From contig NZ_CP039383.2 of assembly GCF_004803715.2 (NCBI RefSeq), positions 2,046,001 through 2,110,000 of the forward strand: a DNA stretch of 64,000 nucleotides. The letters run 5' to 3'. The notes beneath the pieces were generated by a model. That model had not been told where the DNA came from. It was given only the letters and a program-made list of their open reading frames with translations, and searched no databases. The DNA comes from Luteimonas yindakuii (GTDB taxonomy: Bacteria; Pseudomonadota; Gammaproteobacteria; Xanthomonadales; Xanthomonadaceae). This document shows, piece after piece, positions 1-64,000 of the stretch (position 1 is its first letter; every line of letters begins with the position of its first letter). The position numbers were made by a program, and so were the translations under genes.

Positions 1-150
1 CATCGCCAGCTTGTCGGCGCCGAACTCCGCGCCCATCTGCGCGAATGCCGGGAAGATGGTGTCGATCGAAAACGGGCCGAACATCGCCAACCCCGCCAGC
101 AGCAGGGCGATGCGGCGGGTGGACGGCACGGGCACGGCAGGCACGGACAT
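1..150 (-). CDS. MFS drug-resistance transporter, Bcr/CflA type (N-terminal fragment)
   Basis: Only the first 50 codons lie in the window; the gene continues past its left edge. The reading frame is open to base 1 and starts at ATG 150. After a short proline-rich leader comes a hydrophobic first membrane helix with the motif GPFSIDTIFPAF. The form FSID-x-x-x-PA is typical of the first helix of Bcr/CflA-type proton antiporters, which export drugs across the inner membrane. The family call rests on this one helix; another MFS subfamily is possible. Confidence 0.6.
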   Translation of the reverse strand, partial: MSVPAVPVPSTRRIALLLAGLAMFGPFSIDTIFPAFAQMGAEFGADKLAM

Positions 151-286
151 CGAAACCTCGAAGCGTCCGCAAGGCCAACGCGACGCGCGGGCACCGGACT
201 GCAGCTGAATGCGTGCGGCGGATGCAATGCCCGCCGCGGAGCGCGCCATGTTAAGCGAACGCCCGGCCCTGCCCCGGTGAGCGCGA

Positions 287-292
287 TATAAT
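287..292 (+). promoter_or_regulatory. -10 box for the glycine riboswitch-gcvP transcript
   Basis: A perfect TATAAT lies about 20 bases before the first riboswitch helix. No good -35 hexamer is seen at the usual 16-18 base spacing, so an activator may help or the -35 is weak. Confidence 0.55.
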
Positions 293-310
293 CGACCGCA
301 GCAACCGACG

Positions 311-486
311 GTGGGAGAAGCGGCCCTTTCGAGGCAACCGCTGCCGAAGGCGCAACCGCCCGCAATCGCTCAGGCTCCCCAACCATCGCCGGCACAACTC
401 TGGAGAGACCGGTTCAATCCGGCGCCGAAGGGGCACGAGACGCAGCACCACGCGGCTCCAAACTCTCAGGCAAAAGGACAGAGGGG
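311..486 (+). ncRNA. Tandem glycine riboswitch upstream of gcvP
   Basis: Two consecutive glycine aptamers can be read. The first (about 311-380) opens with GGGAGAAG and carries GCCGAAGG and AACCGCCCGCAATCGCTCAGG. The second (about 401-486) opens with TGGAGAGACC, carries GCGCCGAAGGGG, and ends with AACTCTCAGGCAAAAGGACA, a textbook conserved segment of this class. The two are joined by a short linker, the usual cooperative arrangement. It lies between a TATAAT box and gcvP, so it most likely switches glycine cleavage on when glycine is plentiful. Aptamer boundaries are approximate. Confidence 0.93.
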
Positions 487-593
487 CGCATCGACCGCCG
501 CATGACGGCGTGTCGCTTTCGCGTATGACGCCTGCACATGCCGGCCGCGCGGAGCACACCGATGCCCCTCCGCCCGTCTGCCGGAATGCCGCC

Positions 594-3467
<2,874 letters not shown>

Positions 3468-3492
3468 CGCATCACGCCGTGCGGTAGAAGCC

Positions 3493-3526
3493 GACCCCCT
3501 CCCGTCATCGGGAGGGGGTCTTTGTT
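3493..3526 (+). terminator. Rho-independent terminator of gcvP
   Basis: GACCCCCTCCC and its complement GGGAGGGGGTC form an 11-bp stem around a 6-base loop, followed by TTTGTTTG. It starts 25 bases after the gcvP stop codon. Confidence 0.85.
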
Positions 3527-3628
3527 TGCGGGGTTTACGATCCGCAGACGCCTGCGGCGTCACTGCCGGCCAACAGGCGTTTAACAGCGGCAGGTACAGC
3601 ATGGAGGGCCCGATCCAGGAGCCCCGCC

Positions 3629-4177
3629 ATGTCAGATCTCAACATTGCCGTACTCGTCGGCAGCCTGCGCAAGGACTCGTTCAACCGGAAGCTCGCCGAC
3701 GCGTTGCCGGCACTCGCGGCCGACGGCGTGCGCTTCGAAGTCCAGCGCATCGACGACCTGCCGCTCTACAACCAGGACGACGACGCCAAGCCGCCCGAAG
3801 CCGCCAGGCGCCTCAAGCAGGCGATCACCTCCGCCGATGGCGTGCTGTTCGTGACGCCGGAATACAACCGCTCGGTGCCCGGCGTGCTGAAGAACGCGAT
3901 CGACCATGCCTCGCGTCCGTATGGCCAGAGTGCGTTCGCAGGCAAGCCCGCAGGCATCCTCGGCGTCTCGATCGGTGCCATCGGCACCGCCTGCGCGCAG
4001 CAGCACCTGCGCACCATCCTTGCGTATCTCGACATGCCCACGCTGGGGCAGCCGGAGATGTTCCTCGCCGCCAACAAGGTGCTGGAAGACGATGGTGGCA
4101 TCGCCTCCGGCAGCCGCGACTTCATCCAGGGCTGGCTTGACGCGTACATCGGCTTCGTGCGCAAGCACGCCGGGTGA
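3629..4177 (+). CDS. NADPH-dependent FMN reductase, ChrR/YieF-like
   Basis: This 182-residue flavodoxin-fold protein is of the type that uses NAD(P)H to reduce FMN, quinones or chromate in the cytoplasm. The FMN phosphate loop GSLRKDSFNRKL lies near residue 11. The family signature PEYNRSVPGVLKNAIDHASRP lies around residue 76. A clear AGGAG is placed about 8 bases before the ATG at 3629. It follows the gcvP terminator and has no partner gene, so it is probably monocistronic. The natural substrate cannot be told from sequence. Confidence 0.88.
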   Translation: MSDLNIAVLVGSLRKDSFNRKLADALPALAADGVRFEVQRIDDLPLYNQDDDAKPPEAARRLKQAITSADGVLFVTPEYNRSVPGVLKNAIDHASRPYGQSAFAGKPAGILGVSIGAIGTACAQQHLRTILAYLDMPTLGQPEMFLAANKVLEDDGGIASGSRDFIQGWLDAYIGFVRKHAG

Positions 4178-4537
4178 TCCCGACGCGGCACGGGCGTGGC
4201 GATATTTTCGCCATGCTCGCCTCGATGCACCGGGTGGTCACAATTTCGCCATATCAAGAAATGCCGCCGCCGGATGCCGTTCTGCGACCAGTGTCCCGCG
4301 CGCTTCCACAGAGTTGCCCACAGGCCGGGTGGATAACTCCACAGGCCGATGTGGCCAGAATTTCGCCACCTCCGCACAGCGGCCGCGCGGCCAGGATCAC
4401 GTCGATTCCGGTTGACTTGCGCAACAGGATGCGAAGCCGTCGTTGGCAGGACCACGGTGGCCGCGTCATTCACATCGATGTGCACGCGCTCCATGTGCGA
4501 ACTGTCGCAAGCGCGTGTGGACTGCCGCTGCTCGCGT
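4178..4537. other. 360-bp intergenic region with repeated TTTCGCCA words
   Basis: No convincing gene lies here. The word TTTCGCCA occurs three times (near 4206, 4244 and 4361). The first copy is part of a small inverted repeat, GGCGA-TATTT-TCGCC, at 4199-4213. GGTGGATAA at 4328-4336 reads TTATCCACC on the other strand, one base from a DnaA box, and lies among several CCACAGG words. The genes on both sides converge, so promoters for them are not expected here. Confidence 0.4.
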
Positions 4538-5110
4538 CTACTCGTCCTGCTCCGTCCTTACCCGGAACACCACGCTCATCCGCGGTCCCGGATCGCGCAG
4601 GGTCTTCGGGATGCCGTGCTCGTGGGTGAGCTGCGAGGCATGGCTCATGCTCAGCACGCTGCCGGGCTGCAGATCGATGCGCACGAGTTTTCCACCGGCA
4701 CGCGCGCGGATGTTCATCTGCCGCGGCGCGCCCAGCGACACCAGCGTGATCGGATGCCCGGGAATGAGCGTATGCAGCTTGTCGTTGTGCATCGCCACCG
4801 AATCGCGGCCATCGCGATAGAGGTTCAGGCCGACCGCGTTGTACGGCGCCGGCGCCACGTCCTGCACATGCGCGAGCAGTTCCGGCAACGGCAACCCGAC
4901 AGGCGCCGACGCGAGCCGCCAGGACGCCAGCAGGCGCGGCACCTCGACCACCCGGTCGTACATCGGCCGCGACATCTGCCGCCACGCGATGCCATCGCGC
5001 AGCGCGTCGAACCATGCCTGCGCCAGGTCTGCGGGAATCACATCCGGCCAGTAGCGGATGCCGCCCTCGGCGTCGTCGACCAGCTGCAGCACGGAGGAGA
5101 ACAGGTCCAT
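4538..5110 (-). CDS. AlkB-family 2-oxoglutarate/Fe(II) dioxygenase
   Basis: The 190-residue protein is of the AlkB (ALKBH2-like) family, which oxidatively removes methyl groups from DNA or RNA bases. Visible ligands are His108 and Asp110 in AMHNDK, a distal His165 in THEHGIPK, and the 2-oxoglutarate arginines Arg177 and Arg183 in PRMSVVFR. The NLYRDGRDSVAMHND segment is the standard lead-in. The start at 5110 lies 4 bases after the dnaE2 stop, so it is probably the last gene of the SOS mutagenesis operon. In-frame codons upstream to 5149 overlap dnaE2 and were not used. Substrate (DNA or RNA) is not settled by sequence. Confidence 0.88.
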   Translation of the reverse strand: MDLFSSVLQLVDDAEGGIRYWPDVIPADLAQAWFDALRDGIAWRQMSRPMYDRVVEVPRLLASWRLASAPVGLPLPELLAHVQDVAPAPYNAVGLNLYRDGRDSVAMHNDKLHTLIPGHPITLVSLGAPRQMNIRARAGGKLVRIDLQPGSVLSMSHASQLTHEHGIPKTLRDPGPRMSVVFRVRTEQDE

Positions 5111-5114
5111 GGCG

Positions 5115-8100
5115 TCAGTGGAAATCCCGCGACGGCAGCGACAACCCACCCAGCAGGCCGCTGAGATCCTCGAGGTCGCCGGCGATCAGGTGCTCGACGC
5201 CATCCACGCGCTCCCAGCGTCCGCGCACCGCCAGCAGGCGCGACTCCAGCAGCGCGCGACGGCGACGCAACGCCAGCTTCGGCCACACGATCACGTTGAT
5301 CATCCCTTCCTCGTCCTCGAGGGTGACGAAGATCGTGCCCTTGGCGGTCCCGGGCCGCTGCCGCTGCGTGACCAGCCCGGCCACGTGCACGCCACTGCCA
5401 TGCCGGCGTTCGCGTAATGCACGCAGCCCGAGGATGCGACGCTGGGTCATCTGCGCACGCAGCAGGGCCATCGGATGCTCGCGCAGGGTGAGGCCGACGC
5501 TGCGGTAGTCGGCCAGCAGTTCCTCGCCACGCCGCGGCGCCGGCAGTTCCACCGTCGTTTCTTCCGGGCTGCCCGGCAGCAGCGGCAGGCGGCGTTCGAT
5601 GCCGGCCACCGCCCAGCGCGCGTCATTGCGATGACCCGACAGCGATCGCAATGCATCCGATTCGGCCAGCACCGTGCGCGCCTTCTCGTCGAGGCCTGCG
5701 CGCAGGCACAGGTCGGCGATGTCGGAAAACGGCCGCTGCGCACGCACCTCGACGATGCGGCGCGCCACCGCTTCCGGCAGCCCGGCCACCTGGCGCAGGC
5801 CGAGGCGGATCGCCGGCTGCTCACCGCGGTCGTCGCCGTCACGCCACGCTGTTCCACCGACCAGCGTGCTGTCCCAGTGGCTGTGCATCACGTCCACCGG
5901 CAACACCTCCACCGCTTCGCGTTCCGCGCTGCCGCGGCGTGCGTCCTGCACGATCTGGCTGGGCGAATAGAAGCCCATCGGCTGCGAGTTGAGCAGGCCA
6001 CAGGCGAACGCCGCCGGTTCGTGGCGCTTGAGCCAGCAGCTGGCATAGACCAGCTTGGCGAACGAGGCCGAATGGCTCTGCGGGAAGCCGTACGAGCCGA
6101 AGCCCTTGATCTGCTCGAAGATCTGGTCGATGAACTCGGGCGCGTAGCCCTTCTTCTCCATCAGTTCGCGGATGCGCGCACGGTGCGATTCCATGTCGCC
6201 GCCACGTCGCCATGCCGCCATCGAACGCCGCAGCCGGTCCGCTTCCTCGGGTGTGTAGCCGGCCAGGATCACCAGTTCCATCACCTGTTCCTGGAACAGC
6301 GGCACGCCCAGCGTTTCGCCGAGGATCGCCTGCACGTCCGGCGACGGATACAGGATCGGCTCCTTGCCCTGCCGACGCCGCAGATAGGGATGCACCATCT
6401 GCCCCTGGATCGGCCCCGGCCGCACGATCGCCACCTCGATCACCAGGTCGTAGAACCGCGCGGGTTTCAACCGCGGCAACATCGCCATCTGCGCACGTGA
6501 TTCGATCTGGAACACGCCGACCGTGTCGGCGATCTGGATCATCGCGTAGGTGTCCCTGTCGTCGCCGGGAATGGTGGCGATGTCGTAATCGCGGCCGCGA
6601 TGCCCGCGCACCAGGTCCAGCGTCTTGCGGATGCAGGTCAGCATGCCCAGTGCCAGGCAATCGACCTTGAGCAGCTTCATCGTCTCCAGGTCGTCCTTGT
6701 CCCACTGGATGATGGTGCGGTCGGCCATCGCCGCGTTCTCCACCGGCACCAGGTTCCACAACGGCTCGTCGGAAATGACGAAGCCGCCCACGTGCTGCGA
6801 CAGGTGGCGCGGGTGGTCGCGCAACTGCTCGGTGACGTGAAGCACGCGCTGGATGATCGGATTGGCGAGATCGAAGCCGGCTTCGGTGATGCGCTGCTCC
6901 ATCGGCGTGGCGCCGTTGCCCCAGCCGTAGCAGTTGGCCAGCAGGGTGATCTGGTCCGGCGGCAGGCCGAACACACGGGCCACGTCGCGCACCGCACTCT
7001 TGCCCCGGTAGCTGATCACCGTGGCCGCCAGTGCGGCGCGCTCCCGGCCGTATTTCGCGTACACGTACTGGATGACTTCCTCGCGCCGCTCGTGCTCGAA
7101 GTCGACGTCGATATCCGGCGGTTCGTTGCGCTCCTTCGACAGGAAGCGCGCCATCAGCAGGCGGGTCTCGTCGGGATTGACCGCGGTGATGCCGAGCGCA
7201 AAGCACACGGCGGAATTCGCCGATGAACCGCGGCCCTGGCAGAGGATGCCGCGGCCGCGCGCGAAGCGGACCACGTCGTGCACGGTGAGGAAGAACGCCT
7301 CGTAGCCGAGGCCGGCGATCAGTTCCAGCTCCTCCTCGATCGTCGCCCACACCTTCTTCGGCGTGCCTTCCGGCCAGCGTTCGCGCGCGCCGTCCACCAC
7401 CAGCTGGCGCAACCAGGTGGTGGCGGTGTGGCCTTCGGGTACCAGTTCCTTCGGGTACTGGTATTGCAGCGTGCGCAGGTCGAAGGTGCAGCGTCGCGCC
7501 AGCGCGACCGCGGCTTCCAACAGGTGGTGTGGATGGATGTTGCCCAGCGCGCGGCGCGTGCGCAGGTGGCGTTCGCCATTGCGGAACAGGTGCGCGCCGC
7601 ATTCGGCCAGCGGCAGGTTGTGGCGGATCGCGGTCAGCGTGTCCTGCACGATGCGCTCGCGACGGGTGGCCATGTGCACGTCGCCGCTGGCCAGTACCGG
7701 CATGCCGAGTGCATCCGACGACGCCAGCAGATCCTGCAGCCGCTGCGCGTCGTCGCGTTCGCGGTGCAGCTCCACCGACAGATGCGTACGCGCGTGGCCG
7801 AAGACCCGCCGCAGCCAGCTGCCCTCGCCTGCATCCGGCTTGTCGCCCGGCAGCCACAGCGCGAACACACCGGACGTGGCGTCGGCGAACACCGCTTCCA
7901 CGTCGGCACGTGACAGCCGGTACGTGCCCTTGCTGCCGGCACGGCGGCCGCTGGTGATCAACCGGCACAGCTGCGTGTAGCCTTGTGCGTTCTCCACCAG
8001 CAGCACGAAGCGCAGGCCGTCGAGCAGGCGGAACTCGTTGCCCACGATCAGGCGCAGGCCGGTCGCTTCGGAAGCTTCCAGCGCGCGCACGATCCCGGCC

Positions 8101-8357
8101 AGCGAACATTCGTCGGTGATCGCAAGCGCCTCGTAACCGCATTGCGCGGCGCGCGCGAACAGCTGTTCGGCACTGGAGGCACCGCGCAGGAACGAGAAGT
8201 CCGACAGGCAGTGCAGTTCGGCATAGGCCGGCAGGCTGTCGTCATCGCCCACGGCATCGTTGGCAGCCTGGCGCAGGCGCTGGCCGACCGCCCAGGCGCG
8301 TGGGATCTGCGCCCCGGGCGTGTCGCGGCCGAGCCCGTCGAAGAGATCGCCGGTCAT
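5115..8357 (-). CDS. dnaE2: Error-prone DNA polymerase DnaE2 (ImuC)
   Basis: DnaE2 is the alpha-subunit-like polymerase that works with ImuA and ImuB in damage-induced mutagenesis. The 1080 residues fit the family. The N-terminal PHP domain begins with [17 protein letters not shown] near residue 45. The catalytic aspartates lie in PDIDVDF at residues 415-419. A tandem HhH and OB fold fill the C-terminal third ([18 protein letters not shown], then [16 protein letters not shown]). The ATG at 8357 is chosen because the frame upstream runs into an inverted repeat. The repeat element at 8365-8498 separates it from imuB. Confidence 0.96.
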
Positions 8358-8364
8358 CGTCGGC

Positions 8365-8498
8365 CCCTCATCCGCCCTTCGGGCACCTTCTCCCGCAGAC
8401 GGGAGAAGGGAAAAACACTGCGATGCGCCAGCTTGCAGACGCAGTCGCATCCCTTCTCCCGCTCGCGGGAGAAGGTGGCGCAACGCGCCGGATGAGGG
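8365..8498. repeat. REPIN-like double inverted repeat between imuB and dnaE2
   Basis: The 134-bp element is an imperfect palindrome. The ends are CCCTCATCCG (8365-8374) and CGGATGAGGG (8489-8498). Inside are two hairpins facing each other: CCTTCTCCCG-CAGA-CGGGAGAAGG near 8387 and CCTTCTCCCG-CTCG-CGGGAGAAGG near 8454, spaced by a unique stretch. This is the layout of a REP doublet (REPIN). The same core occurs singly at 24684-24709. It sits inside an operon, so it may modulate the mRNA between imuB and dnaE2. Confidence 0.75.
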
Positions 8499-8505
8499 CA
8501 CATGC

Positions 8506-9924
8506 TCATCCGAACCACCCGTGCAGCATCCAGCCGTCGCGCTCACCCGCCCGGGTGAATGCCCACGCTCGTTGGCCGAGTGACGTTTGCACCACGTAGT
8601 AATCGCGACGTACATCGTCGCCATCCCACCAGCCGCTTTCCAGCCGTTCCGGGCCGTGCAGGATGTCGATCCGGCTGTCGCGCAGCGGCATCGGCTGCGG
8701 CAGCAGCCAACCCGGGCGTGGCGGGCGCGACGGCGCCTCCGGCATCGCATCCGCCTCGCCGTCGATGCGCCGCCAGGCGCGTTCGGGGCGCGGATCGTCG
8801 GCCGGCGCCAACCGGTACACGGCCCCATCGCCCAGCCGTCCACGCAGCCGCTCGCGCAGCTGCGGCCACGGCATGCCCTGTTGCAGGCGCTGTTCGAACA
8901 GGTCGCGGCTGGCCGGCACGAACGGCGGCAGTGCTGCCGCATGCAGGCGCAACGCCACCACCGGACGCGCCACCTCCACCCGTTCCAGGCGGCTGCGCGC
9001 CACCTCGAACAGCAGCGCGGGATCGCGTTCCGGCGCCAGCAGGCCGACGTCGACGGTGGTGTGCCCCTGTTCGTGTTCCAGCCGCAGCTCGAACCGCTGC
9101 ACGCCGCCATCGCGGATCGACAGCGCGGTACACAGGTCGCCGATCATCCGCCGCAGCGGAAACAGCAGCGCCATGTGGCTCTCGACCTCGTAGCCCATCT
9201 CGATGCGGGCATCGAAGCGGTCCGGCGGTGCGTACCAGGGCAGTGGATCGTCGGCTTCGCCGTACAGGCGTTGCAGGTGGTCGAGCACACCGGCACCGAA
9301 GCGCCGGCGCACGGTGTCGCTGGGCAGGCCACGCAATGTGCCGAGCGTGCGCACGCCCATCCGCTGCAGGCGTTCGCCGGCGTCGTCGGGCAGCGCCGCG
9401 CGTCGCACCGGTACCGTGTCGAGGACGCGCGCCATCGCATCGGCATGGGTGACGGCGAACCCGTCGCGCAGCCCCGCCAGCACCCGTGCCGCGCGCGGGG
9501 TGGGCGCCAGCGCGATGCGATGGCGGAAGCCGAGTGCATCGAGTTCCTCGCGCAGGCGGGGTTCGAAGCGTGGCCACGGCCCGAACAGGCGGAAGCTGGC
9601 GCGCGCCTCCAGCACGATCGCACCCGGCCAGGCCGCACTCACCAGCGAACTGTGGCGGTAGGCCCAGGCGGCAAGGAACTGCTGCGCGGTGGCCTCGTGC
9701 GCGGGATCGTGCTCGACGATGGCGAAGCCGGGCGACAGCGCCTGCGCGGCAACCAGCCGCTGGCCCGGGCGCAAGCCGGCGGCGGCCGCGGCCGCATTCA
9801 CCGCATGCAGGCTGCGCAGTTGCGCCGGCCCGGTGACCAGCGCCAGCGGGGCGTCGGGATCAGGGCAGCGGCGGAGAACGGCGTCGAGCGCCAGCTGCGG
9901 CAGGAGGATGCAGGCCCAGAGCAT
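8506..9924 (-). CDS. imuB: ImuB, catalytically inactive Y-family polymerase of the mutasome
   Basis: The 472-residue protein is a Y-family polymerase homologue that bridges DnaE2, the beta clamp and ImuA. It begins [19 protein letters not shown], the ImuB form of the N-terminus, in which the usual catalytic DxD aspartate pattern of DinB is absent. HhH-type segments lie around residues 190-210 ([16 protein letters not shown]). The C-terminal [19 protein letters not shown] segment is typical of ImuB. It is read just after imuA (9 bases apart) and before dnaE2, from the lexA2 promoter. Confidence 0.92.
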
Positions 9925-9933
9925 GGTCGCGGC

Positions 9934-10566
9934 TCAATGCGGAAGGGCCGCCAGTGGACCCGGTCGCAGTTGCAGGGGCTGGGACGGCAACTGCCCGCCG
10001 CGGCATTTGCGCACGTGCCAGGCGCCCTGCGCGCATTCCAGCCGCAGCGCGGCCGGGGACGGGTTGGCGGCATGGCGCCGGTCGCGCACCACGAAAGCGA
10101 AGCAGTCGCCACTGTCGGCCGCCACCTGCAGCCGCCGCAACGCACGCTCATCGGCGGTGCGCGGCCAGCCCACCACCGCGGCGCAGGCACCCGAACGCAG
10201 GCATTGCTCGAACGCCCACAGCGCATCGCGCGGCGCGGCATCCACCACGTGCAGCCAGGCTAGGTCGATGCCGGCCGCCTGCCAGGCCGGTGCATACGGC
10301 AGGTACGGCGGGGCCACCAGCACCACCGGGCTGCCGGCGGCGGTAAAGCGCGCCAGTGCCGGCAGCAGCAGTTCGAGTTCGCCCACGCCGTCGGCCGGCA
10401 GCAGCAGTTCGCTCAGTGCACGCCGCGGCCAGCCACCCTGCGGCAGCACCGCATCCAGCGCCGCGTGGCCGGTGGGTTCGCCATCGACCACGCGCACCGC
10501 GCCCTTGCCGGCGGGCCATATGGTGCGGGCGGCCAGCAGTGCATCCAGGGGCAGGACGTCGCCCAT
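9934..10566 (-). CDS. imuA: ImuA, RecA-like mutasome protein
   Basis: The 210-residue RecA/SulA-like protein belongs to the imuA-imuB-dnaE2 set. It has the ImuA opening (LDALLAARTIWPAGKG), a core strand PVVLVAPPYLPYAPAW, and a tryptophan-rich ALWAFEQCLRSGACAAVVGW segment. A full Walker A lysine motif is not seen, as in other members. It starts 3 bases after the lexA2 stop codon and 9 bases separate it from imuB, so the genes are surely cotranscribed and SOS-controlled. Confidence 0.88.
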   Translation of the reverse strand: MGDVLPLDALLAARTIWPAGKGAVRVVDGEPTGHAALDAVLPQGGWPRRALSELLLPADGVGELELLLPALARFTAAGSPVVLVAPPYLPYAPAWQAAGIDLAWLHVVDAAPRDALWAFEQCLRSGACAAVVGWPRTADERALRRLQVAADSGDCFAFVVRDRRHAANPSPAALRLECAQGAWHVRKCRGGQLPSQPLQLRPGPLAALPH

Positions 10567-10569
10567 GGC

Positions 10570-11175
10570 TCAGCCCTGCCGGACCAGGCCGCAGAACAGC
10601 CCTTCGATGGCGAAATCCGTTCCCGCGGGGATGGCGATCGGCGCATGCGCCGGATTGCGCGGCAACAGGCGCAGGCGGTCGCGACGCTTCTCCAACCGCT
10701 TGATCGTGAGTTCGCCGTCCAGCCGCGCGACCACGGTCTGTCCATCGCGGGCATCGGCGCTGCGGTGCACGCCGACCAGGTCGCCGTCGAGGATGCCGTC
10801 GTCGATCATCGAATCGCCCTGCACCCGCAGCAGATAGTCGGGCCGCAACGCGAACAGCCCGCGGTCCAGCCACAGCTGCTGGTCCAGGCCGATGTCCGCG
10901 CCGATCGGCTGGCCGGCCGCCACCCGCCCCAGCACCGGCAGAGCCAGCAGGTCCGGGCGCTCGCCCACTGCCAGCCGGATGCCACGCGCATGCCCGGCGA
11001 CACGTTCGATCAGACCCGCTTCGGCCAAGGCATGCACATGCTTCTGCGCAGCGCTGCGCGAGGCGAAACCGAACTCTTCGGCGATCTCCGCCAGGCTCGG
11101 CGGCCGACCCTCGGCGGCCCGCTCACGCAGGAAGGCGAGGACAGCGGCACGGCGGGAAGACAGTGGGGAGGACAT
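10570..11175 (-). CDS. lexA: LexA-type SOS repressor (LexA2) heading the mutagenesis operon
   Basis: The 201-residue repressor has an N-terminal winged helix (SLAEIAEEFGFASRSAAQKH). The C-terminal peptidase domain holds the self-cleavage bond Ala87-Gly88 in GRVAAGQPI, the nucleophile Ser122 in GDSM, and the base Lys159 in LTIKRL. All catalytic parts are intact. The start MSSPLSSRR (11175) is preferred because longer forms would read through the operator at 11204. As first gene of lexA-imuA-imuB-dnaE2 it should repress its own operon. Xanthomonads usually carry another LexA linked to recA, so this is most likely LexA2. Confidence 0.93.
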   Translation of the reverse strand: MSSPLSSRRAAVLAFLRERAAEGRPPSLAEIAEEFGFASRSAAQKHVHALAEAGLIERVAGHARGIRLAVGERPDLLALPVLGRVAAGQPIGADIGLDQQLWLDRGLFALRPDYLLRVQGDSMIDDGILDGDLVGVHRSADARDGQTVVARLDGELTIKRLEKRRDRLRLLPRNPAHAPIAIPAGTDFAIEGLFCGLVRQG

Positions 11176-11203
11176 CGGACGGGAGGCTGGAATCGGAATT
11201 CGA

Positions 11204-11219
11204 GTGTACAGATGTACAC
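11204..11219 (-). promoter_or_regulatory. LexA2-type SOS box
   Basis: GTGTAC-AGAT-GTACAC is a palindrome with perfect 6-base arms. It fits the TGTAC-N4-GTRCA boxes reported for LexA2 proteins linked to imuA-imuB-dnaE2. It lies 28 bases before the lexA2 start and overlaps the expected core promoter, so binding would block the whole operon. Confidence 0.85.
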
Positions 11220-11271
11220 CCATATTGCGAGACTCAATCGACCTCTTGCGTTCGCCGGCGCGGACTGGAAA

Positions 11272-11287
11272 TATAACTCCCGTTATA
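11272..11287 (+). promoter_or_regulatory. Palindromic operator of the MazE-like/Doc toxin-antitoxin pair
   Basis: TATAAC-TCCC-GTTATA is a perfect 6+6 inverted repeat ending 16 bases before the antitoxin start. It is AT-rich in otherwise GC-rich DNA and probably overlaps the -10 region. Autoregulation by an AbrB/MazE-fold antitoxin at such a site is the family norm. Confidence 0.65.
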
Positions 11288-11303
11288 ACTTCAAGGCATG
11301 GCC

Positions 11304-11525
11304 ATGAAACTCAAGATCACCACCGTGGGCAACTCGGCCGGCGTCATCCTGCCCAAGGAACTGCTGGCCCGGCTGCGCCTGTCCAAGGGCGACACGCTCT
11401 ACGCGCTGGAAACCCCGGACGGCATCCGGCTGAGCGCGTTCGACCCGGAGCTGGCGCAGCAGATGGAAGTGGCGGAGGAAGTGATGCGTCGTCGCCGCAC
11501 CCTGCTGCACAAGTTGGCGCAGTAA
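11304..11525 (+). CDS. AbrB/MazE-family antitoxin
   Basis: The 73-residue protein has the swapped-hairpin DNA-binding fold: MKLKITTVGNSAGVILPKEL is the standard N-terminal half, followed by LRLSKGDTL. The C-terminal helix, rich in Met, Glu and Arg, would wrap the toxin. ATG 11304 is preferred over ATG 11298 because AAGG at 11293-11296 is 7 bases from it, but only 1 base from 11298. It stands 9 bases before the doc start, the classic antitoxin-toxin order. It should repress its own promoter through the palindrome at 11272. Confidence 0.9.
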   Translation: MKLKITTVGNSAGVILPKELLARLRLSKGDTLYALETPDGIRLSAFDPELAQQMEVAEEVMRRRRTLLHKLAQ

Positions 11526-11534
11526 GGAGTGGCC

Positions 11535-11963
11535 ATGATCTGGATCAGCAAAGTTCTGCTGCTGGCCGTCCATGACCGGCAGCTCGCCGAACACGGCGGC
11601 AGCAGTGGCATCCGCGATGAGACGCTTCTGGAATCAGCGATCGCACGACCGCTGCAGCTCGCGGCCTATGGGGAGCCACCCCCCCACCTTGCCTCACTCG
11701 CCGCAAGCCTGGCCTATGGGATCGCGCGCAACCATCCTTTCGTCGACGGCAACAAGCGGACGACAGCCGTGGCCTGCGAAACCTTCCTGATCCTCAACGG
11801 TGCGTCGATCGATGCGGACGATGTTGCCCTCTATCCTCTCTACCTGGGGTTGGCGGAGGGCAGCCTCGACGAAGCCGGCTTCGCCGACTGGTTGCGCCGC
11901 CACGTGGTGCTGCCGCCAGCGACATCGCGGCTCAACGAACCGGGCGCCGTCTACCAGGACTGA
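11535..11963 (+). CDS. doc: Doc-family (Fic fold) toxin, death-on-curing protein
   Basis: Doc proteins are Fic-fold kinases that inactivate elongation factor Tu by phosphorylation, unless held by their antitoxin. The 142 residues contain the complete motif HPFVDGNKRT at residues 67-76 (His67, Asp71, Asn73, Arg75), so the toxin looks active. The N-terminus MIWISKVLLLAVHD is typical. The start at 11535 is supported by AAGGAG 5 bases upstream; an in-frame GTG at 11529 lies within that site. The gene ends with a free tail PPATSRLNEPGAVYQD beyond the fold. Confidence 0.92.
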   Translation: MIWISKVLLLAVHDRQLAEHGGSSGIRDETLLESAIARPLQLAAYGEPPPHLASLAASLAYGIARNHPFVDGNKRTTAVACETFLILNGASIDADDVALYPLYLGLAEGSLDEAGFADWLRRHVVLPPATSRLNEPGAVYQD

Positions 11964-12012
11964 ACACCCGCAGTCCTTGCCCTGCCCCTGCCTGTGACTT
12001 GCTGGCCACGAC

Positions 12013-12519
12013 TCAGCCCGCCTGCTTGCGCGTACGCGCCGCCTTTTCTGCCGCAGCCTTGCGACCGGTTGCGCCTTTGGTTTCCGCGGCTTTCTTCGCC
12101 GCTGCCGAACGGTCCGCGGCGCTGCGCTTCGATGCCGCCTTCCTGGCCTGCGTCGACAGTGCCTTCTTGCCGGCGACCTTCTTCGCGGTGGTCTTTTTGC
12201 TTGCAGTCCCGAGCGCCTTCTTCGCGGCGGTGGAACGCTTGGCCGAGGTCTTCTTCGTCGCCTTCTTCGAAGCCTTCGTGTCCTGTGCGGCCTTCTTCTT
12301 TGTCGCCTTCGATGCGGTCTTCGACGGCTTGGCCTTGACGCCATCGCGGCGTGCCTTCGACATGCCGATCGCGATCGCCTGCTTTGTGTTCTTGGCGCCG
12401 TGCCTGCCTTCGCGCACGTGCTCGATTTCCTCCTTCACGTATTCGCCGGCCTGGGTGTTGGCCGACTTGCCTTCGCGCTTCGCCTTTGCGGCGGCCTTGC
12501 GGGTCTTCTGTTCCGGCAT
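12013..12519 (-). CDS. Lysine/alanine-rich histone H1-like protein (DUF6496 type)
   Basis: The 168-residue basic protein has a structured N-terminal half with GEYVKEEIEHVREGRHGAKN and QAIAIGMSKARRDG, the pattern of small KGG/DUF6496 proteins. The rest is a low-complexity tail made of repeats of the type KKATKKTSAKR and AAKKA, like eukaryotic H1 and bacterial AlgP/Hc1. It probably binds DNA without sequence specificity. The start MPEQKTRKAAAKAK at 12519 follows a purine-rich stretch. It converges with the Doc gene and stands alone. Confidence 0.75.
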   Translation of the reverse strand: MPEQKTRKAAAKAKREGKSANTQAGEYVKEEIEHVREGRHGAKNTKQAIAIGMSKARRDGVKAKPSKTASKATKKKAAQDTKASKKATKKTSAKRSTAAKKALGTASKKTTAKKVAGKKALSTQARKAASKRSAADRSAAAKKAAETKGATGRKAAAEKAARTRKQAG

Positions 12520-12581
12520 GACGGTGCTCCGATGGCGTGGAGCGCCCGATGTAGCAACCGCGGCGTGAAGCAGCCGCAAGG

Positions 12582-13160
12582 TCAGCGCCGGTACCAGTCG
12601 CGCACCGTTCGTGGAAGCACGTCGTCGATGTCGATCCACAGTGCGTCGAAGGCATCGAGCTGGTCGCGCAGGCGGCGCTGTGCCGGCGTGTCGCCGCACA
12701 GGCCTTCGAGTTCATCGACCGACAGCTGCAACAGCGTCCACTCGTGCAGGCCATCGCGCCGGGCCGCCAGAGCAGCGCCCAGCCAGGCCTGCAATGGCAG
12801 CAGGCGATAGCCCTGCGTGGCGAGGCCACGCACCGCCACGTCGAGCAGGGTCTCCACGCCGCGGAACCATTCGGTGCCGCCGCCCGCCTCCATGCGCACC
12901 GACAGCGGTGCCGGTGCGTTGTGGTCGCGCAACGGCTCGCGCAGCAGCAGCTCGAGGTCACGTGCGTCGCGCACCGACTCGGCCTCCACCAGCACGCCGC
13001 GCTCGAGATCGAAGAACTCGTACCAGCGCGGATGCAGCGCGGCGATGCGCCCCAGCGGATCGCGCGAGAAGCCGATCTTGCAATGGTCTTCCCAGCGGCA
13101 CGGGAACACGTAGGCGAAGCAGCGGCCGTCGATCGGCACGTCCGCCATGGGGACGTCCAT
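12582..13160 (-). CDS. GIY-YIG-like (T5orf172/MUG113-type) domain protein
   Basis: The 192-residue protein carries FAYVFPCRWEDHCKIGFSRD followed by PLGRIAALHPRWYEFFDLE and a helix with EARDLELLLREPL-like pattern. KIGFS-x-x-P-x-x-R-x-x-x-L is typical of the T5orf172/MUG113 branch of the GIY-YIG superfamily. Whether it still cuts nucleic acid is uncertain, since the second tyrosine of GIY-YIG is replaced. The ATG overlaps the stop codon of the DUF763 gene by one base (TGATG), so translation is coupled. ATG 13145 (MADVPIDGR) is an alternative start. Confidence 0.65.
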   Translation of the reverse strand: MDVPMADVPIDGRCFAYVFPCRWEDHCKIGFSRDPLGRIAALHPRWYEFFDLERGVLVEAESVRDARDLELLLREPLRDHNAPAPLSVRMEAGGGTEWFRGVETLLDVAVRGLATQGYRLLPLQAWLGAALAARRDGLHEWTLLQLSVDELEGLCGDTPAQRRLRDQLDAFDALWIDIDDVLPRTVRDWYRR

Positions 13161-14551
13161 CAGCCGGTGCCGCGTCGTCGCACGGGTGGTACCACCTCGG
13201 CCGGTGGCGGTTCCCAGCCGAACACGCTGCGCCCGCCGTAACGATGCGACTGCGCGCGCTCGTCGGCGAGGAATGCATCCAGCGTCGGACCGGTGGCGGT
13301 GGCTTCCAGCGTGCGGGCCTGCGCATCCAGCCGGCGGATCGCCGCCAGCCGCTCGTCGTTGCCGAGCTTCGCCTGGCCGACCGCCTGCTTCATCACCGCG
13401 ATGGTGTGGTCGAAGACTTTCGTCGGCACCGGGAACGGATGCCGGTCCTTGCCACCGTGTGCCAGCGAGAAGCGCGCCGGGTCGGTGAAGCGGCAGGGCG
13501 TGCCATGCACCACCTCCGCCACCAGTGCCAGCGCGCGCACCGTGCGCGCGCCGACACCGGGTACCTGCAGCAGTTCGGTGAAGTCACGCGGACCGGAGTC
13601 GGCTGCGGCAGCGAGATTCCCGTGCAGGCGGCGCAACACGATGTCGCCGGCACGCACGTCGTGGTGGTCGGGCATGGCCAGGTGCGGCAGGCCTTCGGGC
13701 ATCCGCGCCGAAGGTGCCGGGGCGGATGGCGCGTCACCGAACAGGTCACCGATGGCGTGGTGTGCAGCCCGGCCTGCACGCGCGCGCTTCGGCGGGACCG
13801 CGTGCTTGACCTGCGAGGCTGTACCCGCTGAAAGCTTCGTGCCGGCATCGAGCTTCGCGAACTCGCGCGCGATCGCATCCGGTCCCATTCCCGCCAGCAG
13901 CGCGACCTGCGCCTCGCGCGAGGCGGCCGCGCGGCGATCGGCCAGGTTGACGATCCGCCCCTGCCCCGGACCATCGATCGCCGCATGCGGGGCGTCGACG
14001 AAGCTCTCCAGCCCTTCCGACAGCCAGTGGTAGCGCCGCGCCTGGCCACGTTCGCCATGCATGCCCTGCTGCACCACCACCCACCTGCCGTCGTCGGCAA
14101 CGATGAAGCCGTGCAGGTAGAGGTCGAAGCCATCCTGCACCGCGGCGCTGTCCACCTTCGCCACCAGCCGGCTGGTGCGCGCAAGCGCTGCGCCATCGAC
14201 GCCGGTGCGCTCGCCCACCGCCATCAGCTCGGCCGGCGTATTGCGCGAATGCCGGCCGCGACCGCCACACACATGGATGCCCAGTTCGCCCGACAGCGGC
14301 GTCAGCCCGCGCTTGAGCGCGCCGATCACGCTGGTGGTGATGCCGGACGAATGCCAGTCCATCCCCATCACCGCACCGAAGCTCTGGAACCAGAAGGGAT
14401 GCGCAAGCCGGCGCAGCAGTTCATCGCGGCCGTACTCGAGCACGATCGCCTGGCACAGCACCGCGCCCAGCCGGGTCATGCGCTGGCCCAGCCATGCAGG
14501 CACGCGGCCGCCATGGAGCGGGAGATCGGCGCTGCCGGTACGTCGTGACAT
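13160..14551 (-). CDS. DUF763 protein
   Basis: The 463-residue protein belongs to DUF763, a conserved family found in many archaea and bacteria with unknown function. It starts MSRRTGSADLPLHGGRVPAWL and has the family segments FGAVMGMDWHSSGITTS and GIHVCGGRGRHSRNTP. A helix-hairpin-helix LLQVPGVGARTVRALAL lies near residue 330, which suggests nucleic-acid binding. GIHVCGGRG with its cysteine is a family signature. Residues 235-275 are a low-complexity Ala/Pro linker. It is coupled to the GIY-YIG-like gene downstream, which makes a DNA- or RNA-processing pair plausible. Confidence 0.85.
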   Translation of the reverse strand: MSRRTGSADLPLHGGRVPAWLGQRMTRLGAVLCQAIVLEYGRDELLRRLAHPFWFQSFGAVMGMDWHSSGITTSVIGALKRGLTPLSGELGIHVCGGRGRHSRNTPAELMAVGERTGVDGAALARTSRLVAKVDSAAVQDGFDLYLHGFIVADDGRWVVVQQGMHGERGQARRYHWLSEGLESFVDAPHAAIDGPGQGRIVNLADRRAAASREAQVALLAGMGPDAIAREFAKLDAGTKLSAGTASQVKHAVPPKRARAGRAAHHAIGDLFGDAPSAPAPSARMPEGLPHLAMPDHHDVRAGDIVLRRLHGNLAAAADSGPRDFTELLQVPGVGARTVRALALVAEVVHGTPCRFTDPARFSLAHGGKDRHPFPVPTKVFDHTIAVMKQAVGQAKLGNDERLAAIRRLDAQARTLEATATGPTLDAFLADERAQSHRYGGRSVFGWEPPPAEVVPPVRRRGTG

Positions 14552-14680
14552 GCGCCGGATTGTGCCGCGCCGGCGTCTCAGTCGATGAGACCGCGCCGTG
14601 GGGCGTGCTTGCGCGCGAAGGCTGCCGGTACGAGGCCGGCACCGGGCCAGCCACGCGTGACCGCCCGGTGCACCGCCGCA

Positions 14681-15835
14681 TCAGCCCAATCGCTTCCTCA
14701 CGATGCGATCGAACACTGCCGCCGCCACCGGCAGCAGGTTGTCGTCGAAGCGGAACGTCGGGTGGTGGCACATCGCGCTGTCCATGCCGAGGAACAGGTA
14801 GGCGCCGGGTGCGTGCTCGAGCATGTAGGAGAAATCGTCGGAGAACGGGAACGCGCGCAGGTCCGTCTGCACGTTGCCGGCGCCGAGCACCTCGGCCATC
14901 GCCTCCGCGGCGAGCGCGGCCTGCTGCGGCGCATTGACGCAGGGCGGGCAGTAATGCGGCAGCTGCAGGTCGATCGTGCAGCCGGAGATCGCCGCGAAAC
15001 CCTCGCACAGGGCGCGCAGGCGCGCGAGCAGCGTCTCGTGCACATCGGTCGACAGCGCGCGGATGGTGCCACTGAGCGAGGCGCTGGCCGGGATGATGTT
15101 GTGGGTAGTGCCGGCCTGCAGGCTGCCGACGCTGATCAGCGCCGCTTCCATCGGGTCGACATGGCGGCCAACGATTCCGGAAATCTCCACCGCCAGCCGC
15201 GCCGCGACCTGCAACGGATCGGTCGCCCTGTGCGGCGCCGCGGCATGGCCGCCGACGCCCTCGATGGCGATCTCGAACACCGCCAGCGACTGCAGCGTGG
15301 CACCGGTGCGCACGCTACCCTTGCCGAAGCCCAGCAGCGGCATGTTGTGGAAGGCGTAGACCTCGTCGCAGTGGAAGCGCTCGAACAGCCCGTCGTCGAT
15401 CATCCGGATCGCACCGCGCCCGCCCTCTTCGGCCGGCTGGAACATCAGCACCACCCGGCCGCTCTTCGGCGGCTGCGCGACCAGATGCCGCGCGGTACCG
15501 AGCAACGCCGCTGTGTGGCCGTCATGGCCGCAGGTATGGGCGAGGCCGGGGCGTTGCGAACGGAATGGCAGGTCGTTCTGCTCGTCCATCGGCAAGGCAT
15601 CCATGTCGGCGCGCAGGCCGATCGACGGGCCCGCTACGCCGCTGTCGATCACCGCCACCAGTCCGGTGCCACCGAAACCGCGATGCACCTCCAACCCCAG
15701 CGATTCCAGCACCTCGGCTACCAGCGCCGAGGTGCGTTCCTCCTCGAAACCGAGCTCGGGCCAGGCATGGATACGCTGGCGCCACTGCGCCATCTCGGGC
15801 GCAAGCGCCTGCAGTTCAACAGGAATGTTCGACAT
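14681..15835 (-). CDS. M20-family amidohydrolase (hippurate hydrolase/aminoacylase type)
   Basis: The 384-residue cytoplasmic metalloenzyme probably cleaves N-acyl amino acids or similar amides. Metal-binding motifs are seen in order: RADMDALPM, HTCGHDGHTA, FQPAEEGGRGA with the catalytic Glu pair, and a late His in SAMCHHPTF. The dimerisation domain sits in the middle (GVGGHAAAPHRATDP). The start MSNIPVELQ at 15835 gives the usual N-terminus; the open frame upstream has no family likeness. It stands alone, downstream of the terminator of the desaturase operon. Confidence 0.9.
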   Translation of the reverse strand: MSNIPVELQALAPEMAQWRQRIHAWPELGFEEERTSALVAEVLESLGLEVHRGFGGTGLVAVIDSGVAGPSIGLRADMDALPMDEQNDLPFRSQRPGLAHTCGHDGHTAALLGTARHLVAQPPKSGRVVLMFQPAEEGGRGAIRMIDDGLFERFHCDEVYAFHNMPLLGFGKGSVRTGATLQSLAVFEIAIEGVGGHAAAPHRATDPLQVAARLAVEISGIVGRHVDPMEAALISVGSLQAGTTHNIIPASASLSGTIRALSTDVHETLLARLRALCEGFAAISGCTIDLQLPHYCPPCVNAPQQAALAAEAMAEVLGAGNVQTDLRAFPFSDDFSYMLEHAPGAYLFLGMDSAMCHHPTFRFDDNLLPVAAAVFDRIVRKRLG

Positions 15836-15888
15836 CACGACACCACGCGAAGGGGGTCCGCGATGGGACCAGAGCGCGTGCGCGGTGT

Positions 15889-15920
15889 CAAAACGGCAAC
15901 GGCCGCCTTGCGGCGGCCGT
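15889..15920 (-). terminator. Terminator of the desaturase operon
   Basis: ACGGCCGCC and GGCGGCCGT form a perfect 9-bp stem around a 4-base loop. On the minus strand it is followed by TGCCGTTTTGAC. It lies 26 bases after the desaturase stop codon. Confidence 0.75.
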
Positions 15921-15945
15921 GCTGGTTGTTTTGCGTCGTGCAGGA

Positions 15946-17091
15946 TCAGGCGCGCTGCGGCATGCCCTGCGGCGACGAAGCCCGCTTCGGCCGGCTCGGG
16001 AAGGCGTGGCGGGTGATCCGCCACAGCACCTCGCCGAACTGGCGCGGCAGGGAGCCCACGTCATAAGGCTGGTTGTAGCGCTTGCAGATCTCGCGCACTT
16101 CCTTCGACAGCTCGCCGTAGCGATGCGCCGGCACGTCCGGATAGAAGTGGTGTTCGATCTGGTGGCTGAGGTTGCCGGTCAGCAGGTTCATCACCCGGCC
16201 ACCGCCGATGTTCGAGGAACCGCGCAGCTGGCGCAGGTACCAGTGGCCGCGCGACTCGTCGCGCAGGACCTGCTTGGGGAAGGTCTCCATGTCGGCGGTG
16301 AAGTGGCCGCAGAAGATCACCACGAAGGTCCACACGTTGCGGATGCCGTTGGCGACCAGGTTGCCCAGCATCACCGGCAGGAAGAACGGGCCCGCCAGTG
16401 CCGGGAACAGCACGTAGTCCTTGAGCAGCTGGCGACCCATCTTGCGGCCGACCGGCTTGAAGTCGCGCCTGATCTTTGCGCGCGCGCCCTTGCCGGCGAA
16501 CAGGCGGCCGACCTTCAGTTCCTGGATCGCCACGCCCCATTGGAACAGCAGCGCGAACACCGGAACGATCAACGGCTGGAACAGGTGGTACGGCTTCCAG
16601 CGCTGTTCGGGGAACACGCGCAGCAGGCCGTAGCCGATGTCGTCGTCCATGCCGCGCACGTTGGTATAGGTGTGGTGGCGGTAGTTGTGCGAATGCCGCC
16701 AGTTGTCCGACGTCGCGACGATGTCCCACTCGTAGGTGCGGCTGTCGAACTGCGGGTCGTTCATGAAGTCGTACTGGCCGTGGATCACGTTGTGGCCGAC
16801 TTCCATGTTCTCCATGATCTTCGACAGCGCCAGCAGCAGCACGCCGACGATGCACGGGGGCCACAGCAGCCACGGCACGAACGCGCCGCCGATCGCACCC
16901 ACCATCAGCAGCGCGCGCCCGCCGAACCCGGTGTAGCGCACCCAGCGCACCACTTTCCGGATGTAGTCGGCGTCGACCTTGCCCACCTGGGCCATGGTGC
17001 GCGTGTGGAGCGCGTCGAGCTCGGCACCGAAGGCGTCGAGCTGCTGTTCGCTGAGGCGTACTGTTCTGGTCTTGGACATGTCGTTTCGCAT
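15946..17091 (-). CDS. Membrane fatty acid (acyl-CoA/phospholipid) desaturase, DesA3-like
   Basis: The 381-residue integral membrane di-iron enzyme inserts a double bond into acyl chains. Three histidine boxes are visible: GHNVIHG, HSHNYRHH and HQIEHHFYPDVP. Hydrophobic helices flank them (VGAIGGAFVPWLLWPPCIVG and a second pair near residue 255). It lies directly after an electron-transfer reductase gene with a 1-base gap, so both are one operon. The start is uncertain: ATG 17091 and ATG 17079 (MSKTRTVRLSEQ) are both possible, and no clear Shine-Dalgarno decides. The terminator at 15889 ends the unit. Confidence 0.92.
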   Translation of the reverse strand: MRNDMSKTRTVRLSEQQLDAFGAELDALHTRTMAQVGKVDADYIRKVVRWVRYTGFGGRALLMVGAIGGAFVPWLLWPPCIVGVLLLALSKIMENMEVGHNVIHGQYDFMNDPQFDSRTYEWDIVATSDNWRHSHNYRHHTYTNVRGMDDDIGYGLLRVFPEQRWKPYHLFQPLIVPVFALLFQWGVAIQELKVGRLFAGKGARAKIRRDFKPVGRKMGRQLLKDYVLFPALAGPFFLPVMLGNLVANGIRNVWTFVVIFCGHFTADMETFPKQVLRDESRGHWYLRQLRGSSNIGGGRVMNLLTGNLSHQIEHHFYPDVPAHRYGELSKEVREICKRYNQPYDVGSLPRQFGEVLWRITRHAFPSRPKRASSPQGMPQRA

Positions 17092-17092
17092 T

Positions 17093-18199
17093 TCAGAGAT
17101 CGAGGACAAGGTCGGTCACGGCGCTGTTGACGCAGAGCTTCAGCGCGTGCGTCGGCTCTTCGGCAACCGTGCCGGTGCGCAGGTCGCGCACGGCGCCGGC
17201 GGGCTTGCCGCAGGCGCAGGTGTTGCAGATACCCATGCGGCAGCCGGAACGCGGCTTGAGCCCTTCGGCCTCCAGCGCGGCAAGCAGCGGGACGCCACGC
17301 GCCAGCTGCAGTTCGCGGCCACTGCGCGCCAGCCGCACCGACACCGTGCCGGCATCGTCCGCAGGCGGACGCGGCAACGGAGTGAATGCCTCGGTGCGCA
17401 GCAGCGGCACGCGGCCATCCAGCAGGGTTTCGACGGTGGCGATGAAGCCGCCGGGGCCGCAGGCGTAGGTCTGTCGCGTGGCGTGGTCGGCGGCCAAGGC
17501 ATCGAGCAGCGTGGCGTCGATGCGTCCACCGGCCTCGTCGGCTGCGGACGGCATTTCACCGGTGAGCACGAAGCGCACGTCGAAACCGGCATGGCGGGCG
17601 GCGAGCGCACGCAGTTCGTCGGCGAAGCAGAATTCGGCACGGGTGCGCGCCCAGTACAGCAGCGTCACCGGCGCCGGCATGCCCTGCGCGGCCAGCTGGC
17701 GCACCAGCGCCATCAACGGGGTGATGCCGCTGCCGGCGGCAAGGAACAGCCAGGACGCGGTGGCCGTGGCCGGCAACACCAGGTCACCGAAGCCGGGGCC
17801 GATATCGAGCACGTCACCGACGCGCGCGGGATCCAGCAGGTGACGGCTCATGCGCCCGCCGTCGACACCCTTCACCGTCACGCTGATCCGCCCGTCCGGC
17901 TGCACCGGCGCATCCAGGCTGTAGCTGCGGGTGAGGCGGATGCCGTCGATGACGGCGGTGAGGTTGACATGCTGGCCCGGCAGCGCGCCGGCCCAGTGAC
18001 GGTTGGGCTTGAGTACCAGCGTCACCGCACCTTCGGCGGCGCGGGCGTGGCCGAGCACACGGGCCAGGGGACGCTCCCAGGTCCAGGTCGGATGCAGGCG
18101 CTGGGCCCAGAAGTCGAACACCGGCGGTGGCATGAAGGCGCCGGCCACCTGGGTCAGGCGGCTGCGGCGACGTGCTTTCGGGCTGGGAAGGACTGACAT
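17093..18199 (-). CDS. Ferredoxin reductase with C-terminal 2Fe-2S domain, electron donor of the desaturase
   Basis: The 368-residue flavoprotein has an FAD-binding barrel (RSYSLDAP near residue 90), an NAD(P)H domain (WLFLAAGSGITPLMALV, YACGPGGFI) and a C-terminal plant-type ferredoxin. Cluster ligands are in CRMGICNTCACGK with the last cysteine in LKLCVNS. This domain order is that of the oxidoreductases paired with DesA3/DesB desaturases. The start MSVLPSPKAR at 18199 is chosen over an upstream ATG inside the operator region. It is divergent from a TetR regulator across the palindromic region at 18209-18247. Confidence 0.92.
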   Translation of the reverse strand: MSVLPSPKARRRSRLTQVAGAFMPPPVFDFWAQRLHPTWTWERPLARVLGHARAAEGAVTLVLKPNRHWAGALPGQHVNLTAVIDGIRLTRSYSLDAPVQPDGRISVTVKGVDGGRMSRHLLDPARVGDVLDIGPGFGDLVLPATATASWLFLAAGSGITPLMALVRQLAAQGMPAPVTLLYWARTRAEFCFADELRALAARHAGFDVRFVLTGEMPSAADEAGGRIDATLLDALAADHATRQTYACGPGGFIATVETLLDGRVPLLRTEAFTPLPRPPADDAGTVSVRLARSGRELQLARGVPLLAALEAEGLKPRSGCRMGICNTCACGKPAGAVRDLRTGTVAEEPTHALKLCVNSAVTDLVLDL

Positions 18200-18208
18200 G
18201 GGAAGCGA

Positions 18209-18247
18209 ATGTACACGCATCCTTACAGGCGTGTATACACGTGTGCA
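18209..18247. promoter_or_regulatory. Inverted-repeat operator between the desaturase operon and tetR
   Basis: TACACGC (18212-18218) and GCGTGTA (18229-18235) form a perfect 7-base inverted repeat 10 bases apart. The second arm overlaps a 12-base palindrome CGTGTATACACG at 18230-18241. The region lies directly before the reductase start and upstream of tetR, the usual place for a DesT/FabR-type operator that adjusts unsaturation. Confidence 0.6.
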
Positions 18248-18383
18248 TTAAATGGGCGGAGGGTCACAACAGGGGTTCAGTCAGGTGATCCCGACGTGTC
18301 CTATAGATGACGGAAGCCGCGCCCCGCCGACCATACGGCCGGGCACTGCTATGCTCCCCGCTCGCCCGTCCCGATGGCAGCCC

Positions 18384-19040
18384 GTGTCCGTCAGCACTCC
18401 AGCGCCTGCAGGCGTCGAGGCCGCCGCCCCCGAAGGCCCCGGCCGCAAGCCGACCATTACCCGCGACGACCTGATCGCCGCGGCGCTGCGCCTGCTCGGC
18501 CCCCACCGCAGCGTGTCCACCCTGAGCCTGCGCGAGATCGCCCGCGAGGCCGGGATCGCCCCCAACAGCTTCTACCGTCAGTTCCACGACATGGACGAGC
18601 TGGCGGTGGCGCTGATCGACGTGGCCGGTGAATCGCTGCGCCGCATCATCGGCGACGCCCGCAGACGCGCGGTGTCCGGGCGCAGCATCGTGCGCGGCTC
18701 GCTGGAAATCTTCATGGAACGGCTGCGCGCCGACGACAAGCTGCTGCACGCGCTGCTGCGCGAGGGCACCGTCGGCTCGGATGCCTACAAGCGCGCCGTC
18801 GATCGCCAGCTGCACTTCTTCGCCGAGGAGCTGCAGGCCGACCTGGTGCGCATCGCGTCCGCGCAGGGGGCGCGCTTCCACCGCCCAGACCTCGTCGCCC
18901 GTGCCATCACCCGACTGGTGTTCGCCATGGGTGGCACCGCGCTGGATTCGCCACCGGCACAGGACGAGGAACTGGTGGAGGAACTGGCGCAGATGATCCG
19001 CATGCTGCTGCGCGGCGCGCAGGCACTGAGCCGGGAATAG
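18384..19040 (+). CDS. TetR-family regulator, DesT/FabR-like
   Basis: The N-terminal helix-turn-helix is clear: ITRDDLIAAALRLLG, then LSLREIAREAGIAPNSFYRQF. The core FMERLRADDKLLHALLREGT matches repressors that sense acyl-CoA saturation (DesT/FabR group). It diverges from a desaturase operon, so it most likely controls that operon through the inverted repeats at 18209-18247. The start is uncertain. GTG 18384 is chosen because TATGCT at 18350-18355 looks like its -10 box; ATG 18351 in the same frame would lie inside that box. The ligand is inferred from context only. Confidence 0.82.
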   Translation: MSVSTPAPAGVEAAAPEGPGRKPTITRDDLIAAALRLLGPHRSVSTLSLREIAREAGIAPNSFYRQFHDMDELAVALIDVAGESLRRIIGDARRRAVSGRSIVRGSLEIFMERLRADDKLLHALLREGTVGSDAYKRAVDRQLHFFAEELQADLVRIASAQGARFHRPDLVARAITRLVFAMGGTALDSPPAQDEELVEELAQMIRMLLRGAQALSRE

Positions 19041-19122
19041 CGTTGTGCCGGGGCCGCGTGGCCCCGGCGACCCGCCCGGGCCGCGCCGTATGATGGCCGC
19101 CCTGCCCTCATGCGGAGCCGTC

Positions 19123-19884
19123 ATGCCCCTGATCGAGACCATCGCCCACGACCGCATCCGCGAACTGCGCCTGGCGCGCCCGCCGGTCAACGCGCTCGAC
19201 CCCGCGCTGTGCGACGAACTGGTGCTGGCGATCGACACGGCGGTGGCCGCTGGCGCCGACGGGCTGGTGCTGTCGGGTGGCCCAAAGGTGTTCTCGGCCG
19301 GCCTCGACGTGCCCTACCTGCTGTCGGTACAGGACGACCGACGCGTGCTGCGCGCGGCGTGGGACAGCTTCTTCAATGCCGCGTACGCACTGGCCGCGTG
19401 CCCGGTGCCGGTGATCGCCGCGATCGGTGGCCATGCGCCTGCGGGCGGCTGCGTGCTTGCCCTGTGCTGCGACGCGCGGATCATGGCGGCGGGCCCGTAC
19501 AGCATCGGTCTCAACGAAACGCAGGTCGGACTGCGCATGCCCGCCGGCGTACTGCGGTTGATGCAGCGCACCGTCGGCCAGCGCCAGGCCGAGCGCCTGG
19601 TCGTGCCGGGCCTGATGCTGGACGCCGAACAGGCGCTGGCGATCGGCCTGGTCGACGAGGTGGTCGGCGTCGACGAGGTGGTGACCCGCGCGGTCACCCG
19701 GCTGCAGGCGCTGGCTGCGCTGCCGCGCACGCCGATGCTGGCGACGCGGGCATTGACCCGCGCCGATCTCGTCGAGGCGATGTCGCCGGCGGCGCTGGAA
19801 CTCGACGCGATGATCGATGCCTGGTTCGATCCGGATCCGCAGGCCGCGTTGCATGCGCTGGTGGCACGTCTCGGCAAGCGCTGA
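19123..19884 (+). CDS. Enoyl-CoA hydratase/isomerase family protein
   Basis: The 253-residue crotonase-fold protein has the oxyanion-hole segments FSAGLDVPYLL and IGGHAPAGGCVLALCCDAR. The usual catalytic glutamate after GGG is not in its standard place, because GGCVLALCCD replaces the common GGGLELALACD. It may therefore be an isomerase or a diverged member rather than a true hydratase. The start MPLIETIAHD at 19123 follows a TATGAT box near 19089. It runs alone between tetR and a convergent rhodanese gene. Confidence 0.8.
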   Translation: MPLIETIAHDRIRELRLARPPVNALDPALCDELVLAIDTAVAAGADGLVLSGGPKVFSAGLDVPYLLSVQDDRRVLRAAWDSFFNAAYALAACPVPVIAAIGGHAPAGGCVLALCCDARIMAAGPYSIGLNETQVGLRMPAGVLRLMQRTVGQRQAERLVVPGLMLDAEQALAIGLVDEVVGVDEVVTRAVTRLQALAALPRTPMLATRALTRADLVEAMSPAALELDAMIDAWFDPDPQAALHALVARLGKR

Positions 19885-20012
19885 CTGGCAGCGCTGTTGA
19901 GGCCACCAGCATTCGCGGCCATGGGCCGCTCCAATGCGTGCGGCTGCCGGTCGCAATCGTTCGAACGGGTTCCGCTCTGTCGCGCGCGCAGAAGGCTTCC
20001 CGCCCTACACAC

Positions 20013-20864
20013 TCAGGCGCCGGTGGCCACCGGCCGCGACGGATTCTCGATCCAGCCACTCCACGAGCCGCCGTACAGGCGCGCGCCCTCCAGGCCGGCA
20101 TGGGCCATCGCCAGCAGGTGATGGCAGGCGGTGACCCCGGAGCCGCACATGGCGACGATCTCCGCGGGATCGCTCCCGTGGAGCAGGCCCAGGAATTCGC
20201 TGCGCAACTCGGTTGCGGGCTTGAATCGGCCATCGCGCAGGTTGTCGGCATATGGCCGGTTGACCGCGCCCGGTACATGCCCGGCGACGCGGTCGATCGG
20301 CTCCACGCGGCCGTGGAAACGTTCCGCGGCGCGCGCATCCAGCAGCAGGCCGCCCGAGGCCAGCGCGGCCTTGACGCCATCCGCGCCGAGCGGCAGCGAC
20401 AGCCATGACAGTGCCGGGAATTCGACCACGCCGGGAGACGGCACGGCGTCGGTGACCGGAAGGCCGCGCGCCTGCCACCGCGCCCAGCCGCCATCGAGCA
20501 CCGCCACGCGCGTGAAACCGACGGCACGCAGCAGGCACCACAGCCGCGCGGCGAACGCGCCGTCGCCGTCGTCGTAGGCCACCACCTGGCGGGTGGCGTC
20601 GATGCCCCAACCGGCGACGGTATGCGCGAAGGCCGCTGCCTGCGGCCATGGATGCCGACCCGCACCGGGCGTATGCGGCCCGGAGAGGTCGCGGTCGAGG
20701 TGCGCGTAGACCGCGCCCGGCACGTGGCTGCGCCGCCATGCGTTTTCCCCTGCGCCGGGGTCGGACAGCGCGAAGCGGCAGTCGACCACGACCAGGTCGG
20801 GCCCACAGAGGGCCGCATGCAATGTGTCGCAGTCCACGAGCGCGGTCCACGCGGGTGTACTCAT
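20013..20864 (-). CDS. sseA: Two-domain rhodanese, 3-mercaptopyruvate/thiosulfate sulfurtransferase
   Basis: The 283-residue protein has two rhodanese domains. The first has DCRFALSDPGAGENAWRRSH and an inactive site. The second has the active loop CGSGVTACH, whose CGSGVT form matches mercaptopyruvate sulfurtransferases (SseA) rather than CRxGxT thiosulfate types. It transfers sulfane sulfur to acceptors such as cyanide or thiols. The ATG at 20864 overlaps the stop of the Nudix gene by 4 bases, so the three genes DUF1289-Nudix-sseA are one operon. Confidence 0.88.
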   Translation of the reverse strand: MSTPAWTALVDCDTLHAALCGPDLVVVDCRFALSDPGAGENAWRRSHVPGAVYAHLDRDLSGPHTPGAGRHPWPQAAAFAHTVAGWGIDATRQVVAYDDGDGAFAARLWCLLRAVGFTRVAVLDGGWARWQARGLPVTDAVPSPGVVEFPALSWLSLPLGADGVKAALASGGLLLDARAAERFHGRVEPIDRVAGHVPGAVNRPYADNLRDGRFKPATELRSEFLGLLHGSDPAEIVAMCGSGVTACHHLLAMAHAGLEGARLYGGSWSGWIENPSRPVATGA

Positions 20865-21505
20865 GCCGCGGCCTCCCGCAGCGCCGCCAGGCGCTCGCGC
20901 AGGTTGAAGAGGATCGATGCGGTCGCACCCCAGATGCGGTGCGGAGTGGACAGCGGATCGCAACGGAACTGCAGCACCTGCCGTTCGCGGCCCCGGTACT
21001 CGATGGCGATGCGCTCGAGGCTGGTGTCTGCCAGCAGCCAGGCAAGCGGCACCTCGAAGACCTCGGCCACCTCGCCGGGGTCGGGCCGCGCGATGAAGTC
21101 GGGACTGATGCGGGCCACGGCAGGCAGCACGCGGAAGCCGCTCACCGTCAGCAACGGATCGAGGAACCCGAGGGGCTCGACCTGGGCATTGGAAAGGCCG
21201 ATCTCCTCGTCCGCCTCGCGCAGCGCCGCGGCCAGTGCGTCGGCATCGGCAGGCTCCACGCGCCCGCCGGGAAAGCTCACCTGTCCCGGGTGGTGGCGCA
21301 GGTTCTCGTTGCGTAGCGTCAGGACGACGCGCAGGCCATCGTCGCGCCCCACCAGGCCCACCAGCACGCCGGCCTCGGCGTGCACGCGCGCATCCGGCAG
21401 CAGGTCGTGCAGCTCATCGAGGTTCCAGCCTTCGCCGGTGGGCGGGCGCCGCAACGGGTGCAGCACCCGGGCGATTTCCCCCAGCGTCGGCACGGCCACG
21501 CTCAC
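20861..21505 (-). CDS. Nudix hydrolase, CoA pyrophosphatase (NudL-like)
   Basis: The 214-residue protein has the NudL-type lead-in NENLRHHPGQVSFPGGRVE. It runs straight into the Nudix box GGRVEPADADALAAALREADEEIGL in shortened terms (READEEIGL). Such enzymes split CoA and its derivatives at the pyrophosphate. It starts with GTG at 21505, which overlaps the DUF1289 stop (GTGA), so translation is coupled. The C-terminal IWGATASILFNLRERL is typical of the group. Confidence 0.88.
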   Translation of the reverse strand: MSVAVPTLGEIARVLHPLRRPPTGEGWNLDELHDLLPDARVHAEAGVLVGLVGRDDGLRVVLTLRNENLRHHPGQVSFPGGRVEPADADALAAALREADEEIGLSNAQVEPLGFLDPLLTVSGFRVLPAVARISPDFIARPDPGEVAEVFEVPLAWLLADTSLERIAIEYRGRERQVLQFRCDPLSTPHRIWGATASILFNLRERLAALREAAA

Positions 21506-21693
21506 GTGCGCAGCGCCTCGCGCTCCGGCAGCACGACGTCCATGTAGTGCTGGCGCTCGGCCTCGCCCATCTGCGACCAGCGGGTGATCTCGTCGATGCT
21601 GCGATGGCAGCCATCGCACAGGCCGGCCCCATCGAGCGTGCACACGCCGATGCAGGGCGTGAGCACCGGACGCGGCGGAATGTAGGCAGTCAT
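21502..21693 (-). CDS. DUF1289 small cysteine-rich protein
   Basis: The 63-residue protein has the family pattern TPCIGVCTLDGAGLCDGCHR followed by EITRWSQMGEAERQHYM. The four cysteines suggest a metal or Fe-S site; function is unknown. ATG 21693 lies 7 bases after TACAAT (minus strand, 21706-21701), so the message is probably leaderless. ATG 21702 overlaps that -10 box and is less likely. It heads the operon with the Nudix and rhodanese genes. Confidence 0.82.
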   Translation of the reverse strand: MTAYIPPRPVLTPCIGVCTLDGAGLCDGCHRSIDEITRWSQMGEAERQHYMDVVLPEREALRT

Positions 21694-21784
21694 GGCGGAC
21701 ATTGTATTGGCGCCGCGGTGAACCCGCAGATGCGCCGCGTGCAGCGTTGCCGCACCGCACACGCAACGAGCCAACGCCGGCGCC

Positions 21785-21818
21785 ACAAACAGGAACGCCG
21801 CCCGGAGGCGGCGTCCTG
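21785..21818 (-). terminator. Terminator of the FKBP isomerase gene
   Basis: On the minus strand AGGACGCCGCC, loop TCCG, then GGCGGCGTTCCT forms a strong stem with one bulge, followed by GTTTG. It lies 20 bases after the stop codon at 21838. Confidence 0.75.
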
Positions 21819-21837
21819 CTGTCGCGTGTCGCGGCAG

Positions 21838-22539
21838 TTACTTGATGCTGACCAGCTTGACGTCGAACACGACCGCCTGGTTCGGGCCGATCGGCGACTG
21901 CGGCGAGTTGCCGTAGGCCTTTTCCGGCGGCATCACGATTTCCCAGCGCGCACCGGTCGGCATCTGCGCCAGTGCCTCGCGCAGGCCCACCAGCGGGATC
22001 TGGTCCATGCGCACGCTCACCGGGCCGGCCTGCTGGCCTTCCGGCGCCACCGAGGTGTCGACGAAGGTCTGGCCGGTGGACAGGCTGCCCTTGTAGTTGA
22101 TCGACACTTCGCTGTTCGGGGTCGGCTTGGCACCGTTGCCGGCCTCGATCACGCGGTACTGCACGCCACCGGCCAGCGACTGCACGCCGGCCTTGGCGCG
22201 GTTCTGCGCAAGGAAGGCATCGCTGCGGGTCTTGTTCTCGCCGGCGACGCGCTCGAACTCGGCGCGGGCCTTGGCCAGCTGGCGCTGCTGCATGTTCTCG
22301 ACCGCACTGCGCAGCTGGTCGACCGGCACGGTGGGATCACGGCGTGCGTAGCCGTCCTGCAGTGCCTTGATGACGGTATTGACGTCGACCTGTTCGCCGC
22401 TCTCGATCAGGTTGCGGCCCAGGTCGTAACCGAGCGCGTAGCTCAGCCGTCCCTGCTCCGACGAGGTGTCCTGGGCGACGGCAGCGCCGGCGGTCAGGGT
22501 CAGTGCCGCCAGGGAAGCGGCCAGCAAACGCAACTTCAT
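21838..22539 (-). CDS. FKBP-type peptidyl-prolyl isomerase, exported (FkpA/Mip type)
   Basis: The 233-residue protein has a signal peptide (MKLRLLAASLAALTLTAGA, cleavage likely after AVAQ near residue 23). A helical dimerisation arm follows (LSYALGYDLGRNLIESG to about residue 110). The FKBP domain fills the rest, with VSINYKGSLSTGQTFVDTS, VGLREALAQMPTGARWEI and PPEKAYGNSPQSPIGPN. This matches Mip/FkpA foldases that help periplasmic proteins fold. It is monocistronic, with a terminator at 21785. Confidence 0.93.
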   Translation of the reverse strand: MKLRLLAASLAALTLTAGAAVAQDTSSEQGRLSYALGYDLGRNLIESGEQVDVNTVIKALQDGYARRDPTVPVDQLRSAVENMQQRQLAKARAEFERVAGENKTRSDAFLAQNRAKAGVQSLAGGVQYRVIEAGNGAKPTPNSEVSINYKGSLSTGQTFVDTSVAPEGQQAGPVSVRMDQIPLVGLREALAQMPTGARWEIVMPPEKAYGNSPQSPIGPNQAVVFDVKLVSIK

Positions 22540-22744
22540 TCGGTGGATCTCCGAGAATTTTTCCGGTTTGGGCGTTCCCGACAGCACGCCGGGAGGGCGC
22601 GCGAAGGAACGGGTTAGGATAACGACCGCCGGGCTTAACTGCCACTGACGGCGTCCTCCGACAAGCCCCCCGGGTGGTGAGTTCCCCGGTGGCGCGGAGC
22701 CGTTCACGCATGACACCACATTTCGACCTCCGGAAACGAATCGC

Positions 22745-23527
22745 ATGACCGAATCCCTGCTCCTGGTTGCCGACGACGGCGCCGTGCGCACCCTCACCAT
22801 CAACCGGCCGGACAAGCTCAACGCGCTCAACGCCGCCACCCTGGACGCGCTGCTGGTCGCCTTCGATGACGCCGCCGAAAACCCCGCGGTCCGTGCGGTG
22901 GTGCTGACCGGCGCCGGCCCCAAGGCGTTCGTCGCCGGGGCCGACATCGCCGAGATGGCCGACCTGCCGGCAGTCGCCGGGCGTGATTTCTCGCAGCGCG
23001 GCCAGCGCCTGATGCGCCGCATCGAGACCTTCCCCAAGCCGGTGGTCGCGATGGTCAACGGCTTCGCGCTCGGCGGCGGGCTGGAACTGGCGATGGCCTG
23101 CCACCTGCGCATTGGCGCCGATACCGCGAAGGTCGGCCAGCCGGAAATCAACCTCGGCCTGGTGCCGGGGTTCGGCGGCACCCAGCGCCTGCTGCGCCTG
23201 GCCGGCCGTGCGGCGACGCTGGAACTGTGCCTGACCGGGGCGCCGATCGATGCCGCCCGCGCGCAGGCGCTGGGCATCCTCACCCGCGTGGTCCCGGCGG
23301 CGGAGCTGGCGGACGCCACCCGCACGCTGGCCGCGCAACTGGCCGCGGCCGCACCGCTGGCGCTGCGCGCGATCCTCGACTGCGTGCATGTCGGCGGCGA
23401 ATGCGCGATGTCGGAGGGCCTGGAATACGAGACCGCGCAGTTCGGCCTGATGTTCGCCACCGAGGACATGCGCGAAGGCACCCGCGCGTTCCTCGAACGC
23501 CGCAAGCCGGACTTCAGCGGACGCTGA
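22745..23527 (+). CDS. Enoyl-CoA hydratase (crotonase)
   Basis: The 260-residue protein is a canonical crotonase: NRPDKLNALNAATLDALLVA, oxyanion segments AFVAGADIAEM and FALGGGLELAMACHLRIG, then GQPEINLGLVPGFGGTQRL. The glutamates of GGGLELA and PEINLGL are both present, so hydration of 2-enoyl-CoA is likely. It starts the run crotonase - small helical protein - endonuclease III, with 5- and 13-base gaps, which suggests an operon. Confidence 0.92.
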   Translation: MTESLLLVADDGAVRTLTINRPDKLNALNAATLDALLVAFDDAAENPAVRAVVLTGAGPKAFVAGADIAEMADLPAVAGRDFSQRGQRLMRRIETFPKPVVAMVNGFALGGGLELAMACHLRIGADTAKVGQPEINLGLVPGFGGTQRLLRLAGRAATLELCLTGAPIDAARAQALGILTRVVPAAELADATRTLAAQLAAAAPLALRAILDCVHVGGECAMSEGLEYETAQFGLMFATEDMREGTRAFLERRKPDFSGR

Positions 23528-23532
23528 AGCAC

Positions 23533-23937
23533 GTGCACGCGCCCGACCCGCATCGCCTGCTCGCGTTGCTGACGGCCGACGAGGTCGACGCGGCCATCGA
23601 CGCCGGCCTGGCCGATCTCACCGATTCAGAGCTGGCCAATGCCGCCCTCGGCGGGCTGACGGCGGCCGACGCTGCACGGCTGCGCGACGCACGCGACCGC
23701 CTGCGTGCGGCCTGGGCCGCGCGCGAGCGTTATCGCGCCCGCAACGAACGGCTGGCGCGCCGCGCCGCCGAGCGCGAGGCGCGGCGCCAGGCGGCCATGG
23801 CGCCGGCGGCCGGAACGCCGAAAGCACGGCCCGCCGTCTCGGCAGCCGCCACGCCGCTGACGCGCCCTGCCCTGCCTGCAGCCGCTGCGGCTGCGCTGGC
23901 CCGCGCGCGCAGCCGCGCGCAGCGCCCGGCCGACTGA
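23533..23937 (+). CDS. Small Ala/Arg-rich helical protein of unknown function
   Basis: The 134-codon frame opens with GTG 23533, 5 bases after the crotonase stop, and ends 13 bases before nth. The first 60 residues look folded and acidic (LLALLTADEVDAAIDAGLADL, then SELANAALGGLTAADAARLRDARD). A strongly basic helix ERYRARNERLARRAAEREARR and an Ala/Pro/Arg tail follow. No family is recognised. It fills the gap in an otherwise tight gene run, which argues for a real gene, but composition alone could also produce such a frame. Confidence 0.55.
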   Translation: MHAPDPHRLLALLTADEVDAAIDAGLADLTDSELANAALGGLTAADAARLRDARDRLRAAWAARERYRARNERLARRAAEREARRQAAMAPAAGTPKARPAVSAAATPLTRPALPAAAAAALARARSRAQRPAD

Positions 23938-23950
23938 TTCCCTGATCCGC

Positions 23951-24670
23951 ATGTCCGAACGTATTCCGCCGCGTCGCCGCGGCCGCACCCTCACCCGCGC
24001 CGAGATCCACGAGATGTTCGCGCGGCTGTCGGCCCTCAACCCGGAGCCGACCACCGAACTCGAATACAGCTCACCGTTCGAACTGCTGGTGGCGGTGACG
24101 CTGTCGGCGCAGTCGACCGATGTGGGGGTCAACAAGGCCACGCGCCGGCTGTTCCCCGTCGCCAACACGCCGCAGGCGATCCTGGCGCTCGGCGAGGACG
24201 GGCTGAAGCGCCATATCTCCACCATCGGGCTGTACAACGCCAAGGCGAAGAACGTCATCGCCGCCTGCCGGATGCTCGTGGAGCAGCATGGCGGCGAAGT
24301 GCCGCGCGATCGCGAATCGCTGGAAGCGCTGCCGGGCGTCGGCCGCAAGACCGCCAACGTGGTGCTCAACACCGCGTTCGGCGAACCGACGATGGCAGTG
24401 GACACGCATATCTTCCGCGTCTCCAACCGCACGGGGCTGGCACCCGGAAAGAACGTGCGCGAGGTCGAGGACGGCCTGCTGAAGCGGGTGCCGAAGCAGT
24501 TCCTGCACGACGCCCACCACTGGCTGATCCTGCATGGCCGCTATGTCTGCAAGGCGCGCCGGCCGGAATGCCCCGGCTGCGTGATCCGCGACCTGTGCCG
24601 CTATCCGGACAAGACCCCGGGGGAGCCGGGGGAGCCGCTGCGCCCAGCCACCAGGCCGGAACCCCGCTAA
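23951..24670 (+). CDS. nth: Endonuclease III, DNA glycosylase/AP lyase
   Basis: The 239-residue base-excision enzyme removes oxidised pyrimidines. The HhH motif with the catalytic lysine is LPGVGRKTANVVL. The catalytic aspartate is in MAVDTHIFRVSNR. The 4Fe-4S cluster ligands follow the Cys-x6-Cys-x2-Cys-x5-Cys pattern in CKARRPECPGCVIRDLC. A proline-rich tail of about 20 residues (DKTPGEPGEPLRPATRP) extends beyond the E. coli form. Upstream genes are close enough for cotranscription. Confidence 0.96.
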   Translation: MSERIPPRRRGRTLTRAEIHEMFARLSALNPEPTTELEYSSPFELLVAVTLSAQSTDVGVNKATRRLFPVANTPQAILALGEDGLKRHISTIGLYNAKAKNVIAACRMLVEQHGGEVPRDRESLEALPGVGRKTANVVLNTAFGEPTMAVDTHIFRVSNRTGLAPGKNVREVEDGLLKRVPKQFLHDAHHWLILHGRYVCKARRPECPGCVIRDLCRYPDKTPGEPGEPLRPATRPEPR

Positions 24671-24683
24671 GCCCTCGCCCCTG

Positions 24684-24709
24684 CCCCTCTCCCGCAGGCG
24701 GGAGAGGGG
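24684..24709. repeat. Single REP-like hairpin after nth
   Basis: CCCCTCTCCCGC-AG-GCGGGAGAGGGG is a perfect 12-bp stem with a 2-base loop. The CTCCCGC/GCGGGAG core matches both hairpins of the double element at 8365-8498. It lies 13 bases after nth between convergent genes and may also act as a terminator. Confidence 0.7.
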
Positions 24710-24843
24710 TTGCAACACGGCTCTGCCCTATTGCTGCGCGTGGCGCGCGACATTGCGCCTCGTCGCGGCGTCCGGAATGACGACGCCGCCCACGGTCCGG
24801 GGAGAGAGTCCGGACCGGAGCGGCGGCGTGCCTGGAACAACGC

Positions 24844-26148
24844 TTAGAAGCTGAGCTGGGTCCGCAGCGCGAACTGGTTGGTCTTGTCGCCGAGGAACTC
24901 GTTGTCGCCGCGGGTGTAGTTGAACATCAGCCGCACGCTGGGGTTGATGAACCAGTTGACGCCGAACGTGGCGCTGCTGGCTTCCATGCCGGCGATGTCC
25001 TTGTTCTCGATCGTGTCGTAGCGGGCAGTCAGCTGCCATGCGCCGTACGGCCCGTTCGGGCGCGGCGAGTTGAACACGCCGGTGCCGACGCGGTACGGGC
25101 GACGCTCGCCGGTGATGGTCCACGCACCCATCAGGTACCAGGTGTCGACGTCCTGGTCGCCGCCGAGCGGCTGCCCGTAGGTCGCACGCGCGTATTCTGA
25201 CTGGAAGAACAGCGGGCCGAAGGCACCGGCGGCTTCCAGGCCCACGGTGTCGATCGATTCGCCGCTGGCGCCGGTGGTGCGGGCGATGGTCTGCGACGGG
25301 CCGCGGCGGCCGGCATAGACCGCCGATGCCGACACGTCGGCCGAGCCCTTGTTGAGGTTCTCGTGGCTGTACGAGGCACCGAAGTGCAGCGTGCTGTCGT
25401 CGTTGTTGATCGGTGCCCAGGTCGCGCGCGTGGACGCGCCCATGCCCTCGTTGCGCGGGCCCGAGGCACTGCGCATGTTGAACACGCTGGCGCCGAAGCT
25501 GTAGTTGTCGCCGCTGGTGAGGTAGCCGACGCCCTGCTGGAACTGGCGCCCGGCGTAGATGCCGGTGGCCGAGGCGAACGGGCGCTCCATCATCAGGATC
25601 TCGTTGGAGCTGGTCATCTCCTCCATCGAGCGGTACGGCTTGAAGTGGCCGATGGTGACCTTGCCACCCAGTGCGTCGCGGGCGATGAAGACGTCGCGGA
25701 AGCCTTCGGTGGTGCTGCCGCCGGTGAAGTCCTGCTCGACCTTGTATTCCCAGCCCGCGGCCTTGCCGGCCAGGGTCAGGCGCGCACGGCGGAAGTCGGT
25801 GGTGCCGGTGACGTCGGCGTTGTCGCGATCGAAGGCGTAGGCATCGAAATGGATGCGCCCGCCCAGCGAGAACTCGGACTTGCCGTCGGCGGAGGTGACG
25901 CGCAGGCCGCCGTTGCGCGGCTCGACCTTGGGCTGTGTCTTCGCGGCGGCTTCGGCCGCCTGCTGGCTGGCGATGTTGATTTCGGACTGCGCGTCGCTGC
26001 GGTCCTCGAGTTCGGCCATGCGGGTCTGCAGTTGGCTCAGCTGCGCGCGCAGTTCGGCGAGTTCGCGGTCGCGCGTGTCCTGCGCGGCGGCAGGCAGCGC
26101 CGCCCCAAGCGCCATGGCAATCGATACCGCAAGCAGGGAAGAACGCAT
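24844..26148 (-). CDS. oprO: Phosphate-selective porin, OprO/OprP family
   Basis: The 434-residue outer-membrane porin has a signal peptide (MRSSLLAVSIAMALGAALPAAA). A coiled-coil N-terminal segment follows (LAELRAQLSQLQTRMAELED), as in OprO/OprP trimers. The rest is a beta barrel starting at FSLGGRIHFDAYAFDRD and ending in the aromatic QFALRTQLSF, the outer-membrane assembly signal. Such porins bind phosphate or pyrophosphate. A Pho box lies 106 bases upstream, so expression under phosphate starvation is expected. Confidence 0.9.
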   Translation of the reverse strand: MRSSLLAVSIAMALGAALPAAAQDTRDRELAELRAQLSQLQTRMAELEDRSDAQSEINIASQQAAEAAAKTQPKVEPRNGGLRVTSADGKSEFSLGGRIHFDAYAFDRDNADVTGTTDFRRARLTLAGKAAGWEYKVEQDFTGGSTTEGFRDVFIARDALGGKVTIGHFKPYRSMEEMTSSNEILMMERPFASATGIYAGRQFQQGVGYLTSGDNYSFGASVFNMRSASGPRNEGMGASTRATWAPINNDDSTLHFGASYSHENLNKGSADVSASAVYAGRRGPSQTIARTTGASGESIDTVGLEAAGAFGPLFFQSEYARATYGQPLGGDQDVDTWYLMGAWTITGERRPYRVGTGVFNSPRPNGPYGAWQLTARYDTIENKDIAGMEASSATFGVNWFINPSVRLMFNYTRGDNEFLGDKTNQFALRTQLSF

Positions 26149-26253
26149 CGTTCAAGGCTCCAGGATTCGGGAGGTTCGGGTGACTGCCACCACGGCAGCC
26201 GCGTGAAGTCGCGGTGCACAGGGTGGGTCCGGAATCTGACGCGGAGATGTGGG

Positions 26254-26275
26254 TTTTCTGACGGTCATGTGACAG
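26254..26275 (-). promoter_or_regulatory. Pho box (PhoB site) of the oprO promoter
   Basis: On the minus strand the sequence is CTGTCAC-ATGA-CCGTCAG-AAAA. This is two 11-base units fitting the PhoB pattern CTGTCAT-N4-CTGTCAT-N4, with 11 of 14 core bases matching. It points toward the phosphate porin gene. Confidence 0.75.
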
Positions 26276-26402
26276 CGCACGCGGGACCGCAGCACCAGGC
26301 ACGCGGCAACGGCAGGCGCCCATGCAATACAAACGTCATCGCCGCGACACCGCCACGGCATATCCGCTCCGCACAGTGGCCACAGCCCCCGGGGAGGACG
26401 CC

Positions 26403-27545
26403 ATGCACTACGCGCTCGTGACCGAAACCTGGCCGCCGGAGGTCAACGGCGTCGCGCTGACGGTGCGCGACCTTGCCCGCGGCCTATGGCAACGCGGCCA
26501 TCTCACCGATGTGATCCGCCCCCGCCAGCACGACGACGTGGAGCCGGTGGCGCAGGAACTGCTGGTGCCCGGGGCACGCCTGCCTGGCTACGCCACCCTG
26601 CGCTTCGGCCTGCCGGCGCAACGCCTGCTGGAACGGCGCTGGCGGGCGCAGCGTCCGGATGCGATCTATATCGCTACCGAGGGGCCGCTCGGCTGGTCGG
26701 CACTGCGCGCGGCGCGCAGCGTCGGCATCCCCGTCGCCACCGGTCTGCACACGCGCTTCGATCTCTACATGCACGACTACGGGGTGGGCATGCTCGCGCC
26801 AGTGGCGATGGGCTGGATGCGGCGCTTCCACAACGCCGCCGCGGCCACGCTGGTGCCCACGCGGGCCCTGCACGACGAACTTGCAGGTCGCGGCTTCCGC
26901 AATCCGCGCCATCTGCCCCGCGCGGTCGACACCCTGCGTTTCGCCCCGTGGCGGCGCGATGCCGCGTTGCGTGCGCGCTGGGGCATGCACGACGACGACC
27001 TGGTGGTCATCTGCGTCGGGCGGCTGGCCGCGGAGAAGAACCTGCCACTTGCCATCGCCGCGTTCCGCCACCTGCAGCGCAGCCATCCACGCGCACGCTT
27101 CGTGCTGGTCGGTGATGGTCCGCTGCGCGCCACCCTGCAGCGCGAGCATCCCGACTTCGTGTTCACCGGCACCCGGACCGGCCGCTCGCTTGCCGAACAC
27201 GTGGCATCGGCGGACCTGTTCCTGTTCCCCAGCCGCACGGAGACCTTCGGCAACGTGGTGCTGGAAGCGATGGCCAGCGGCGTGCCGGTGGTCGCGTTCG
27301 ACAACGGTGCCGCGCGCGAACACCTGGAGGACGGCGTGCATGGGCGCCGTGTCGACGACGATGCTGGTTTTATCCACGTCACCAGAGAACTGGCTGGCGA
27401 CGCCGGCACGCGCCGGGCGATGGGCCTGGCCGCGCGCGAGGCTACCGGAACCCTGTCGCCGGCCGCGGTCTGCGCCGACTTCGACCGCATCCTCGCCAGC
27501 CTGGGACACCCGCATGCCACTACCGCCGCCCTCGCCGCCGCCTGA
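26403..27545 (+). CDS. GT4-family glycosyltransferase
   Basis: The 380-residue GT-B enzyme begins MHYALVTETWPPEVNGVA, the usual donor-independent N-terminal loop of GT4 mannosyl/glucosyltransferases. The nucleotide-sugar domain has VGRLAAEKNLPLAI and the E-x7-E motif in ETFGNVVLEAMASG. GGGGAGG stands about 6 bases before ATG 26403. Relatives include enzymes making glycolipids such as SqdX and MgtA. It overlaps the PAP2 gene by 32 bases and diverges from a PhoB-controlled porin, so a role in phosphorus-free membrane lipids is a reasonable guess, not shown. Confidence 0.85.
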   Translation: MHYALVTETWPPEVNGVALTVRDLARGLWQRGHLTDVIRPRQHDDVEPVAQELLVPGARLPGYATLRFGLPAQRLLERRWRAQRPDAIYIATEGPLGWSALRAARSVGIPVATGLHTRFDLYMHDYGVGMLAPVAMGWMRRFHNAAAATLVPTRALHDELAGRGFRNPRHLPRAVDTLRFAPWRRDAALRARWGMHDDDLVVICVGRLAAEKNLPLAIAAFRHLQRSHPRARFVLVGDGPLRATLQREHPDFVFTGTRTGRSLAEHVASADLFLFPSRTETFGNVVLEAMASGVPVVAFDNGAAREHLEDGVHGRRVDDDAGFIHVTRELAGDAGTRRAMGLAAREATGTLSPAAVCADFDRILASLGHPHATTAALAAA

Positions 27546-28077
27546 CTGGACCGCCCGCGACGCCGGCTGGTGCCTGCGCACCAACCGCTGGTGCGAACGC
27601 GGCGCCGTGTTCGCGCTGTTCGCCTGCGTGAGCCGGCTCGGCGATGGCGTGTTCTGGTATCTGCTGATGGCCGCGCTGATCGTCGCCGACGGCTGGAACG
27701 GCGTGCACGCCAGCGTGCACATGGCCGCCACCGGCGTGGTCGCACTCACGCTGTACAGGACGCTCAAGCGCCATACCCGCAGGCCACGACCGTTCGCCGC
27801 GGATGCCCGCATCCGCGCCTGGGTGGCGCCGCTCGACGAGTACAGCTTTCCGTCCGGGCACACCCTGCATGCGGTGGCCTTCAGCAGCGTCGCGGTCTGG
27901 CACTACCCGGTGCTGGCGTGGCTGCTGGTCCCGTTCGCCTCCGCAGTGGCCGCCTCGCGTGTCGTGCTCGGCCTGCACTACCCCAGCGACGTGCTCGCTG
28001 CGCTCGCCATCGGTGCAGTGCTGGCGCTGTTGTCGATCATCGGCGGGCCTGCGCTGGTCGCCTTGATCGTCAGCTGA
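27514..28077 (+). CDS. PAP2-superfamily membrane phosphatase
   Basis: The 187-residue integral membrane protein has all three phosphatase motifs: KRHTRRPRP, SFPSGHT and SRVVLGLHYPSDV. Several hydrophobic helices surround them. Such enzymes dephosphorylate phosphatidate, isoprenyl pyrophosphates or similar lipids. The start ATG 27514 lies inside the glycosyltransferase gene in another frame, a 32-base overlap that implies coupled expression. Together the pair could make diacylglycerol and then glycosylate it; this is inference from context. Confidence 0.85.
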   Translation: MPLPPPSPPPDWTARDAGWCLRTNRWCERGAVFALFACVSRLGDGVFWYLLMAALIVADGWNGVHASVHMAATGVVALTLYRTLKRHTRRPRPFAADARIRAWVAPLDEYSFPSGHTLHAVAFSSVAVWHYPVLAWLLVPFASAVAASRVVLGLHYPSDVLAALAIGAVLALLSIIGGPALVALIVS

Positions 28078-28119
28078 TCGAAGCTTGTGCATGCCGGGCC
28101 ACGACGTGGAACCGCCGGC

Positions 28120-29004
28120 TCAACCCAGCGCCGTGACCCGCGCCGCGCGCAAGGCCGGCAGCGACTGCCGCGGCCAGTCGCGGTCGTTGGCCACCTGCGC
28201 CTGTGCGCGGCTGGCCTGCAGTGCATCGGTGTCGACATCGGCGATCGTCCAGCCGTCGCGGCCATCGCTGGCGGCCACCACGCCGTCGGCCGGGAAGCCG
28301 ACGTCCATCGGCGCATACAGCGCCGCGTCGCCGGTGTTGACGTCGAGTGCCGGGCTCCATGGCGCTTCGCCGGCGGTCACCGCCTGGGCGATGAAGCAGC
28401 GGTTCTCCAGCGCGCGTGCCAGGCAGCCCACGCGCACGCGGGTGGCGCCGGCCGCCGTGTCGGTGCAACTCGGCGCGAGGACCAGCCGTGCGCCCGCTTC
28501 CATCTGTGCCCGCACCGGCAGCGGGAATTCGATGTCGTAGCAGACCGCGATGCCGAAGCGAAGGCCGCGGTACTCGAACACGCGCAGCGCGTCGCCACCT
28601 TCGATGGTGCCGACACCCTTCTCGAAGCCGGTCAGCTGCAGCTTGTCCTGCCAGTCATGGCCACCCTCCGGGGTGAACACGTCGGCGCGGTTGCGGTAGC
28701 CGCCGCCGCCGGTGTCGAGCAGAAAGGTGCCGGGCACCAGCAGCATGCCGCTCTGCGCGGCCAGCCGCCGGTACAGGCCGAGCCAGTCCTGCCGCAGCGC
28801 CTGCAGTGCCGACAGCGAGGCGTGGAGGTCGCTGCCTACGTGGTCGCCGAACATCGCCGCAAGTTCCAGCGCCAGGTATTCCGGTAACAGCGCGATGCCG
28901 GCACCGGCCTGCGCCGCCTCATCGATCCAGCGGCGCTGCACCCCGGCGAATTCGTCGAAGCTGCCGGGCCGGCCGATCGGATAACGCGCAACGGCGACCT
29001 TCAT
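28120..29004 (-). CDS. Carbon-nitrogen hydrolase (nitrilase superfamily)
   Basis: The 294-residue amidase-fold enzyme has the full Glu-Lys-Cys triad: Glu in LLPEYLALE, Lys in WQDKLQLTGFE, and Cys in FGIAVCYDIEFP. The start MKVAVARYPIG at 29004 overlaps the GNAT stop codon (ATGA). The pair GNAT plus nitrilase-like amidase is common in proteobacteria and suggests acyl-amide metabolism or repair. The substrate is not predictable. Confidence 0.88.
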   Translation of the reverse strand: MKVAVARYPIGRPGSFDEFAGVQRRWIDEAAQAGAGIALLPEYLALELAAMFGDHVGSDLHASLSALQALRQDWLGLYRRLAAQSGMLLVPGTFLLDTGGGGYRNRADVFTPEGGHDWQDKLQLTGFEKGVGTIEGGDALRVFEYRGLRFGIAVCYDIEFPLPVRAQMEAGARLVLAPSCTDTAAGATRVRVGCLARALENRCFIAQAVTAGEAPWSPALDVNTGDAALYAPMDVGFPADGVVAASDGRDGWTIADVDTDALQASRAQAQVANDRDWPRQSLPALRAARVTALG

Positions 29005-29606
29005 GCGGAATGTTCCAGCGCGTGCGTCCAGAAGGTCAGCGTGTGCATGGACTCGCCACGGTCGAGCTCCTCCCACGCCAGTTGCATGCGCAATTGCGGT
29101 TGGCGCACGTAGCCGCGGCGGCTCCAGAACGCGTCGTTGTCGCGATGGCCGGCGGGGCGGCGCGGATCGTCCTGTTCGCGATCCACCGCGCAGAACGCCG
29201 TCATGCGGAAGCGCCCCAGCGCCCGCGCATGCGCCTCGCGCGCATCGAAAAACGCATGGCCGACGCCGCGCCCGCGGTAGGCCGGCAGCAGCACCGATTC
29301 GCCGAAATAGAACACGTCGTCGACGTCGATCCCATGCGCGCGGAACGGCGCCTGGAAGGCCGCGTCGTCGTCGGCGAGCGGGATGCCGGTGGAGGCGCCG
29401 ACCACGCGGTCGCCGTCGAAGGCCAGCACGAACACGCTGTCGACGGATGCCGCATAGGCGGCGAGGTAGCCGCGCTCGTAGTCCATGTCGCCGGCATAGA
29501 GATAGGGCCAGTCGCGGAACACGGCCACGCGCAGGCGCGCCACGTCGTCGAGGCGCGCCTGCAGGTCCGCGCCGACCACGCGGCGCACGTCGAGGGTTGC
29601 GGTCAT
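29001..29606 (-). CDS. GNAT-family N-acetyltransferase
   Basis: The 201-residue protein has the acetyl-CoA site LLPAYRGRGVGHAFFDAREAHA (core RGRGVG) and the typical strand pattern around VFVLAFDGDRVVGAS. It is translationally coupled to the amidase downstream by a 4-base ATGA overlap. The target is unknown. Confidence 0.82.
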   Translation of the reverse strand: MTATLDVRRVVGADLQARLDDVARLRVAVFRDWPYLYAGDMDYERGYLAAYAASVDSVFVLAFDGDRVVGASTGIPLADDDAAFQAPFRAHGIDVDDVFYFGESVLLPAYRGRGVGHAFFDAREAHARALGRFRMTAFCAVDREQDDPRRPAGHRDNDAFWSRRGYVRQPQLRMQLAWEELDRGESMHTLTFWTHALEHSA

Positions 29607-29682
29607 GCGGCGATTCTATCGGGCCACTGCGCCCCGCCACCGGCCGGCAGCGGGACGCAGCGTTACCGGGCAGTCGCAGCAC

Positions 29683-30996
29683 TCATCGCACTTCGTTGCC
29701 GAGCGCGTACCAGTCGACCTTGCGGGTGATCCACATGATCGCGGCGAGGATGCCGAACAGCAGCAGCGAACCCATCAGCAGCGCGTTGTCCTCCGACACC
29801 AGCAGGCAGTACAGCGCGCCGTACAGTGCGGTGAGCATGGCGGCGAAGCCCAGCCCGCGGCGCCAGCTGCGCAGCACGCCGGAGAGATACATCACCTGCA
29901 CGCCGATGCAGGCCGTGGCCGACACCAGGTAGGCCCAATGGAACGCGATGTGCTCGGACAGGCTGAGCAGCAGCAGGAAGAAGATCGCCAGTGCAAGGCC
30001 GACCAGCAGGTACTGCAGCGGGTGGATCGGGAGGCGTTTGATCAGCTCGAACAGGCCGAACGCGACGAAGGTCAGCAGCACGAACAGCAGCCCGTACTTG
30101 GTGGCGCGGTCGACCTGGGTGTAGACGTCGACCGGATCCACCAGGCTCACCTGCAGCGCGTCCAGCGCATCCGCCTCGCCCCTGCGCAGCTGCGCCTGTG
30201 CATCGCTGGCCAGCGACGACAGCGCCCAGTGCGCGCGGAAGCCATCGGCGTCGATATCCCGGCGTGTCGGCAGGAACCTGCCGCCGAACTGCGGGTGCGG
30301 CCACGGCGAGGCGAGGTCGATGCGGTTGTCGTCGGCCACCGGCACGATCGCGAGCGAGCGGGTGCCGTCGATGGTGGCGTCGAAATGCACCTCGCGCAGG
30401 GCCGGCAGGCCAGTCGCGCCGGCGTCCGGCAATGCCGCGTGCACGCCGCCGCTGATCGCCGCGAGATCGCGGGTGCCCGCGGCGAGCGCCAGCGGTCGCC
30501 CGTCCACCACCAGCTGTGGCGCGCCGACCAGTCCGCGCACGTCGGCAATGCCGATCGCCAGGTACGGCTGCCCGTACGCACGACCGTCGACCGCCGGATA
30601 GTCGAGCGGCGCGAAGGACGCGACCGCCTGCGCCTGCCAGCCGTAGACCGGGATGCGGAACAGCCCCACGCGCCGCTCCGCCGGCTGCAGCGTGCCCTGC
30701 ACGTCCAGCCGCACGGGCGCCTGCAACAGATGCCCGTTCACTTCGCGGGTGACCACGCGCTGGCTGCCATCGGCAGCGCGCTCGGCGACCTCGCGCCTTT
30801 CCGTCCACGGCACCACGCGCAGTGGCCCGACCAGCCGCTGTTCGCCCGCGCGTCCCTGTGCCACCCGCTCCACCGCCTGCGCGCGGTACTGCTCGCGCTC
30901 GTGCACCACGCCGCGGATCATCGCCAGCGGCACCAGCAACGCCAGCACCAGCGCACCGATCACCACGAACCGCAGCACCAGCTTCATCGACTTCAT
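29683..30996 (-). CDS. creD: CreD inner-membrane protein
   Basis: The 437-residue protein has an N-terminal anchor (KLVLRFVVIGALVLALLVPL), a large periplasmic domain to about residue 285, and a cluster of C-terminal helices starting at YGLLFVLLTFVAFGLFELIK. RLPIHPLQYLLVGLALAIFFLLLLSLSEH is the CreD signature region. CreD is induced by CreBC and affects envelope integrity and beta-lactam or colicin tolerance. It lies 86 bases after creC, in the standard creB-creC-creD order. Confidence 0.94.
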   Translation of the reverse strand: MKSMKLVLRFVVIGALVLALLVPLAMIRGVVHEREQYRAQAVERVAQGRAGEQRLVGPLRVVPWTERREVAERAADGSQRVVTREVNGHLLQAPVRLDVQGTLQPAERRVGLFRIPVYGWQAQAVASFAPLDYPAVDGRAYGQPYLAIGIADVRGLVGAPQLVVDGRPLALAAGTRDLAAISGGVHAALPDAGATGLPALREVHFDATIDGTRSLAIVPVADDNRIDLASPWPHPQFGGRFLPTRRDIDADGFRAHWALSSLASDAQAQLRRGEADALDALQVSLVDPVDVYTQVDRATKYGLLFVLLTFVAFGLFELIKRLPIHPLQYLLVGLALAIFFLLLLSLSEHIAFHWAYLVSATACIGVQVMYLSGVLRSWRRGLGFAAMLTALYGALYCLLVSEDNALLMGSLLLFGILAAIMWITRKVDWYALGNEVR

Positions 30997-31082
30997 TTCG
31001 CTTCCCCGCCATGGACCGGCCTGCAGCGTGCGCGCCCTGCATGGGCGGGGTCGGAAGCGGATTTGAAGCGGATGTGAAGTGG

Positions 31083-32519
31083 TCAGGTCGCCGGCAGCGA
31101 CAGCGTGGCGATGGCGCCGCCACCGTCACGGTTGTAGAGGCGGACGGCGCCACCGTGCAGGCGGGCGACCTCGCGTACGAACGGCAGGCCGAGGCCGGAA
31201 CTGCGCGAACCACCGTCCGGGCGCGGCAGCGAGTAGAAACGCTCGAACACCCGCTCCTGCGCGTAATCGGGCACGCCAGGGCCGCGGTCGAGCACGCGCA
31301 GCCGCACGTTGCCGGCCTCCACCGATGCGTCGACCACGACCTCGCCGCCGTCCGGCGAGAACGCGACCGCGTTCTCCACCAGGTTGCGCAGCGCCTGCCG
31401 CAGCAGGAACGGATCGCCGCGCACCTCCACCGCCGCCACCGCGGCGGCATCGCAGCGCACGCACACCTCGCGACCATTTGGCGCCAGCACGTCGACCGCC
31501 TGCGCCAGCAGCGTGCCGACGGCGATCGCACTGCGCTTCTGCAGCCAGCCATGCTGTTCGACCTCGGCCAGCGCCAGCAGCTTGTCGATGGTCTCGGTGA
31601 GCCGCCGCTGCTGGGCGAGGATGTTGCCGGCGAACCGCGCGCGCTCGGCATCCGGCAGCGGCTCCTGCAACAGTTCCGCGGCACCGCCGATCGCCGCCAG
31701 CGGGCTCTTCATCTCGTGGGTCAGTGATTGCACGTACTGCTCGACGTAGGCCTTGCCCTCGAGCTTGCGGCGCATCGCCTCCAGCGCCTGGCCGAGGTCG
31801 CCGATCTCGTCGCGACGCGGCCGCGGCGGCGGCACCGGCTCGCCCCGCGCCACCGCCTGGGCGTAGCGGTTGAGGCCGCCGATGCCGCGCACCAGCCACC
31901 AGGTCATGGCGATGCCGATCAGCGCGGCGATGCCGATCAGCCACGCACCGCGCGCCAGGATGCTGCGCTGGCTGGCGACGATGAAGGGCTCCACGCTGCG
32001 GTTGGGCTGCGACAGCGTCAGCACGCCGAGCAGCCGCGATGGATCGTCGGGATCGCGCACCGGCGCGGCCACGTGCATCACGCTGTCGTCGTCGGCACCG
32101 GGCACGCGCGGCGTTGAACGCGCGCCGTACTCGCCGCGCAGCGTGCGGTAGACATCGTTCCAGCGCGAGTTGTCGCGGCCGAGGTCGCGGCCGGTGGAGG
32201 CGTACACCACCATCCCGCCCGCATCGGTGATCACGATCTCCTGGTCGACGCTGCTCTTCGCGACCTCCCACACCTGCGCCTGCGGGTCGCGCGCATGCGC
32301 CTGCGCCACCCGCTGCGCGAAGCGGCCATCGGCGATGCGCCCGGCCTTGAGATCATCGGCGGCCAGCTCGGCCAGCGTGTTGGCCGAATCCACCAGCGTG
32401 GCCTCGAGCGCCTGGCGCACGCCGGGCTTCACCTCGTCGACGAACACCCGCATGACGAAGAACGCCGCCACCCCGACGATCAGGAAGAACGCCAGGAACA
32501 GCCGCAGGCCGATACGCAT
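31083..32519 (-). CDS. creC: Sensor histidine kinase CreC
   Basis: The 478-residue kinase has an N-terminal membrane helix (LFLAFFLIVGVAAFFVM), a periplasmic CreC sensor domain to about residue 185, and a second helix. A HAMP region (GLNRYAQAVARGEPV) follows, then the H-box QSLTHEMKSPLAAI with the phosphoacceptor His, and ATPase boxes LVENAVAFSPDG and SSGLGLPFVREV. The start at 32519 is 2 bases after the creB stop, so the genes are coupled. It phosphorylates CreB. Confidence 0.94.
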   Translation of the reverse strand: MRIGLRLFLAFFLIVGVAAFFVMRVFVDEVKPGVRQALEATLVDSANTLAELAADDLKAGRIADGRFAQRVAQAHARDPQAQVWEVAKSSVDQEIVITDAGGMVVYASTGRDLGRDNSRWNDVYRTLRGEYGARSTPRVPGADDDSVMHVAAPVRDPDDPSRLLGVLTLSQPNRSVEPFIVASQRSILARGAWLIGIAALIGIAMTWWLVRGIGGLNRYAQAVARGEPVPPPRPRRDEIGDLGQALEAMRRKLEGKAYVEQYVQSLTHEMKSPLAAIGGAAELLQEPLPDAERARFAGNILAQQRRLTETIDKLLALAEVEQHGWLQKRSAIAVGTLLAQAVDVLAPNGREVCVRCDAAAVAAVEVRGDPFLLRQALRNLVENAVAFSPDGGEVVVDASVEAGNVRLRVLDRGPGVPDYAQERVFERFYSLPRPDGGSRSSGLGLPFVREVARLHGGAVRLYNRDGGGAIATLSLPAT

Positions 32520-32521
32520 GC

Positions 32522-33214
32522 TCAGGCGTCCAGTGCGTAGCCGATGCCGCGATGGGTACGGATCGGATCCGTGGTGGCGCCCGCCGCGCGCAGCTTGGCG
32601 CGCAGCGTCTTGACGTGGGTATCGACGGTGCGGTCGCCGCTGTCGGCGGCGTCGTCCCAGCCGCGGTCCATCAGCTGCGCGCGGCTGAGGATCGCACCCG
32701 GGCGTTGCAGCAGCGCCGCCAGCAGCGCGTACTCGTAGCGGGTCAGGTCCAGCAGCGTGTCGCGATAGCGGATGCGCCGGCCCTCGTGGTCGATGGCGAA
32801 CGCGCCGTGCGCGCGCCAGCCGTCGGCATCGCCCGCGCCGACCGGCGCGCTCCGGCGCAACCGCGCGCGCACCCTTGCCACCAGTTCGCGCGGTGAGAAC
32901 GGCTTGGCCATGTAGTCGTCGGCACCGAGTTCCAGGCCGAGCACGCGGTCCACCTCGTCGTTGCGCGCGGTGAGGAAGATCACCGGCACCTGGCTGAAGC
33001 CGCGCAGTTGCCGGCACACCTCGAAGCCGTTGAGATCGGGCAGCCCGACATCCAGCACCACCAGCTCCGCGCCGGGATTGCGCAGCGCCGCCAGCGCATC
33101 GCGACCGAGCAGGCAATGCCGCACCGCGTAGCCCTCGCTGCCGAGTGCGTACAGCAGGGTGTCGGCGATGGCCTGTTCGTCCTCGACGACGAGGATGCGC
33201 GCGGGTTCCGGCAT
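32522..33214 (-). CDS. creB: Response regulator CreB (OmpR/PhoB family)
   Basis: The 230-residue regulator has a receiver domain (ILVVEDEQAIADTLL, phosphoacceptor Asp in LVVLDVGLPDLNG, Lys in MAKPFSPRE). The C-terminal winged helix reads TRYEYALLAALLQRPGAILS, with THVKTLRAKLR and HRGIGYAL. The start MPEPARILVV at 33214 is the usual N-terminus. Its promoter region is shared with the divergent rlmJ gene, only 43 bases away. Confidence 0.95.
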   Translation of the reverse strand: MPEPARILVVEDEQAIADTLLYALGSEGYAVRHCLLGRDALAALRNPGAELVVLDVGLPDLNGFEVCRQLRGFSQVPVIFLTARNDEVDRVLGLELGADDYMAKPFSPRELVARVRARLRRSAPVGAGDADGWRAHGAFAIDHEGRRIRYRDTLLDLTRYEYALLAALLQRPGAILSRAQLMDRGWDDAADSGDRTVDTHVKTLRAKLRAAGATTDPIRTHRGIGYALDA

Positions 33215-33257
33215 GCCGCGCAGCATAGAGCGTGGCGGCCCGGCATACACTGCGCGC

Positions 33258-34124
33258 ATGAACTATCGCCACGCCTTCCACGCCGGCAACCATGCCGACG
33301 TGCTCAAGCACGTCGTGCTGCTCGCCCTGTGCGATGCCCTCACCGCCAAGCCCGCCGCCTGCTTCGCCCTGGACACGCATGCCGGGCGCGGCCTGTACGG
33401 GCTGGGCGACTACGCGGCGCGGCAGACCGGCGAAGCGGACAGCGGCATCGGCCGCCTGCGCGCGGCCGCTGTCGAGGAGCCGCTGCTGCGTCGCTATCTG
33501 GACGCCGTGGATGCCTGTCGCGCGCAGGCCGGTGCGGATGCCTACCCCGGCTCGCCATGGCTGCTCGCGCATGCGTTGCGCGAGCAGGACCGCATCGCCT
33601 GCTGCGAACTGCAGCCGGAGGAAGCCGCCGTGCTGAAGGCCAACTTCGCCGGTGATCCGCGCATCGCCGTGCATGCCCGCGACGGCTATGGCGCGGTGCG
33701 CGCCCTGCTGCCGCCGCGCGATGGCGACGTGCGCATCAACCGCGGCCTGGTGCTGATCGACCCGCCCTACGAACTGCAGCTCGAAGAATTCACCCCTGCG
33801 CTGGGCGCGATCCGCGAAGGGCTCAAGCGCTGGCCGCAGGCGAGCTACGCGCTGTGGTATCCGATCAAGCAGCGTCGGGTGCTGCAGCGGCCGTTCCGCA
33901 GCGCGGCAACCCTCGAGGCTGCCGGTGGCGTGCTGGCCTGCGAACTGCTGGTGCGCCCCGACGACTCGCCACTGCGCATGAACGGCAGCGGCCTGCTGCT
34001 GGTGAACCCGCCATGGGGGCTCGACCGCCGTCTCGGCCCGGCTCTGAAGGCGCTCGGGGAGCTGTTGCCCGCGGCGCGGATGGCGGAACCGTCCCGGCTG
34101 GAGTGGTTGCGCCCCGCGGCGTGA
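33258..34124 (+). CDS. rlmJ: 23S rRNA (adenine2030-N6)-methyltransferase
   Basis: The 288-residue SAM-dependent enzyme starts MNYRHAFHAGNHADVLKH, the RlmJ hallmark. The catalytic motif DPPYE lies near residue 172 (VLIDPPYE). It methylates A2030 of 23S rRNA. TACACT at 33246-33251 ends only 6 bases before the ATG, so transcription probably starts at or next to the start codon (leaderless). It is divergent from creB. Confidence 0.94.
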   Translation: MNYRHAFHAGNHADVLKHVVLLALCDALTAKPAACFALDTHAGRGLYGLGDYAARQTGEADSGIGRLRAAAVEEPLLRRYLDAVDACRAQAGADAYPGSPWLLAHALREQDRIACCELQPEEAAVLKANFAGDPRIAVHARDGYGAVRALLPPRDGDVRINRGLVLIDPPYELQLEEFTPALGAIREGLKRWPQASYALWYPIKQRRVLQRPFRSAATLEAAGGVLACELLVRPDDSPLRMNGSGLLLVNPPWGLDRRLGPALKALGELLPAARMAEPSRLEWLRPAA

Positions 34125-34222
34125 ACAGGGCGCCGGCCGCGACATGACTACTTGTTCAGGTTGGGCTAGCGCATTCAGCTTCTGCAAAGGGACTTCACCC
34201 GTTGCGTGGCAGCATCCGTCGC

Positions 34223-34756
34223 ATGGCCGCCCGCAACCGACTCCCGCCGTGGCATGACCAGATCCGTCTGGCCAATGGCCGCGAAATCCTGATCCGTCCC
34301 GTGCGCCCTGACGATGCCGAGCCGCTGCGTGCCGGCTTCGCCCTGCTGGGCCCGGAGGAAATCCGTCAGCGCCTGGTCTCCCCGTTGCCCGAACTGAGCG
34401 CGGAGATGGCAGATCGCCTGACCCGCCCCGACCCCAAGACCGAGTTCGCCCTGGTCGCGGCGGAGCCACTGCCGCCGGGTGACGCGGTGGTCGGCGGCGT
34501 TGCCCGCGTGGCGATGGTGCCCGGCACCCGCGACGGCCAGTTCCTGATCCTGATCAGCGGTTACATCGCCGGCCTGGGCGCAGGCCGCCAGCTGATGCGC
34601 CGCCTGGTGCGCTGGGCGCGCGGCAAGAAGCTGCAGCGCCTGATCGGCGAGGTCCAGGAAGAGAACCAGCCGATGCTGGCACTCGCCGAGTCGCTCGGCT
34701 TCCGCCAGGAAGCCTCCGACCATCCCGGCACCGTGCGGGTGGTACTCGATCTCTGA
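34223..34756 (+). CDS. GNAT-family acetyltransferase (Pat-like domain)
   Basis: The 177-residue protein resembles the acetyltransferase domain of protein lysine acetyltransferases. It has LANGREILIRPVRPDDAEPL at the N-terminus and IAGLGAGRQLMRRLVRWARG as acetyl-CoA site. NQPMLALAESLGFRQE follows. The ligase-like domains of full-length Pat are absent. ATG 34223 is preferred over TTG 34202. It stands alone between rlmJ and mfd. Confidence 0.8.
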   Translation: MAARNRLPPWHDQIRLANGREILIRPVRPDDAEPLRAGFALLGPEEIRQRLVSPLPELSAEMADRLTRPDPKTEFALVAAEPLPPGDAVVGGVARVAMVPGTRDGQFLILISGYIAGLGAGRQLMRRLVRWARGKKLQRLIGEVQEENQPMLALAESLGFRQEASDHPGTVRVVLDL

Positions 34757-34868
34757 CCACGGCGTGCCGACACCGCCGCGACGGTCACCCACTGAAGCCT
34801 GCCGCTGTTCCCCTTCCGCGCGTGGCGATGCGTTCGTCCTGCGGCAGGAGCAACGACGCCTTGCGCGG

Positions 34869-34874
34869 TAGAAT
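34869..34874 (+). promoter_or_regulatory. -10 box of mfd
   Basis: TAGAAT ends 10 bases before the mfd ATG at 34885, so the transcript would begin about 3 bases before the start codon. No good -35 hexamer is seen. Confidence 0.45.
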
Positions 34875-34884
34875 GCGCGGTTCG

Positions 34885-37800
34885 ATGAAAGCACCCGACC
34901 TTCCCCTTCCGCCGCTGCCCCGGCGCGGCCAGCAGCGTGCGTTCTGGCGCGCGCCCGCCTCCACCTCCGCACTGGCCTGGACGCTGTTGCGCGCCGCCAC
35001 CGCGCATGGCCGGCCGTTGCTGGTCGTCGCGCGCGACAACCACCATGCCCACCAGCTGGAATCGGACCTGCAGACGCTGGCCGGCGGCGACGACGTGCCG
35101 TTGCTGGCATTCCCCGATTGGGAAACCCTGCCCTACGACCACTTCAGCCCGCATCCGGAGATCGTCTCGCAGCGGCTGGCCACGCTGAACCGCCTGCCGC
35201 AGCTCAAGCGCGGCCTGGTGGTGGTGCCGGTGCAGACGCTGATGCAGCGCCTGCCGCCGCTGTCGTGGATCGCCGGCCAGACCTTCGACATGCGGGTCGG
35301 CCAGCGGCTCGACCTCGATGCCGAGAAGCGGCGACTCGAATCCGCTGGCTACCGCAACGTGCCGCAGGTGCTCGACCCGGGCGACTTCGCCGTGCGCGGC
35401 GGCCTGCTCGACGTGTTCCCGATGGGCGCCGACGCGCCGTTCCGCGTCGAACTGTTCGACGAGGACATCGAATCGATCCGCAGCTTCGATCCGGAATCGC
35501 AGCGCTCGCTCGACAAGGTCGAGGCGATCCGCATGCTGCCCGGCCGCGAGGTGCCGCTGGACGAGGCCGCGCGCGAACGCGCGATGGATGCGCTTGGCGA
35601 ACGCTTCGATATCGACCAGCGCCGCAGCTCGCTGTTCCAGGACCTGAAGTCCGGGCTGTCGCCGGCTGGCGTCGAGTACTACCTGCCGCTGTTCTTCGAG
35701 CCGCCGCGCGGCCGCTTCGGCGAGCGCGATGCCGGCGACGCCACCGCGACGCTGTTCGACTACCTGCCCGAGGGCGCACTGCCGGTGCTTGCCCCCGGCG
35801 CACTGGCCGCCGCCGACCACGCGTGGGCACACATCGGCGAGCGCTACGAACAGCGCCGCCATGACATCGAGCGCCCGCTGCTGCCGCCGGCCGAGCTGTG
35901 GCTGCCGCCGGACACGCTGCGCGAATGCCTCAACCGCGGCGAGCGCGTCGACGTCGCCGATGCCAGCCACGCGCAGGCGGCGCAGGCCGTGGCGCTGGGC
36001 GACCAGCCGGCGCCGGACCTGCCGATCTCCACGCGCGATGCGGATGCCACCGGCGCGCTGAAGTCCTTCCTCGGCCATTACCCCGGCCGCGTGCTGCTGG
36101 CCGCCGACAGCGCCGGCCGCCGCGAGGCCTTGATCGACCTGCTCGCGCCGACCGGCCTCAAGCCGCAGGTGCTGCACGACTTCGCCGCCTTCATCGCCGC
36201 CGATACCGACGCGCGCTTCGCGGTCGCCGTCGCCCCGCTCGACAACGGCTTCGCGCTGGATGCGCCGCAGGTCACGATCCTCACCGAGCGCCAGCTGTTT
36301 CCGGAGCGCGCCACCCAGCCGCGCCGGGCGCGCCGTGCCGGCCGCGAGCCGGAAGCGATCATCCGCGACCTCGGCGAACTCACCGGGGGTGCGCCGATCG
36401 TCCACGAGGACCACGGCGTCGGCCGCTACCGCGGACTTGTCGTGCTCGAAGCCGGCGGCCAGCCGGCCGAGTACCTCGAGATCGAATACGCCAAGGGCGA
36501 CCGCCTGTACGTGCCGGTCGCGCAGCTGCACCTGATCAACCGCTACTCCGGCGCATCGCCGGAAACCGCGCCGCTGCATTCGCTCGGTGGCGAGGCGTGG
36601 ACCAAGGCCAAGAAACGCGCCGCCGAGAAGGTGCGCGACGTCGCCGCGGAACTTCTTGAGATCCAGGCCAAGCGCGCCGCGCGTGCCGGCCTTGCGATCG
36701 ACATCGACCGCGCGATGTACGAACCGTTCGCCGCAGCGTTCCCGTTCGAGGAAACGCCCGACCAGCATTCGGCGATCGAGGCGGTCATCCACGATCTTGC
36801 ATCGAGCCAGCCGATGGACCGCGTGGTCTGCGGTGACGTCGGTTTCGGCAAGACCGAGGTCGCGGTGCGCGCGGCCTTCGTCGCCGCGGCCGGCGGCAAG
36901 CAGGTGGCGGTGCTGGTGCCCACGACGCTGCTGGCCGAACAGCATTTCCGCAACTTCAGCGATCGCTTCGCCGACTCCCCGATCCGCGTCGAGGTGCTGT
37001 CGCGCTTCAAGAGCACGAAGGAAATCAAGGCCGAGCTGGAAAAGGTCGCCCGCGGCGAGATCGACGTGATCGTCGGCACCCATCGCCTGCTGCAGCCTGA
37101 CGTGAAGTTCAAGGATCTCGGACTGGTCATCGTCGACGAGGAACAGCGTTTCGGCGTGCGCCAGAAGGAAGCGCTTAAGGCGCTGCGCGCCAACGTGCAC
37201 CTGCTCACGCTCACCGCCACGCCGATCCCGCGCACGCTCAACATGGCGATGGCCGGCATCCGCGACCTCTCGATCATCGCCACCCCGCCCGCGCACCGGC
37301 TGGCGGTGCAGACCTTCGTCAGCGAATGGGACGACTCGCTGCTGCGCGAGGCCTTCCAGCGCGAGCTCGCGCGTGGTGGCCAGCTGTACTTCCTGCACAA
37401 CGATGTCGAATCGATCGGCCGCATGCAGCGCGAGCTGCAGGAGCTGGTGCCGGAGGCGCGCATCGGCATCGCCCACGGGCAGATGCCGGAGCGCGAGCTG
37501 GAAAAGGTGATGGTCGACTTCCAGAAGCAGCGCTTCAACGTGCTGCTGTCGACGACGATCATCGAATCCGGTATCGACATCCCCAACGCCAACACCATCG
37601 TCATCAACCGCGCCGACCGCTTCGGCCTCGCCCAGCTGCACCAGCTGCGTGGTCGCGTCGGCCGTTCGCACCACCGCGCGTATGCGTACCTGGTGGTGCC
37701 GGACAAGCGCGCGATCACCCCCGATGCGCAGAAGCGCCTGGATGCGATCGCGTCGATGGACGAACTCGGCGCCGGCTTCACCCTCGCCACCCACGACCTC

Positions 37801-38388
37801 GAGATCCGCGGCGCCGGCGAGCTGCTGGGCGAGGAGCAGAGCGGGCAGATGGCCGAGGTCGGCTTCAGCCTCTACACCGAACTGCTGGAACGCGCGGTGC
37901 GCTCGATCCGCCAGGGCAAGCTGCCCGACGCCGACGAACCGGATTCGCGCGGTGCCGAGGTCGAACTGCACGTGCCGGCGCTGATCCCGGACGACTACCT
38001 GCCCGACGTGCACACCCGGCTGACGCTGTACAAGCGCATCAGCGCCGCCAACGATGCCGACGGCCTGCGCGAGCTGCAGGTGGAGATGATCGACCGCTTC
38101 GGCCTGCTGCCCGACCCGGCCAAGCACCTGTTCGCGATCGCCGAGCTGAAGCTGCAGGCCACCGGGCTGGGCGTGCGCAAGCTCGACCTTGGCGAGAACG
38201 GCGGGCGCCTGCTGTTCGAGGCCAAGCCACGCATCGACCCGATGGCACTGATCCAGCTGATCCAGAAGCAGCCGAAGCTGTACGCGATGGACGGCCCGGA
38301 GAAGCTGCGCATCAAGCTGCCGCTGCCGGAAGCCGCCGACCGCTTCAACGCCGCGCGCGGGCTGATGATGCAGCTGGCGCAGGGGTGA
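34885..38388 (+). CDS. mfd: Transcription-repair coupling factor
   Basis: The 1167-residue ATPase removes stalled RNA polymerase and recruits UvrA. UvrB-homology region at the N-terminus: WETLPYDHFSPHPEIVSQRL. RNA-polymerase-interaction domain near residue 500 (IVHEDHGVGRYRGLVVLEAGG in shortened view, HEDHGVGRYRGL). Helicase motifs: Walker A GDVGFGKTEVA, DEEQ box VIVDEEQRFGV, SAT-like LTATPIPRTL, and motif VI LRGRVGRSHHRAYAYL. The TRCF C-terminal domain closes it (PDDYLPDVHTRLTLYKRI). Length and order are standard. The start MKAPDLPLPPLP fits the -10 box at 34869. Confidence 0.97.
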   Translation: MKAPDLPLPPLPRRGQQRAFWRAPASTSALAWTLLRAATAHGRPLLVVARDNHHAHQLESDLQTLAGGDDVPLLAFPDWETLPYDHFSPHPEIVSQRLATLNRLPQLKRGLVVVPVQTLMQRLPPLSWIAGQTFDMRVGQRLDLDAEKRRLESAGYRNVPQVLDPGDFAVRGGLLDVFPMGADAPFRVELFDEDIESIRSFDPESQRSLDKVEAIRMLPGREVPLDEAARERAMDALGERFDIDQRRSSLFQDLKSGLSPAGVEYYLPLFFEPPRGRFGERDAGDATATLFDYLPEGALPVLAPGALAAADHAWAHIGERYEQRRHDIERPLLPPAELWLPPDTLRECLNRGERVDVADASHAQAAQAVALGDQPAPDLPISTRDADATGALKSFLGHYPGRVLLAADSAGRREALIDLLAPTGLKPQVLHDFAAFIAADTDARFAVAVAPLDNGFALDAPQVTILTERQLFPERATQPRRARRAGREPEAIIRDLGELTGGAPIVHEDHGVGRYRGLVVLEAGGQPAEYLEIEYAKGDRLYVPVAQLHLINRYSGASPETAPLHSLGGEAWTKAKKRAAEKVRDVAAELLEIQAKRAARAGLAIDIDRAMYEPFAAAFPFEETPDQHSAIEAVIHDLASSQPMDRVVCGDVGFGKTEVAVRAAFVAAAGGKQVAVLVPTTLLAEQHFRNFSDRFADSPIRVEVLSRFKSTKEIKAELEKVARGEIDVIVGTHRLLQPDVKFKDLGLVIVDEEQRFGVRQKEALKALRANVHLLTLTATPIPRTLNMAMAGIRDLSIIATPPAHRLAVQTFVSEWDDSLLREAFQRELARGGQLYFLHNDVESIGRMQRELQELVPEARIGIAHGQMPERELEKVMVDFQKQRFNVLLSTTIIESGIDIPNANTIVINRADRFGLAQLHQLRGRVGRSHHRAYAYLVVPDKRAITPDAQKRLDAIASMDELGAGFTLATHDLEIRGAGELLGEEQSGQMAEVGFSLYTELLERAVRSIRQGKLPDADEPDSRGAEVELHVPALIPDDYLPDVHTRLTLYKRISAANDADGLRELQVEMIDRFGLLPDPAKHLFAIAELKLQATGLGVRKLDLGENGGRLLFEAKPRIDPMALIQLIQKQPKLYAMDGPEKLRIKLPLPEAADRFNAARGLMMQLAQG

Positions 38389-38468
38389 GCCAGGCCGGGG
38401 AACGCCAACATGGCGGTACCGGGGCGCGTAGCGCACCTGGGACCGCCAGTTCACCCGTGACGAGATCC

Positions 38469-38966
38469 CTACAACGAGCGCACGCCCTCGCTGCTTCCGC
38501 AGGATTCGAACAACAGCTGTTCGGCCGGGTTGAAGAACTTGCCGCGGAACGTTTCGCTCATGCTGTTGCCATCCCTGGATAGCGTGGCGGTGCGGACGAC
38601 CTCGTTGGCTCCAGCAAAGCTGCCGTCGGGGTTGTAGCGATAGAGGCGCATGTGGGTCGTGTACTCGCGGGTCCGCGGGTTGTAGTCCCAGATGCCGAAC
38701 GCTGGCCCGCGCGTGCCTGGGGGCGTGGTGTTGGTGTCCACCATGGTGCCGCCGACGTGATAGACACTGCTGGCGCGGAACCGGGTGACCGTCTGCCCGC
38801 TTGCGCAGTTGAAGACGTGGACATCGAAGTATTCCCAGGTCCCCACGATCCGGTTTGCGGGGGGATACAGCAGGTTCGGCGATGCGGCAGTCGCGTCCGG
38901 CAGCGTGGCGGCGGTGCCGGCAGTCAGCATCAGGATCGCGATGACCAGGGGGCGTAGAGTCTTCAT
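38469..38966 (-). CDS. Secreted protein of unknown function, lipocalin-like core
   Basis: The 165-residue protein has a signal peptide (KTLRPLVIAILMLTAGTAATLP). The mature part contains IVGTWEYFDVHVFNCASG and repeated strands such as YTTHMRLYRYNPDGSF and SEVVRTATLS-like turns, suggesting a small beta barrel. GTWE is reminiscent of lipocalin-like domains. Two cysteines (FNC and ESCG) could form a disulfide. The function is unknown. It converges with mfd and faces away from the CadC-like regulator gene. Confidence 0.7.
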   Translation of the reverse strand: MKTLRPLVIAILMLTAGTAATLPDATAASPNLLYPPANRIVGTWEYFDVHVFNCASGQTVTRFRASSVYHVGGTMVDTNTTPPGTRGPAFGIWDYNPRTREYTTHMRLYRYNPDGSFAGANEVVRTATLSRDGNSMSETFRGKFFNPAEQLLFESCGSSEGVRSL

Positions 38967-39118
38967 GGCATCCTCCTTCGGGATGATGGTCGCGACCGCA
39001 CCATGCAGCCGCGCAGGTGGAAGCCTCCGTCCGCGGGATGTTGGAAATCCCGTTGCAAACCCTGAAATACGCTGAGTTACCCTGAACCCCGCAACGCTGC
39101 GTACCGGGCGCCCCCGCC

Positions 39119-40996
39119 ATGCAGGGTTACCGTTTCGATGGTTTCCATATCGACCCCGCGAGCCGCGTGCTGTCCGCGGCAGACGGCAGCGAGATCGCGC
39201 TCACCGGCAAGGCCTTCGACGTCCTGCTGGCGCTGGTCGAGCAGGCGCCGCGGATGGTGGGCAAGGACCAGTTGCTGGCGGCAGTGTGGGCGGGGCGGGT
39301 CGTCGACGAGAACAACCTCACCCAGGCAATCTCGGCCATCCGGAAGGCGCTGGGCACCGGAGCCGGCGACCATCACTACATCCTGACCGAAGCCCGGCGC
39401 GGTTACCGTTTCGTGGCCGCGGTCGAGCGCGACGTTGCGCCCCCGCCGGCCATGGGCGCCGCATCCGCAACGCCGGCCGCCACGCACCCACGACGCGGTG
39501 CGCTTGTGGGCATGGTGTTGGCAACCCTGCTACTCGCGCTGGTCATCGGATGGCAGGTTCGCGACCGGTCACCACCAGGCGCCGTTGTCGTGGAACTGCC
39601 GATGCTGGCGATCCTGCCGTTCCGTCCACTCCCGGGGTCACCGCCCGACGAGTTGCTGGAACTCGGCCTCGCCGACACGCTGATCGCGCGCCTGAGCCGC
39701 GTGCAATCGTTGCGCGTGAGCTCGCTGGCTTCGAGCCAGCGCGTGTCCGCGACGGCGCCCGATGCGCTTGCGGCCGGGCACCGACTGCAGGCGCGCTACG
39801 TGCTGGAAGGCGCGACCCAGCACGCGGACGGGCGGCTCCGGATCAATGCGCGCCTGCTCGAGGTCGCCAGCGGTCGGGCCGTGTGGGCCGGCACCTTCGA
39901 TGCAACTCCGGGCGAAGTGTTCACCCTGCAGGATCGCATCGCGGCTGAAGTGACCACCGCACTGGCGGCGCAGGGCGACGTCCGTCCGCCGGGCAGGCGC
40001 AGTCCCTGCGATGGCAGCGATCCGGAAGCCTACCGCGCCTATCTCACCGGCCGTCATCTGATCAGTCGACCCGATGCCGTGCGCCTGCCCAAAGCCATTG
40101 CCGCGTTCCAGCGCGCCATCGCGCTGGACCCCACCTGTGCCCGCGCCTACGCCGGACTCGCGTTCGCCTACCGTGCCCGGGTGATCAGCGGCGATCTCGA
40201 CCCGCGCGAAATGATGCCGCTTGCGCAGGCTGCGACCACGCAGGCACTCCGGCTCGATCCCGACCTGGCCGAGGCGCACGCGACCCGTGGCTTCCTGCTG
40301 TTCTGGTACGACTGGAACTGGAGCGGCGCCGAGGCGGCGTTCAAGCGCGCGATCGCGCTCAATCCCAGTCTGTCCGACGCGCATCTGGGCTACGCACATC
40401 TGCTGGCGAATCTGGGGCGGTTCGAGCAGAGCCTGTTGCATGCCCGCCATGCGCGCGAACTCGATCCGCTCTCGCCGCTGATCAACACGCTCGAAGCCGG
40501 GTTCATGACAGCGGCGGGACAGGACGCGGCGGCGCAGGCGGGACTGGAACGGGCGTTGGAACTTGAGCCGGATTTCTGGATTGCGCTGCTGGTGCGCGGC
40601 GGCCTGGCGCTGGACCGTGGCGACGAGAACGCTGCGCGTGCGGATTTCACTCGCGCCGTGGAACAGTCCCACGGCAACAGCCTGGCGGTCGCACTGCTCG
40701 GGGTGGCGCAGGCCTCCGCGGGCGACCGCGTCGACGCCGAGGCCACGCTGGCAGACCTGCAGGCGCGCAGTCGCGCCGGCTACCTGCCATCGACAAGCCT
40801 GGCGGCGCTGTACGTCGCGCTGGATCAACCCGGGCAGGCGTTGGATGCCCTGGAGCGGGCGCGCGAACAGCGCGACGTCCGCGTAACCTTTCTCGGGATC
40901 GACGCGCAATGGAACCCCTTGCGGCCCACGCCACGGTTCCGCGCGCTGGCACGTGGGCTCGGGCTGTCGGCGGCCCACGCCTCTGGCAGGTTCTGA
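39119..40996 (+). CDS. CadC-like membrane transcriptional regulator with TPR domain
   Basis: The 625-residue protein has an OmpR-type winged helix at residues 1-100 (ALTGKAFDVLLALVEQAPRM, NLTQAISAIRKALG, EARRGYRFVA). One membrane helix lies at about 128-146 (GALVGMVLATLLLALVIGW). A TolB/FlgO-like domain follows (LAILPFRPLPGSPPDELLEL, RYVLEGATQHADGRLRIN), then TPR repeats from residue 300 to the end (AIAAFQRAIALDPTCARAYA). It would bind DNA from the membrane. It lies 204 bases upstream of the 1234-residue unknown protein on the same strand and may control it. Confidence 0.88.
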   Translation: MQGYRFDGFHIDPASRVLSAADGSEIALTGKAFDVLLALVEQAPRMVGKDQLLAAVWAGRVVDENNLTQAISAIRKALGTGAGDHHYILTEARRGYRFVAAVERDVAPPPAMGAASATPAATHPRRGALVGMVLATLLLALVIGWQVRDRSPPGAVVVELPMLAILPFRPLPGSPPDELLELGLADTLIARLSRVQSLRVSSLASSQRVSATAPDALAAGHRLQARYVLEGATQHADGRLRINARLLEVASGRAVWAGTFDATPGEVFTLQDRIAAEVTTALAAQGDVRPPGRRSPCDGSDPEAYRAYLTGRHLISRPDAVRLPKAIAAFQRAIALDPTCARAYAGLAFAYRARVISGDLDPREMMPLAQAATTQALRLDPDLAEAHATRGFLLFWYDWNWSGAEAAFKRAIALNPSLSDAHLGYAHLLANLGRFEQSLLHARHARELDPLSPLINTLEAGFMTAAGQDAAAQAGLERALELEPDFWIALLVRGGLALDRGDENAARADFTRAVEQSHGNSLAVALLGVAQASAGDRVDAEATLADLQARSRAGYLPSTSLAALYVALDQPGQALDALERAREQRDVRVTFLGIDAQWNPLRPTPRFRALARGLGLSAAHASGRF

Positions 40997-41200
40997 CCGC
41001 GGTAAAGCGAAGCGGAGTTCGCGCAGTCCTTTTTCAACCCTGTTCCCCACAGCGACTGTCCGCACCGGACGTCGCCCTGCGTTGGCAGCAGTGAGCAGTC
41101 GCACCGGCCGCGCTGAAGCGGATCCGCGGCGGACGGCTGCACGGGGGGCAATGCATGCGCCTGGCGTCCGCCGGGCACGCCCGCACCCGGAGACGCCGCC

Positions 41201-44200
41201 ATGGCGGGATTCGCGGAATACATCCGTTCCAGCAGCACCCAGCTGAGCCTCGTCGAGCTGCTCCAGCAACCCGTTACCGAGCTGCTCGGCGTGGGTACGG
41301 ATGCACGCACCGCACTGGCGGACATCGGCGTCGAGACCATCTTCGACCTCGGCTCGTCGGCGGTGTTTGCCGCCGCATCGGCCGCGCTTGCCGCCGGCTC
41401 ATCGAGCCTGCGCGCGCTTGCCAGCGACGTGCTCGATGCCGACGCACCACCCGGCCCGGTCGAGGATGCGGGCGCGCTCGAACTCGAACACCTGCGCGGC
41501 ATCTCGCCGGAACAGGCCGCGGCGCTGTCGACCGCACTCGAGGTCGACACCATCCGCGAGCTCGCCCTGTGGCCACCGCGGCAGCTCGCGCACCGCATGG
41601 TCGCGGCCGCCGCGGGCGCGTCCACCGAAGACGACGAAACCGCGGAAGAACTGCGGCCGCGGTTGGGCGAATACCCGACCGAGCGCGTCTACTACGACAC
41701 CCTGGTGATGCTGGGCACGCGCCAGGAAGGCGAGCTCACCGAGTTCACCCAGCCGCTGTCGCTGGGCCGGCTCACCGATCCCGCGATCGGCTTCGGCACC
41801 CCGGCGGTCGGCGCGGTCGCCACCTATGCGCAGTCCTGGTTCGCACAGGGCATCACCCTCGGCCATATGGTGCATTCGCTCGCACTGGCGCCGGGCGAAG
41901 CCACCCGCATCGCGGTGGTCGACTGGAGCCGGCGCACGCGTGCATCGACCTCGGAATCGATCGAGGAAAGCGAGCAGCTCGACAACTCGTCCCTGCATGC
42001 GCGCGCCGTCAGCGAAGTGCAGAACGCGGTGGCCGACGAGATGCAGTCCGGCGGCTCGATCGCCACCGGCTGGTCGAAGTCGTCGAGCAAGGCCTCGGGC
42101 TTTGCCGGCAGCATCGGTGGCGGCATCGCCGGCAGCATCGGCAGTGCCGCGGGCGCGCTCGGCTTCGGCTTCGGCGGCTCGTCCAGCAGCCAGAGTTCGC
42201 AGACCGAATCACGCGCCACCAGCGCGTCGTGGTCGGTGGGCTCGCGCTCGGTGATGTCGGAGATGAGCCAGCGCGTCAACGACCGCACCGAGCAGCATTC
42301 GACCTCGGTACGCAACCGCCGCGCCAGCGCCGTGCGCGAGGTGTCGCAGAGCGAGCACGAGCAGGTCAGCACGCGCATCGTCGCCAACTACAACCACATG
42401 CACGCGCTCACCATCCAGTACTACGAGGTGGTGCAGGTCTACCGGGTCAGCGTGCGCCTGCACCAGTTCGTGCGCGCGTTGTTCGTTCCGTTCGAGATGC
42501 TGGATTTCTCCACCAACGATGCGATGGAGCGCGTCACCCGTTTCCGCAGCCAGCTGCTCGGTGCGGCGCTGACGCCACGCGCGGCGGACCTGCTGCTCGA
42601 CGACCGCGGACGGGTGGAAGTGCGCAGCGCGGTGCGGGTGCCGTTCGCCATCAACGTGGCGGCGCTGGCCGACATCAACATGACCGTGATGGCACGCATG
42701 GCCACCGGCGGGCCGGCTACCACGGGCACGACCGGCACGGCGGGCACCACGGGCACCGCCGGCACCAGCACCGGTGGCGGCGTGGCCACCAGCCCGACCG
42801 GCGCCGGCACGGGTATTGCGCTCACCCGTCTTTCCAGCGTCCGCGCGGGCCCGGTCGAAGAGGTCCTGCCCGGCGATGCGAAGCTGGTGTCGATCGCCTT
42901 CGAGGATGTGGGCGTGGCCCGCGTGCGCGTCGACCAGGCCGGCGAGACCGCCGAGGCCGGCACCTTCCCCGTCCCGCCCGAAACCGACAAGGTCGATTTC
43001 GCCAACGGCATCGTGCTGCGCACCGTGCAGGGCATCCAGGTCGCGCGTGACGGCACCGGGCCCGGTGCCGGCTCGATGGTGCTGCGTTACGAATCCGAGG
43101 GGCATCCGGGCATCGCACTGGTGCCGCTGTCGCTGATCGAGGGCGACCGCATGCAGAAGGTCGCCTTCTTCAATGCGGATACGGCCGACCGCCGCGCCGA
43201 ACTGTTGTCGCACCTGCAGTCCAACCGCGGGCACTACACCCGCGCCGTGCTCGGCAGCCTGGATTCCGCCTCGCTGGTGCAGCTGCTGGCCGGGCTGTCG
43301 TGGCAGGGCCGGCCGCTTGCCGACCAGGTGGAGCCGCGCCCGGTGGCGGTGACCGGCAACTACTTCGTGCTGCGCGCGCCGGTGGAAGCCGACGCGCCCG
43401 GTGGCCTCGCCGACGACCAGACCTGGGCCGAGCTGATGCAGGAGCGCGGCATCGATTTCGCCGACGAGAACACGCGGCTGGTGCCGATTCCCACCGGCGG
43501 CGTGTTCGCCGAAGCGGTGCTCGGCCGCTCCAACGCCGCCGAGAAGCTCGACATCACCCGCTTCTGGAACTGGCAGGACTCGCCGATCCCGCTGCAGCCG
43601 CCGGAGATCGCGCCGGTGGCCACGGGCTCGCGTGCAACCGCCGAAGACCTGCGCCCCGGCGCACTCGGCGCACCGGTGGTCACGGTGATGGCGCCGACCG
43701 CGTTGCCCGATTCCGCCGGCCTGTCCGCCGTGCTCGGCGCGGTGGCCAATGGGAGCATGTTCCGCGACATGAGCGGGCTCGCCGGCACCCAGGCCACCGC
43801 GCAGGCGGCGTCGGCCGGCACCCTCACCGCGGCCACCGAAGCCGGCCGCATCGCCAGCGAGAACTTCAAGGCCGCCACCACCCAGGCCACCGAGATGGGC
43901 AAGGCCGCAGCCGACATGTGGAAGGTCAAGAACAGCCCGAAGGGCGATGGCTCCGGCAGCGCCGGCAGCGCGAAAAGCGGTGGCATCTCCGGCGAGGGCG
44001 CGCGCATCAACCATGGCCGGGACATGGACAGTCGCAGCCTGCCCGGCACCAGCACGGCCGATGCGTCGAAGTCGAGCGGGGTCAGCGAAAGCCAGCCGGT
44101 GTTCGCGTCGTCGTCCGAGAGCATTCCGCCGGTCGGGTTCTCGCGCGAGGTCGCCTACAGCGACGAATCCGCCGCGGTGTCGCCGCAGCTGGTCGGTGCC

Positions 44201-44905
44201 ACCACCGCCGCACTCGGCAGCAGCGCGCTGGCGGGCCAGGGCCTGGCCGGCTTCCTCAACCCGGTCGATGTCATCGCCGATGTCGCCCGCGGCATCGGCG
44301 AAACACTGATCCTCGCCATCATCCGCGCCGACGCCCAGCGCGCCAACATCCTGCAGGGCGCGACCCTGCTGCCGATGCGTCGGCACGACAACCATGCGGA
44401 CTTCGAGCGGGTGAAGTACGCCGCCTGGACCAACACCGCGCAGCACGTCTACGTGAACATCCCGTTCTTCATCGACACGATCAACCAGCTGGTCACAGGC
44501 GGCGCCACGCTCGACGATGCGCTCGCCATGGTGCGCGCGCTTGCCGTCAGCATGGTGCGGCACGAGGAAGAACACGTGCAGCAGTTCGCCGGCCCCGGCG
44601 GCGGCCAGCCGGCCTCGTTCGCGGACATGGTGGTGCTGGAGGAGCAGGCCTACGGCAACGACGTCACGTGGCTGCAGAGCGCGCCGGTCAAGGCATTCAT
44701 GCTCAACGACCTCGGCATCGACCAGGCCTTCATCGACACCCTGAGGGACGGTGCGAACGACAACAGGACGCTCATGACATCGTTGAAGACCAACCCGCCG
44801 CCGAACCTCAAGAAGAAGCTGATCGACAAGAAGATGCTGCCGGCGATGATCCGCGGCAATGCCGGCTACACCATTGCCGACATGTACAGGACCGCGCCCC
44901 CGTGA
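41201..44905 (+). CDS. 1234-residue protein of unknown function: HhH repeats, glycine-zipper segment, C-terminal HEEEH zincin-like site
   Basis: No known family is recognised. N-terminus (25-51 and 96-125): two helix-hairpin-helix-like units (VTELLGVGTDARTALADIG; LRGISPEQAAALSTALEVD). Middle (about 230-410): LALAPGEATRIAVVDWSRRT, a Ser-rich helix, a glycine-zipper stretch GFAGSIGGGIAGSIGSAAG near 299-317, and a long charged helix before NYNHMHALTIQYYEVVQVYR. A Thr/Gly linker lies near 504-535. A helix rich in Ala and Thr spans 870-908. C-terminus: HEEEHVQQF (His1121, Glu1122, His1125) then LEEQAY (Glu1147/1148), a gluzincin-like layout. No signal peptide. Start ATG 41201 follows GGAG. A Zn peptidase activity is inference. 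Confidence 0.85.
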   Translation: MAGFAEYIRSSSTQLSLVELLQQPVTELLGVGTDARTALADIGVETIFDLGSSAVFAAASAALAAGSSSLRALASDVLDADAPPGPVEDAGALELEHLRGISPEQAAALSTALEVDTIRELALWPPRQLAHRMVAAAAGASTEDDETAEELRPRLGEYPTERVYYDTLVMLGTRQEGELTEFTQPLSLGRLTDPAIGFGTPAVGAVATYAQSWFAQGITLGHMVHSLALAPGEATRIAVVDWSRRTRASTSESIEESEQLDNSSLHARAVSEVQNAVADEMQSGGSIATGWSKSSSKASGFAGSIGGGIAGSIGSAAGALGFGFGGSSSSQSSQTESRATSASWSVGSRSVMSEMSQRVNDRTEQHSTSVRNRRASAVREVSQSEHEQVSTRIVANYNHMHALTIQYYEVVQVYRVSVRLHQFVRALFVPFEMLDFSTNDAMERVTRFRSQLLGAALTPRAADLLLDDRGRVEVRSAVRVPFAINVAALADINMTVMARMATGGPATTGTTGTAGTTGTAGTSTGGGVATSPTGAGTGIALTRLSSVRAGPVEEVLPGDAKLVSIAFEDVGVARVRVDQAGETAEAGTFPVPPETDKVDFANGIVLRTVQGIQVARDGTGPGAGSMVLRYESEGHPGIALVPLSLIEGDRMQKVAFFNADTADRRAELLSHLQSNRGHYTRAVLGSLDSASLVQLLAGLSWQGRPLADQVEPRPVAVTGNYFVLRAPVEADAPGGLADDQTWAELMQERGIDFADENTRLVPIPTGGVFAEAVLGRSNAAEKLDITRFWNWQDSPIPLQPPEIAPVATGSRATAEDLRPGALGAPVVTVMAPTALPDSAGLSAVLGAVANGSMFRDMSGLAGTQATAQAASAGTLTAATEAGRIASENFKAATTQATEMGKAAADMWKVKNSPKGDGSGSAGSAKSGGISGEGARINHGRDMDSRSLPGTSTADASKSSGVSESQPVFASSSESIPPVGFSREVAYSDESAAVSPQLVGATTAALGSSALAGQGLAGFLNPVDVIADVARGIGETLILAIIRADAQRANILQGATLLPMRRHDNHADFERVKYAAWTNTAQHVYVNIPFFIDTINQLVTGGATLDDALAMVRALAVSMVRHEEEHVQQFAGPGGGQPASFADMVVLEEQAYGNDVTWLQSAPVKAFMLNDLGIDQAFIDTLRDGANDNRTLMTSLKTNPPPNLKKKLIDKKMLPAMIRGNAGYTIADMYRTAPP

Positions 44906-44958
44906 GCGCAGCCACGACGGCGCTATAGTCGCGTCGTCGCTCGTCCACAGGCCCCGCC

Positions 44959-45819
44959 GTGCAGCGTCTTCCCGTCCCTGCCCTGCGCCCGTTCGTCGCC
45001 ACCCTGTGGGCGACGACGGGCGACACGCATGTCCGCAGCGCCTGCGAGCACGTGCTGCCGACCGGGCGGATGCACCTGGCCATCCGCCTCGGCGATGCGC
45101 CCCTGCAGCTGCTCGATGCCGGCACCGGCGCGGTCGCGGTGGTGGGCCATGCCGTCGTTGGCGGCGCGCGCGACCACTACTACCTCAAGCACGCGCGCAC
45201 GCCCTCGCCCACCGTCGGCGCACAACTGCATCCGGGCGCGGCCTTGGCGCTGTTCGGCATGCCGGCCGACGCGCTGGCGCACCGGCATGTCGCGCTGGAG
45301 GCAGTGCTCGGTGATGGCAGCGCCGCCCTGCGCGAACGGCTGCTGCAGGAACCGTTGCCGCAACGGCGCATCGACATCCTCGAAGCCTTTCTCGCCACGC
45401 GCCTGCCGCGTGCGCGTGGCCTGCATCCGGCGGTCGCGGAATCGCTGGCGCTGTTCGCCAGTGGCCACGGCGTGGCGGCCGCGGTCCAGCGCAGTGGCTA
45501 CAGCCATCGCCACTTCGGCGCGCTCTTCGCCAATGCCGTGGGGCTCACCCCGCAACGCTACCGGCGCGTGCTGCGCTTCCAGCACGCGCTCGATGCCCAC
45601 CGTCGCGATCCCGCCGGCCCCTGGGCCCGGCTCGCGCACGACGCCGGCTACAGCGACCAGCCGCACTTCGTGCGCGAGTTCATCGCGATCACCGGCGTGC
45701 GGCCGCAGGACTATCGCCGCATCGCGCCGGCCGCCGCCCACCATGTCCCCGCGGATGCGCCTTGGGCCGTGCGGCCAGCTGGCCAGGTCGATTCCATTCA
45801 AGACGCCCGCCCCGCGTAG
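44959..45819 (+). CDS. AraC-family transcriptional regulator
   Basis: The 286-residue protein has a DUF6597-like N-terminal half (LRPFVATLWATTGD, HVLPTGRMHLAIRL) and two C-terminal helix-turn-helix units (GVAAAVQRSGYSHRHFGALF and LAHDAGYSDQPHFVREF). LTPQRYRRVLRFQHAL is the standard link. It begins with GTG 44959; TATAGT at 44921-44926 is a plausible -10. It is followed by a VOC protein 36 bases later, which it may regulate. Confidence 0.88.
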   Translation: MQRLPVPALRPFVATLWATTGDTHVRSACEHVLPTGRMHLAIRLGDAPLQLLDAGTGAVAVVGHAVVGGARDHYYLKHARTPSPTVGAQLHPGAALALFGMPADALAHRHVALEAVLGDGSAALRERLLQEPLPQRRIDILEAFLATRLPRARGLHPAVAESLALFASGHGVAAAVQRSGYSHRHFGALFANAVGLTPQRYRRVLRFQHALDAHRRDPAGPWARLAHDAGYSDQPHFVREFIAITGVRPQDYRRIAPAAAHHVPADAPWAVRPAGQVDSIQDARPA

Positions 45820-45855
45820 CGCCAGCATCGACGCACACCCCGACGGACCCACGCC

Positions 45856-46311
45856 ATGCCCATCCATGAACTGTTCGCCTATCTCTGCGTTGCCGACACC
45901 GATGCGGCCATCGGTTTCTACGCCCGTGCATTCGGCGCCACCGAGAAATTCCGCCTGACCGAACCCGGTGGCCGCATCGGCCATGCCGAGATCGACCTCG
46001 ACGGCCACACCGTCATGCTGTGCGACGCCTTCCCCGAGTACGGCATCCGTGCGCCGCAGCCGGGCGTCGGCACCGCGGTCACCCTGCACCTGCATGTCGA
46101 CCATGCCGATGCCGCCATCGCCCGCGCGGTCGCGGCCGGCGCCACGCTGGAGCGCCCGGCCAGCGATGCCTTCTACGGCGAGCGCAGCGGCAGCGTGGTC
46201 GATCCGTTCGGCCATCGCTGGCTGATCGGCCACAGCATCGCGGAGGTCGATCCCGCGGAAATGCAGCGCCGCTACGACGCCCTGTTCGCCGAGGCCCGCG
46301 AGCCCGGCTGA
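45856..46311 (+). CDS. VOC-fold (glyoxalase/PhnB-like) protein
   Basis: The 151-residue protein has the beta-alpha-beta pattern of the vicinal oxygen chelate fold: LFAYLCVADTDAAIGFYARAF, GHAEIDLDGHTVML, and RSGSVVDPFGHRWLIG. This is the PhnB-like (VOC, glyoxalase/bleomycin-resistance type 2) form. Enzymatic role unknown. It follows the AraC gene closely. Confidence 0.85.
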   Translation: MPIHELFAYLCVADTDAAIGFYARAFGATEKFRLTEPGGRIGHAEIDLDGHTVMLCDAFPEYGIRAPQPGVGTAVTLHLHVDHADAAIARAVAAGATLERPASDAFYGERSGSVVDPFGHRWLIGHSIAEVDPAEMQRRYDALFAEAREPG

Positions 46312-46357
46312 GCGCATCCGGGGCTACGCTGCCCGCACCCCACACCGGACCGACCGC

Positions 46358-46864
46358 ATGAGCCAGCCGCGCCCCGAGCTCGACGATGCCACCCTCGCCC
46401 AGGTGCAGGAACTGTTCGCGCTGGTGCGTGCCGGCGACAGCGAACGCCTGGCGCGGCTGCTCGACATGGGGCTGGTGCCGAACCTGCGCGACGGCAAGGG
46501 CGACAGCCTGCTGATGCTGGCCGCCTATCACGGCCACGCCGATGCGGTGCGCGTGCTGCTGCAGCACGGCGCCGATGCGGAACTCGCCAACGACCGCGGC
46601 CAGACGCCGCTGGGCGCCGCCGCGTTCAAGGGCGACCTCGCGATCGCGCGTGCCCTGCTGGAGGGCGGCGCCGACGTCGATGGCCATCCCGAGGGCGGCC
46701 GCACCGCGCTGATGCTGGCCGCGATGTTCGACCGCGTGGAGATCATCGAACTGCTGCTGGCGCACGGCGCACGGGCGGACCGTGTCGGCGCCGATGGCGC
46801 CTCCGCGCTCGACCTCGCCCGCGGCATGGATGCGCAGCGCGCCGTCGCCCGCCTATCGGCGTGA
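46358..46864 (+). CDS. Ankyrin-repeat protein, AnkB-like
   Basis: The 168-residue protein holds four ankyrin repeats: GDSLLMLAAYHGHADAVRVL, GQTPLGAAAFKGDLAIARAL, GRTALMLAAMFDRVEIIELL and a final GASALDLARG. It has no signal peptide in the chosen frame. The gene stands 82 bases before catalase. In Pseudomonas aeruginosa the ankyrin protein AnkB is encoded beside katB and supports catalase activity; the same role is likely here. Confidence 0.88.
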   Translation: MSQPRPELDDATLAQVQELFALVRAGDSERLARLLDMGLVPNLRDGKGDSLLMLAAYHGHADAVRVLLQHGADAELANDRGQTPLGAAAFKGDLAIARALLEGGADVDGHPEGGRTALMLAAMFDRVEIIELLLAHGARADRVGADGASALDLARGMDAQRAVARLSA

Positions 46865-46914
46865 TCGGAAGATTCAATCGCCCAATACACCCTGCCTAAG
46901 GCCGAAAGGAGGAT

Positions 46915-46932
46915 GCTAGGGGACCACCTAGC
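46915..46932 (+). promoter_or_regulatory. Inverted repeat in the catalase leader
   Basis: GCTAGG-GGACCA-CCTAGC is a perfect 6+6 inverted repeat ending 14 bases before the katA ATG. It overlaps the region of the ribosome binding site, so it could form a leader hairpin or an operator. No clear OxyR motif is seen. Confidence 0.4.
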
Positions 46933-46946
46933 CGGGAGACGCAGTC

Positions 46947-48662
46947 ATGAAAGACAGCACGCACGGAGGCGGCGGCGGCGATCGTTCGCTGACCAACCGC
47001 CAGGGACATCCCATCTGCAACAACCAGTCGCAGCGCACCGTCGGCAGCCGCGGTCCGGCGACGCTTGAGAACTACCAGTTCCTCGAGAAGATCAGCCACT
47101 TCGACCGCGAGCGCATTCCGGAACGCGTGGTGCATGCGCGCGGCTTCGTCTGCTACGGCGAGTTCGAGGCCAGCGGCAACATCGGCGACGAGCCCGCATC
47201 GAAATACACCCGCGCCAAGATCTTCTCCCGGGCCGGCAAGAAGACTCCGCTGGCGATCCGCTTCTCCACCGTGATCGGCGGCCGCGACTCGTCCGAGACC
47301 GCACGCGACCCGCGCGGCTTCGCGGTGAAGTTCTACACCGAGGACGGCAACTGGGATCTGGTCGGCAACAACCTCGCGATCTTCTTCATCCGCGACGCGA
47401 TCAAGTTCCCCGACGTCATCCATTCGCTCAAGCCCGACCCGGTGACTTTCCGCCAGGAGCCGAACCGCATCTTCGACTTCATGAGCCAGACGCCCGAGTC
47501 GATGCACATGCTCACCCACCTCTTCAGCCCGCGCGGCATTCCCGCCAGCTACCGGCACATGGAAGGGTTCGGCGTGAACACCTACAAGATGGTCAACGCC
47601 GAAGGCAACACGGTGCTGGTGAAGTACCACTTCCACCCGCGCTGCGGCGTGGCCAGCCTGACCGCCGGGGAAGCCGCCAAGGTGCAGGGCCAGGACCTTG
47701 GCTCGGCCTCGAAGGACCTGTTCGAATCGATCGAGCGCGGCGACTACCCACAGTGGGACATGTACGTGCAGATCATGGAGGACCACGACCATCCCGAGCT
47801 CGACTGGGATCCGCTGGACGACACCAAGATCTGGCCGGAGAAGGATTTCCCGCTGCGCCACGTGGGCGTGATGACCCTCAACCGCAACGTCGAGGACCAC
47901 CACAACGAGAACGAGCAGATCGCCATGGGTACCGGCGTGCTGGTCGACGGCCTGGACTTCTCCGACGACAAGATGCTGGTCGGCCGCACGTTCTCCTACT
48001 CCGATACGCAGCGCTATCGCGTCGGTTCCAACTACCTGCAGTTGCCGGTCAACCAGGCCAAGGGCGTCGACCGCGTGCAGACCAACCTGCGCGGCGGGCA
48101 GATGTCCTACGGCGTGGACCTCGCCCCCGGCCAGAACCCGCACATCAACTTCGAGCCCTCGATCCACAACGGCCTGCACGAAGCGCCGGACATGGGCCCG
48201 AACAACCAACCCGTCATCACCGGCGCGCTCACCCGCAGCGTGCTCGAGCGCCGCAACGACTACGTGCAGCCACGCGGCCGCTTCAACACGATGATGGACT
48301 GGGAGCGCCAGGACCTGATCGACACCATGGGCACCATGCTCGCGGCCTGCGAGCGCGACGTGCAGGAACGCATGCTGTGGCACTTCTTCCTGATCCACGA
48401 CCAGTACGGCCAGGGCGTGGCCGAAAAGCTCGGCATGAGCGCGGACGACGTGCGCCACCTTGAACCGCTGCAGGGCCAGGTGCTCACCGACGAGGACCAA
48501 CAGCGCCTGAAGAACCTCGGCAACAACAACGACCCCATCGACCCCGAGGTCTGGGGCCAGTGGACCAGCTCGGTGCAGAACCACCGCGCGACCGCCGAGG
48601 AAGTACTGGACGGCACCCTCCCCGGCCCGAAGGCGGAACTGGAGGCGACGGCGGAAGCGTGA
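46947..48662 (+). CDS. katA: Monofunctional heme catalase
   Basis: The 571-residue enzyme breaks down hydrogen peroxide. Active-site His63 is in [13 protein letters not shown], Asn141 in [13 protein letters not shown], and the heme-ligand Tyr351 in [14 protein letters not shown]. The catalase core ends near residue 490; a C-terminal extension ([17 protein letters not shown] onward) makes it longer than the 480-510 residues of most small-subunit catalases, but much shorter than the 700+ residue large-subunit type. It is preceded by an AnkB-like gene and closed by a strong terminator. Confidence 0.95.
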
Positions 48663-48696
48663 TGTAGCGAGCGCTCAACCCCGAGTGCATTGAACA

Positions 48697-48728
48697 AGCG
48701 GCGCCTTCAACGGCGCCGCTTTTTGTTT
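48697..48728 (+). terminator. Rho-independent terminator of katA
   Basis: AGCGGCGCC and GGCGCCGCT form a perfect 9-bp stem around TTCAAC, followed by TTTTGTTT. It lies 34 bases after the katA stop. Confidence 0.92.
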
Positions 48729-48770
48729 GCCGACGCTTGCCTTACGACGTCGTTCCCGCCCAACACGCCG

Positions 48771-48804
48771 TCATCCCCGCGAAGGCGGGGATCCAGGGAC
48801 TTTG
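48771..48804. repeat. Interspersed inverted repeat (GTCATCCCCGCGAAGGCGGGGATCC type)
   Basis: ATCCCCGC-GAAG-GCGGGGAT is a perfect 8-base inverted repeat followed by CCAGGGACTTTG. Words of this form are scattered in many xanthomonad and Neisseria genomes. Only one full copy was found in this window. Confidence 0.65.
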
Positions 48805-48821
48805 CCTCACCTCCCGCTGGC

Positions 48822-49190
48822 CAAAAAAGCGCCCTCACCCTCACTCAAAGCGCCACCGCCCGCACTCCAAACGCCATCGATGACGGAAAAAGCGCCGTCG
48901 CCGGAACTTCAAGCCCCACCAATGGCGAAAAAAGCGCCATCCACCGCACAAGCCGACGCACCAGAAGCGTCACAAACCCCGGCGCATGACGAAGAAAGCG
49001 CCACTGCCACACTCAAAGCGCCATTGATGGCAAAAAAGCGCCATTCACCGCGCAAGTCGACGCTCCGGAAGCGTCACGAATCCCCGCGCATGACGAAAAA
49101 AGGGCCATCGTCGGCGCTCGAAGTCCCACCCATGTCTAAAAAAGCCCTTACGTCCGCACCTAAAGTGCCAGTGATGGCGAAAAAAGCGTC
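48822..49190. repeat. Degenerate tandem repeat array, 42- and 63-bp units
   Basis: The word ATGGCGAAAAAAGCGCC and its variants recurs at 48880, 48922, 48986, 49027, 49090, 49132 and 49174. Spacings are 42, 64, 41, 63, 42 and 42 bases, so a 42-bp unit alternates with a 63-bp unit that carries GAAGCGTCACGAATCCCCGCGC. Single-base indels break the frame between copies, so it is unlikely to be a conserved protein. An open frame 48727-49239 simply reads through it. The array ends directly at the first attC site. Confidence 0.75.
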
Positions 49191-49193
49191 AAC

Positions 49194-49253
49194 GTCTAAC
49201 GCCAGAATTAAGCCGAGCCGCGAACCGGCTTCGGCTTGAATGATTTGTTAGCC
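49194..49253 (-). repeat. attC site 1 (integron cassette recombination site)
   Basis: On the minus strand the site runs from R'' GGCTAAC (49253-49247) to R' GTTAGAC (49200-49194). Between them AAGCCGAAGCCGG and the complementary CGGCTCGGCTT fold into the usual attC hairpin, with CAAATCATTC and AATTCTGGC as asymmetric parts. R'' GGCTAAC is the exact complement of the box GTTAGCC at the far end of the same cassette (50447-50441). The adjoining gene stops 1 base before R''. Confidence 0.9.
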
Positions 49254-49254
49254 A

Positions 49255-50424
49255 TCACTGCTTCGTTCCCACGTTCAGTACGTTCTTTATCTCGTGGGGA
49301 TCTACAGAGCGGCCGAAGTATGTCCGAATCAACGACTTGCGAATTTCTTCTTTGTCCTCGTCCTTCATCAGCTCGATGAACGGGCCAAGCGAGGCGAGCT
49401 CAAGTTCAGTCTGGCGGGCGCGATCAGCATTCGTCCGGTGCCTTGCGGACTCACGCGCCGTATAGAACGCGGGCGCGGCAATCGCTAGCGCATAGAGTAA
49501 GCGGACGGCGATTGCCAGTGTGTTGGTGGTGGTAACTGGCTCGTGATAGAACTTGTAGAAGGTGATTCCCGCCATGATCAGACCGCTCGCAAACAAGGCG
49601 ATAGTGATCCAGCGCCACAAGTTTGCCTGCCCTGTTTCGTTGTTCGCGATGTTCTGGTAGTTGCCTGTGACTCCAATATCCCCGACGACTTGCACGATCC
49701 GCGCTGCGTCCACCTTGTGCTTCTCTAGCGATTCAATCACGGCATCAGCTTGACGTTTGAAGTTGCGCTCAGATTTCGCCAGCTCTTCTTTAGAGTCGTT
49801 CACTAATTCGGAAAAATCTGTATCGCGCTGTAGCTGGGCCTTGTTGAACGAAGTTTCGAGATTTGAAAGAGAGGCCGCCATTTCAGCCTTCAGCAAAGCT
49901 TGAGACTCCTTTAGTTCTTTCAAGCTGGCCTCTTGTGTTTGCGTCACTTCAGTCAATCGAGCGATAGTCGACGCAAGTTGTTCCTTCTGTCCATCGAGCT
50001 GTTCGATGGTTTGCCGAGACCTCTCCTGAAGATAGTCGACGACTTCACCCGCCTCAGCTTTCGATAGCGGGTTAATTTTTGGGAGGAAGGCCCACGTGTA
50101 ACTGAGTACGTTCTGGTCCAGTTGGGCAACAGCATTTGCGAGGTGACCAGCATTCGTGTTAGCAACGAACGCCGTTAGTTCATTGATCGGCGCCTGGAGA
50201 TGCGAGTTCATCTGGTTCAGAGCGGTGTCTGAAACCATAGTTGCGGGGCTCTGTCCGACAAGCGACCGCAGACTCTTAGTGATGTTCTGAATCTTGTCGC
50301 GATTGAATTGTGCGATTTCGTCAGCTGCTATCGCAGGGGCCACAAACGCCTCGTCGCGAAGGAGTTCCTGCATGCGCGCAAGCGATGCCGAGATCGCATG
50401 GTCTTTAAGAGATTTAAGTGCCAA
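49255..50424 (-). CDS. Cassette gene: coiled-coil membrane protein of unknown function
   Basis: The 389-residue protein is the gene of a complete integron cassette. It starts MALKSLKDHAISASLARMQ. Residues about 125-245 form long coiled coils (RQTIEQLDGQKEQLASTIAR, ETSFNKAQLQRDTDFSELV). Two membrane helices follow near 270-320 (WRWITIALFASGLIMAGITF and IAVRLLYALAIAAPAFY). The C-terminus is charged and cytoplasmic (LGPFIELMKDEDKEEIRKS). Base composition is clearly less GC-rich than the core genes, which fits horizontal acquisition. No family was recognised. Confidence 0.85.
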   Translation of the reverse strand: MALKSLKDHAISASLARMQELLRDEAFVAPAIAADEIAQFNRDKIQNITKSLRSLVGQSPATMVSDTALNQMNSHLQAPINELTAFVANTNAGHLANAVAQLDQNVLSYTWAFLPKINPLSKAEAGEVVDYLQERSRQTIEQLDGQKEQLASTIARLTEVTQTQEASLKELKESQALLKAEMAASLSNLETSFNKAQLQRDTDFSELVNDSKEELAKSERNFKRQADAVIESLEKHKVDAARIVQVVGDIGVTGNYQNIANNETGQANLWRWITIALFASGLIMAGITFYKFYHEPVTTTNTLAIAVRLLYALAIAAPAFYTARESARHRTNADRARQTELELASLGPFIELMKDEDKEEIRKSLIRTYFGRSVDPHEIKNVLNVGTKQ

Positions 50425-50440
50425 GGAGCTTCCCCGTGAT

Positions 50441-50500
50441 GGCTAACGCCAGAATTAAGCCGACCCGCGAAACGGGTTCGGCTTGAATGAATTGTTAGAC
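50441..50500 (-). repeat. attC site 2
   Basis: On the minus strand it has R'' GTCTAAC (50500-50494), the hairpin AAGCCGAACCCG / CGGGTCGGCTT, and R' GTTAGCC (50447-50441). The length of 60 bases and the AATTCATTC segment equal site 1. The R' box begins the cassette that holds 49255-50424. Confidence 0.9.
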
Positions 50501-50514
50501 GTCTGCCCTATGCT

Positions 50515-51324
50515 CTAGCCGAGCGCCCATTGCAACTGGTCGAAATACGATTGAATGCTCTCGTGGTTCTGGTGCTTCCAGTAGAAGCGGGCTTGCTGGT
50601 GCACTTGCATATGGCCAAACAGCCGAAACTCGGTGATCTGCGGAAAGATCCTTTTAGCCGCCTCGTATGCGCCCCGGTCTACTTCATTGAAGTATTTGTC
50701 TCCAGCCCAGGGGTTATCAAAGCTGCGCACTATCTCTCCAGCTATGGTTACAGAGGCAGTAAAGTGGGCAAGATCAATGATGTCGAGTGAGTAGTCCTCA
50801 AGCGACAGGTGAGCAGCGGCGCGATCCGCGTGCTGCTTTAGCAATCCGATCCGCTTGTGCAGCCAACCGTCTTTCTTGAGCAAAACACTATCGCTCTTAG
50901 AATATTCGGAGAAAAATTTCCGCAGAAAAACAAGAGCGCTGAGGCACTCGTCCGTGTCTTTCTCGGAGTATTTTGCCCAGTACTTTGCGTGCTCCAAGAG
51001 CACTTGGTCCGAAAGCTTTCCAAAGTTTGCGCCTGTAAGATCGGGCTTGGCCGCGTGATCGAACATCTTTCGGCACGCCAAGGTGAGTGTGTTTAGGTCG
51101 GAGAATTCAGAGTAGGTCTGAGCGATCTTGAACGGATAATCGTCCGTTGTTTTTGCTGTTTCGTGTGCCGAAGCGGACCCGAGGAAATAGTAAAAAGCGG
51201 GAAGACACATGCTGGCACGTGAAAATACGCCTCTCAGGAACTGAACTGAGCGACCTGTCCCGACAAGTCGGAACGGTTCGCCTGTTCGGAGCATCTCCGT
51301 TGCTCGAGTTGCGAGGTCGTTCAT
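50515..51324 (-). CDS. Cassette gene: protein of unknown function
   Basis: The 269-residue soluble protein begins MNDLATRATEMLRTGEPFRL. No family is recognised. Notable segments are aromatic and charged: VLLEHAKYWAKYSEKDTDE, FLRKFFSEYSKSDSVLLKK, and a C-terminal FGHMQVHQQARFYWKHQNH. It is followed by attC site 2 and preceded by an incomplete attC at 51347. Lower GC content than the core supports a cassette origin. Confidence 0.78.
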   Translation of the reverse strand: MNDLATRATEMLRTGEPFRLVGTGRSVQFLRGVFSRASMCLPAFYYFLGSASAHETAKTTDDYPFKIAQTYSEFSDLNTLTLACRKMFDHAAKPDLTGANFGKLSDQVLLEHAKYWAKYSEKDTDECLSALVFLRKFFSEYSKSDSVLLKKDGWLHKRIGLLKQHADRAAAHLSLEDYSLDIIDLAHFTASVTIAGEIVRSFDNPWAGDKYFNEVDRGAYEAAKRIFPQITEFRLFGHMQVHQQARFYWKHQNHESIQSYFDQLQWALG

Positions 51325-51346
51325 TGGGCCGCCCAGAGATGACGTG

Positions 51347-51372
51347 CTTCGGCTTGAATGAATTGTTAGGGC
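51347..51372 (-). repeat. Truncated attC (left half only)
   Basis: On the minus strand it reads CCCTAACAATTCATTCAAGCCGAAGC in pieces: R'' box, the AATTCATTC segment and AAGCCGAAGC. The matching right half and the R' box are missing. The next gene starts only 23 bases further on, so one crossover site has been lost. Confidence 0.7.
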
Positions 51373-51445
51373 GCACCCTGCGCTACCAAGTACGAGAGTG
51401 CAGCAGTCGCCGGAAATGCAACCGCGTGCCACACGGGGTACGCCG

Positions 51446-51676
51446 CTAGCCACCCACCGCGATAAACGGAATCAGGAGCCACCCGAAGGTTACCGGTACA
51501 ACGGCGATCGTAGCCGGGCCCATCGTGGGCGTCACTAGCGGCACCGAAATAACCACAATCAGCGCGATCCAAACGGTCCGACCGAAGCCCCGTGTCAGCC
51601 AAGCAACGACAAGCGTGACGCCGAGCGCGACGGCAAGGAAGGGTAAGAAGAGAGCGGCGGCTACGATGTACATCAT
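51446..51676 (-). CDS. Cassette gene: small two-helix membrane protein
   Basis: The 76-residue protein begins MMYIVAAALFLPFLAVALG. It is almost wholly hydrophobic, with a polar turn AWLTRGFGRTVWI between helices and a C-terminal GPATIAVVPVTFGWLLIPF. It starts 6 bases after the R' box of attC site 3, typical for a cassette with little untranslated leader. ATG 51673 is an alternative start. Function unknown. Confidence 0.7.
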   Translation of the reverse strand: MMYIVAAALFLPFLAVALGVTLVVAWLTRGFGRTVWIALIVVISVPLVTPTMGPATIAVVPVTFGWLLIPFIAVGG

Positions 51677-51681
51677 GTGCG

Positions 51682-51741
51682 GCCTAACGCCAGAGTTAAG
51701 CCGCGCTGCGAAGCGGCTTCGGCTTGAACGATTTGTTAAGC
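51682..51741 (-). repeat. attC site 3
   Basis: On the minus strand it has R'' GCTTAAC (51741-51735), the hairpin AAGCCGAAGCCGCTT / GCGCGGCTTAA, and R' GTTAGGC (51688-51682). The 60-base length matches sites 1 and 2. The R' box begins the cassette holding 51446-51676. Confidence 0.9.
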
Positions 51742-51779
51742 CCCGCGCAACTGGGCCTTGGATCGAATGCAGCCGCTGA

Positions 51780-52334
51780 CTAAGGAATATCCGACAGCGT
51801 GAAACCGTATGGAGCTCTCGAGGAAGCGGAGTTCCCGGCATGCGCGTCCACGTACAGGTCAGCTATGTGACCTTCGGCGTCCGATACGCCATAGTGGTCC
51901 AAGACTCTGTTGCTAGGCCCAACAACGGACCCGTACCTCTCACACGTGACGCGGCGCCCTTCATGTCGAAGCGAGAACAGATACAGCTTTGACGACATGA
52001 TGTCCTTGCAAAGGATCGGGTCATGAGGCTCGTAACCGTAGTTGATGCCGTCTATCCCCTCCCTCGCCGTCAAGGCTATGCCTACAAGGTCAGCTAAATC
52101 TTTGCTGGGTGTTGACATGGCCTCCGGTCTAGGGGGCGCCGGGGGCGCACTATTCGCCTTAATGAGGTTATCTAAGTCGATCTTTATTTGCTCGGAAAAA
52201 GGGTGCTCGCGTGCATGACACTCCACCCAGACGGCAACGAGCCCTTTAGCTACTGCGGAGCTCTTGTCAAGGTGCTGATCGTTCGAAGCGCGCGCACGAG
52301 GGCAACTTGAAGGAGGCTGGGTTCGGAATTTCAA
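51780..52334 (-). CDS. Cassette gene: hypothetical protein, possibly 5'-truncated
   Basis: The open frame covers 184 codons from TTG 52334. The best-ordered part is the second half, from MSTPSKDLADLVGIALTARE (ATG 52118) through LYLFSLRHEGRRVTCERYGS to DIPs at the end. No ATG and no ribosome site support the upper part, so either a non-ATG start or loss of the true 5' end at the degenerate attC is likely. No family is recognised. Confidence 0.6.
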   Translation of the reverse strand: MKFRTQPPSSCPRARASNDQHLDKSSAVAKGLVAVWVECHAREHPFSEQIKIDLDNLIKANSAPPAPPRPEAMSTPSKDLADLVGIALTAREGIDGINYGYEPHDPILCKDIMSSKLYLFSLRHEGRRVTCERYGSVVGPSNRVLDHYGVSDAEGHIADLYVDAHAGNSASSRAPYGFTLSDIP

Positions 52335-52337
52335 TAA

Positions 52338-52374
52338 CTTACGACTCGAAGCGGCTGTAGGCCGGTGTTAGGGC
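52338..52374 (-). repeat. Degenerate attC-like site 4
   Basis: On the minus strand it begins with CCCTAAC (52373-52367), continues with a short AGCCGCTTCGAGTCG hairpin and ends near CGTAAGTTATTG. It keeps position and polarity relative to the cassette gene but has lost most pairing. Confidence 0.45.
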
Positions 52375-52535
52375 ACCGGAGTTATCCACCACCGCTTGCA
52401 TGTGCGTGGCCGCACACGCTAGGGCCGTTCCGGTGACGCTTCGCTGTGTCTGCCCCACGAATCGCGTTCGCGGTCGCCCACCCTCGCGCCGCCGTCCCCT
52501 GTGCCATCCCTGCCATCCATCTCCCTTGCCAGCTC

Positions 52536-52590
52536 TCCCCAGAGCGTGACGTTCGTCCCGATTGTTCAATCGTGCGAATGCGGAGTCAAC
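52536..52590. repeat. 55-bp dispersed repeat, copy 1
   Basis: TCCCCAGAGCGTGACG begins the copy and GCGGAGTCAAC ends it, with CCCGATTGTTCAATCG in the middle. The same order occurs at 58309-58362. It lies just beyond the 3' end of the BCCT transporter gene. The rest of the gap 52335-52602 holds nothing else recognisable apart from TTATCCACC at 52382. Confidence 0.7.
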
Positions 52591-52602
52591 CAGCGCGGGA
52601 CG

Positions 52603-54885
52603 TTACTTCCCCTCCTCCCCCAGATCCTGCACATCCCCCGCATCCCTCGGCACCGCGGAAAGCTCATCGGCCGGCAGGATCGAGGGCGTCAGCACCGAGG
52701 CCGTGTCTCGCTCGGTGGAAACAGTCAGGAATGCCAGGTGTGCCTCGTAACGCTCCAGCACGTCGTCGATCACCTGCTGTTTGGTCAGGCCCATCAGGTC
52801 GTAGCCGCCTGAGCCGGTCTGGGTGAATACCTCCAGCCGGTAATACACGTCGGTCTCGCGCGACATGCGGCCGCTGAACATCGGCACCGGGGCCTCGACG
52901 ACGGCGACCTGGTAATGGAAAGCGCGGAAGGATTCCATCGATACCCGCAGCACCGGCTCGGCGATGCCGTGCTCGTTGGTCATGCTGCTCTGCTCCACGT
53001 CGTAGCCCTGGTTGCGGAATTCGGCGGACACGTCGTCCAGCGCGGGCCGCACGGCACGGTCGAGGAAGCGGTCGGCCTGCTCCAGGGTCGGGTACGAGCG
53101 CATCTGTTCCAGCCGCTGCTTCCACGAACGCTCCGGCACGTGGCCGCCGATGGGGGCGATCGAGCGACGGTGTAGCACCTGCCCCTCGCGTTCGGCGCGC
53201 TCCATGCGCAGCACCTTGTGGAACGAGGCCATCACCAGGTAGGCGATGACCGTGACCGGCAGCGCGAAGATCAGCGTGGCGTACTCCATCGTGGTGACGC
53301 CGCCGGCCAGCAGCATCGCCACCGTGAGCACCGCGGTCAGCACGGCCCAGAATACCCGCAGCCATTTCGGGCCGTCCTGCGAAGGGTCGGGGATCGACGC
53401 CGAGAAGTTGGACATCACCATCGCGCCGGAATTGGCACTGGTGAGATAGAACAGCAGGCCCGACAGCGTGGCCAGGCCGATCAGGAACATCGCGCCGGGA
53501 AACATCGCCAGCAGCGCATACCAGCCCTGCTCTGGGCTGGCCACCGCGAGTTCGGCGAAGCTGGTGTTGCCCTGCAATACCTGGAACAGCGCCGAGTTGC
53601 CGAACAGCGACACGATGATGAAGTCGCACAGCACCGGCGCGGTGATCGCCGCGATGACGAACTCGCGCAGCGTGCGCCCGCGCGAGATGCGCGCCAGGAA
53701 CACGCCCACGAACGGCCCCCACGCCAGCCAGAATGCCCAGAAGAACAGCGTCCAGCCGCCCATCCACTCGGCGCCGTTGGGCTCGTAGGCGAAGGTCTGC
53801 AGCGTGCGCGCCGGCAGCGTCATCATGAAGCGGCCGATGTTCTCCACCAGCGCGTTCAACAGGAACGCGGTCTGCCCGGTGACGAGGATGTACACCATCA
53901 TCGCCACCGCGCTCCACAGGTTGAGTTCGGCGATCCAGCGGATGCCGCGATCCACGCCGGAGGTGGTGGCGGCGATGGTCAGCACCACGGCGCCCACCAC
54001 CAGCGCGATCTGCAGGCCGAGGCCGGCCGGCAGGCCGAAGATCAGCGAGAAGCCGACGCTCAGGAGCACCACGCCGATGCCCATCGAGGTGGCCACGCCG
54101 AACACCGTGCCGACCAGCGCGATGATGCTGATGCCATCACCCAGCGGCCCGCGCACGCGCTTGCCCAGCAGTGGATACAGCGCGGCGCGGATCGACAGCG
54201 GCATGCCCCAGCGATAGGCGAAGTAGCCCATCGCCATGCCCAGCAGCGCATACATCGCCCAGCCCGCGACGCCGTAGTGGAACATCGTCCACACCACGGC
54301 ATCCTGCATCGCCGCGGCGGTGGCGCCGTCGCCCGAGGGCGGATACAGGTACTGCACCACCGGGCCGGTGACCGAATAGAACAGCATGTCGATGCCCACG
54401 CCCGCGGCGAACAGCATCGCCACCCAGGTGGTGAGCCCGTATTGCGGGCGCGAATGGTCCGGGCCGAGGCGCACGTTGCCCTCCTTCGACAGCGCCACCC
54501 ACAGCACGAAGCCGATCACCAGGGTGACCGTGAGCACGTAGTACCAGCCGAGGTTCAGCGCGATCCAGTCGACCGCCGCCTTCATCGCGACGCGGGCCTC
54601 GTCGGGAATCACGATCGCCCAGACCGAGAACGCCAGGATCACCAGCGCGGAGATCACCAGCACCTGCCAGTTCACCCGCGAGGCGCGATGTTCCAGCAGT
54701 TCCTGCGGCCCCTTGCTGAGGTCGCTGCGCGAGACCGGCGCATCGTCGTCGTCCACGCGCCCCCGGCGCTGGCTGCCGCCGAAGCGGGTGCGCTCGATCG
54801 GTGGGGGCCGGGCTCCGGGCGTGTTCGCCGGCGGTCCGCCCGGACGGGGCGCGGAAGGATCGTGGTCGGACGGTTCGATGGGCAT
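52603..54885 (-). CDS. betT: BCCT-family choline/betaine transporter, BetT type
   Basis: The 760-residue inner-membrane symporter has about 12 helices. The helix carrying the glycine-rich loop reads FAAGVGIDMLFYSVTGPV, and the BCCT signature is WTLFFWAFWLAWGPFVGVFL, with Trp residues of the substrate box. A proline-rich cytoplasmic N-terminus (about 80 residues) and a long C-terminal domain after residue 580 are typical of BetT forms that respond to osmotic stress. Start ATG 54885 is chosen; the upstream open frame has no likeness. It imports choline or glycine betaine. Confidence 0.92.
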   Translation of the reverse strand: MPIEPSDHDPSAPRPGGPPANTPGARPPPIERTRFGGSQRRGRVDDDDAPVSRSDLSKGPQELLEHRASRVNWQVLVISALVILAFSVWAIVIPDEARVAMKAAVDWIALNLGWYYVLTVTLVIGFVLWVALSKEGNVRLGPDHSRPQYGLTTWVAMLFAAGVGIDMLFYSVTGPVVQYLYPPSGDGATAAAMQDAVVWTMFHYGVAGWAMYALLGMAMGYFAYRWGMPLSIRAALYPLLGKRVRGPLGDGISIIALVGTVFGVATSMGIGVVLLSVGFSLIFGLPAGLGLQIALVVGAVVLTIAATTSGVDRGIRWIAELNLWSAVAMMVYILVTGQTAFLLNALVENIGRFMMTLPARTLQTFAYEPNGAEWMGGWTLFFWAFWLAWGPFVGVFLARISRGRTLREFVIAAITAPVLCDFIIVSLFGNSALFQVLQGNTSFAELAVASPEQGWYALLAMFPGAMFLIGLATLSGLLFYLTSANSGAMVMSNFSASIPDPSQDGPKWLRVFWAVLTAVLTVAMLLAGGVTTMEYATLIFALPVTVIAYLVMASFHKVLRMERAEREGQVLHRRSIAPIGGHVPERSWKQRLEQMRSYPTLEQADRFLDRAVRPALDDVSAEFRNQGYDVEQSSMTNEHGIAEPVLRVSMESFRAFHYQVAVVEAPVPMFSGRMSRETDVYYRLEVFTQTGSGGYDLMGLTKQQVIDDVLERYEAHLAFLTVSTERDTASVLTPSILPADELSAVPRDAGDVQDLGEEGK

Positions 54886-55142
54886 CGCCTGCGGCCTCCC
54901 CGGGCGTGTCGCCCATGGCGACGCTGCGACCGGGATGGCGTGGCTGTCAAGGAGCGTGTGGCGCCGGCGCCTCGGCGGCGCCATCCCTGCTCATAGCGGC
55001 GGCGGTGCTTCGGCGCCTTTCCCCGCATGTCTCGCGCAGGGGCTAGCCGTCACACGCAGCGGTTGAAGTTCGGCGCCGCGGGTTGGCGAGACGTCAGCGC
55101 GGTTCGTGCAAGGCCGCGACGGGCTGGGCCCGTTTGCCTCCA
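54886..55142. other. 257-bp gap without a recognised gene
   Basis: This stretch separates the BCCT transporter start from the VOC gene stop. No convincing ORF, hairpin or operator was seen; the transporter promoter must lie here. Confidence 0.4.
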
Positions 55143-55535
55143 TCACGCATCCATGGGCGAACACAGTTCGACCAGCAGCCCGTCCGGACACCGCACGTAG
55201 GACACCACCTGCCCCCATGGCCTGGCCTTGGGCGCGGCCATCTCCGCAGCGCCTGCCGCCACCGCCCGCGCATGGGCCGCATGCACGTCGGATGTCACCA
55301 GACCGATCTCGATGCCGAGCGGCCTGCCGGACGTGTCGGCAGCCACATGGCCGCCGCTGAAGTTCGTCTCTGCCAGCCCATGGGATGCGAACGCCAAGGC
55401 TGTACCACCGGTCTCCAACTCTCCGTACATCTCCGACTCGTGGAGAAAGCGGCGCTGCAAACCGAACGCACGCTCGAAGAATTCGAGTGACGCCGGGACA
55501 TCAGGAACGTAGGCGATGGTGTAGCCAAACTTCAC
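55143..55535 (-). CDS. VOC-family (glyoxalase/bleomycin-resistance type) protein
   Basis: The 130-residue protein has the fold's two halves: VKFGYTIAYVPDVPASLEFF with RAFGLQRRFLHESEMYGEL, and GIEIGLVTSDVHAAHARAV with VSYVRCPDGLLVELCSP. GTG 55535 is chosen because GGGGAA lies 7 bases before it and family members begin with this strand. Function unknown; lactoylglutathione-lyase-like annotation is common for such genes. Confidence 0.82.
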   Translation of the reverse strand: MKFGYTIAYVPDVPASLEFFERAFGLQRRFLHESEMYGELETGGTALAFASHGLAETNFSGGHVAADTSGRPLGIEIGLVTSDVHAAHARAVAAGAAEMAAPKARPWGQVVSYVRCPDGLLVELCSPMDA

Positions 55536-55572
55536 GGGTATTCCCCATTGTTGAAACTGTCCAGGCGAGCTT

Positions 55573-56104
55573 TCAGGCCCGGACCGCGCGAAGAATGCGA
55601 GCCATGACCGGACGTACCAGGAAATGGGCGGCCGCGGAGATAGCGGCGCCAACGGACGCCGCAATGGCCGGCAACACCGAGCCGAGCACGAACGTCATCC
55701 CCAGCACGAAGCCGAAGACGTACTCCGCCCGGTACGTTGGCAGGAACAGCCCGGCTGCCAATGCGGTGAAGAAGATGCCGCTGGCAAGCGACCCGTAACC
55801 CGCGGCGAAGGAGAAGGACAGCGCCAGGCCCACCAGCAAGGCGCCCAGGAAGGCGGAAACCGACCGGACCGCCGCCCGGCCGTCCACAGCCGCGCGGCGC
55901 ATGGCCGTCCACGAAGCGAGCCACCCCAGCAATGGAAGGGATCAGCAGCCCCCACCAGTTGGACACCGCCGGCAAATCGCGCCGGGCCAGCAGATGATGG
56001 CTCGCGACGCCGCCGTGGGTGTACTCCCAGCCCAGATGGGCGGCGCTCGCCACCAGCGCAACGGCGAGGCCATAGGGCAGCGCGCGGCGAAACACTGGAC
56101 TCAT
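55573..56104 (-). pseudogene. Frameshifted multi-helix membrane protein gene
   Basis: The first frame starts MSPVFRRALPYGLAVALVAS at 56104 and runs through WEYTHGGVASHHLLARRDLP to SNWWGLLIP. The continuation is in another frame: LLGWLASWTAMRRA followed by helices (SAFLGALLVGLALSFSFAAG, EYVFGFVLGMTFVLGSVL) to 55573. Joining them gives one protein of about 177 residues with 5-6 helices. The break lies near 55930-55945, where the sequence is CCTTCCATTGCTGGGG on the minus strand. A real mutation or a one-base sequencing error are both possible. The intact family is not named. Confidence 0.7.
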
Positions 56105-56278
56105 GTCGTTTCCGTGGTTTACGGCAGTAGCGGACGCCAGGCGCGAACGCGTGGCTGGAAGAAGCGGTCTGATCCTGCGCGTGCTGCTACGCCTGCGCCG
56201 GCTTCTTGAAGACGTAGTACAGGCCTGCGCGAACACCGCGGCCGTGCTGCCGCCTTGATACGGGAATCTCTCATGCAA

Positions 56279-56325
56279 GCCTGACGCTTGGATCAAGCCG
56301 ACCCGGAATCGGGCTCGGCTTCAAC
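56279..56325 (-). repeat. Degenerate attC-like hairpin a
   Basis: On the minus strand the core is AAGCCGAGCCCG-ATTC-CGGGTCGGCTT, as in a true attC stem, ending at GTCAGGC (56285-56279), one base off a GTTAGGC R' box. The gene at 56326-56742 ends directly at its other border. R'' is not recognisable. Confidence 0.55.
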
Positions 56326-56742
56326 TCATCGATCCGCAGCCGGCGGTGCCGCCACCTTGCGCGACTCGAAGATGCGAACGATGACGTAGGCCACCAGCGC
56401 GATGCAGAAGAACACCAGCAGCATCCAGGCGATCCCCTGCAGGGTCTCGATGATGGTGCGGTAGACCTCGAGCACCCATCGCTCGGACGTCAGCTCGATG
56501 ATGCGCGGCTCTTCCTGCCACTGGTTCGGCGTGATGTAGCGCTCGAGCTCGTGGATCCGCACGCCCGAAGAAACACCCACCACCAGGATGGCGAACTTGA
56601 GATAGCGCACCCAGGCTGCGCTGATGTCGTCGGCAATGATGCGACTGAGGATGCGGCTGATGGGCCGGTTGAACGCCAGCGAGACAGCGATCGATACAGC
56701 GACCGCCAGCACAAGCGTTACGAGCAGCAGAGTGAGGAACAT
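56326..56742 (-). CDS. Membrane protein of unknown function
   Basis: The 138-residue protein has an N-terminal helix (LTLLLVTLVLAVAVSIAVSL), a second near residue 48 (RYLKFAILVVGVSSGVRI), an amphipathic middle with RYITPNQWQEEPRIIELT, and a last helix (GIAWMLLVFFCIALVAYVIV). No family recognised. It lies between two attC-like hairpins and ends next to one, like a cassette gene. Confidence 0.72.
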   Translation of the reverse strand: MFLTLLLVTLVLAVAVSIAVSLAFNRPISRILSRIIADDISAAWVRYLKFAILVVGVSSGVRIHELERYITPNQWQEEPRIIELTSERWVLEVYRTIIETLQGIAWMLLVFFCIALVAYVIVRIFESRKVAAPPAADR

Positions 56743-56754
56743 GGGTTCTCCCGT

Positions 56755-56806
56755 GGCCTATGGCGAGACGCGAGTCCGCCGCGCGGCGGGTCCGGCTTGA
56801 TGAAGT
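56755..56806 (-). repeat. Degenerate attC-like hairpin b
   Basis: On the minus strand TTCATCAAGCCGGACCCGCC, GCGC loop and GGCGGACTCGCG form a hairpin with the attC-like CATCAAGCCG lead. It begins directly after the TAG stop of the gene at 56807. The outer R boxes are not canonical. Confidence 0.45.
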
Positions 56807-57055
56807 CTATTTCTTCCTGCCTGTTCCCGGCAGCCAGCCAAGGACTGTACCCGCGATGGATAAGGTGAGCGCGCCCAGAAGGATGACCTTGCCGTAGCGC
56901 CGCCCCACTTCATACCCGGCGGCATATCCGGCGTCGTAGCTCTGCACTGCGTCGCCATGCGCGGACGTATCGGGAGCGACAACGACCCCGAATATGATCA
57001 TCGCTGCGACAAGGAATACGACGAACCATAAAAACCCGAAGGCGACCCTTGTCAT
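56807..57055 (-). CDS. Small two-helix membrane protein
   Basis: The 82-residue protein begins MTRVAFGFLWFVVFLVAAMI, followed by a polar loop DTSAHGDAVQSYDAGYAAGY and a second helix ILLGALTLSIAGTVLGWLPG ending in GRKK. The YDAGYAAGYEVG repeat is Gly/Tyr-rich and may be a helix-packing motif. Unknown function; same cassette-like placement as its neighbours. Confidence 0.7.
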   Translation of the reverse strand: MTRVAFGFLWFVVFLVAAMIIFGVVVAPDTSAHGDAVQSYDAGYAAGYEVGRRYGKVILLGALTLSIAGTVLGWLPGTGRKK

Positions 57056-57170
57056 TACCCCTCCCAGCGTCTCAATCCCCAGGCCAGCTTCGCGCGGTAC
57101 GGTCTGGACTCGACTGAACCATGGCGAGCGCTACACGTGCCATAGGCTTTCGACCGCTACCTGGCACTCC

Positions 57171-57217
57171 GGTTACTCCTGGCCGCGAAGCAGCTTCGGC
57201 TCAACGTATCGTTGGCC
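57171..57217 (-). repeat. Degenerate attC-like hairpin c
   Basis: On the minus strand GGCCAACGATACGTTGAGCCG, AAGCTGCTTCGCGG and GGAGTAACC follow each other. The GTTGAGCCGAAGC...GCTTCGCGGC stem is the same kind as in the canonical sites. It ends 4 bases from the stop of the DUF6404 gene. Confidence 0.5.
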
Positions 57218-57220
57218 ACA

Positions 57221-57580
57221 TCACGGTGCGCCTGTGTACTCCCTCCATGGCGGAAGTCTGTGCTTTCGGGCCAGATGCCGGAAATAGGCAGCCATCACTA
57301 GACCGAACAGTGCCCCCGCAGCAACAGCAGTGGCCGCCATGAGGCCGATTGGCATGCCCTGCCGTGCCCAGAGAATCATCCACATGAGCAGGCCCCACGA
57401 CAGCGCAAAGAACACCCCCATTGCCAGTGCGCCAGGCATGAAAGGAGTGAACAGTGGAGGCGGCAACTCAACGCCGAGACGCCAAAGCAGACGCCAGGCC
57501 GGCGGAGCTGCTGTGCTCCTTGGGACGCCGAGCATCGCCATGTGCCGATACATCTGTTCCAGTTTCTCTTGATGAGTCAT
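57221..57580 (-). CDS. DUF6404 membrane protein
   Basis: The 119-residue protein has the family N-terminus MTHQEKLEQMYRHMAMLGVP followed by STAAPPAWRLLWRLGVELPP and FTPFMPGALAMGVFFALSWG. Two helices are visible (about 55-80 and 85-105). DUF6404 genes are often found in integron cassettes and near other small membrane proteins; function unknown. ATG 57580 is the family start; the frame upstream runs through an attC-like hairpin. Confidence 0.82.
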   Translation of the reverse strand: MTHQEKLEQMYRHMAMLGVPRSTAAPPAWRLLWRLGVELPPPLFTPFMPGALAMGVFFALSWGLLMWMILWARQGMPIGLMAATAVAAGALFGLVMAAYFRHLARKHRLPPWREYTGAP

Positions 57581-57587
57581 CAGCGTC

Positions 57588-57643
57588 TGAGCACCTTGAT
57601 TTACGCCGGGTCGCAGAGCGACTTCGGCCTGAACTGTCATGCC
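57588..57643 (-). repeat. Degenerate attC-like hairpin d
   Basis: On the minus strand TTCAGGCCGAAGTCGCTC-TGCGACCCGGCGTAAATCA contains GTCGC/GCGAC and GCCG/CGGC stems. It lies between the RDD gene stop and the DUF6404 start. R boxes are degenerate. Confidence 0.45.
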
Positions 57644-57663
57644 ACGGCCGCGCGCTCGAATCC

Positions 57664-58131
57664 TTACCGCTCGAAACGCACTGCCTCCGTCCGATCCCCA
57701 GCCGGGCGGATCACCACGGTGCCGGCCAGCTTGTCGTGCCAGCCCTGTTTACGCGGGTCGAAGGCGACCCAGATGATGCCGAGCCCGAGCGGCAGCGTTG
57801 CCACGAAGTAGCCGACGTAGCGGATGACCGCCTGTACCCCGGAGAGCGTATTGCCGGTGCTCGCGTCCACCACGCGGGCGGAGACCGCCATCTTCCCGGG
57901 CGTGGCCTGCTTGTGCAGCCAGAACAGGATCACCGCGGCAAAGGGAAACACCCAGCTGATCACGAAGTCGGCCGGGCCGCGGATGATCGGGGCGTCCGGA
58001 TCGGCGAAGTAGCCGGTGCCGTAGATCCCCAGCAGCAGCGGGAGAGTGATCAGCAGGACCAGGATGTAGTCGATGATCGACGCGCCGACCCGGGCCCAGA
58101 ACCCTACGTATTCCATTTCATCGTGTTGCAT
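57664..58131 (-). CDS. RDD-family membrane protein
   Basis: The 155-residue protein has the RDD hallmark: GFWARVGASIIDYILVLLIT with Arg and Asp in the first helix, then GKMAVSARVVDASTGN and AVIRYVGYFVATLPLGLG. The C-terminal DPRKQGWHDKLAGTVV is standard. The family is found in ion-handling and unknown membrane roles. It ends close to an attC-like hairpin. Confidence 0.88.
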   Translation of the reverse strand: MQHDEMEYVGFWARVGASIIDYILVLLITLPLLLGIYGTGYFADPDAPIIRGPADFVISWVFPFAAVILFWLHKQATPGKMAVSARVVDASTGNTLSGVQAVIRYVGYFVATLPLGLGIIWVAFDPRKQGWHDKLAGTVVIRPAGDRTEAVRFER

Positions 58132-58308
58132 GTCCGTTCCCCTGTAGTTGCTGCGTGGTGTTTCCGGTCGTGCACGTCAACGCGCACGCGAGTCCGCGGG
58201 CCTGCGCATGCGCGACCCGGGTCTGATACGTGCTTCGAACGTGCCGGTGGTGCCGGGCTTCGATCGTCCTGACCAAGTTGTCCCCTGTCCCTGTGATCGT
58301 CGCGGCTT

Positions 58309-58362
58309 TCCCCAAAGCGTGACGACCGCCCGATTGTTCAACCGGACGTGGGCGGAGTCAAC
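58309..58362. repeat. 54-bp dispersed repeat, copy 2
   Basis: TCCCCAAAGCGTGACG, then CCCGATTGTTCAACCG, then GCGGAGTCAAC, in the same order and spacing as at 52536-52590. Both copies are preceded by GTCCCCTGT within 45 bases. Confidence 0.7.
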
Positions 58363-58415
58363 GACGGGGCGCGGGCCGGCTTGATCGGGATGGCGCGAAC
58401 ACCATCCCCACCCAA

Positions 58416-58436
58416 CCCTCCCCTTGAAGGGGAGGG
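58416..58436. repeat. Short GC-rich inverted repeat
   Basis: CCCTCCCCT-TGA-AGGGGAGGG forms a 9-bp stem with 3-base loop. It may be a dispersed repeat or a rho-independent-like end for lolD, though no T-run follows. Confidence 0.5.
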
Positions 58437-58539
58437 CTTGAAAGCCGGACGCTGCAGGCGGACTTGCGCAGGGCCAGGCTGCGGATCCTGCCCGAGCGGA
58501 CGGAAGAGAAGCCTGGCTTTTAGCCAGTCCGAAGGTGCT

Positions 58540-59326
<787 letters not shown>

Positions 59327-59334
<8 letters not shown>

Positions 59335-60568
59335 AACGCAGCGCCTCCGCCGGGGCGGTGCGCGATGCACGCCATGCCGGGTAGATCGTGGCAAGGAAGG
59401 CCATCGCCAGCGCCACCAGCGCAATGATGGTGACGTCGTCGGCGCGCAGCTCGGTGGGCAGGCCGGTGATGTAGTAGACGTCGGGCGGGATCAGTACCAC
59501 GTCGAACGCGGATTCGATCGCGCGCAGGATGTGCTCGAGGTTGAGCGTGAGCAGCACGCCGCCGACCACGCCGAGCACGGTGCCGATCACGCCGATCAGC
59601 GTGCCCTGCACGATGAACACCCGCAGGATGCCACCGGGCGGCATGCCGAGCGTGCGCATGATCGCGATGTCGGCCTGCTTGTCGGTGACCAGCATCACCT
59701 GCGACGACACCAGGTTGAACGCGCCCATCGCGATGATCAGCGACAGCAGGATCGCGATCATGGTCTTCTCCAGCCGCAGCGCGCGGAACATGTTGGCGTT
59801 CTCGCGGCTCCAGTCGCTTACCCGGTACGGCCCCTGCAGGGCGATGGCGAGGTCGCGGGCTACATCCCACGCCTGGTTCATGTCGTGCAGGCGCAGGCGC
59901 ACGCCGGTGACGCCCTCGCCGAGCCGCTGCACGCGCTGCAGGTCGGCCATGTTGACCAGCGCGAGGTTGCGGTCGAACTGCTGGTGGCCAGCCTCGAACA
60001 GGCCACTCACGGTGTAGCGCTTGAGCTGCGGCACCGCGCCCATCGGCGTGGTCTGGAAATCGGTGGTGACCACCACGCGGTCGCCCACGCGTACGCCCAG
60101 CCACAGCGCGAGCTCGCGGCCAAGGATGATGTTGAAGCTGCCGGGTTCGAGCGATGCAAACTCACCCTCGACCATCTTGTCGGCGATCACCGACACGTGC
60201 CTTTCCTGCTCCGGCAGCACGCCCTGCAGCAGCGCCGGCTGGCGGTTGGGGCCTGCGATCAGTGCCTCGCTCTGCACGTACGGGGCAGCACCGGCCACGC
60301 GTGCATCGCGTTCGGCGATGTCGACCGCGTAGCGCCAGTTCTCCATCGTCCCGCTGTCGGCGCTGACGGTGGCGTGCGCCGACATCTGCAGCAGGCGGTC
60401 GCGGATCTCGCGCTGGAAGCCGGTCATCACCGCGAGCGTGGTGATCAGCGCGGCGACGCCGATGGCGATGCCGAGGATGGAGGCGAGCGAGATAAAGGAA
60501 ATGAAGCCGTTGCGTCGTTTGGCGCGCAGGTAGCGCAGGCCAATGGAGGCGGACAGGGGTCTGAACAT
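59327..60568 (-). CDS. lolC: LolC/LolE-type permease of the lipoprotein-release system
   Basis: The 413-residue protein has the N-terminal [21 protein letters not shown] and [21 protein letters not shown] first helix, a large periplasmic domain (about 50-265), and three C-terminal helices ([55 protein letters not shown]). Only one permease gene is present, so a LolC/E-hybrid (LolF) homodimer or a second gene elsewhere is possible. It overlaps lolD by 8 bases, so the two are coupled. Confidence 0.93.
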
Positions 60569-60613
60569 CGGGGCTCGCGAGGGACGCCGGCGGTCTGCAC
60601 CGGCACAAGAGCC

Positions 60614-61084
60614 TTATGGTGCCATCGACGGCGCCCTGCGCGCAGTGTGCGTGGCCGGTGCGGCCAGTCGGAGTTCACGGCGCGCGACGGGCGGCAGGGT
60701 GTCGGGCCACCAGGCGATGCGCTCCACGCGGCCATCGGCATCGCGCCAGCGCGCGAATGCCAGCGGCCCACGCCACTGCAGCGCGAAATCGTCGACGCCC
60801 TGCCCGTCCACCTCGACGCGGCCGTTGGCGGGGAAATGCAACGTGCGTGCCGGCCGGTTTGCTTCGCGTCGCACGACGCTGAGGCCGTACGCGCAAGCAA
60901 GCAACGCAAGTGGCCAGGCGGCGAGGCGTGGCATTTCCGAGGCGAGGATGGCGACCGGCGCGAGCGCGGTCAGCAGCAATAGCGCGGCCAGCAGCCAGCG
61001 CGAAGGCGCCCAGGCGACGGTGCTGCCGTCAGCGCTGTTCCTGGAGCGACCGCATGCGTTCGACGAGCCCTCTGAGGCTGGCAT
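60614..61084 (-). CDS. YgfX/CptA-like membrane protein
   Basis: The frame of 156 codons follows sdhE, as ygfX follows sdhE in many gammaproteobacteria. It has two adjoining hydrophobic segments ([19 protein letters not shown] and [18 protein letters not shown]) and a C-terminal beta-rich half ([40 protein letters not shown]). That is the YgfX layout. The first ATG (61084) overlaps sdhE by 56 bases; no closer start codon is visible, so the true start is uncertain. E. coli YgfX was first described as a toxin; that role is disputed. Confidence 0.72.
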
Positions 61085-61289
61085 CCGGGACCTCCTCGTA
61101 GCCCATGAACCAGCGCCAGAGCCTATCGTCCTCGCAGTCCATCAGCTGTAGGAATACCCCGCGTTCCTCGTCGGACGCGGTTGGCCATGCACGGTCGAGC
61201 CAGGCGTTGAACAGCACGTCGAGCTCGCGCATGCCACGGCGGCAGCGCCAGCGCAGGCGCTTGAGTTCGGGGTCTTCGTGCGCGCTCAT
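61029..61289 (-). CDS. sdhE: SdhE, succinate dehydrogenase FAD assembly factor
   Basis: The 86-residue protein assists covalent FAD attachment to SdhA. The family signature is [20 protein letters not shown] (RGMRE core), then [26 protein letters not shown]. It overlaps the MAPEG gene stop by 4 bases (ATGA) and lies downstream of sdhB. This fits assembly with the sdh genes of this locus. Confidence 0.93.
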
Positions 61290-61711
61290 GCCTGTGCGAG
61301 CTGCCAGCCGAGGCGGATCCAGAACGCCAGCAGCACGGCGGTGCCGAGCAGGAACACCCGGAAGCGGTGCATCACCTTGTTGTAGCTGCACTGGATGGCG
61401 CTGTGCGCGATGCGCAGGACGACGAAGCCCCACGCCAGCCCCACCACCCACGGGTCGCGCACGCCGGTCGCCAATGTCACCGCGACGCCGAAGTAGAACA
61501 GCACCGGCAGTTCGAACAGGTTGCGGTAGTTGTCGGATGCGCGGCTGTCGCTCAATCGCTGTGCGAGCTGTCCCGACAGCGCGACGGACTGCGGATGGAT
61601 GCGCTCGCGCACCATCTCGCCGATGCGGCGGCGGTACATCACCACGGTCACCGCGAAGGTCAGCGCGACCAGCGCGAGGCCGGGCCACAGGATCGGGTTG
61701 CTCGTCACCAT
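61286..61711 (-). CDS. MAPEG-family membrane protein
   Basis: The 141-residue protein has four helices in MAPEG order: [57 protein letters not shown] and [18 protein letters not shown]. The loop [14 protein letters not shown] with YRN-x-FE is typical. It may be a glutathione-related membrane enzyme, but no substrate can be named. ATG 61711 is preferred to TTG 61723, which lies in the upstream terminator. Confidence 0.85.
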
Positions 61712-61720
61712 CGTTGCCCC

Positions 61721-61750
61721 CAAACGAAACGCGCCGGCGGATGCCGGCGC
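61721..61750 (-). terminator. Terminator after sdhB
   Basis: GCGCCGGC-ATCC-GCCGGCGC on the minus strand is a perfect 8-bp stem, followed by GTTTCGTTTG. It lies 7 bases after the sdhB stop and just before the MAPEG gene. Confidence 0.75.
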
Positions 61751-61757
61751 GGAGTGA

Positions 61758-62546
61758 TCAACCGTGGCGCGCCAGCATCAACTGCTTGATCTGGCCGATG
61801 GCCTTGGCGGGGTTCAGCCCCTTCGGGCAGGTCCGCGTGCAGTTCATGATGGTGTGGCAGCGGTAGAGCTTGAACGGATCTTCCAGATCGTCGAGGCGCG
61901 CGCCGGTGTCCTCGTCGCGGCTGTCGATGATCCAGCGATAGGCCTGCAGCAGGATCGCCGGGCCGAGGTAGCGGTCGCCGTTCCACCAGTAGCTGGGGCA
62001 CGAGGTGCTGCAGCAGGCGCACAGGATGCACTCGTACAGGCCGTCGAGCTTGGCGCGGTCTTCCTTGGACTGCAGGCGCTCGCGGTCCGGCGGTGGCGCG
62101 CTCTGCGTGCGCAGCCATGGCTTGATCGACGCGTACTGGGCGTAGAAGTGCGTGAGGTCGGGCACGAGGTCCTTGACCACCGGCATATGCGGCAGCGGAT
62201 ACACCGGCACCTCGCCCTTGCCCTTGCCGCAGTCGTCGATGGCCTTGGTGCAGGCCAGCGTGTTGGTGCCGTCGATGTTCATCGCGCACGAGCCGCAGAT
62301 ACCTTCGCGGCAAGAGCGACGGAAGGTGAGCGTCGGGTCGACTTCGTTCTTGATCTTGATCAGCGCGTCGAGAACCATCGGGCCGCACCTGTCGAGGTCG
62401 ACCTCGTAGGTGTCGACGCTCGGGTTGCGCCCGTCGTCCGGGTTCCAGCGGTAGACCTTGAAGGTCCGCACGCGCGTGGCGCCGGCCGCCGGGAAGTGGC
62501 GACCCTGCTGGATCTTCGAGTTCTGCGGAAGGGAGAATGCGGCCAC
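61758..62546 (-). CDS. sdhB: Succinate dehydrogenase iron-sulfur subunit
   Basis: The 262-residue subunit carries electrons from SdhA to quinone. 2Fe-2S ligands: [12 protein letters not shown] with a later Cys in LACTKA. 4Fe-4S and 3Fe-4S ligands: [17 protein letters not shown] and [19 protein letters not shown] start at 62546 is chosen; it lies 2 bases after the stop of the small upstream gene and gives [18 protein letters not shown] just upstream is less likely. Confidence 0.94.
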
Positions 62547-62548
62547 GG

Positions 62549-62776
62549 TCAAATCTCGGTATTGGCGGGCGCCTTCGGCGCCAGCTGTGGGACTCGGACG
62601 GTACGGAGCGGCAGGTAGACGACCAGCGCGCCCAGAGGGGTCGCGAAGATCGTCAACAGCACCCAGAACAGGACTTGGGCGAGGTGGGCGTTGCGCGCGT
62701 AGAGCATCCGCAACACCAGCGCGCCGGCGATGACGCCGAGCGTCCAGAGCATCATGAACTGATCGCTGATGACCAT
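62549..62776 (-). CDS. Small membrane protein between sdhA and sdhB
   Basis: The 75-residue protein has two helices: [18 protein letters not shown] and [20 protein letters not shown], the second with the [14 protein letters not shown] pattern. Genes of this kind sit between sdhA and sdhB in many xanthomonads; its role is not known. Spacing of 30 bases to sdhA and 2 bases to sdhB shows one operon. Confidence 0.78.
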
Positions 62777-62806
62777 ACCGGACCCGCTCCTCGTTCGGCC
62801 ACCCGG

Positions 62807-64000
62807 TCAGTAGACGCGGGCGACGGGTGGGACGACCTGGACCTCGTCGTCGAGCGTGTACATGTGCACCGGGCGGTAGTCGATGCTGGTGTTGCCGGCC
62901 TCGTCCACCCAGCACAGCGTGTGCTTCTGCCACTCGGTGTCGTTGCGGTCGGGGAAGTCCTCGCGGGCATGCGCGCCGCGCGACTCCTTGCGGTTCTCCG
63001 CCGAGACGATCGTCGCCAGCGCCTGGCCGAGCAGGTTCTGCAGCTCGAAGGTCTCGATCAGGTCGGAGTTCCACACCAGCGAACGGTCGCTGACCTTGAC
63101 GTCGGCGAACGAGGCATGGATCTCGCGGATCTTCTGCACGCCTTCGGCCAGCGTCTCGCCGGTGCGGAACACCGCGGCATCGATCTGCATGGTGCGCTGC
63201 ATGCGGTCGCGGATCTCCGCGGTCGGCGTGGTGCCGGTGGCGTGGCGCAGGGCGTCGAGGTTGGCCAGCGAACGGTCGCAGGCATCGTCGGCCAGACGCT
63301 TGTGCGGGGCGCCGCTCTTGATAGTCTCGGCGCAGCGGTTGGCCACCGCGCGGCCGAACACGACCAGGTCGAGCAGCGAGTTGGAGCCCAGGCGGTTGGC
63401 ACCGTGCACCGACACGCAGGCGGCCTCGCCGATCGCGTACAGCCCCTGCACCACCGCATCCGGGTTGCCGTCCTTGAGCTGGACGACTTCGCCGCGGTAG
63501 TTGGTCGGGATGCCGCCCATGTTGTAGTGGACGGTGGGGATGACCGGGATCGGCTGCCGGGTCACGTCGACGCCCGCGAAGATCCGCGCGCTCTCGGCGA
63601 TGCCGGGCAGCTTCTCGTGGATGTCGTTGGGATCGAGGTGGGTCAGGTCGAGATGGATGTGGTCCTTGTCGGCACCCACGCCGCGGCCTTCGCGGATCTC
63701 GATGGTCATCGAGCGGCTGACGACGTCGCGCGAGGCGAGGTCCTTGGCGTTGGGCGCATAGCGCTCCATGAAGCGCTCGCCCTGCGCGTTGCGCAGGATG
63801 CCGCCTTCGCCGCGCACGCCCTCGGTGATCAGGCAGCCCGCGCCGTAGATGCCGGTCGGATGGAACTGCACGAACTCCATGTCCTGCAGGCCCAGGCCCG
63901 CGCGCAGCGCCATGCCGCCGCCATCACCGGTGCAGGTGTGCGCGGAGGTCGCCGAGAAGTACGCGCGGCCGTAGCCGCCGGTCGCCAGCACCACGCCGTG
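62807..64000 (-). CDS. sdhA: Succinate dehydrogenase flavoprotein subunit (C-terminal part)
   Basis: The last 397 codons are in the window; the gene continues beyond the right edge. The frame enters at [18 protein letters not shown]. Substrate and FAD segments are intact: [48 protein letters not shown], and the late [15 protein letters not shown]. The C-terminal domain ([18 protein letters not shown]) is standard. It oxidises succinate to fumarate in the membrane complex. The histidine that binds FAD lies outside the window. Confidence 0.95.

Follow-up and report, generated by a model that had tools for sequence, protein, structure and literature searches.

The question raised by this locus is how several integron cassettes came to stand in a region that carries no integrase gene, and whether they are debris or belong to a working system. 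The locus lies in a stretch of 64,000 nucleotides from Luteimonas yindakuii (contig NZ_CP039383.2, positions 2,046,001–2,110,000), referred to below as the window.

An initial annotation, made from the sequence alone, read the locus as a cassette cluster without an integrase (CALIN) with three complete 60-base attC sites, a truncated site near position 51347 and a decayed site at 52338. A covariance model (termed R1), built from the three window attC and one attC of the intI-linked array described below, recovers the three complete sites, each of 60 bp, on the − strand (Table 1); their scores (84.7–86.0 bits) are those of the model's own training members and are high partly by construction. 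When the same genome was searched, 150 of 2882 first-look candidates being scored, the model matched 27 further places on the strand of the cassettes at E ≤ 10, and 22 of these reach E ≤ 0.01. The attC type is therefore real, and attC of this shared type form three clusters in the genome. The truncated site is also present and retains only its R''-L'' half. The decayed site at 52338 has been rejected: the model gives nothing there at E ≤ 10, and the stretch falls within a flank that is also found in a sister species (G026).

Table 1. Features of the window array and of its chromosomal slot (window positions).
Feature	Position	Strand	Evidence
Whole slot, catalase gene to ABC-transporter gene; missing in G017	48737–58541	.	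about 215 bp in G017
attC 1, complete, GGCTAAC...GTTAGAC	49194–49253	-	86.0 bits in model R1 (training member); fold z -3.7
Cassette 1 gene, 389 aa, coiled coil and hydrophobic segments (by eye)	49255–50424	-	no convincing family match
attC 2, complete, GTCTAAC...GTTAGCC; R' opens cassette 1	50441–50500	-	85.5 bits (training member); fold z -5.1
Cassette 2 gene, 269 aa, widespread, function not assigned	50515–51324	-	176 homologues at E ≤ 1e-3
Truncated attC, R''-L'' half present; L'-R' half and cassette 2 start missing	about 51346–51373	-	sequence; 96% over 25 bp to attC of 2.67-Mb array
Cassette 3 ORF, 76 aa, small hydrophobic protein (by eye)	51446–51676	-	ORF
attC 3, complete, GCTTAAC...GTTAGGC	51682–51741	-	84.7 bits (training member); shuffles fold as well
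Cassette 4 gene, 184 aa, 5' end missing	51780–52334	-	homologue lengths
Putative deletion junction; would have taken cassette 4 5' part and attI head	52290–52316	.	protein homology begins near 52290; G026 flank homology begins 52316
Right flank of array, common to G026	52316–52620	.	78.5% over window 52316–52931
Decayed attC-like site upstream of BCCT	56279–56337	-	30.9 bits, E 1.7e-5 in 84 kb
Decayed attC-like site	57591–57638	-	28.8 bits, E 5.9e-5 in 84 kb

The R boxes are intact in all three complete attC. In cassette 1, R'' at the start of attC 1 (GGCTAAC) is complementary to the opening R' at the end of attC 2 (GTTAGCC), as the initial annotation had pointed out. In cassette 3 this complementarity extends to 6/7 bases, and the opening R' of cassettes 2 and 4 is gone. 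The folding test that the annotation proposed gave a divided result: single-stranded attC 1 and attC 2 fold better than 200/200 shuffles, but attC 3 does not, as 58 and 49 of 200 shuffles fold equally well. The four cassette bodies have a GC content of 0.53, 0.53, 0.62 and 0.57, compared with a 1-kb mean of 0.696 (sd 0.022, minimum 0.640) in the rest of the window outside about 47.7–58.5 kb; the lower GC noted earlier is thus confirmed. The two weak attC-like sites at 56279–56337 and 57591–57638, and the 5' truncation of gene 4, had not been remarked upon.

With at least two attC and no intI nearby, the window array is a CALIN by definition, and like CALINs as defined it consists of several attC with their cassettes. 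There is no intI match inside the window and no intI beside the array, so it is not a complete integron. To this extent the earlier reading stands; the genome, however, is not integrase-free. A search of the whole genome, also suggested in the initial annotation, found an intact intI at positions 1169105–1170043, 0.93 Mb from the window (459 bits versus a cut-off of 265), along with the array that belongs to it; the genome also has a second intI-less array, of larger size. TIGR02249 gives a single match over cut-off in the genome, the one at 0.93 Mb. The array at 1.161–1.169 Mb is a sedentary chromosomal integron, whereas intI and attI are both absent from the window array. Among the 120 best IntI relatives, the named carriers include Rhodanobacteraceae and Xanthomonadaceae MAGs and Luteimonas.

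The second intI-less array is at 2.67 Mb, beside ribonucleotide reductase (RNR), and has a complete attI at its start. Over 141 bp it is 72% identical to the attI linked to intI plus the sequence upstream of that site, and no IntI was found downstream of the 2.67-Mb attI. Both AAC and GTT are kept in 15/17 attC of the RNR array versus 6/10 examined in the intI array. For IntI remnants, tblastn was run with 27 queries, i.e. the genome's own IntI and 26 of 29 fetched loci (L061–L089) having HSFATHL, which we take to be an IntI motif, in an open reading frame. Beside the window, G026 and 2.67-Mb arrays it gave weak hits only (best E 0.049, at the 2.67-Mb left flank). The sigma-70 consensus had no match in three attI regions, and no cassette promoter was seen there.

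The chromosomal slot of the window array can be compared in two relatives. The catalase protein was used to search seven relatives, and a close orthologue (94%) turned up in just two of them, G026 and G017. In G017, L141:4300–8158 corresponds to window positions 44915–48736 (84%) and L141:8374–13832 to positions 58542–64000 (93%), with nothing between; the slot is empty. In G026 it holds different cassettes. Thus related species do not show the same genes in fixed order, an arrangement which the initial annotation had named as evidence against its reading. It should be noted that common ancestry of the window and G026 arrays rests on the shared flanks of two genomes, the slot of G017 being empty.

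In G026 an exact attI core, CTAACACCTATTCGA, is found in this slot at C1:609011–609025, before the other cassettes, and there is no IntI within about 1.5 kb. None of its four outer boxes is left, so that the core stands alone, and the attC that it faces is weak (23 bits). An array headed by attI is therefore present at this slot in G026 and not in the window, where no attI core was found within 2 mismatches. The homology to the G026 flank starts, at window position 52316, 75 bp outside the attI core of G026. The homology of the cassette 4 protein begins close by, near 52290: 8/8 homologues found are longer (226–322 aa), and about the first 14 residues of the window protein are outside the homologue alignment. 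As judged from these alignments, a single deletion probably removed both the 5' end of cassette 4 and the attI head.

The exact attI core has 13 matches in 8/52 genomes of the genus (reversed control, 0 in 52), a count that speaks for this lineage only, as the pattern was drawn from it. All 13 cores face a match to the attC model, the best match being at least 53 bits in 10 and 22–25 bits in 3. For eight of the 13, the roughly 1.5 kb downstream contain no IntI. These eight belong to six genomes, the present one and five others of the genus, and in 6/6 an intI scoring above the family cut-off lies elsewhere.

Boxes of TAAC/TAAT, at the spacing of one intI-linked attI lineage, were looked for around the cores. 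In a first test of eight intI-less sites (six strict sites plus G029 and G033), 7/8 had 2–4 boxes. Among the strict intI-less sites 5/8 have 2–4 of 4 boxes, compared with a mean of 0–0.03 when the comb is slid, and boxes likewise recur at the G029 and G033 sites from a looser search. Three of the eight (the G026 window slot, G012 and G002) have 0 or 1 box, and 2/5 strict intI-linked sites (G029 and G023 C10) have none. Extension to all 13 strict sites gave at least 2 boxes in 5/8 intI-less and 3/5 intI-linked sites. It follows that the comb is characteristic of a single attI lineage, and it was dropped as a general mark of intI-less attI. In intI-linked pairs the boxes are also more conserved than the spacers (84–95% versus 67–75%), and box retention is therefore partly a matter of descent.

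The intI-less attI at the RNR locus is common to three species, with largely different cassettes. The locus is colinear over the intI-less junction (G000/G017, 83%; G017/G026, 85%), and its other flank is also common to G000 and G017. The common junction suggests that absence of intI at this locus is older than the split of the three species. A 1141-bp segment of 99.9% identity is the sole near-identical stretch common to the two arrays of G017. It was considered as a cassette exchange, but this was dropped, as the segment is a transposase gene with HTH_38 and rve domains.

The explanation favored here, with a probability of roughly two in three, is that the window array represents the remains of a satellite integron array, once headed by attI and without intI, on which the remote IntI would act in trans. 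Integron platforms would have existed at several chromosomal positions in the past, and intI would have been lost from most of them, one copy remaining (two in G023). The remaining IntI may work in trans on the intI-less arrays, using their attI for cassette insertion and their attC for excision. A later deletion in the window would have cost the array its attI head together with the beginning of its first cassette. With its attI head deleted, the window array could therefore at most be excised or shuffled via its three attC, and would not be fed at attI. CALINs in this genus are probably attI-headed satellite arrays of this kind, served in trans by one IntI, that of the window being beheaded. 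Several observations count against this explanation: the window has no attI core, the G026 attI is a core alone and faces a weak attC, none of the window cassettes turned up in the other arrays at the similarity criterion used, and the box comb is not general.

The literature proposes three origins for CALINs: intI loss, off-target insertion and rearrangement. The first of these, in which a full integron at this position lost intI and then only decayed with the remote IntI uninvolved, is unlikely here. The proposal that CALINs are degraded integrons appears in PMC9024848, and it agrees with the decayed attI and attC at the G026 slot. Local loss of intI did occur, as the intI-less attI at G000 556 kb and G023 C4 resemble intI-linked copies up to the start region of intI. 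The R boxes of the three window attC are nevertheless intact, and the RNR cassettes differ despite a shared intI-less junction; decay is insufficient for this unless a longer ancestral array existed and every difference is a loss from it.

An attG insertion is recognized by a junction with a GWT-type chromosomal site. Placement of the cassettes by IntI into such a non-attI site appears quite improbable for this locus: it suits a genome with an intact IntI and a window without visible attI, and is described in passages of PMC12444791 and PMC12901181, but G026 has an attI core in the same slot, and the right junction of the window was apparently altered by deletion, the original junction being gone. 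Transfer of part of the intI-linked array or of the 2.67-Mb array into the window is hardly credible: the attC type is the same, but neither array matched any of the window cassettes under the criterion applied, and the slot is common to G026, where it has other cassettes and an attI core.

The satellite array reading bears on how CALINs are regarded. Their definition is silent on attI, and in its remarks on attI the defining paper states that those other than class 1 are poorly described and are not detected. Here attI is present at two intI-less sites of the genome, and at the window's slot in the sister species. IntegronFinder 2.0 reported 2961 CALINs versus 2760 complete integrons, and repeats the degraded-integron proposal (PMC9024848). 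A CALIN with its own attI is already known from one published case, in the Shewanella prophage M16-3 (PMC9892861). In contrast to that single array, the present case comprises eight intI-less attI in six genomes, with one locus kept in three species and cassettes largely different. The CALINs of Xanthomonas likewise occupy fixed chromosomal loci away from intI, and their trans mobilisation by a functional IntI is mentioned (PMC12444791); unlike here, attI at CALINs is not mentioned in the attI passages of that paper.

The integron of this genus may be a multi-site system, with one IntI and several attI-headed arrays, in which intI-less attI would be under selection as entry points. The 2.67-Mb array would be the larger and better preserved store in this genome and the window array a beheaded member, and many CALINs elsewhere may carry overlooked attI. 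The odds of this wider proposal are little better than even. Should CALINs at fixed positions prove to have attI and to obtain cassettes in trans, they would be working parts of a distributed integron and not debris, an idea that is testable on published genomes, given attI models made lineage by lineage, and at the bench.

As to the cassette genes, five open reading frames of the window gave nothing over the curated cut-offs in Pfam and NCBIfam. PADLOC gave weak matches for cassette 1 only (best E 0.004); as the SLATT and ZorA matches are both weak, neither assignment is claimed. Xanthomonas euroxanthea has a 68% relative of cassette 1, and some 2 kb from it the same contig carries attC matches. 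Homologues of cassette 2, among the best 120 of 176, include those of Xanthomonas campestris pv. raphani (84%), Pseudoxanthomonas mexicana (61%) and Stenotrophomonas maltophilia (58%).

Three complete 60-bp attC sites and a truncated fourth, claimed in the initial annotation, are present in the window on the minus strand (see table). The covariance model used was trained on these three sites and one attC from the integrase-linked array of the same genome (G000). The R″ box of attC1 (GGCTAAC) is complementary to the R′ box of attC2 (GTTAGCC), as had been noted, and the four cassette bodies have the lower GC content ascribed to them (0.53–0.62, where 1-kb segments elsewhere in the window average 0.696, sd 0.022). 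DNA folding agrees in part: attC1 and attC2 fold better than 200 of 200 shuffles, attC3 does not. The decayed site placed at 52338 has to be withdrawn; the covariance model gives no match there and the stretch is flank common to G026, another genome of the genus. The window feature is an ordinary CALIN (a cluster of at least two attC sites without a nearby intI), partly eroded.

attC sites and cassette open reading frames of the window, and the eight attI cores without intI within about 1.5 kb in genomes of the genus (G, genome; C, contig)
Feature	Position	Strand	Remarks
attC1	49194–49253	-	complete, 60 bp; 86.0 bits (covariance model)
attC2	50441–50500	-	complete, 60 bp; 85.5 bits (covariance model)
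attC3	51682–51741	-	complete, 60 bp; 84.7 bits (covariance model)
Half site	51346–51373	-	only R″-L″ half kept
Weak attC-like site	56279–56337		covariance model
Weak attC-like site	57591–57638		covariance model
Cassette 1 ORF			389 aa
Cassette 2 ORF			269 aa
Cassette 3 ORF			76 aa
Cassette 4 ORF			184 aa; 5′ end lost
attI core	G000, 556 kb		intI-less
attI core	G000, 2.671 Mb		intI-less
attI core	G002		intI-less
attI core	G012		intI-less
attI core	G017, 2.819 Mb		intI-less
attI core	G023, C4		intI-less
attI core	G026, C1		intI-less
attI core	G026, C11		intI-less

Searches of Pfam and NCBIfam with the open reading frames of cassettes 1–4 gave no family above a curated cut-off, and PADLOC gave no convincing match. 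Cassette 2 has 176 homologues (E ≤ 1e-3), the best 120 of which include sequences from Xanthomonas campestris pv. raphani (84%), Pseudoxanthomonas mexicana (61%) and Stenotrophomonas maltophilia (58%). The genome scan gave a single relative of cassette 1, in Xanthomonas euroxanthea (68%), whose contig carries attC matches at a distance of about 2 kb. The 5′ end of cassette 4 is lost: all eight homologues found are longer and about the first 14 residues are unaligned.

The cassettes lie between a catalase gene and an ABC-transporter gene. In G017 the latter follows the catalase gene by about 215 bp, and the 9.8 kb found between them in the window is absent. G026 shares the catalase side (88%) and window positions 52316–52931 (78.5%); its interior holds other genes (positions 10168–10884, 9710–10063 and 9041–9400 of stretch L056) and weak attC remnants, and an attI core, CTAACACCTATTCGA, lies at the right end of the array. 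Window homology to G026 starts 75 bp outside this core. Protein homology of cassette 4 stops near 52290 and the G026 flank homology starts at 52316; a single deletion would explain both, and probably removed the attI head together with the start of cassette 4.

Other elements are seen in this part of the window. Degenerate repeats of 21–42 bp (AAAAAAGCGCCATC...) lie between the catalase gene and attC1 (48817–49196) and are weak in G026. Two direct copies of a roughly 75-bp repeat (77%; 52532–52603 and 58305–58378) flank a BCCT transporter gene (52603–54984) and the block to its right. BCCT genes or fragments lie several kb or less from attC matches in G013, G036, G033 and G026; the G029 BCCT stretch has no attC match. 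The gene is internally deleted or fragment-sized in G026, G029 and G033. A glycine riboswitch (RF00504, 68 bits) is present at window positions 390–491.

The genome is a single contig of 3.04 Mb, with the window at 2046001–2110000. The proposed search for intI and further attC sites detected an intact intI 0.93 Mb away and two other attC clusters. With 150 of the 2882 candidates from a first look scored, the cassette strand gives 27 further model matches at E ≤ 10, and 22 of these also pass E ≤ 0.01. The integrase (1169105–1170043) scores 459 bits against a family-profile cut-off of 265, and its array lies to its left.

The second large cluster (2.6624–2.6705 Mb) has no integrase; 27 IntI queries found no IntI remnant at this array. 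It opens with a complete attI (L060 9111–9245) with 72% identity over 141 bp to the interval that separates intI at 1.169 Mb from the first cassette there; beyond it are a TSCPD-domain gene and a ribonucleotide reductase (RNR) gene. This RNR array (G000:C1:2662401–2671132, L060 401–9132) has 17 attC sites, one called on the opposite strand only (8114–8225) and one matched at full length on that strand only (4761–4872). It exceeds the integrase-linked array in size and preservation: AAC and GTT are both kept in 15 of 17 sites, and in 6 of 10 examined in the integrase-linked array, where the four exceptions are distal. These four (L019 11431–14234, i.e. G000:C1:1161431–1164234) have altered R boxes, three with CCTGAC for CCTAAC.

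The exact attI core CTAACRMCTATTMGA, a pattern derived from this lineage, is present in 8 of 52 genus genomes, with 13 copies in all; its reversal is absent from the 52. The integrase-linked attI of G000 differs from it by one base and is left out of the 13. A looser search (two mismatches, 37 genomes) gave 16 matches in 10 genomes versus five for the reversed control, and the extras are left uncounted. All 13 cores have an attC match within the 1.5 kb examined on the cassette side, the best being at least 53 bits in ten and 22–25 bits in three. IntI is directly downstream of five cores and was not found within about 1.5 kb of the other eight; all six genomes with the latter encode an intI above the family cut-off elsewhere. 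The window CALIN belongs to a group of arrays lacking an integrase, several of which retain an attI head, and this context is of more interest than the window CALIN itself.

One attI lineage (G000, G017, G026 and relatives) displays TAAC/TAAT boxes near offsets 30, 43, 117 and 130 from the core, counted when within one base; the outer boxes played no part in finding the sites. Two to four boxes are present in five of eight strict intI-less sites (both in G000, G017, G026 C11, G023 C4), one in G002, and none in G012 or the G026 window slot. Among intI-linked sites, three of five strict ones have two to four and two (G029, G023 C10) have none. A comb with this box spacing, slid along downstream sequence, gives 0–0.03 boxes on average. 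In eight intI-less/intI-linked pairs, two of which use looser-search sites (G029, G033), the boxes, core included, are 60–93% identical versus 46–69% for spacers. This contrast is also seen in intI-linked pairs, so descent accounts for part of it.

The intI-less RNR junction is colinear between G000 and G017 (83.5%, 1535 columns) and between G017 and G026 (84.8%, 1355 columns); the G000–G026 match in the same search begins just past the junction. The absence of intI at this locus thus appears older than the split of the three. The opposite flank, too, is common to G000 and G017, yet the cassettes between are mostly unlike. Among 88 cassette bodies compared, the three species' RNR arrays have in common only a roughly 325-bp family (72–84%) and one G017–G026 pair (73%). 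Related cassettes link the RNR and integrase-linked arrays of G000 (90.1% over the full 343 bp), and the G000 RNR array with the G017 integrase-linked array (97.3% over the full 896 bp). Within G017, a match of 99.9% is a transposase and was dropped. These patterns, with the retained attC boxes of the G000 RNR array, suggest service in trans by the remote IntI, and in this genus one integrase may serve several arrays.

In the parts of the literature consulted, the CALIN definition makes no reference to attI, and attI sites outside class 1 are described as poorly characterized and undetected by IntegronFinder 2.0 (PMC9024848). Three CALIN origins have been proposed: off-target insertion, intI loss and rearrangement (PMC8618304). 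Xanthomonas CALINs occur at conserved loci (PMC12444791), and a published CALIN in Shewanella prophage M16-3 has its own attI (PMC9892861). Searches of the openly licensed literature, as seen in part, brought up no account of chromosomal CALINs that are both conserved and attI-headed.

G036 has a very large attC array adjoining intI (G036:C1:23133–68296) and at least 115 attC-model matches genome-wide (E ≤ 0.1). A cassette-bearing region of this genome encodes a TIR-domain protein (TIR_2, E = 7.5e-29; L053 17521–17997), possibly a phage-defence cassette.
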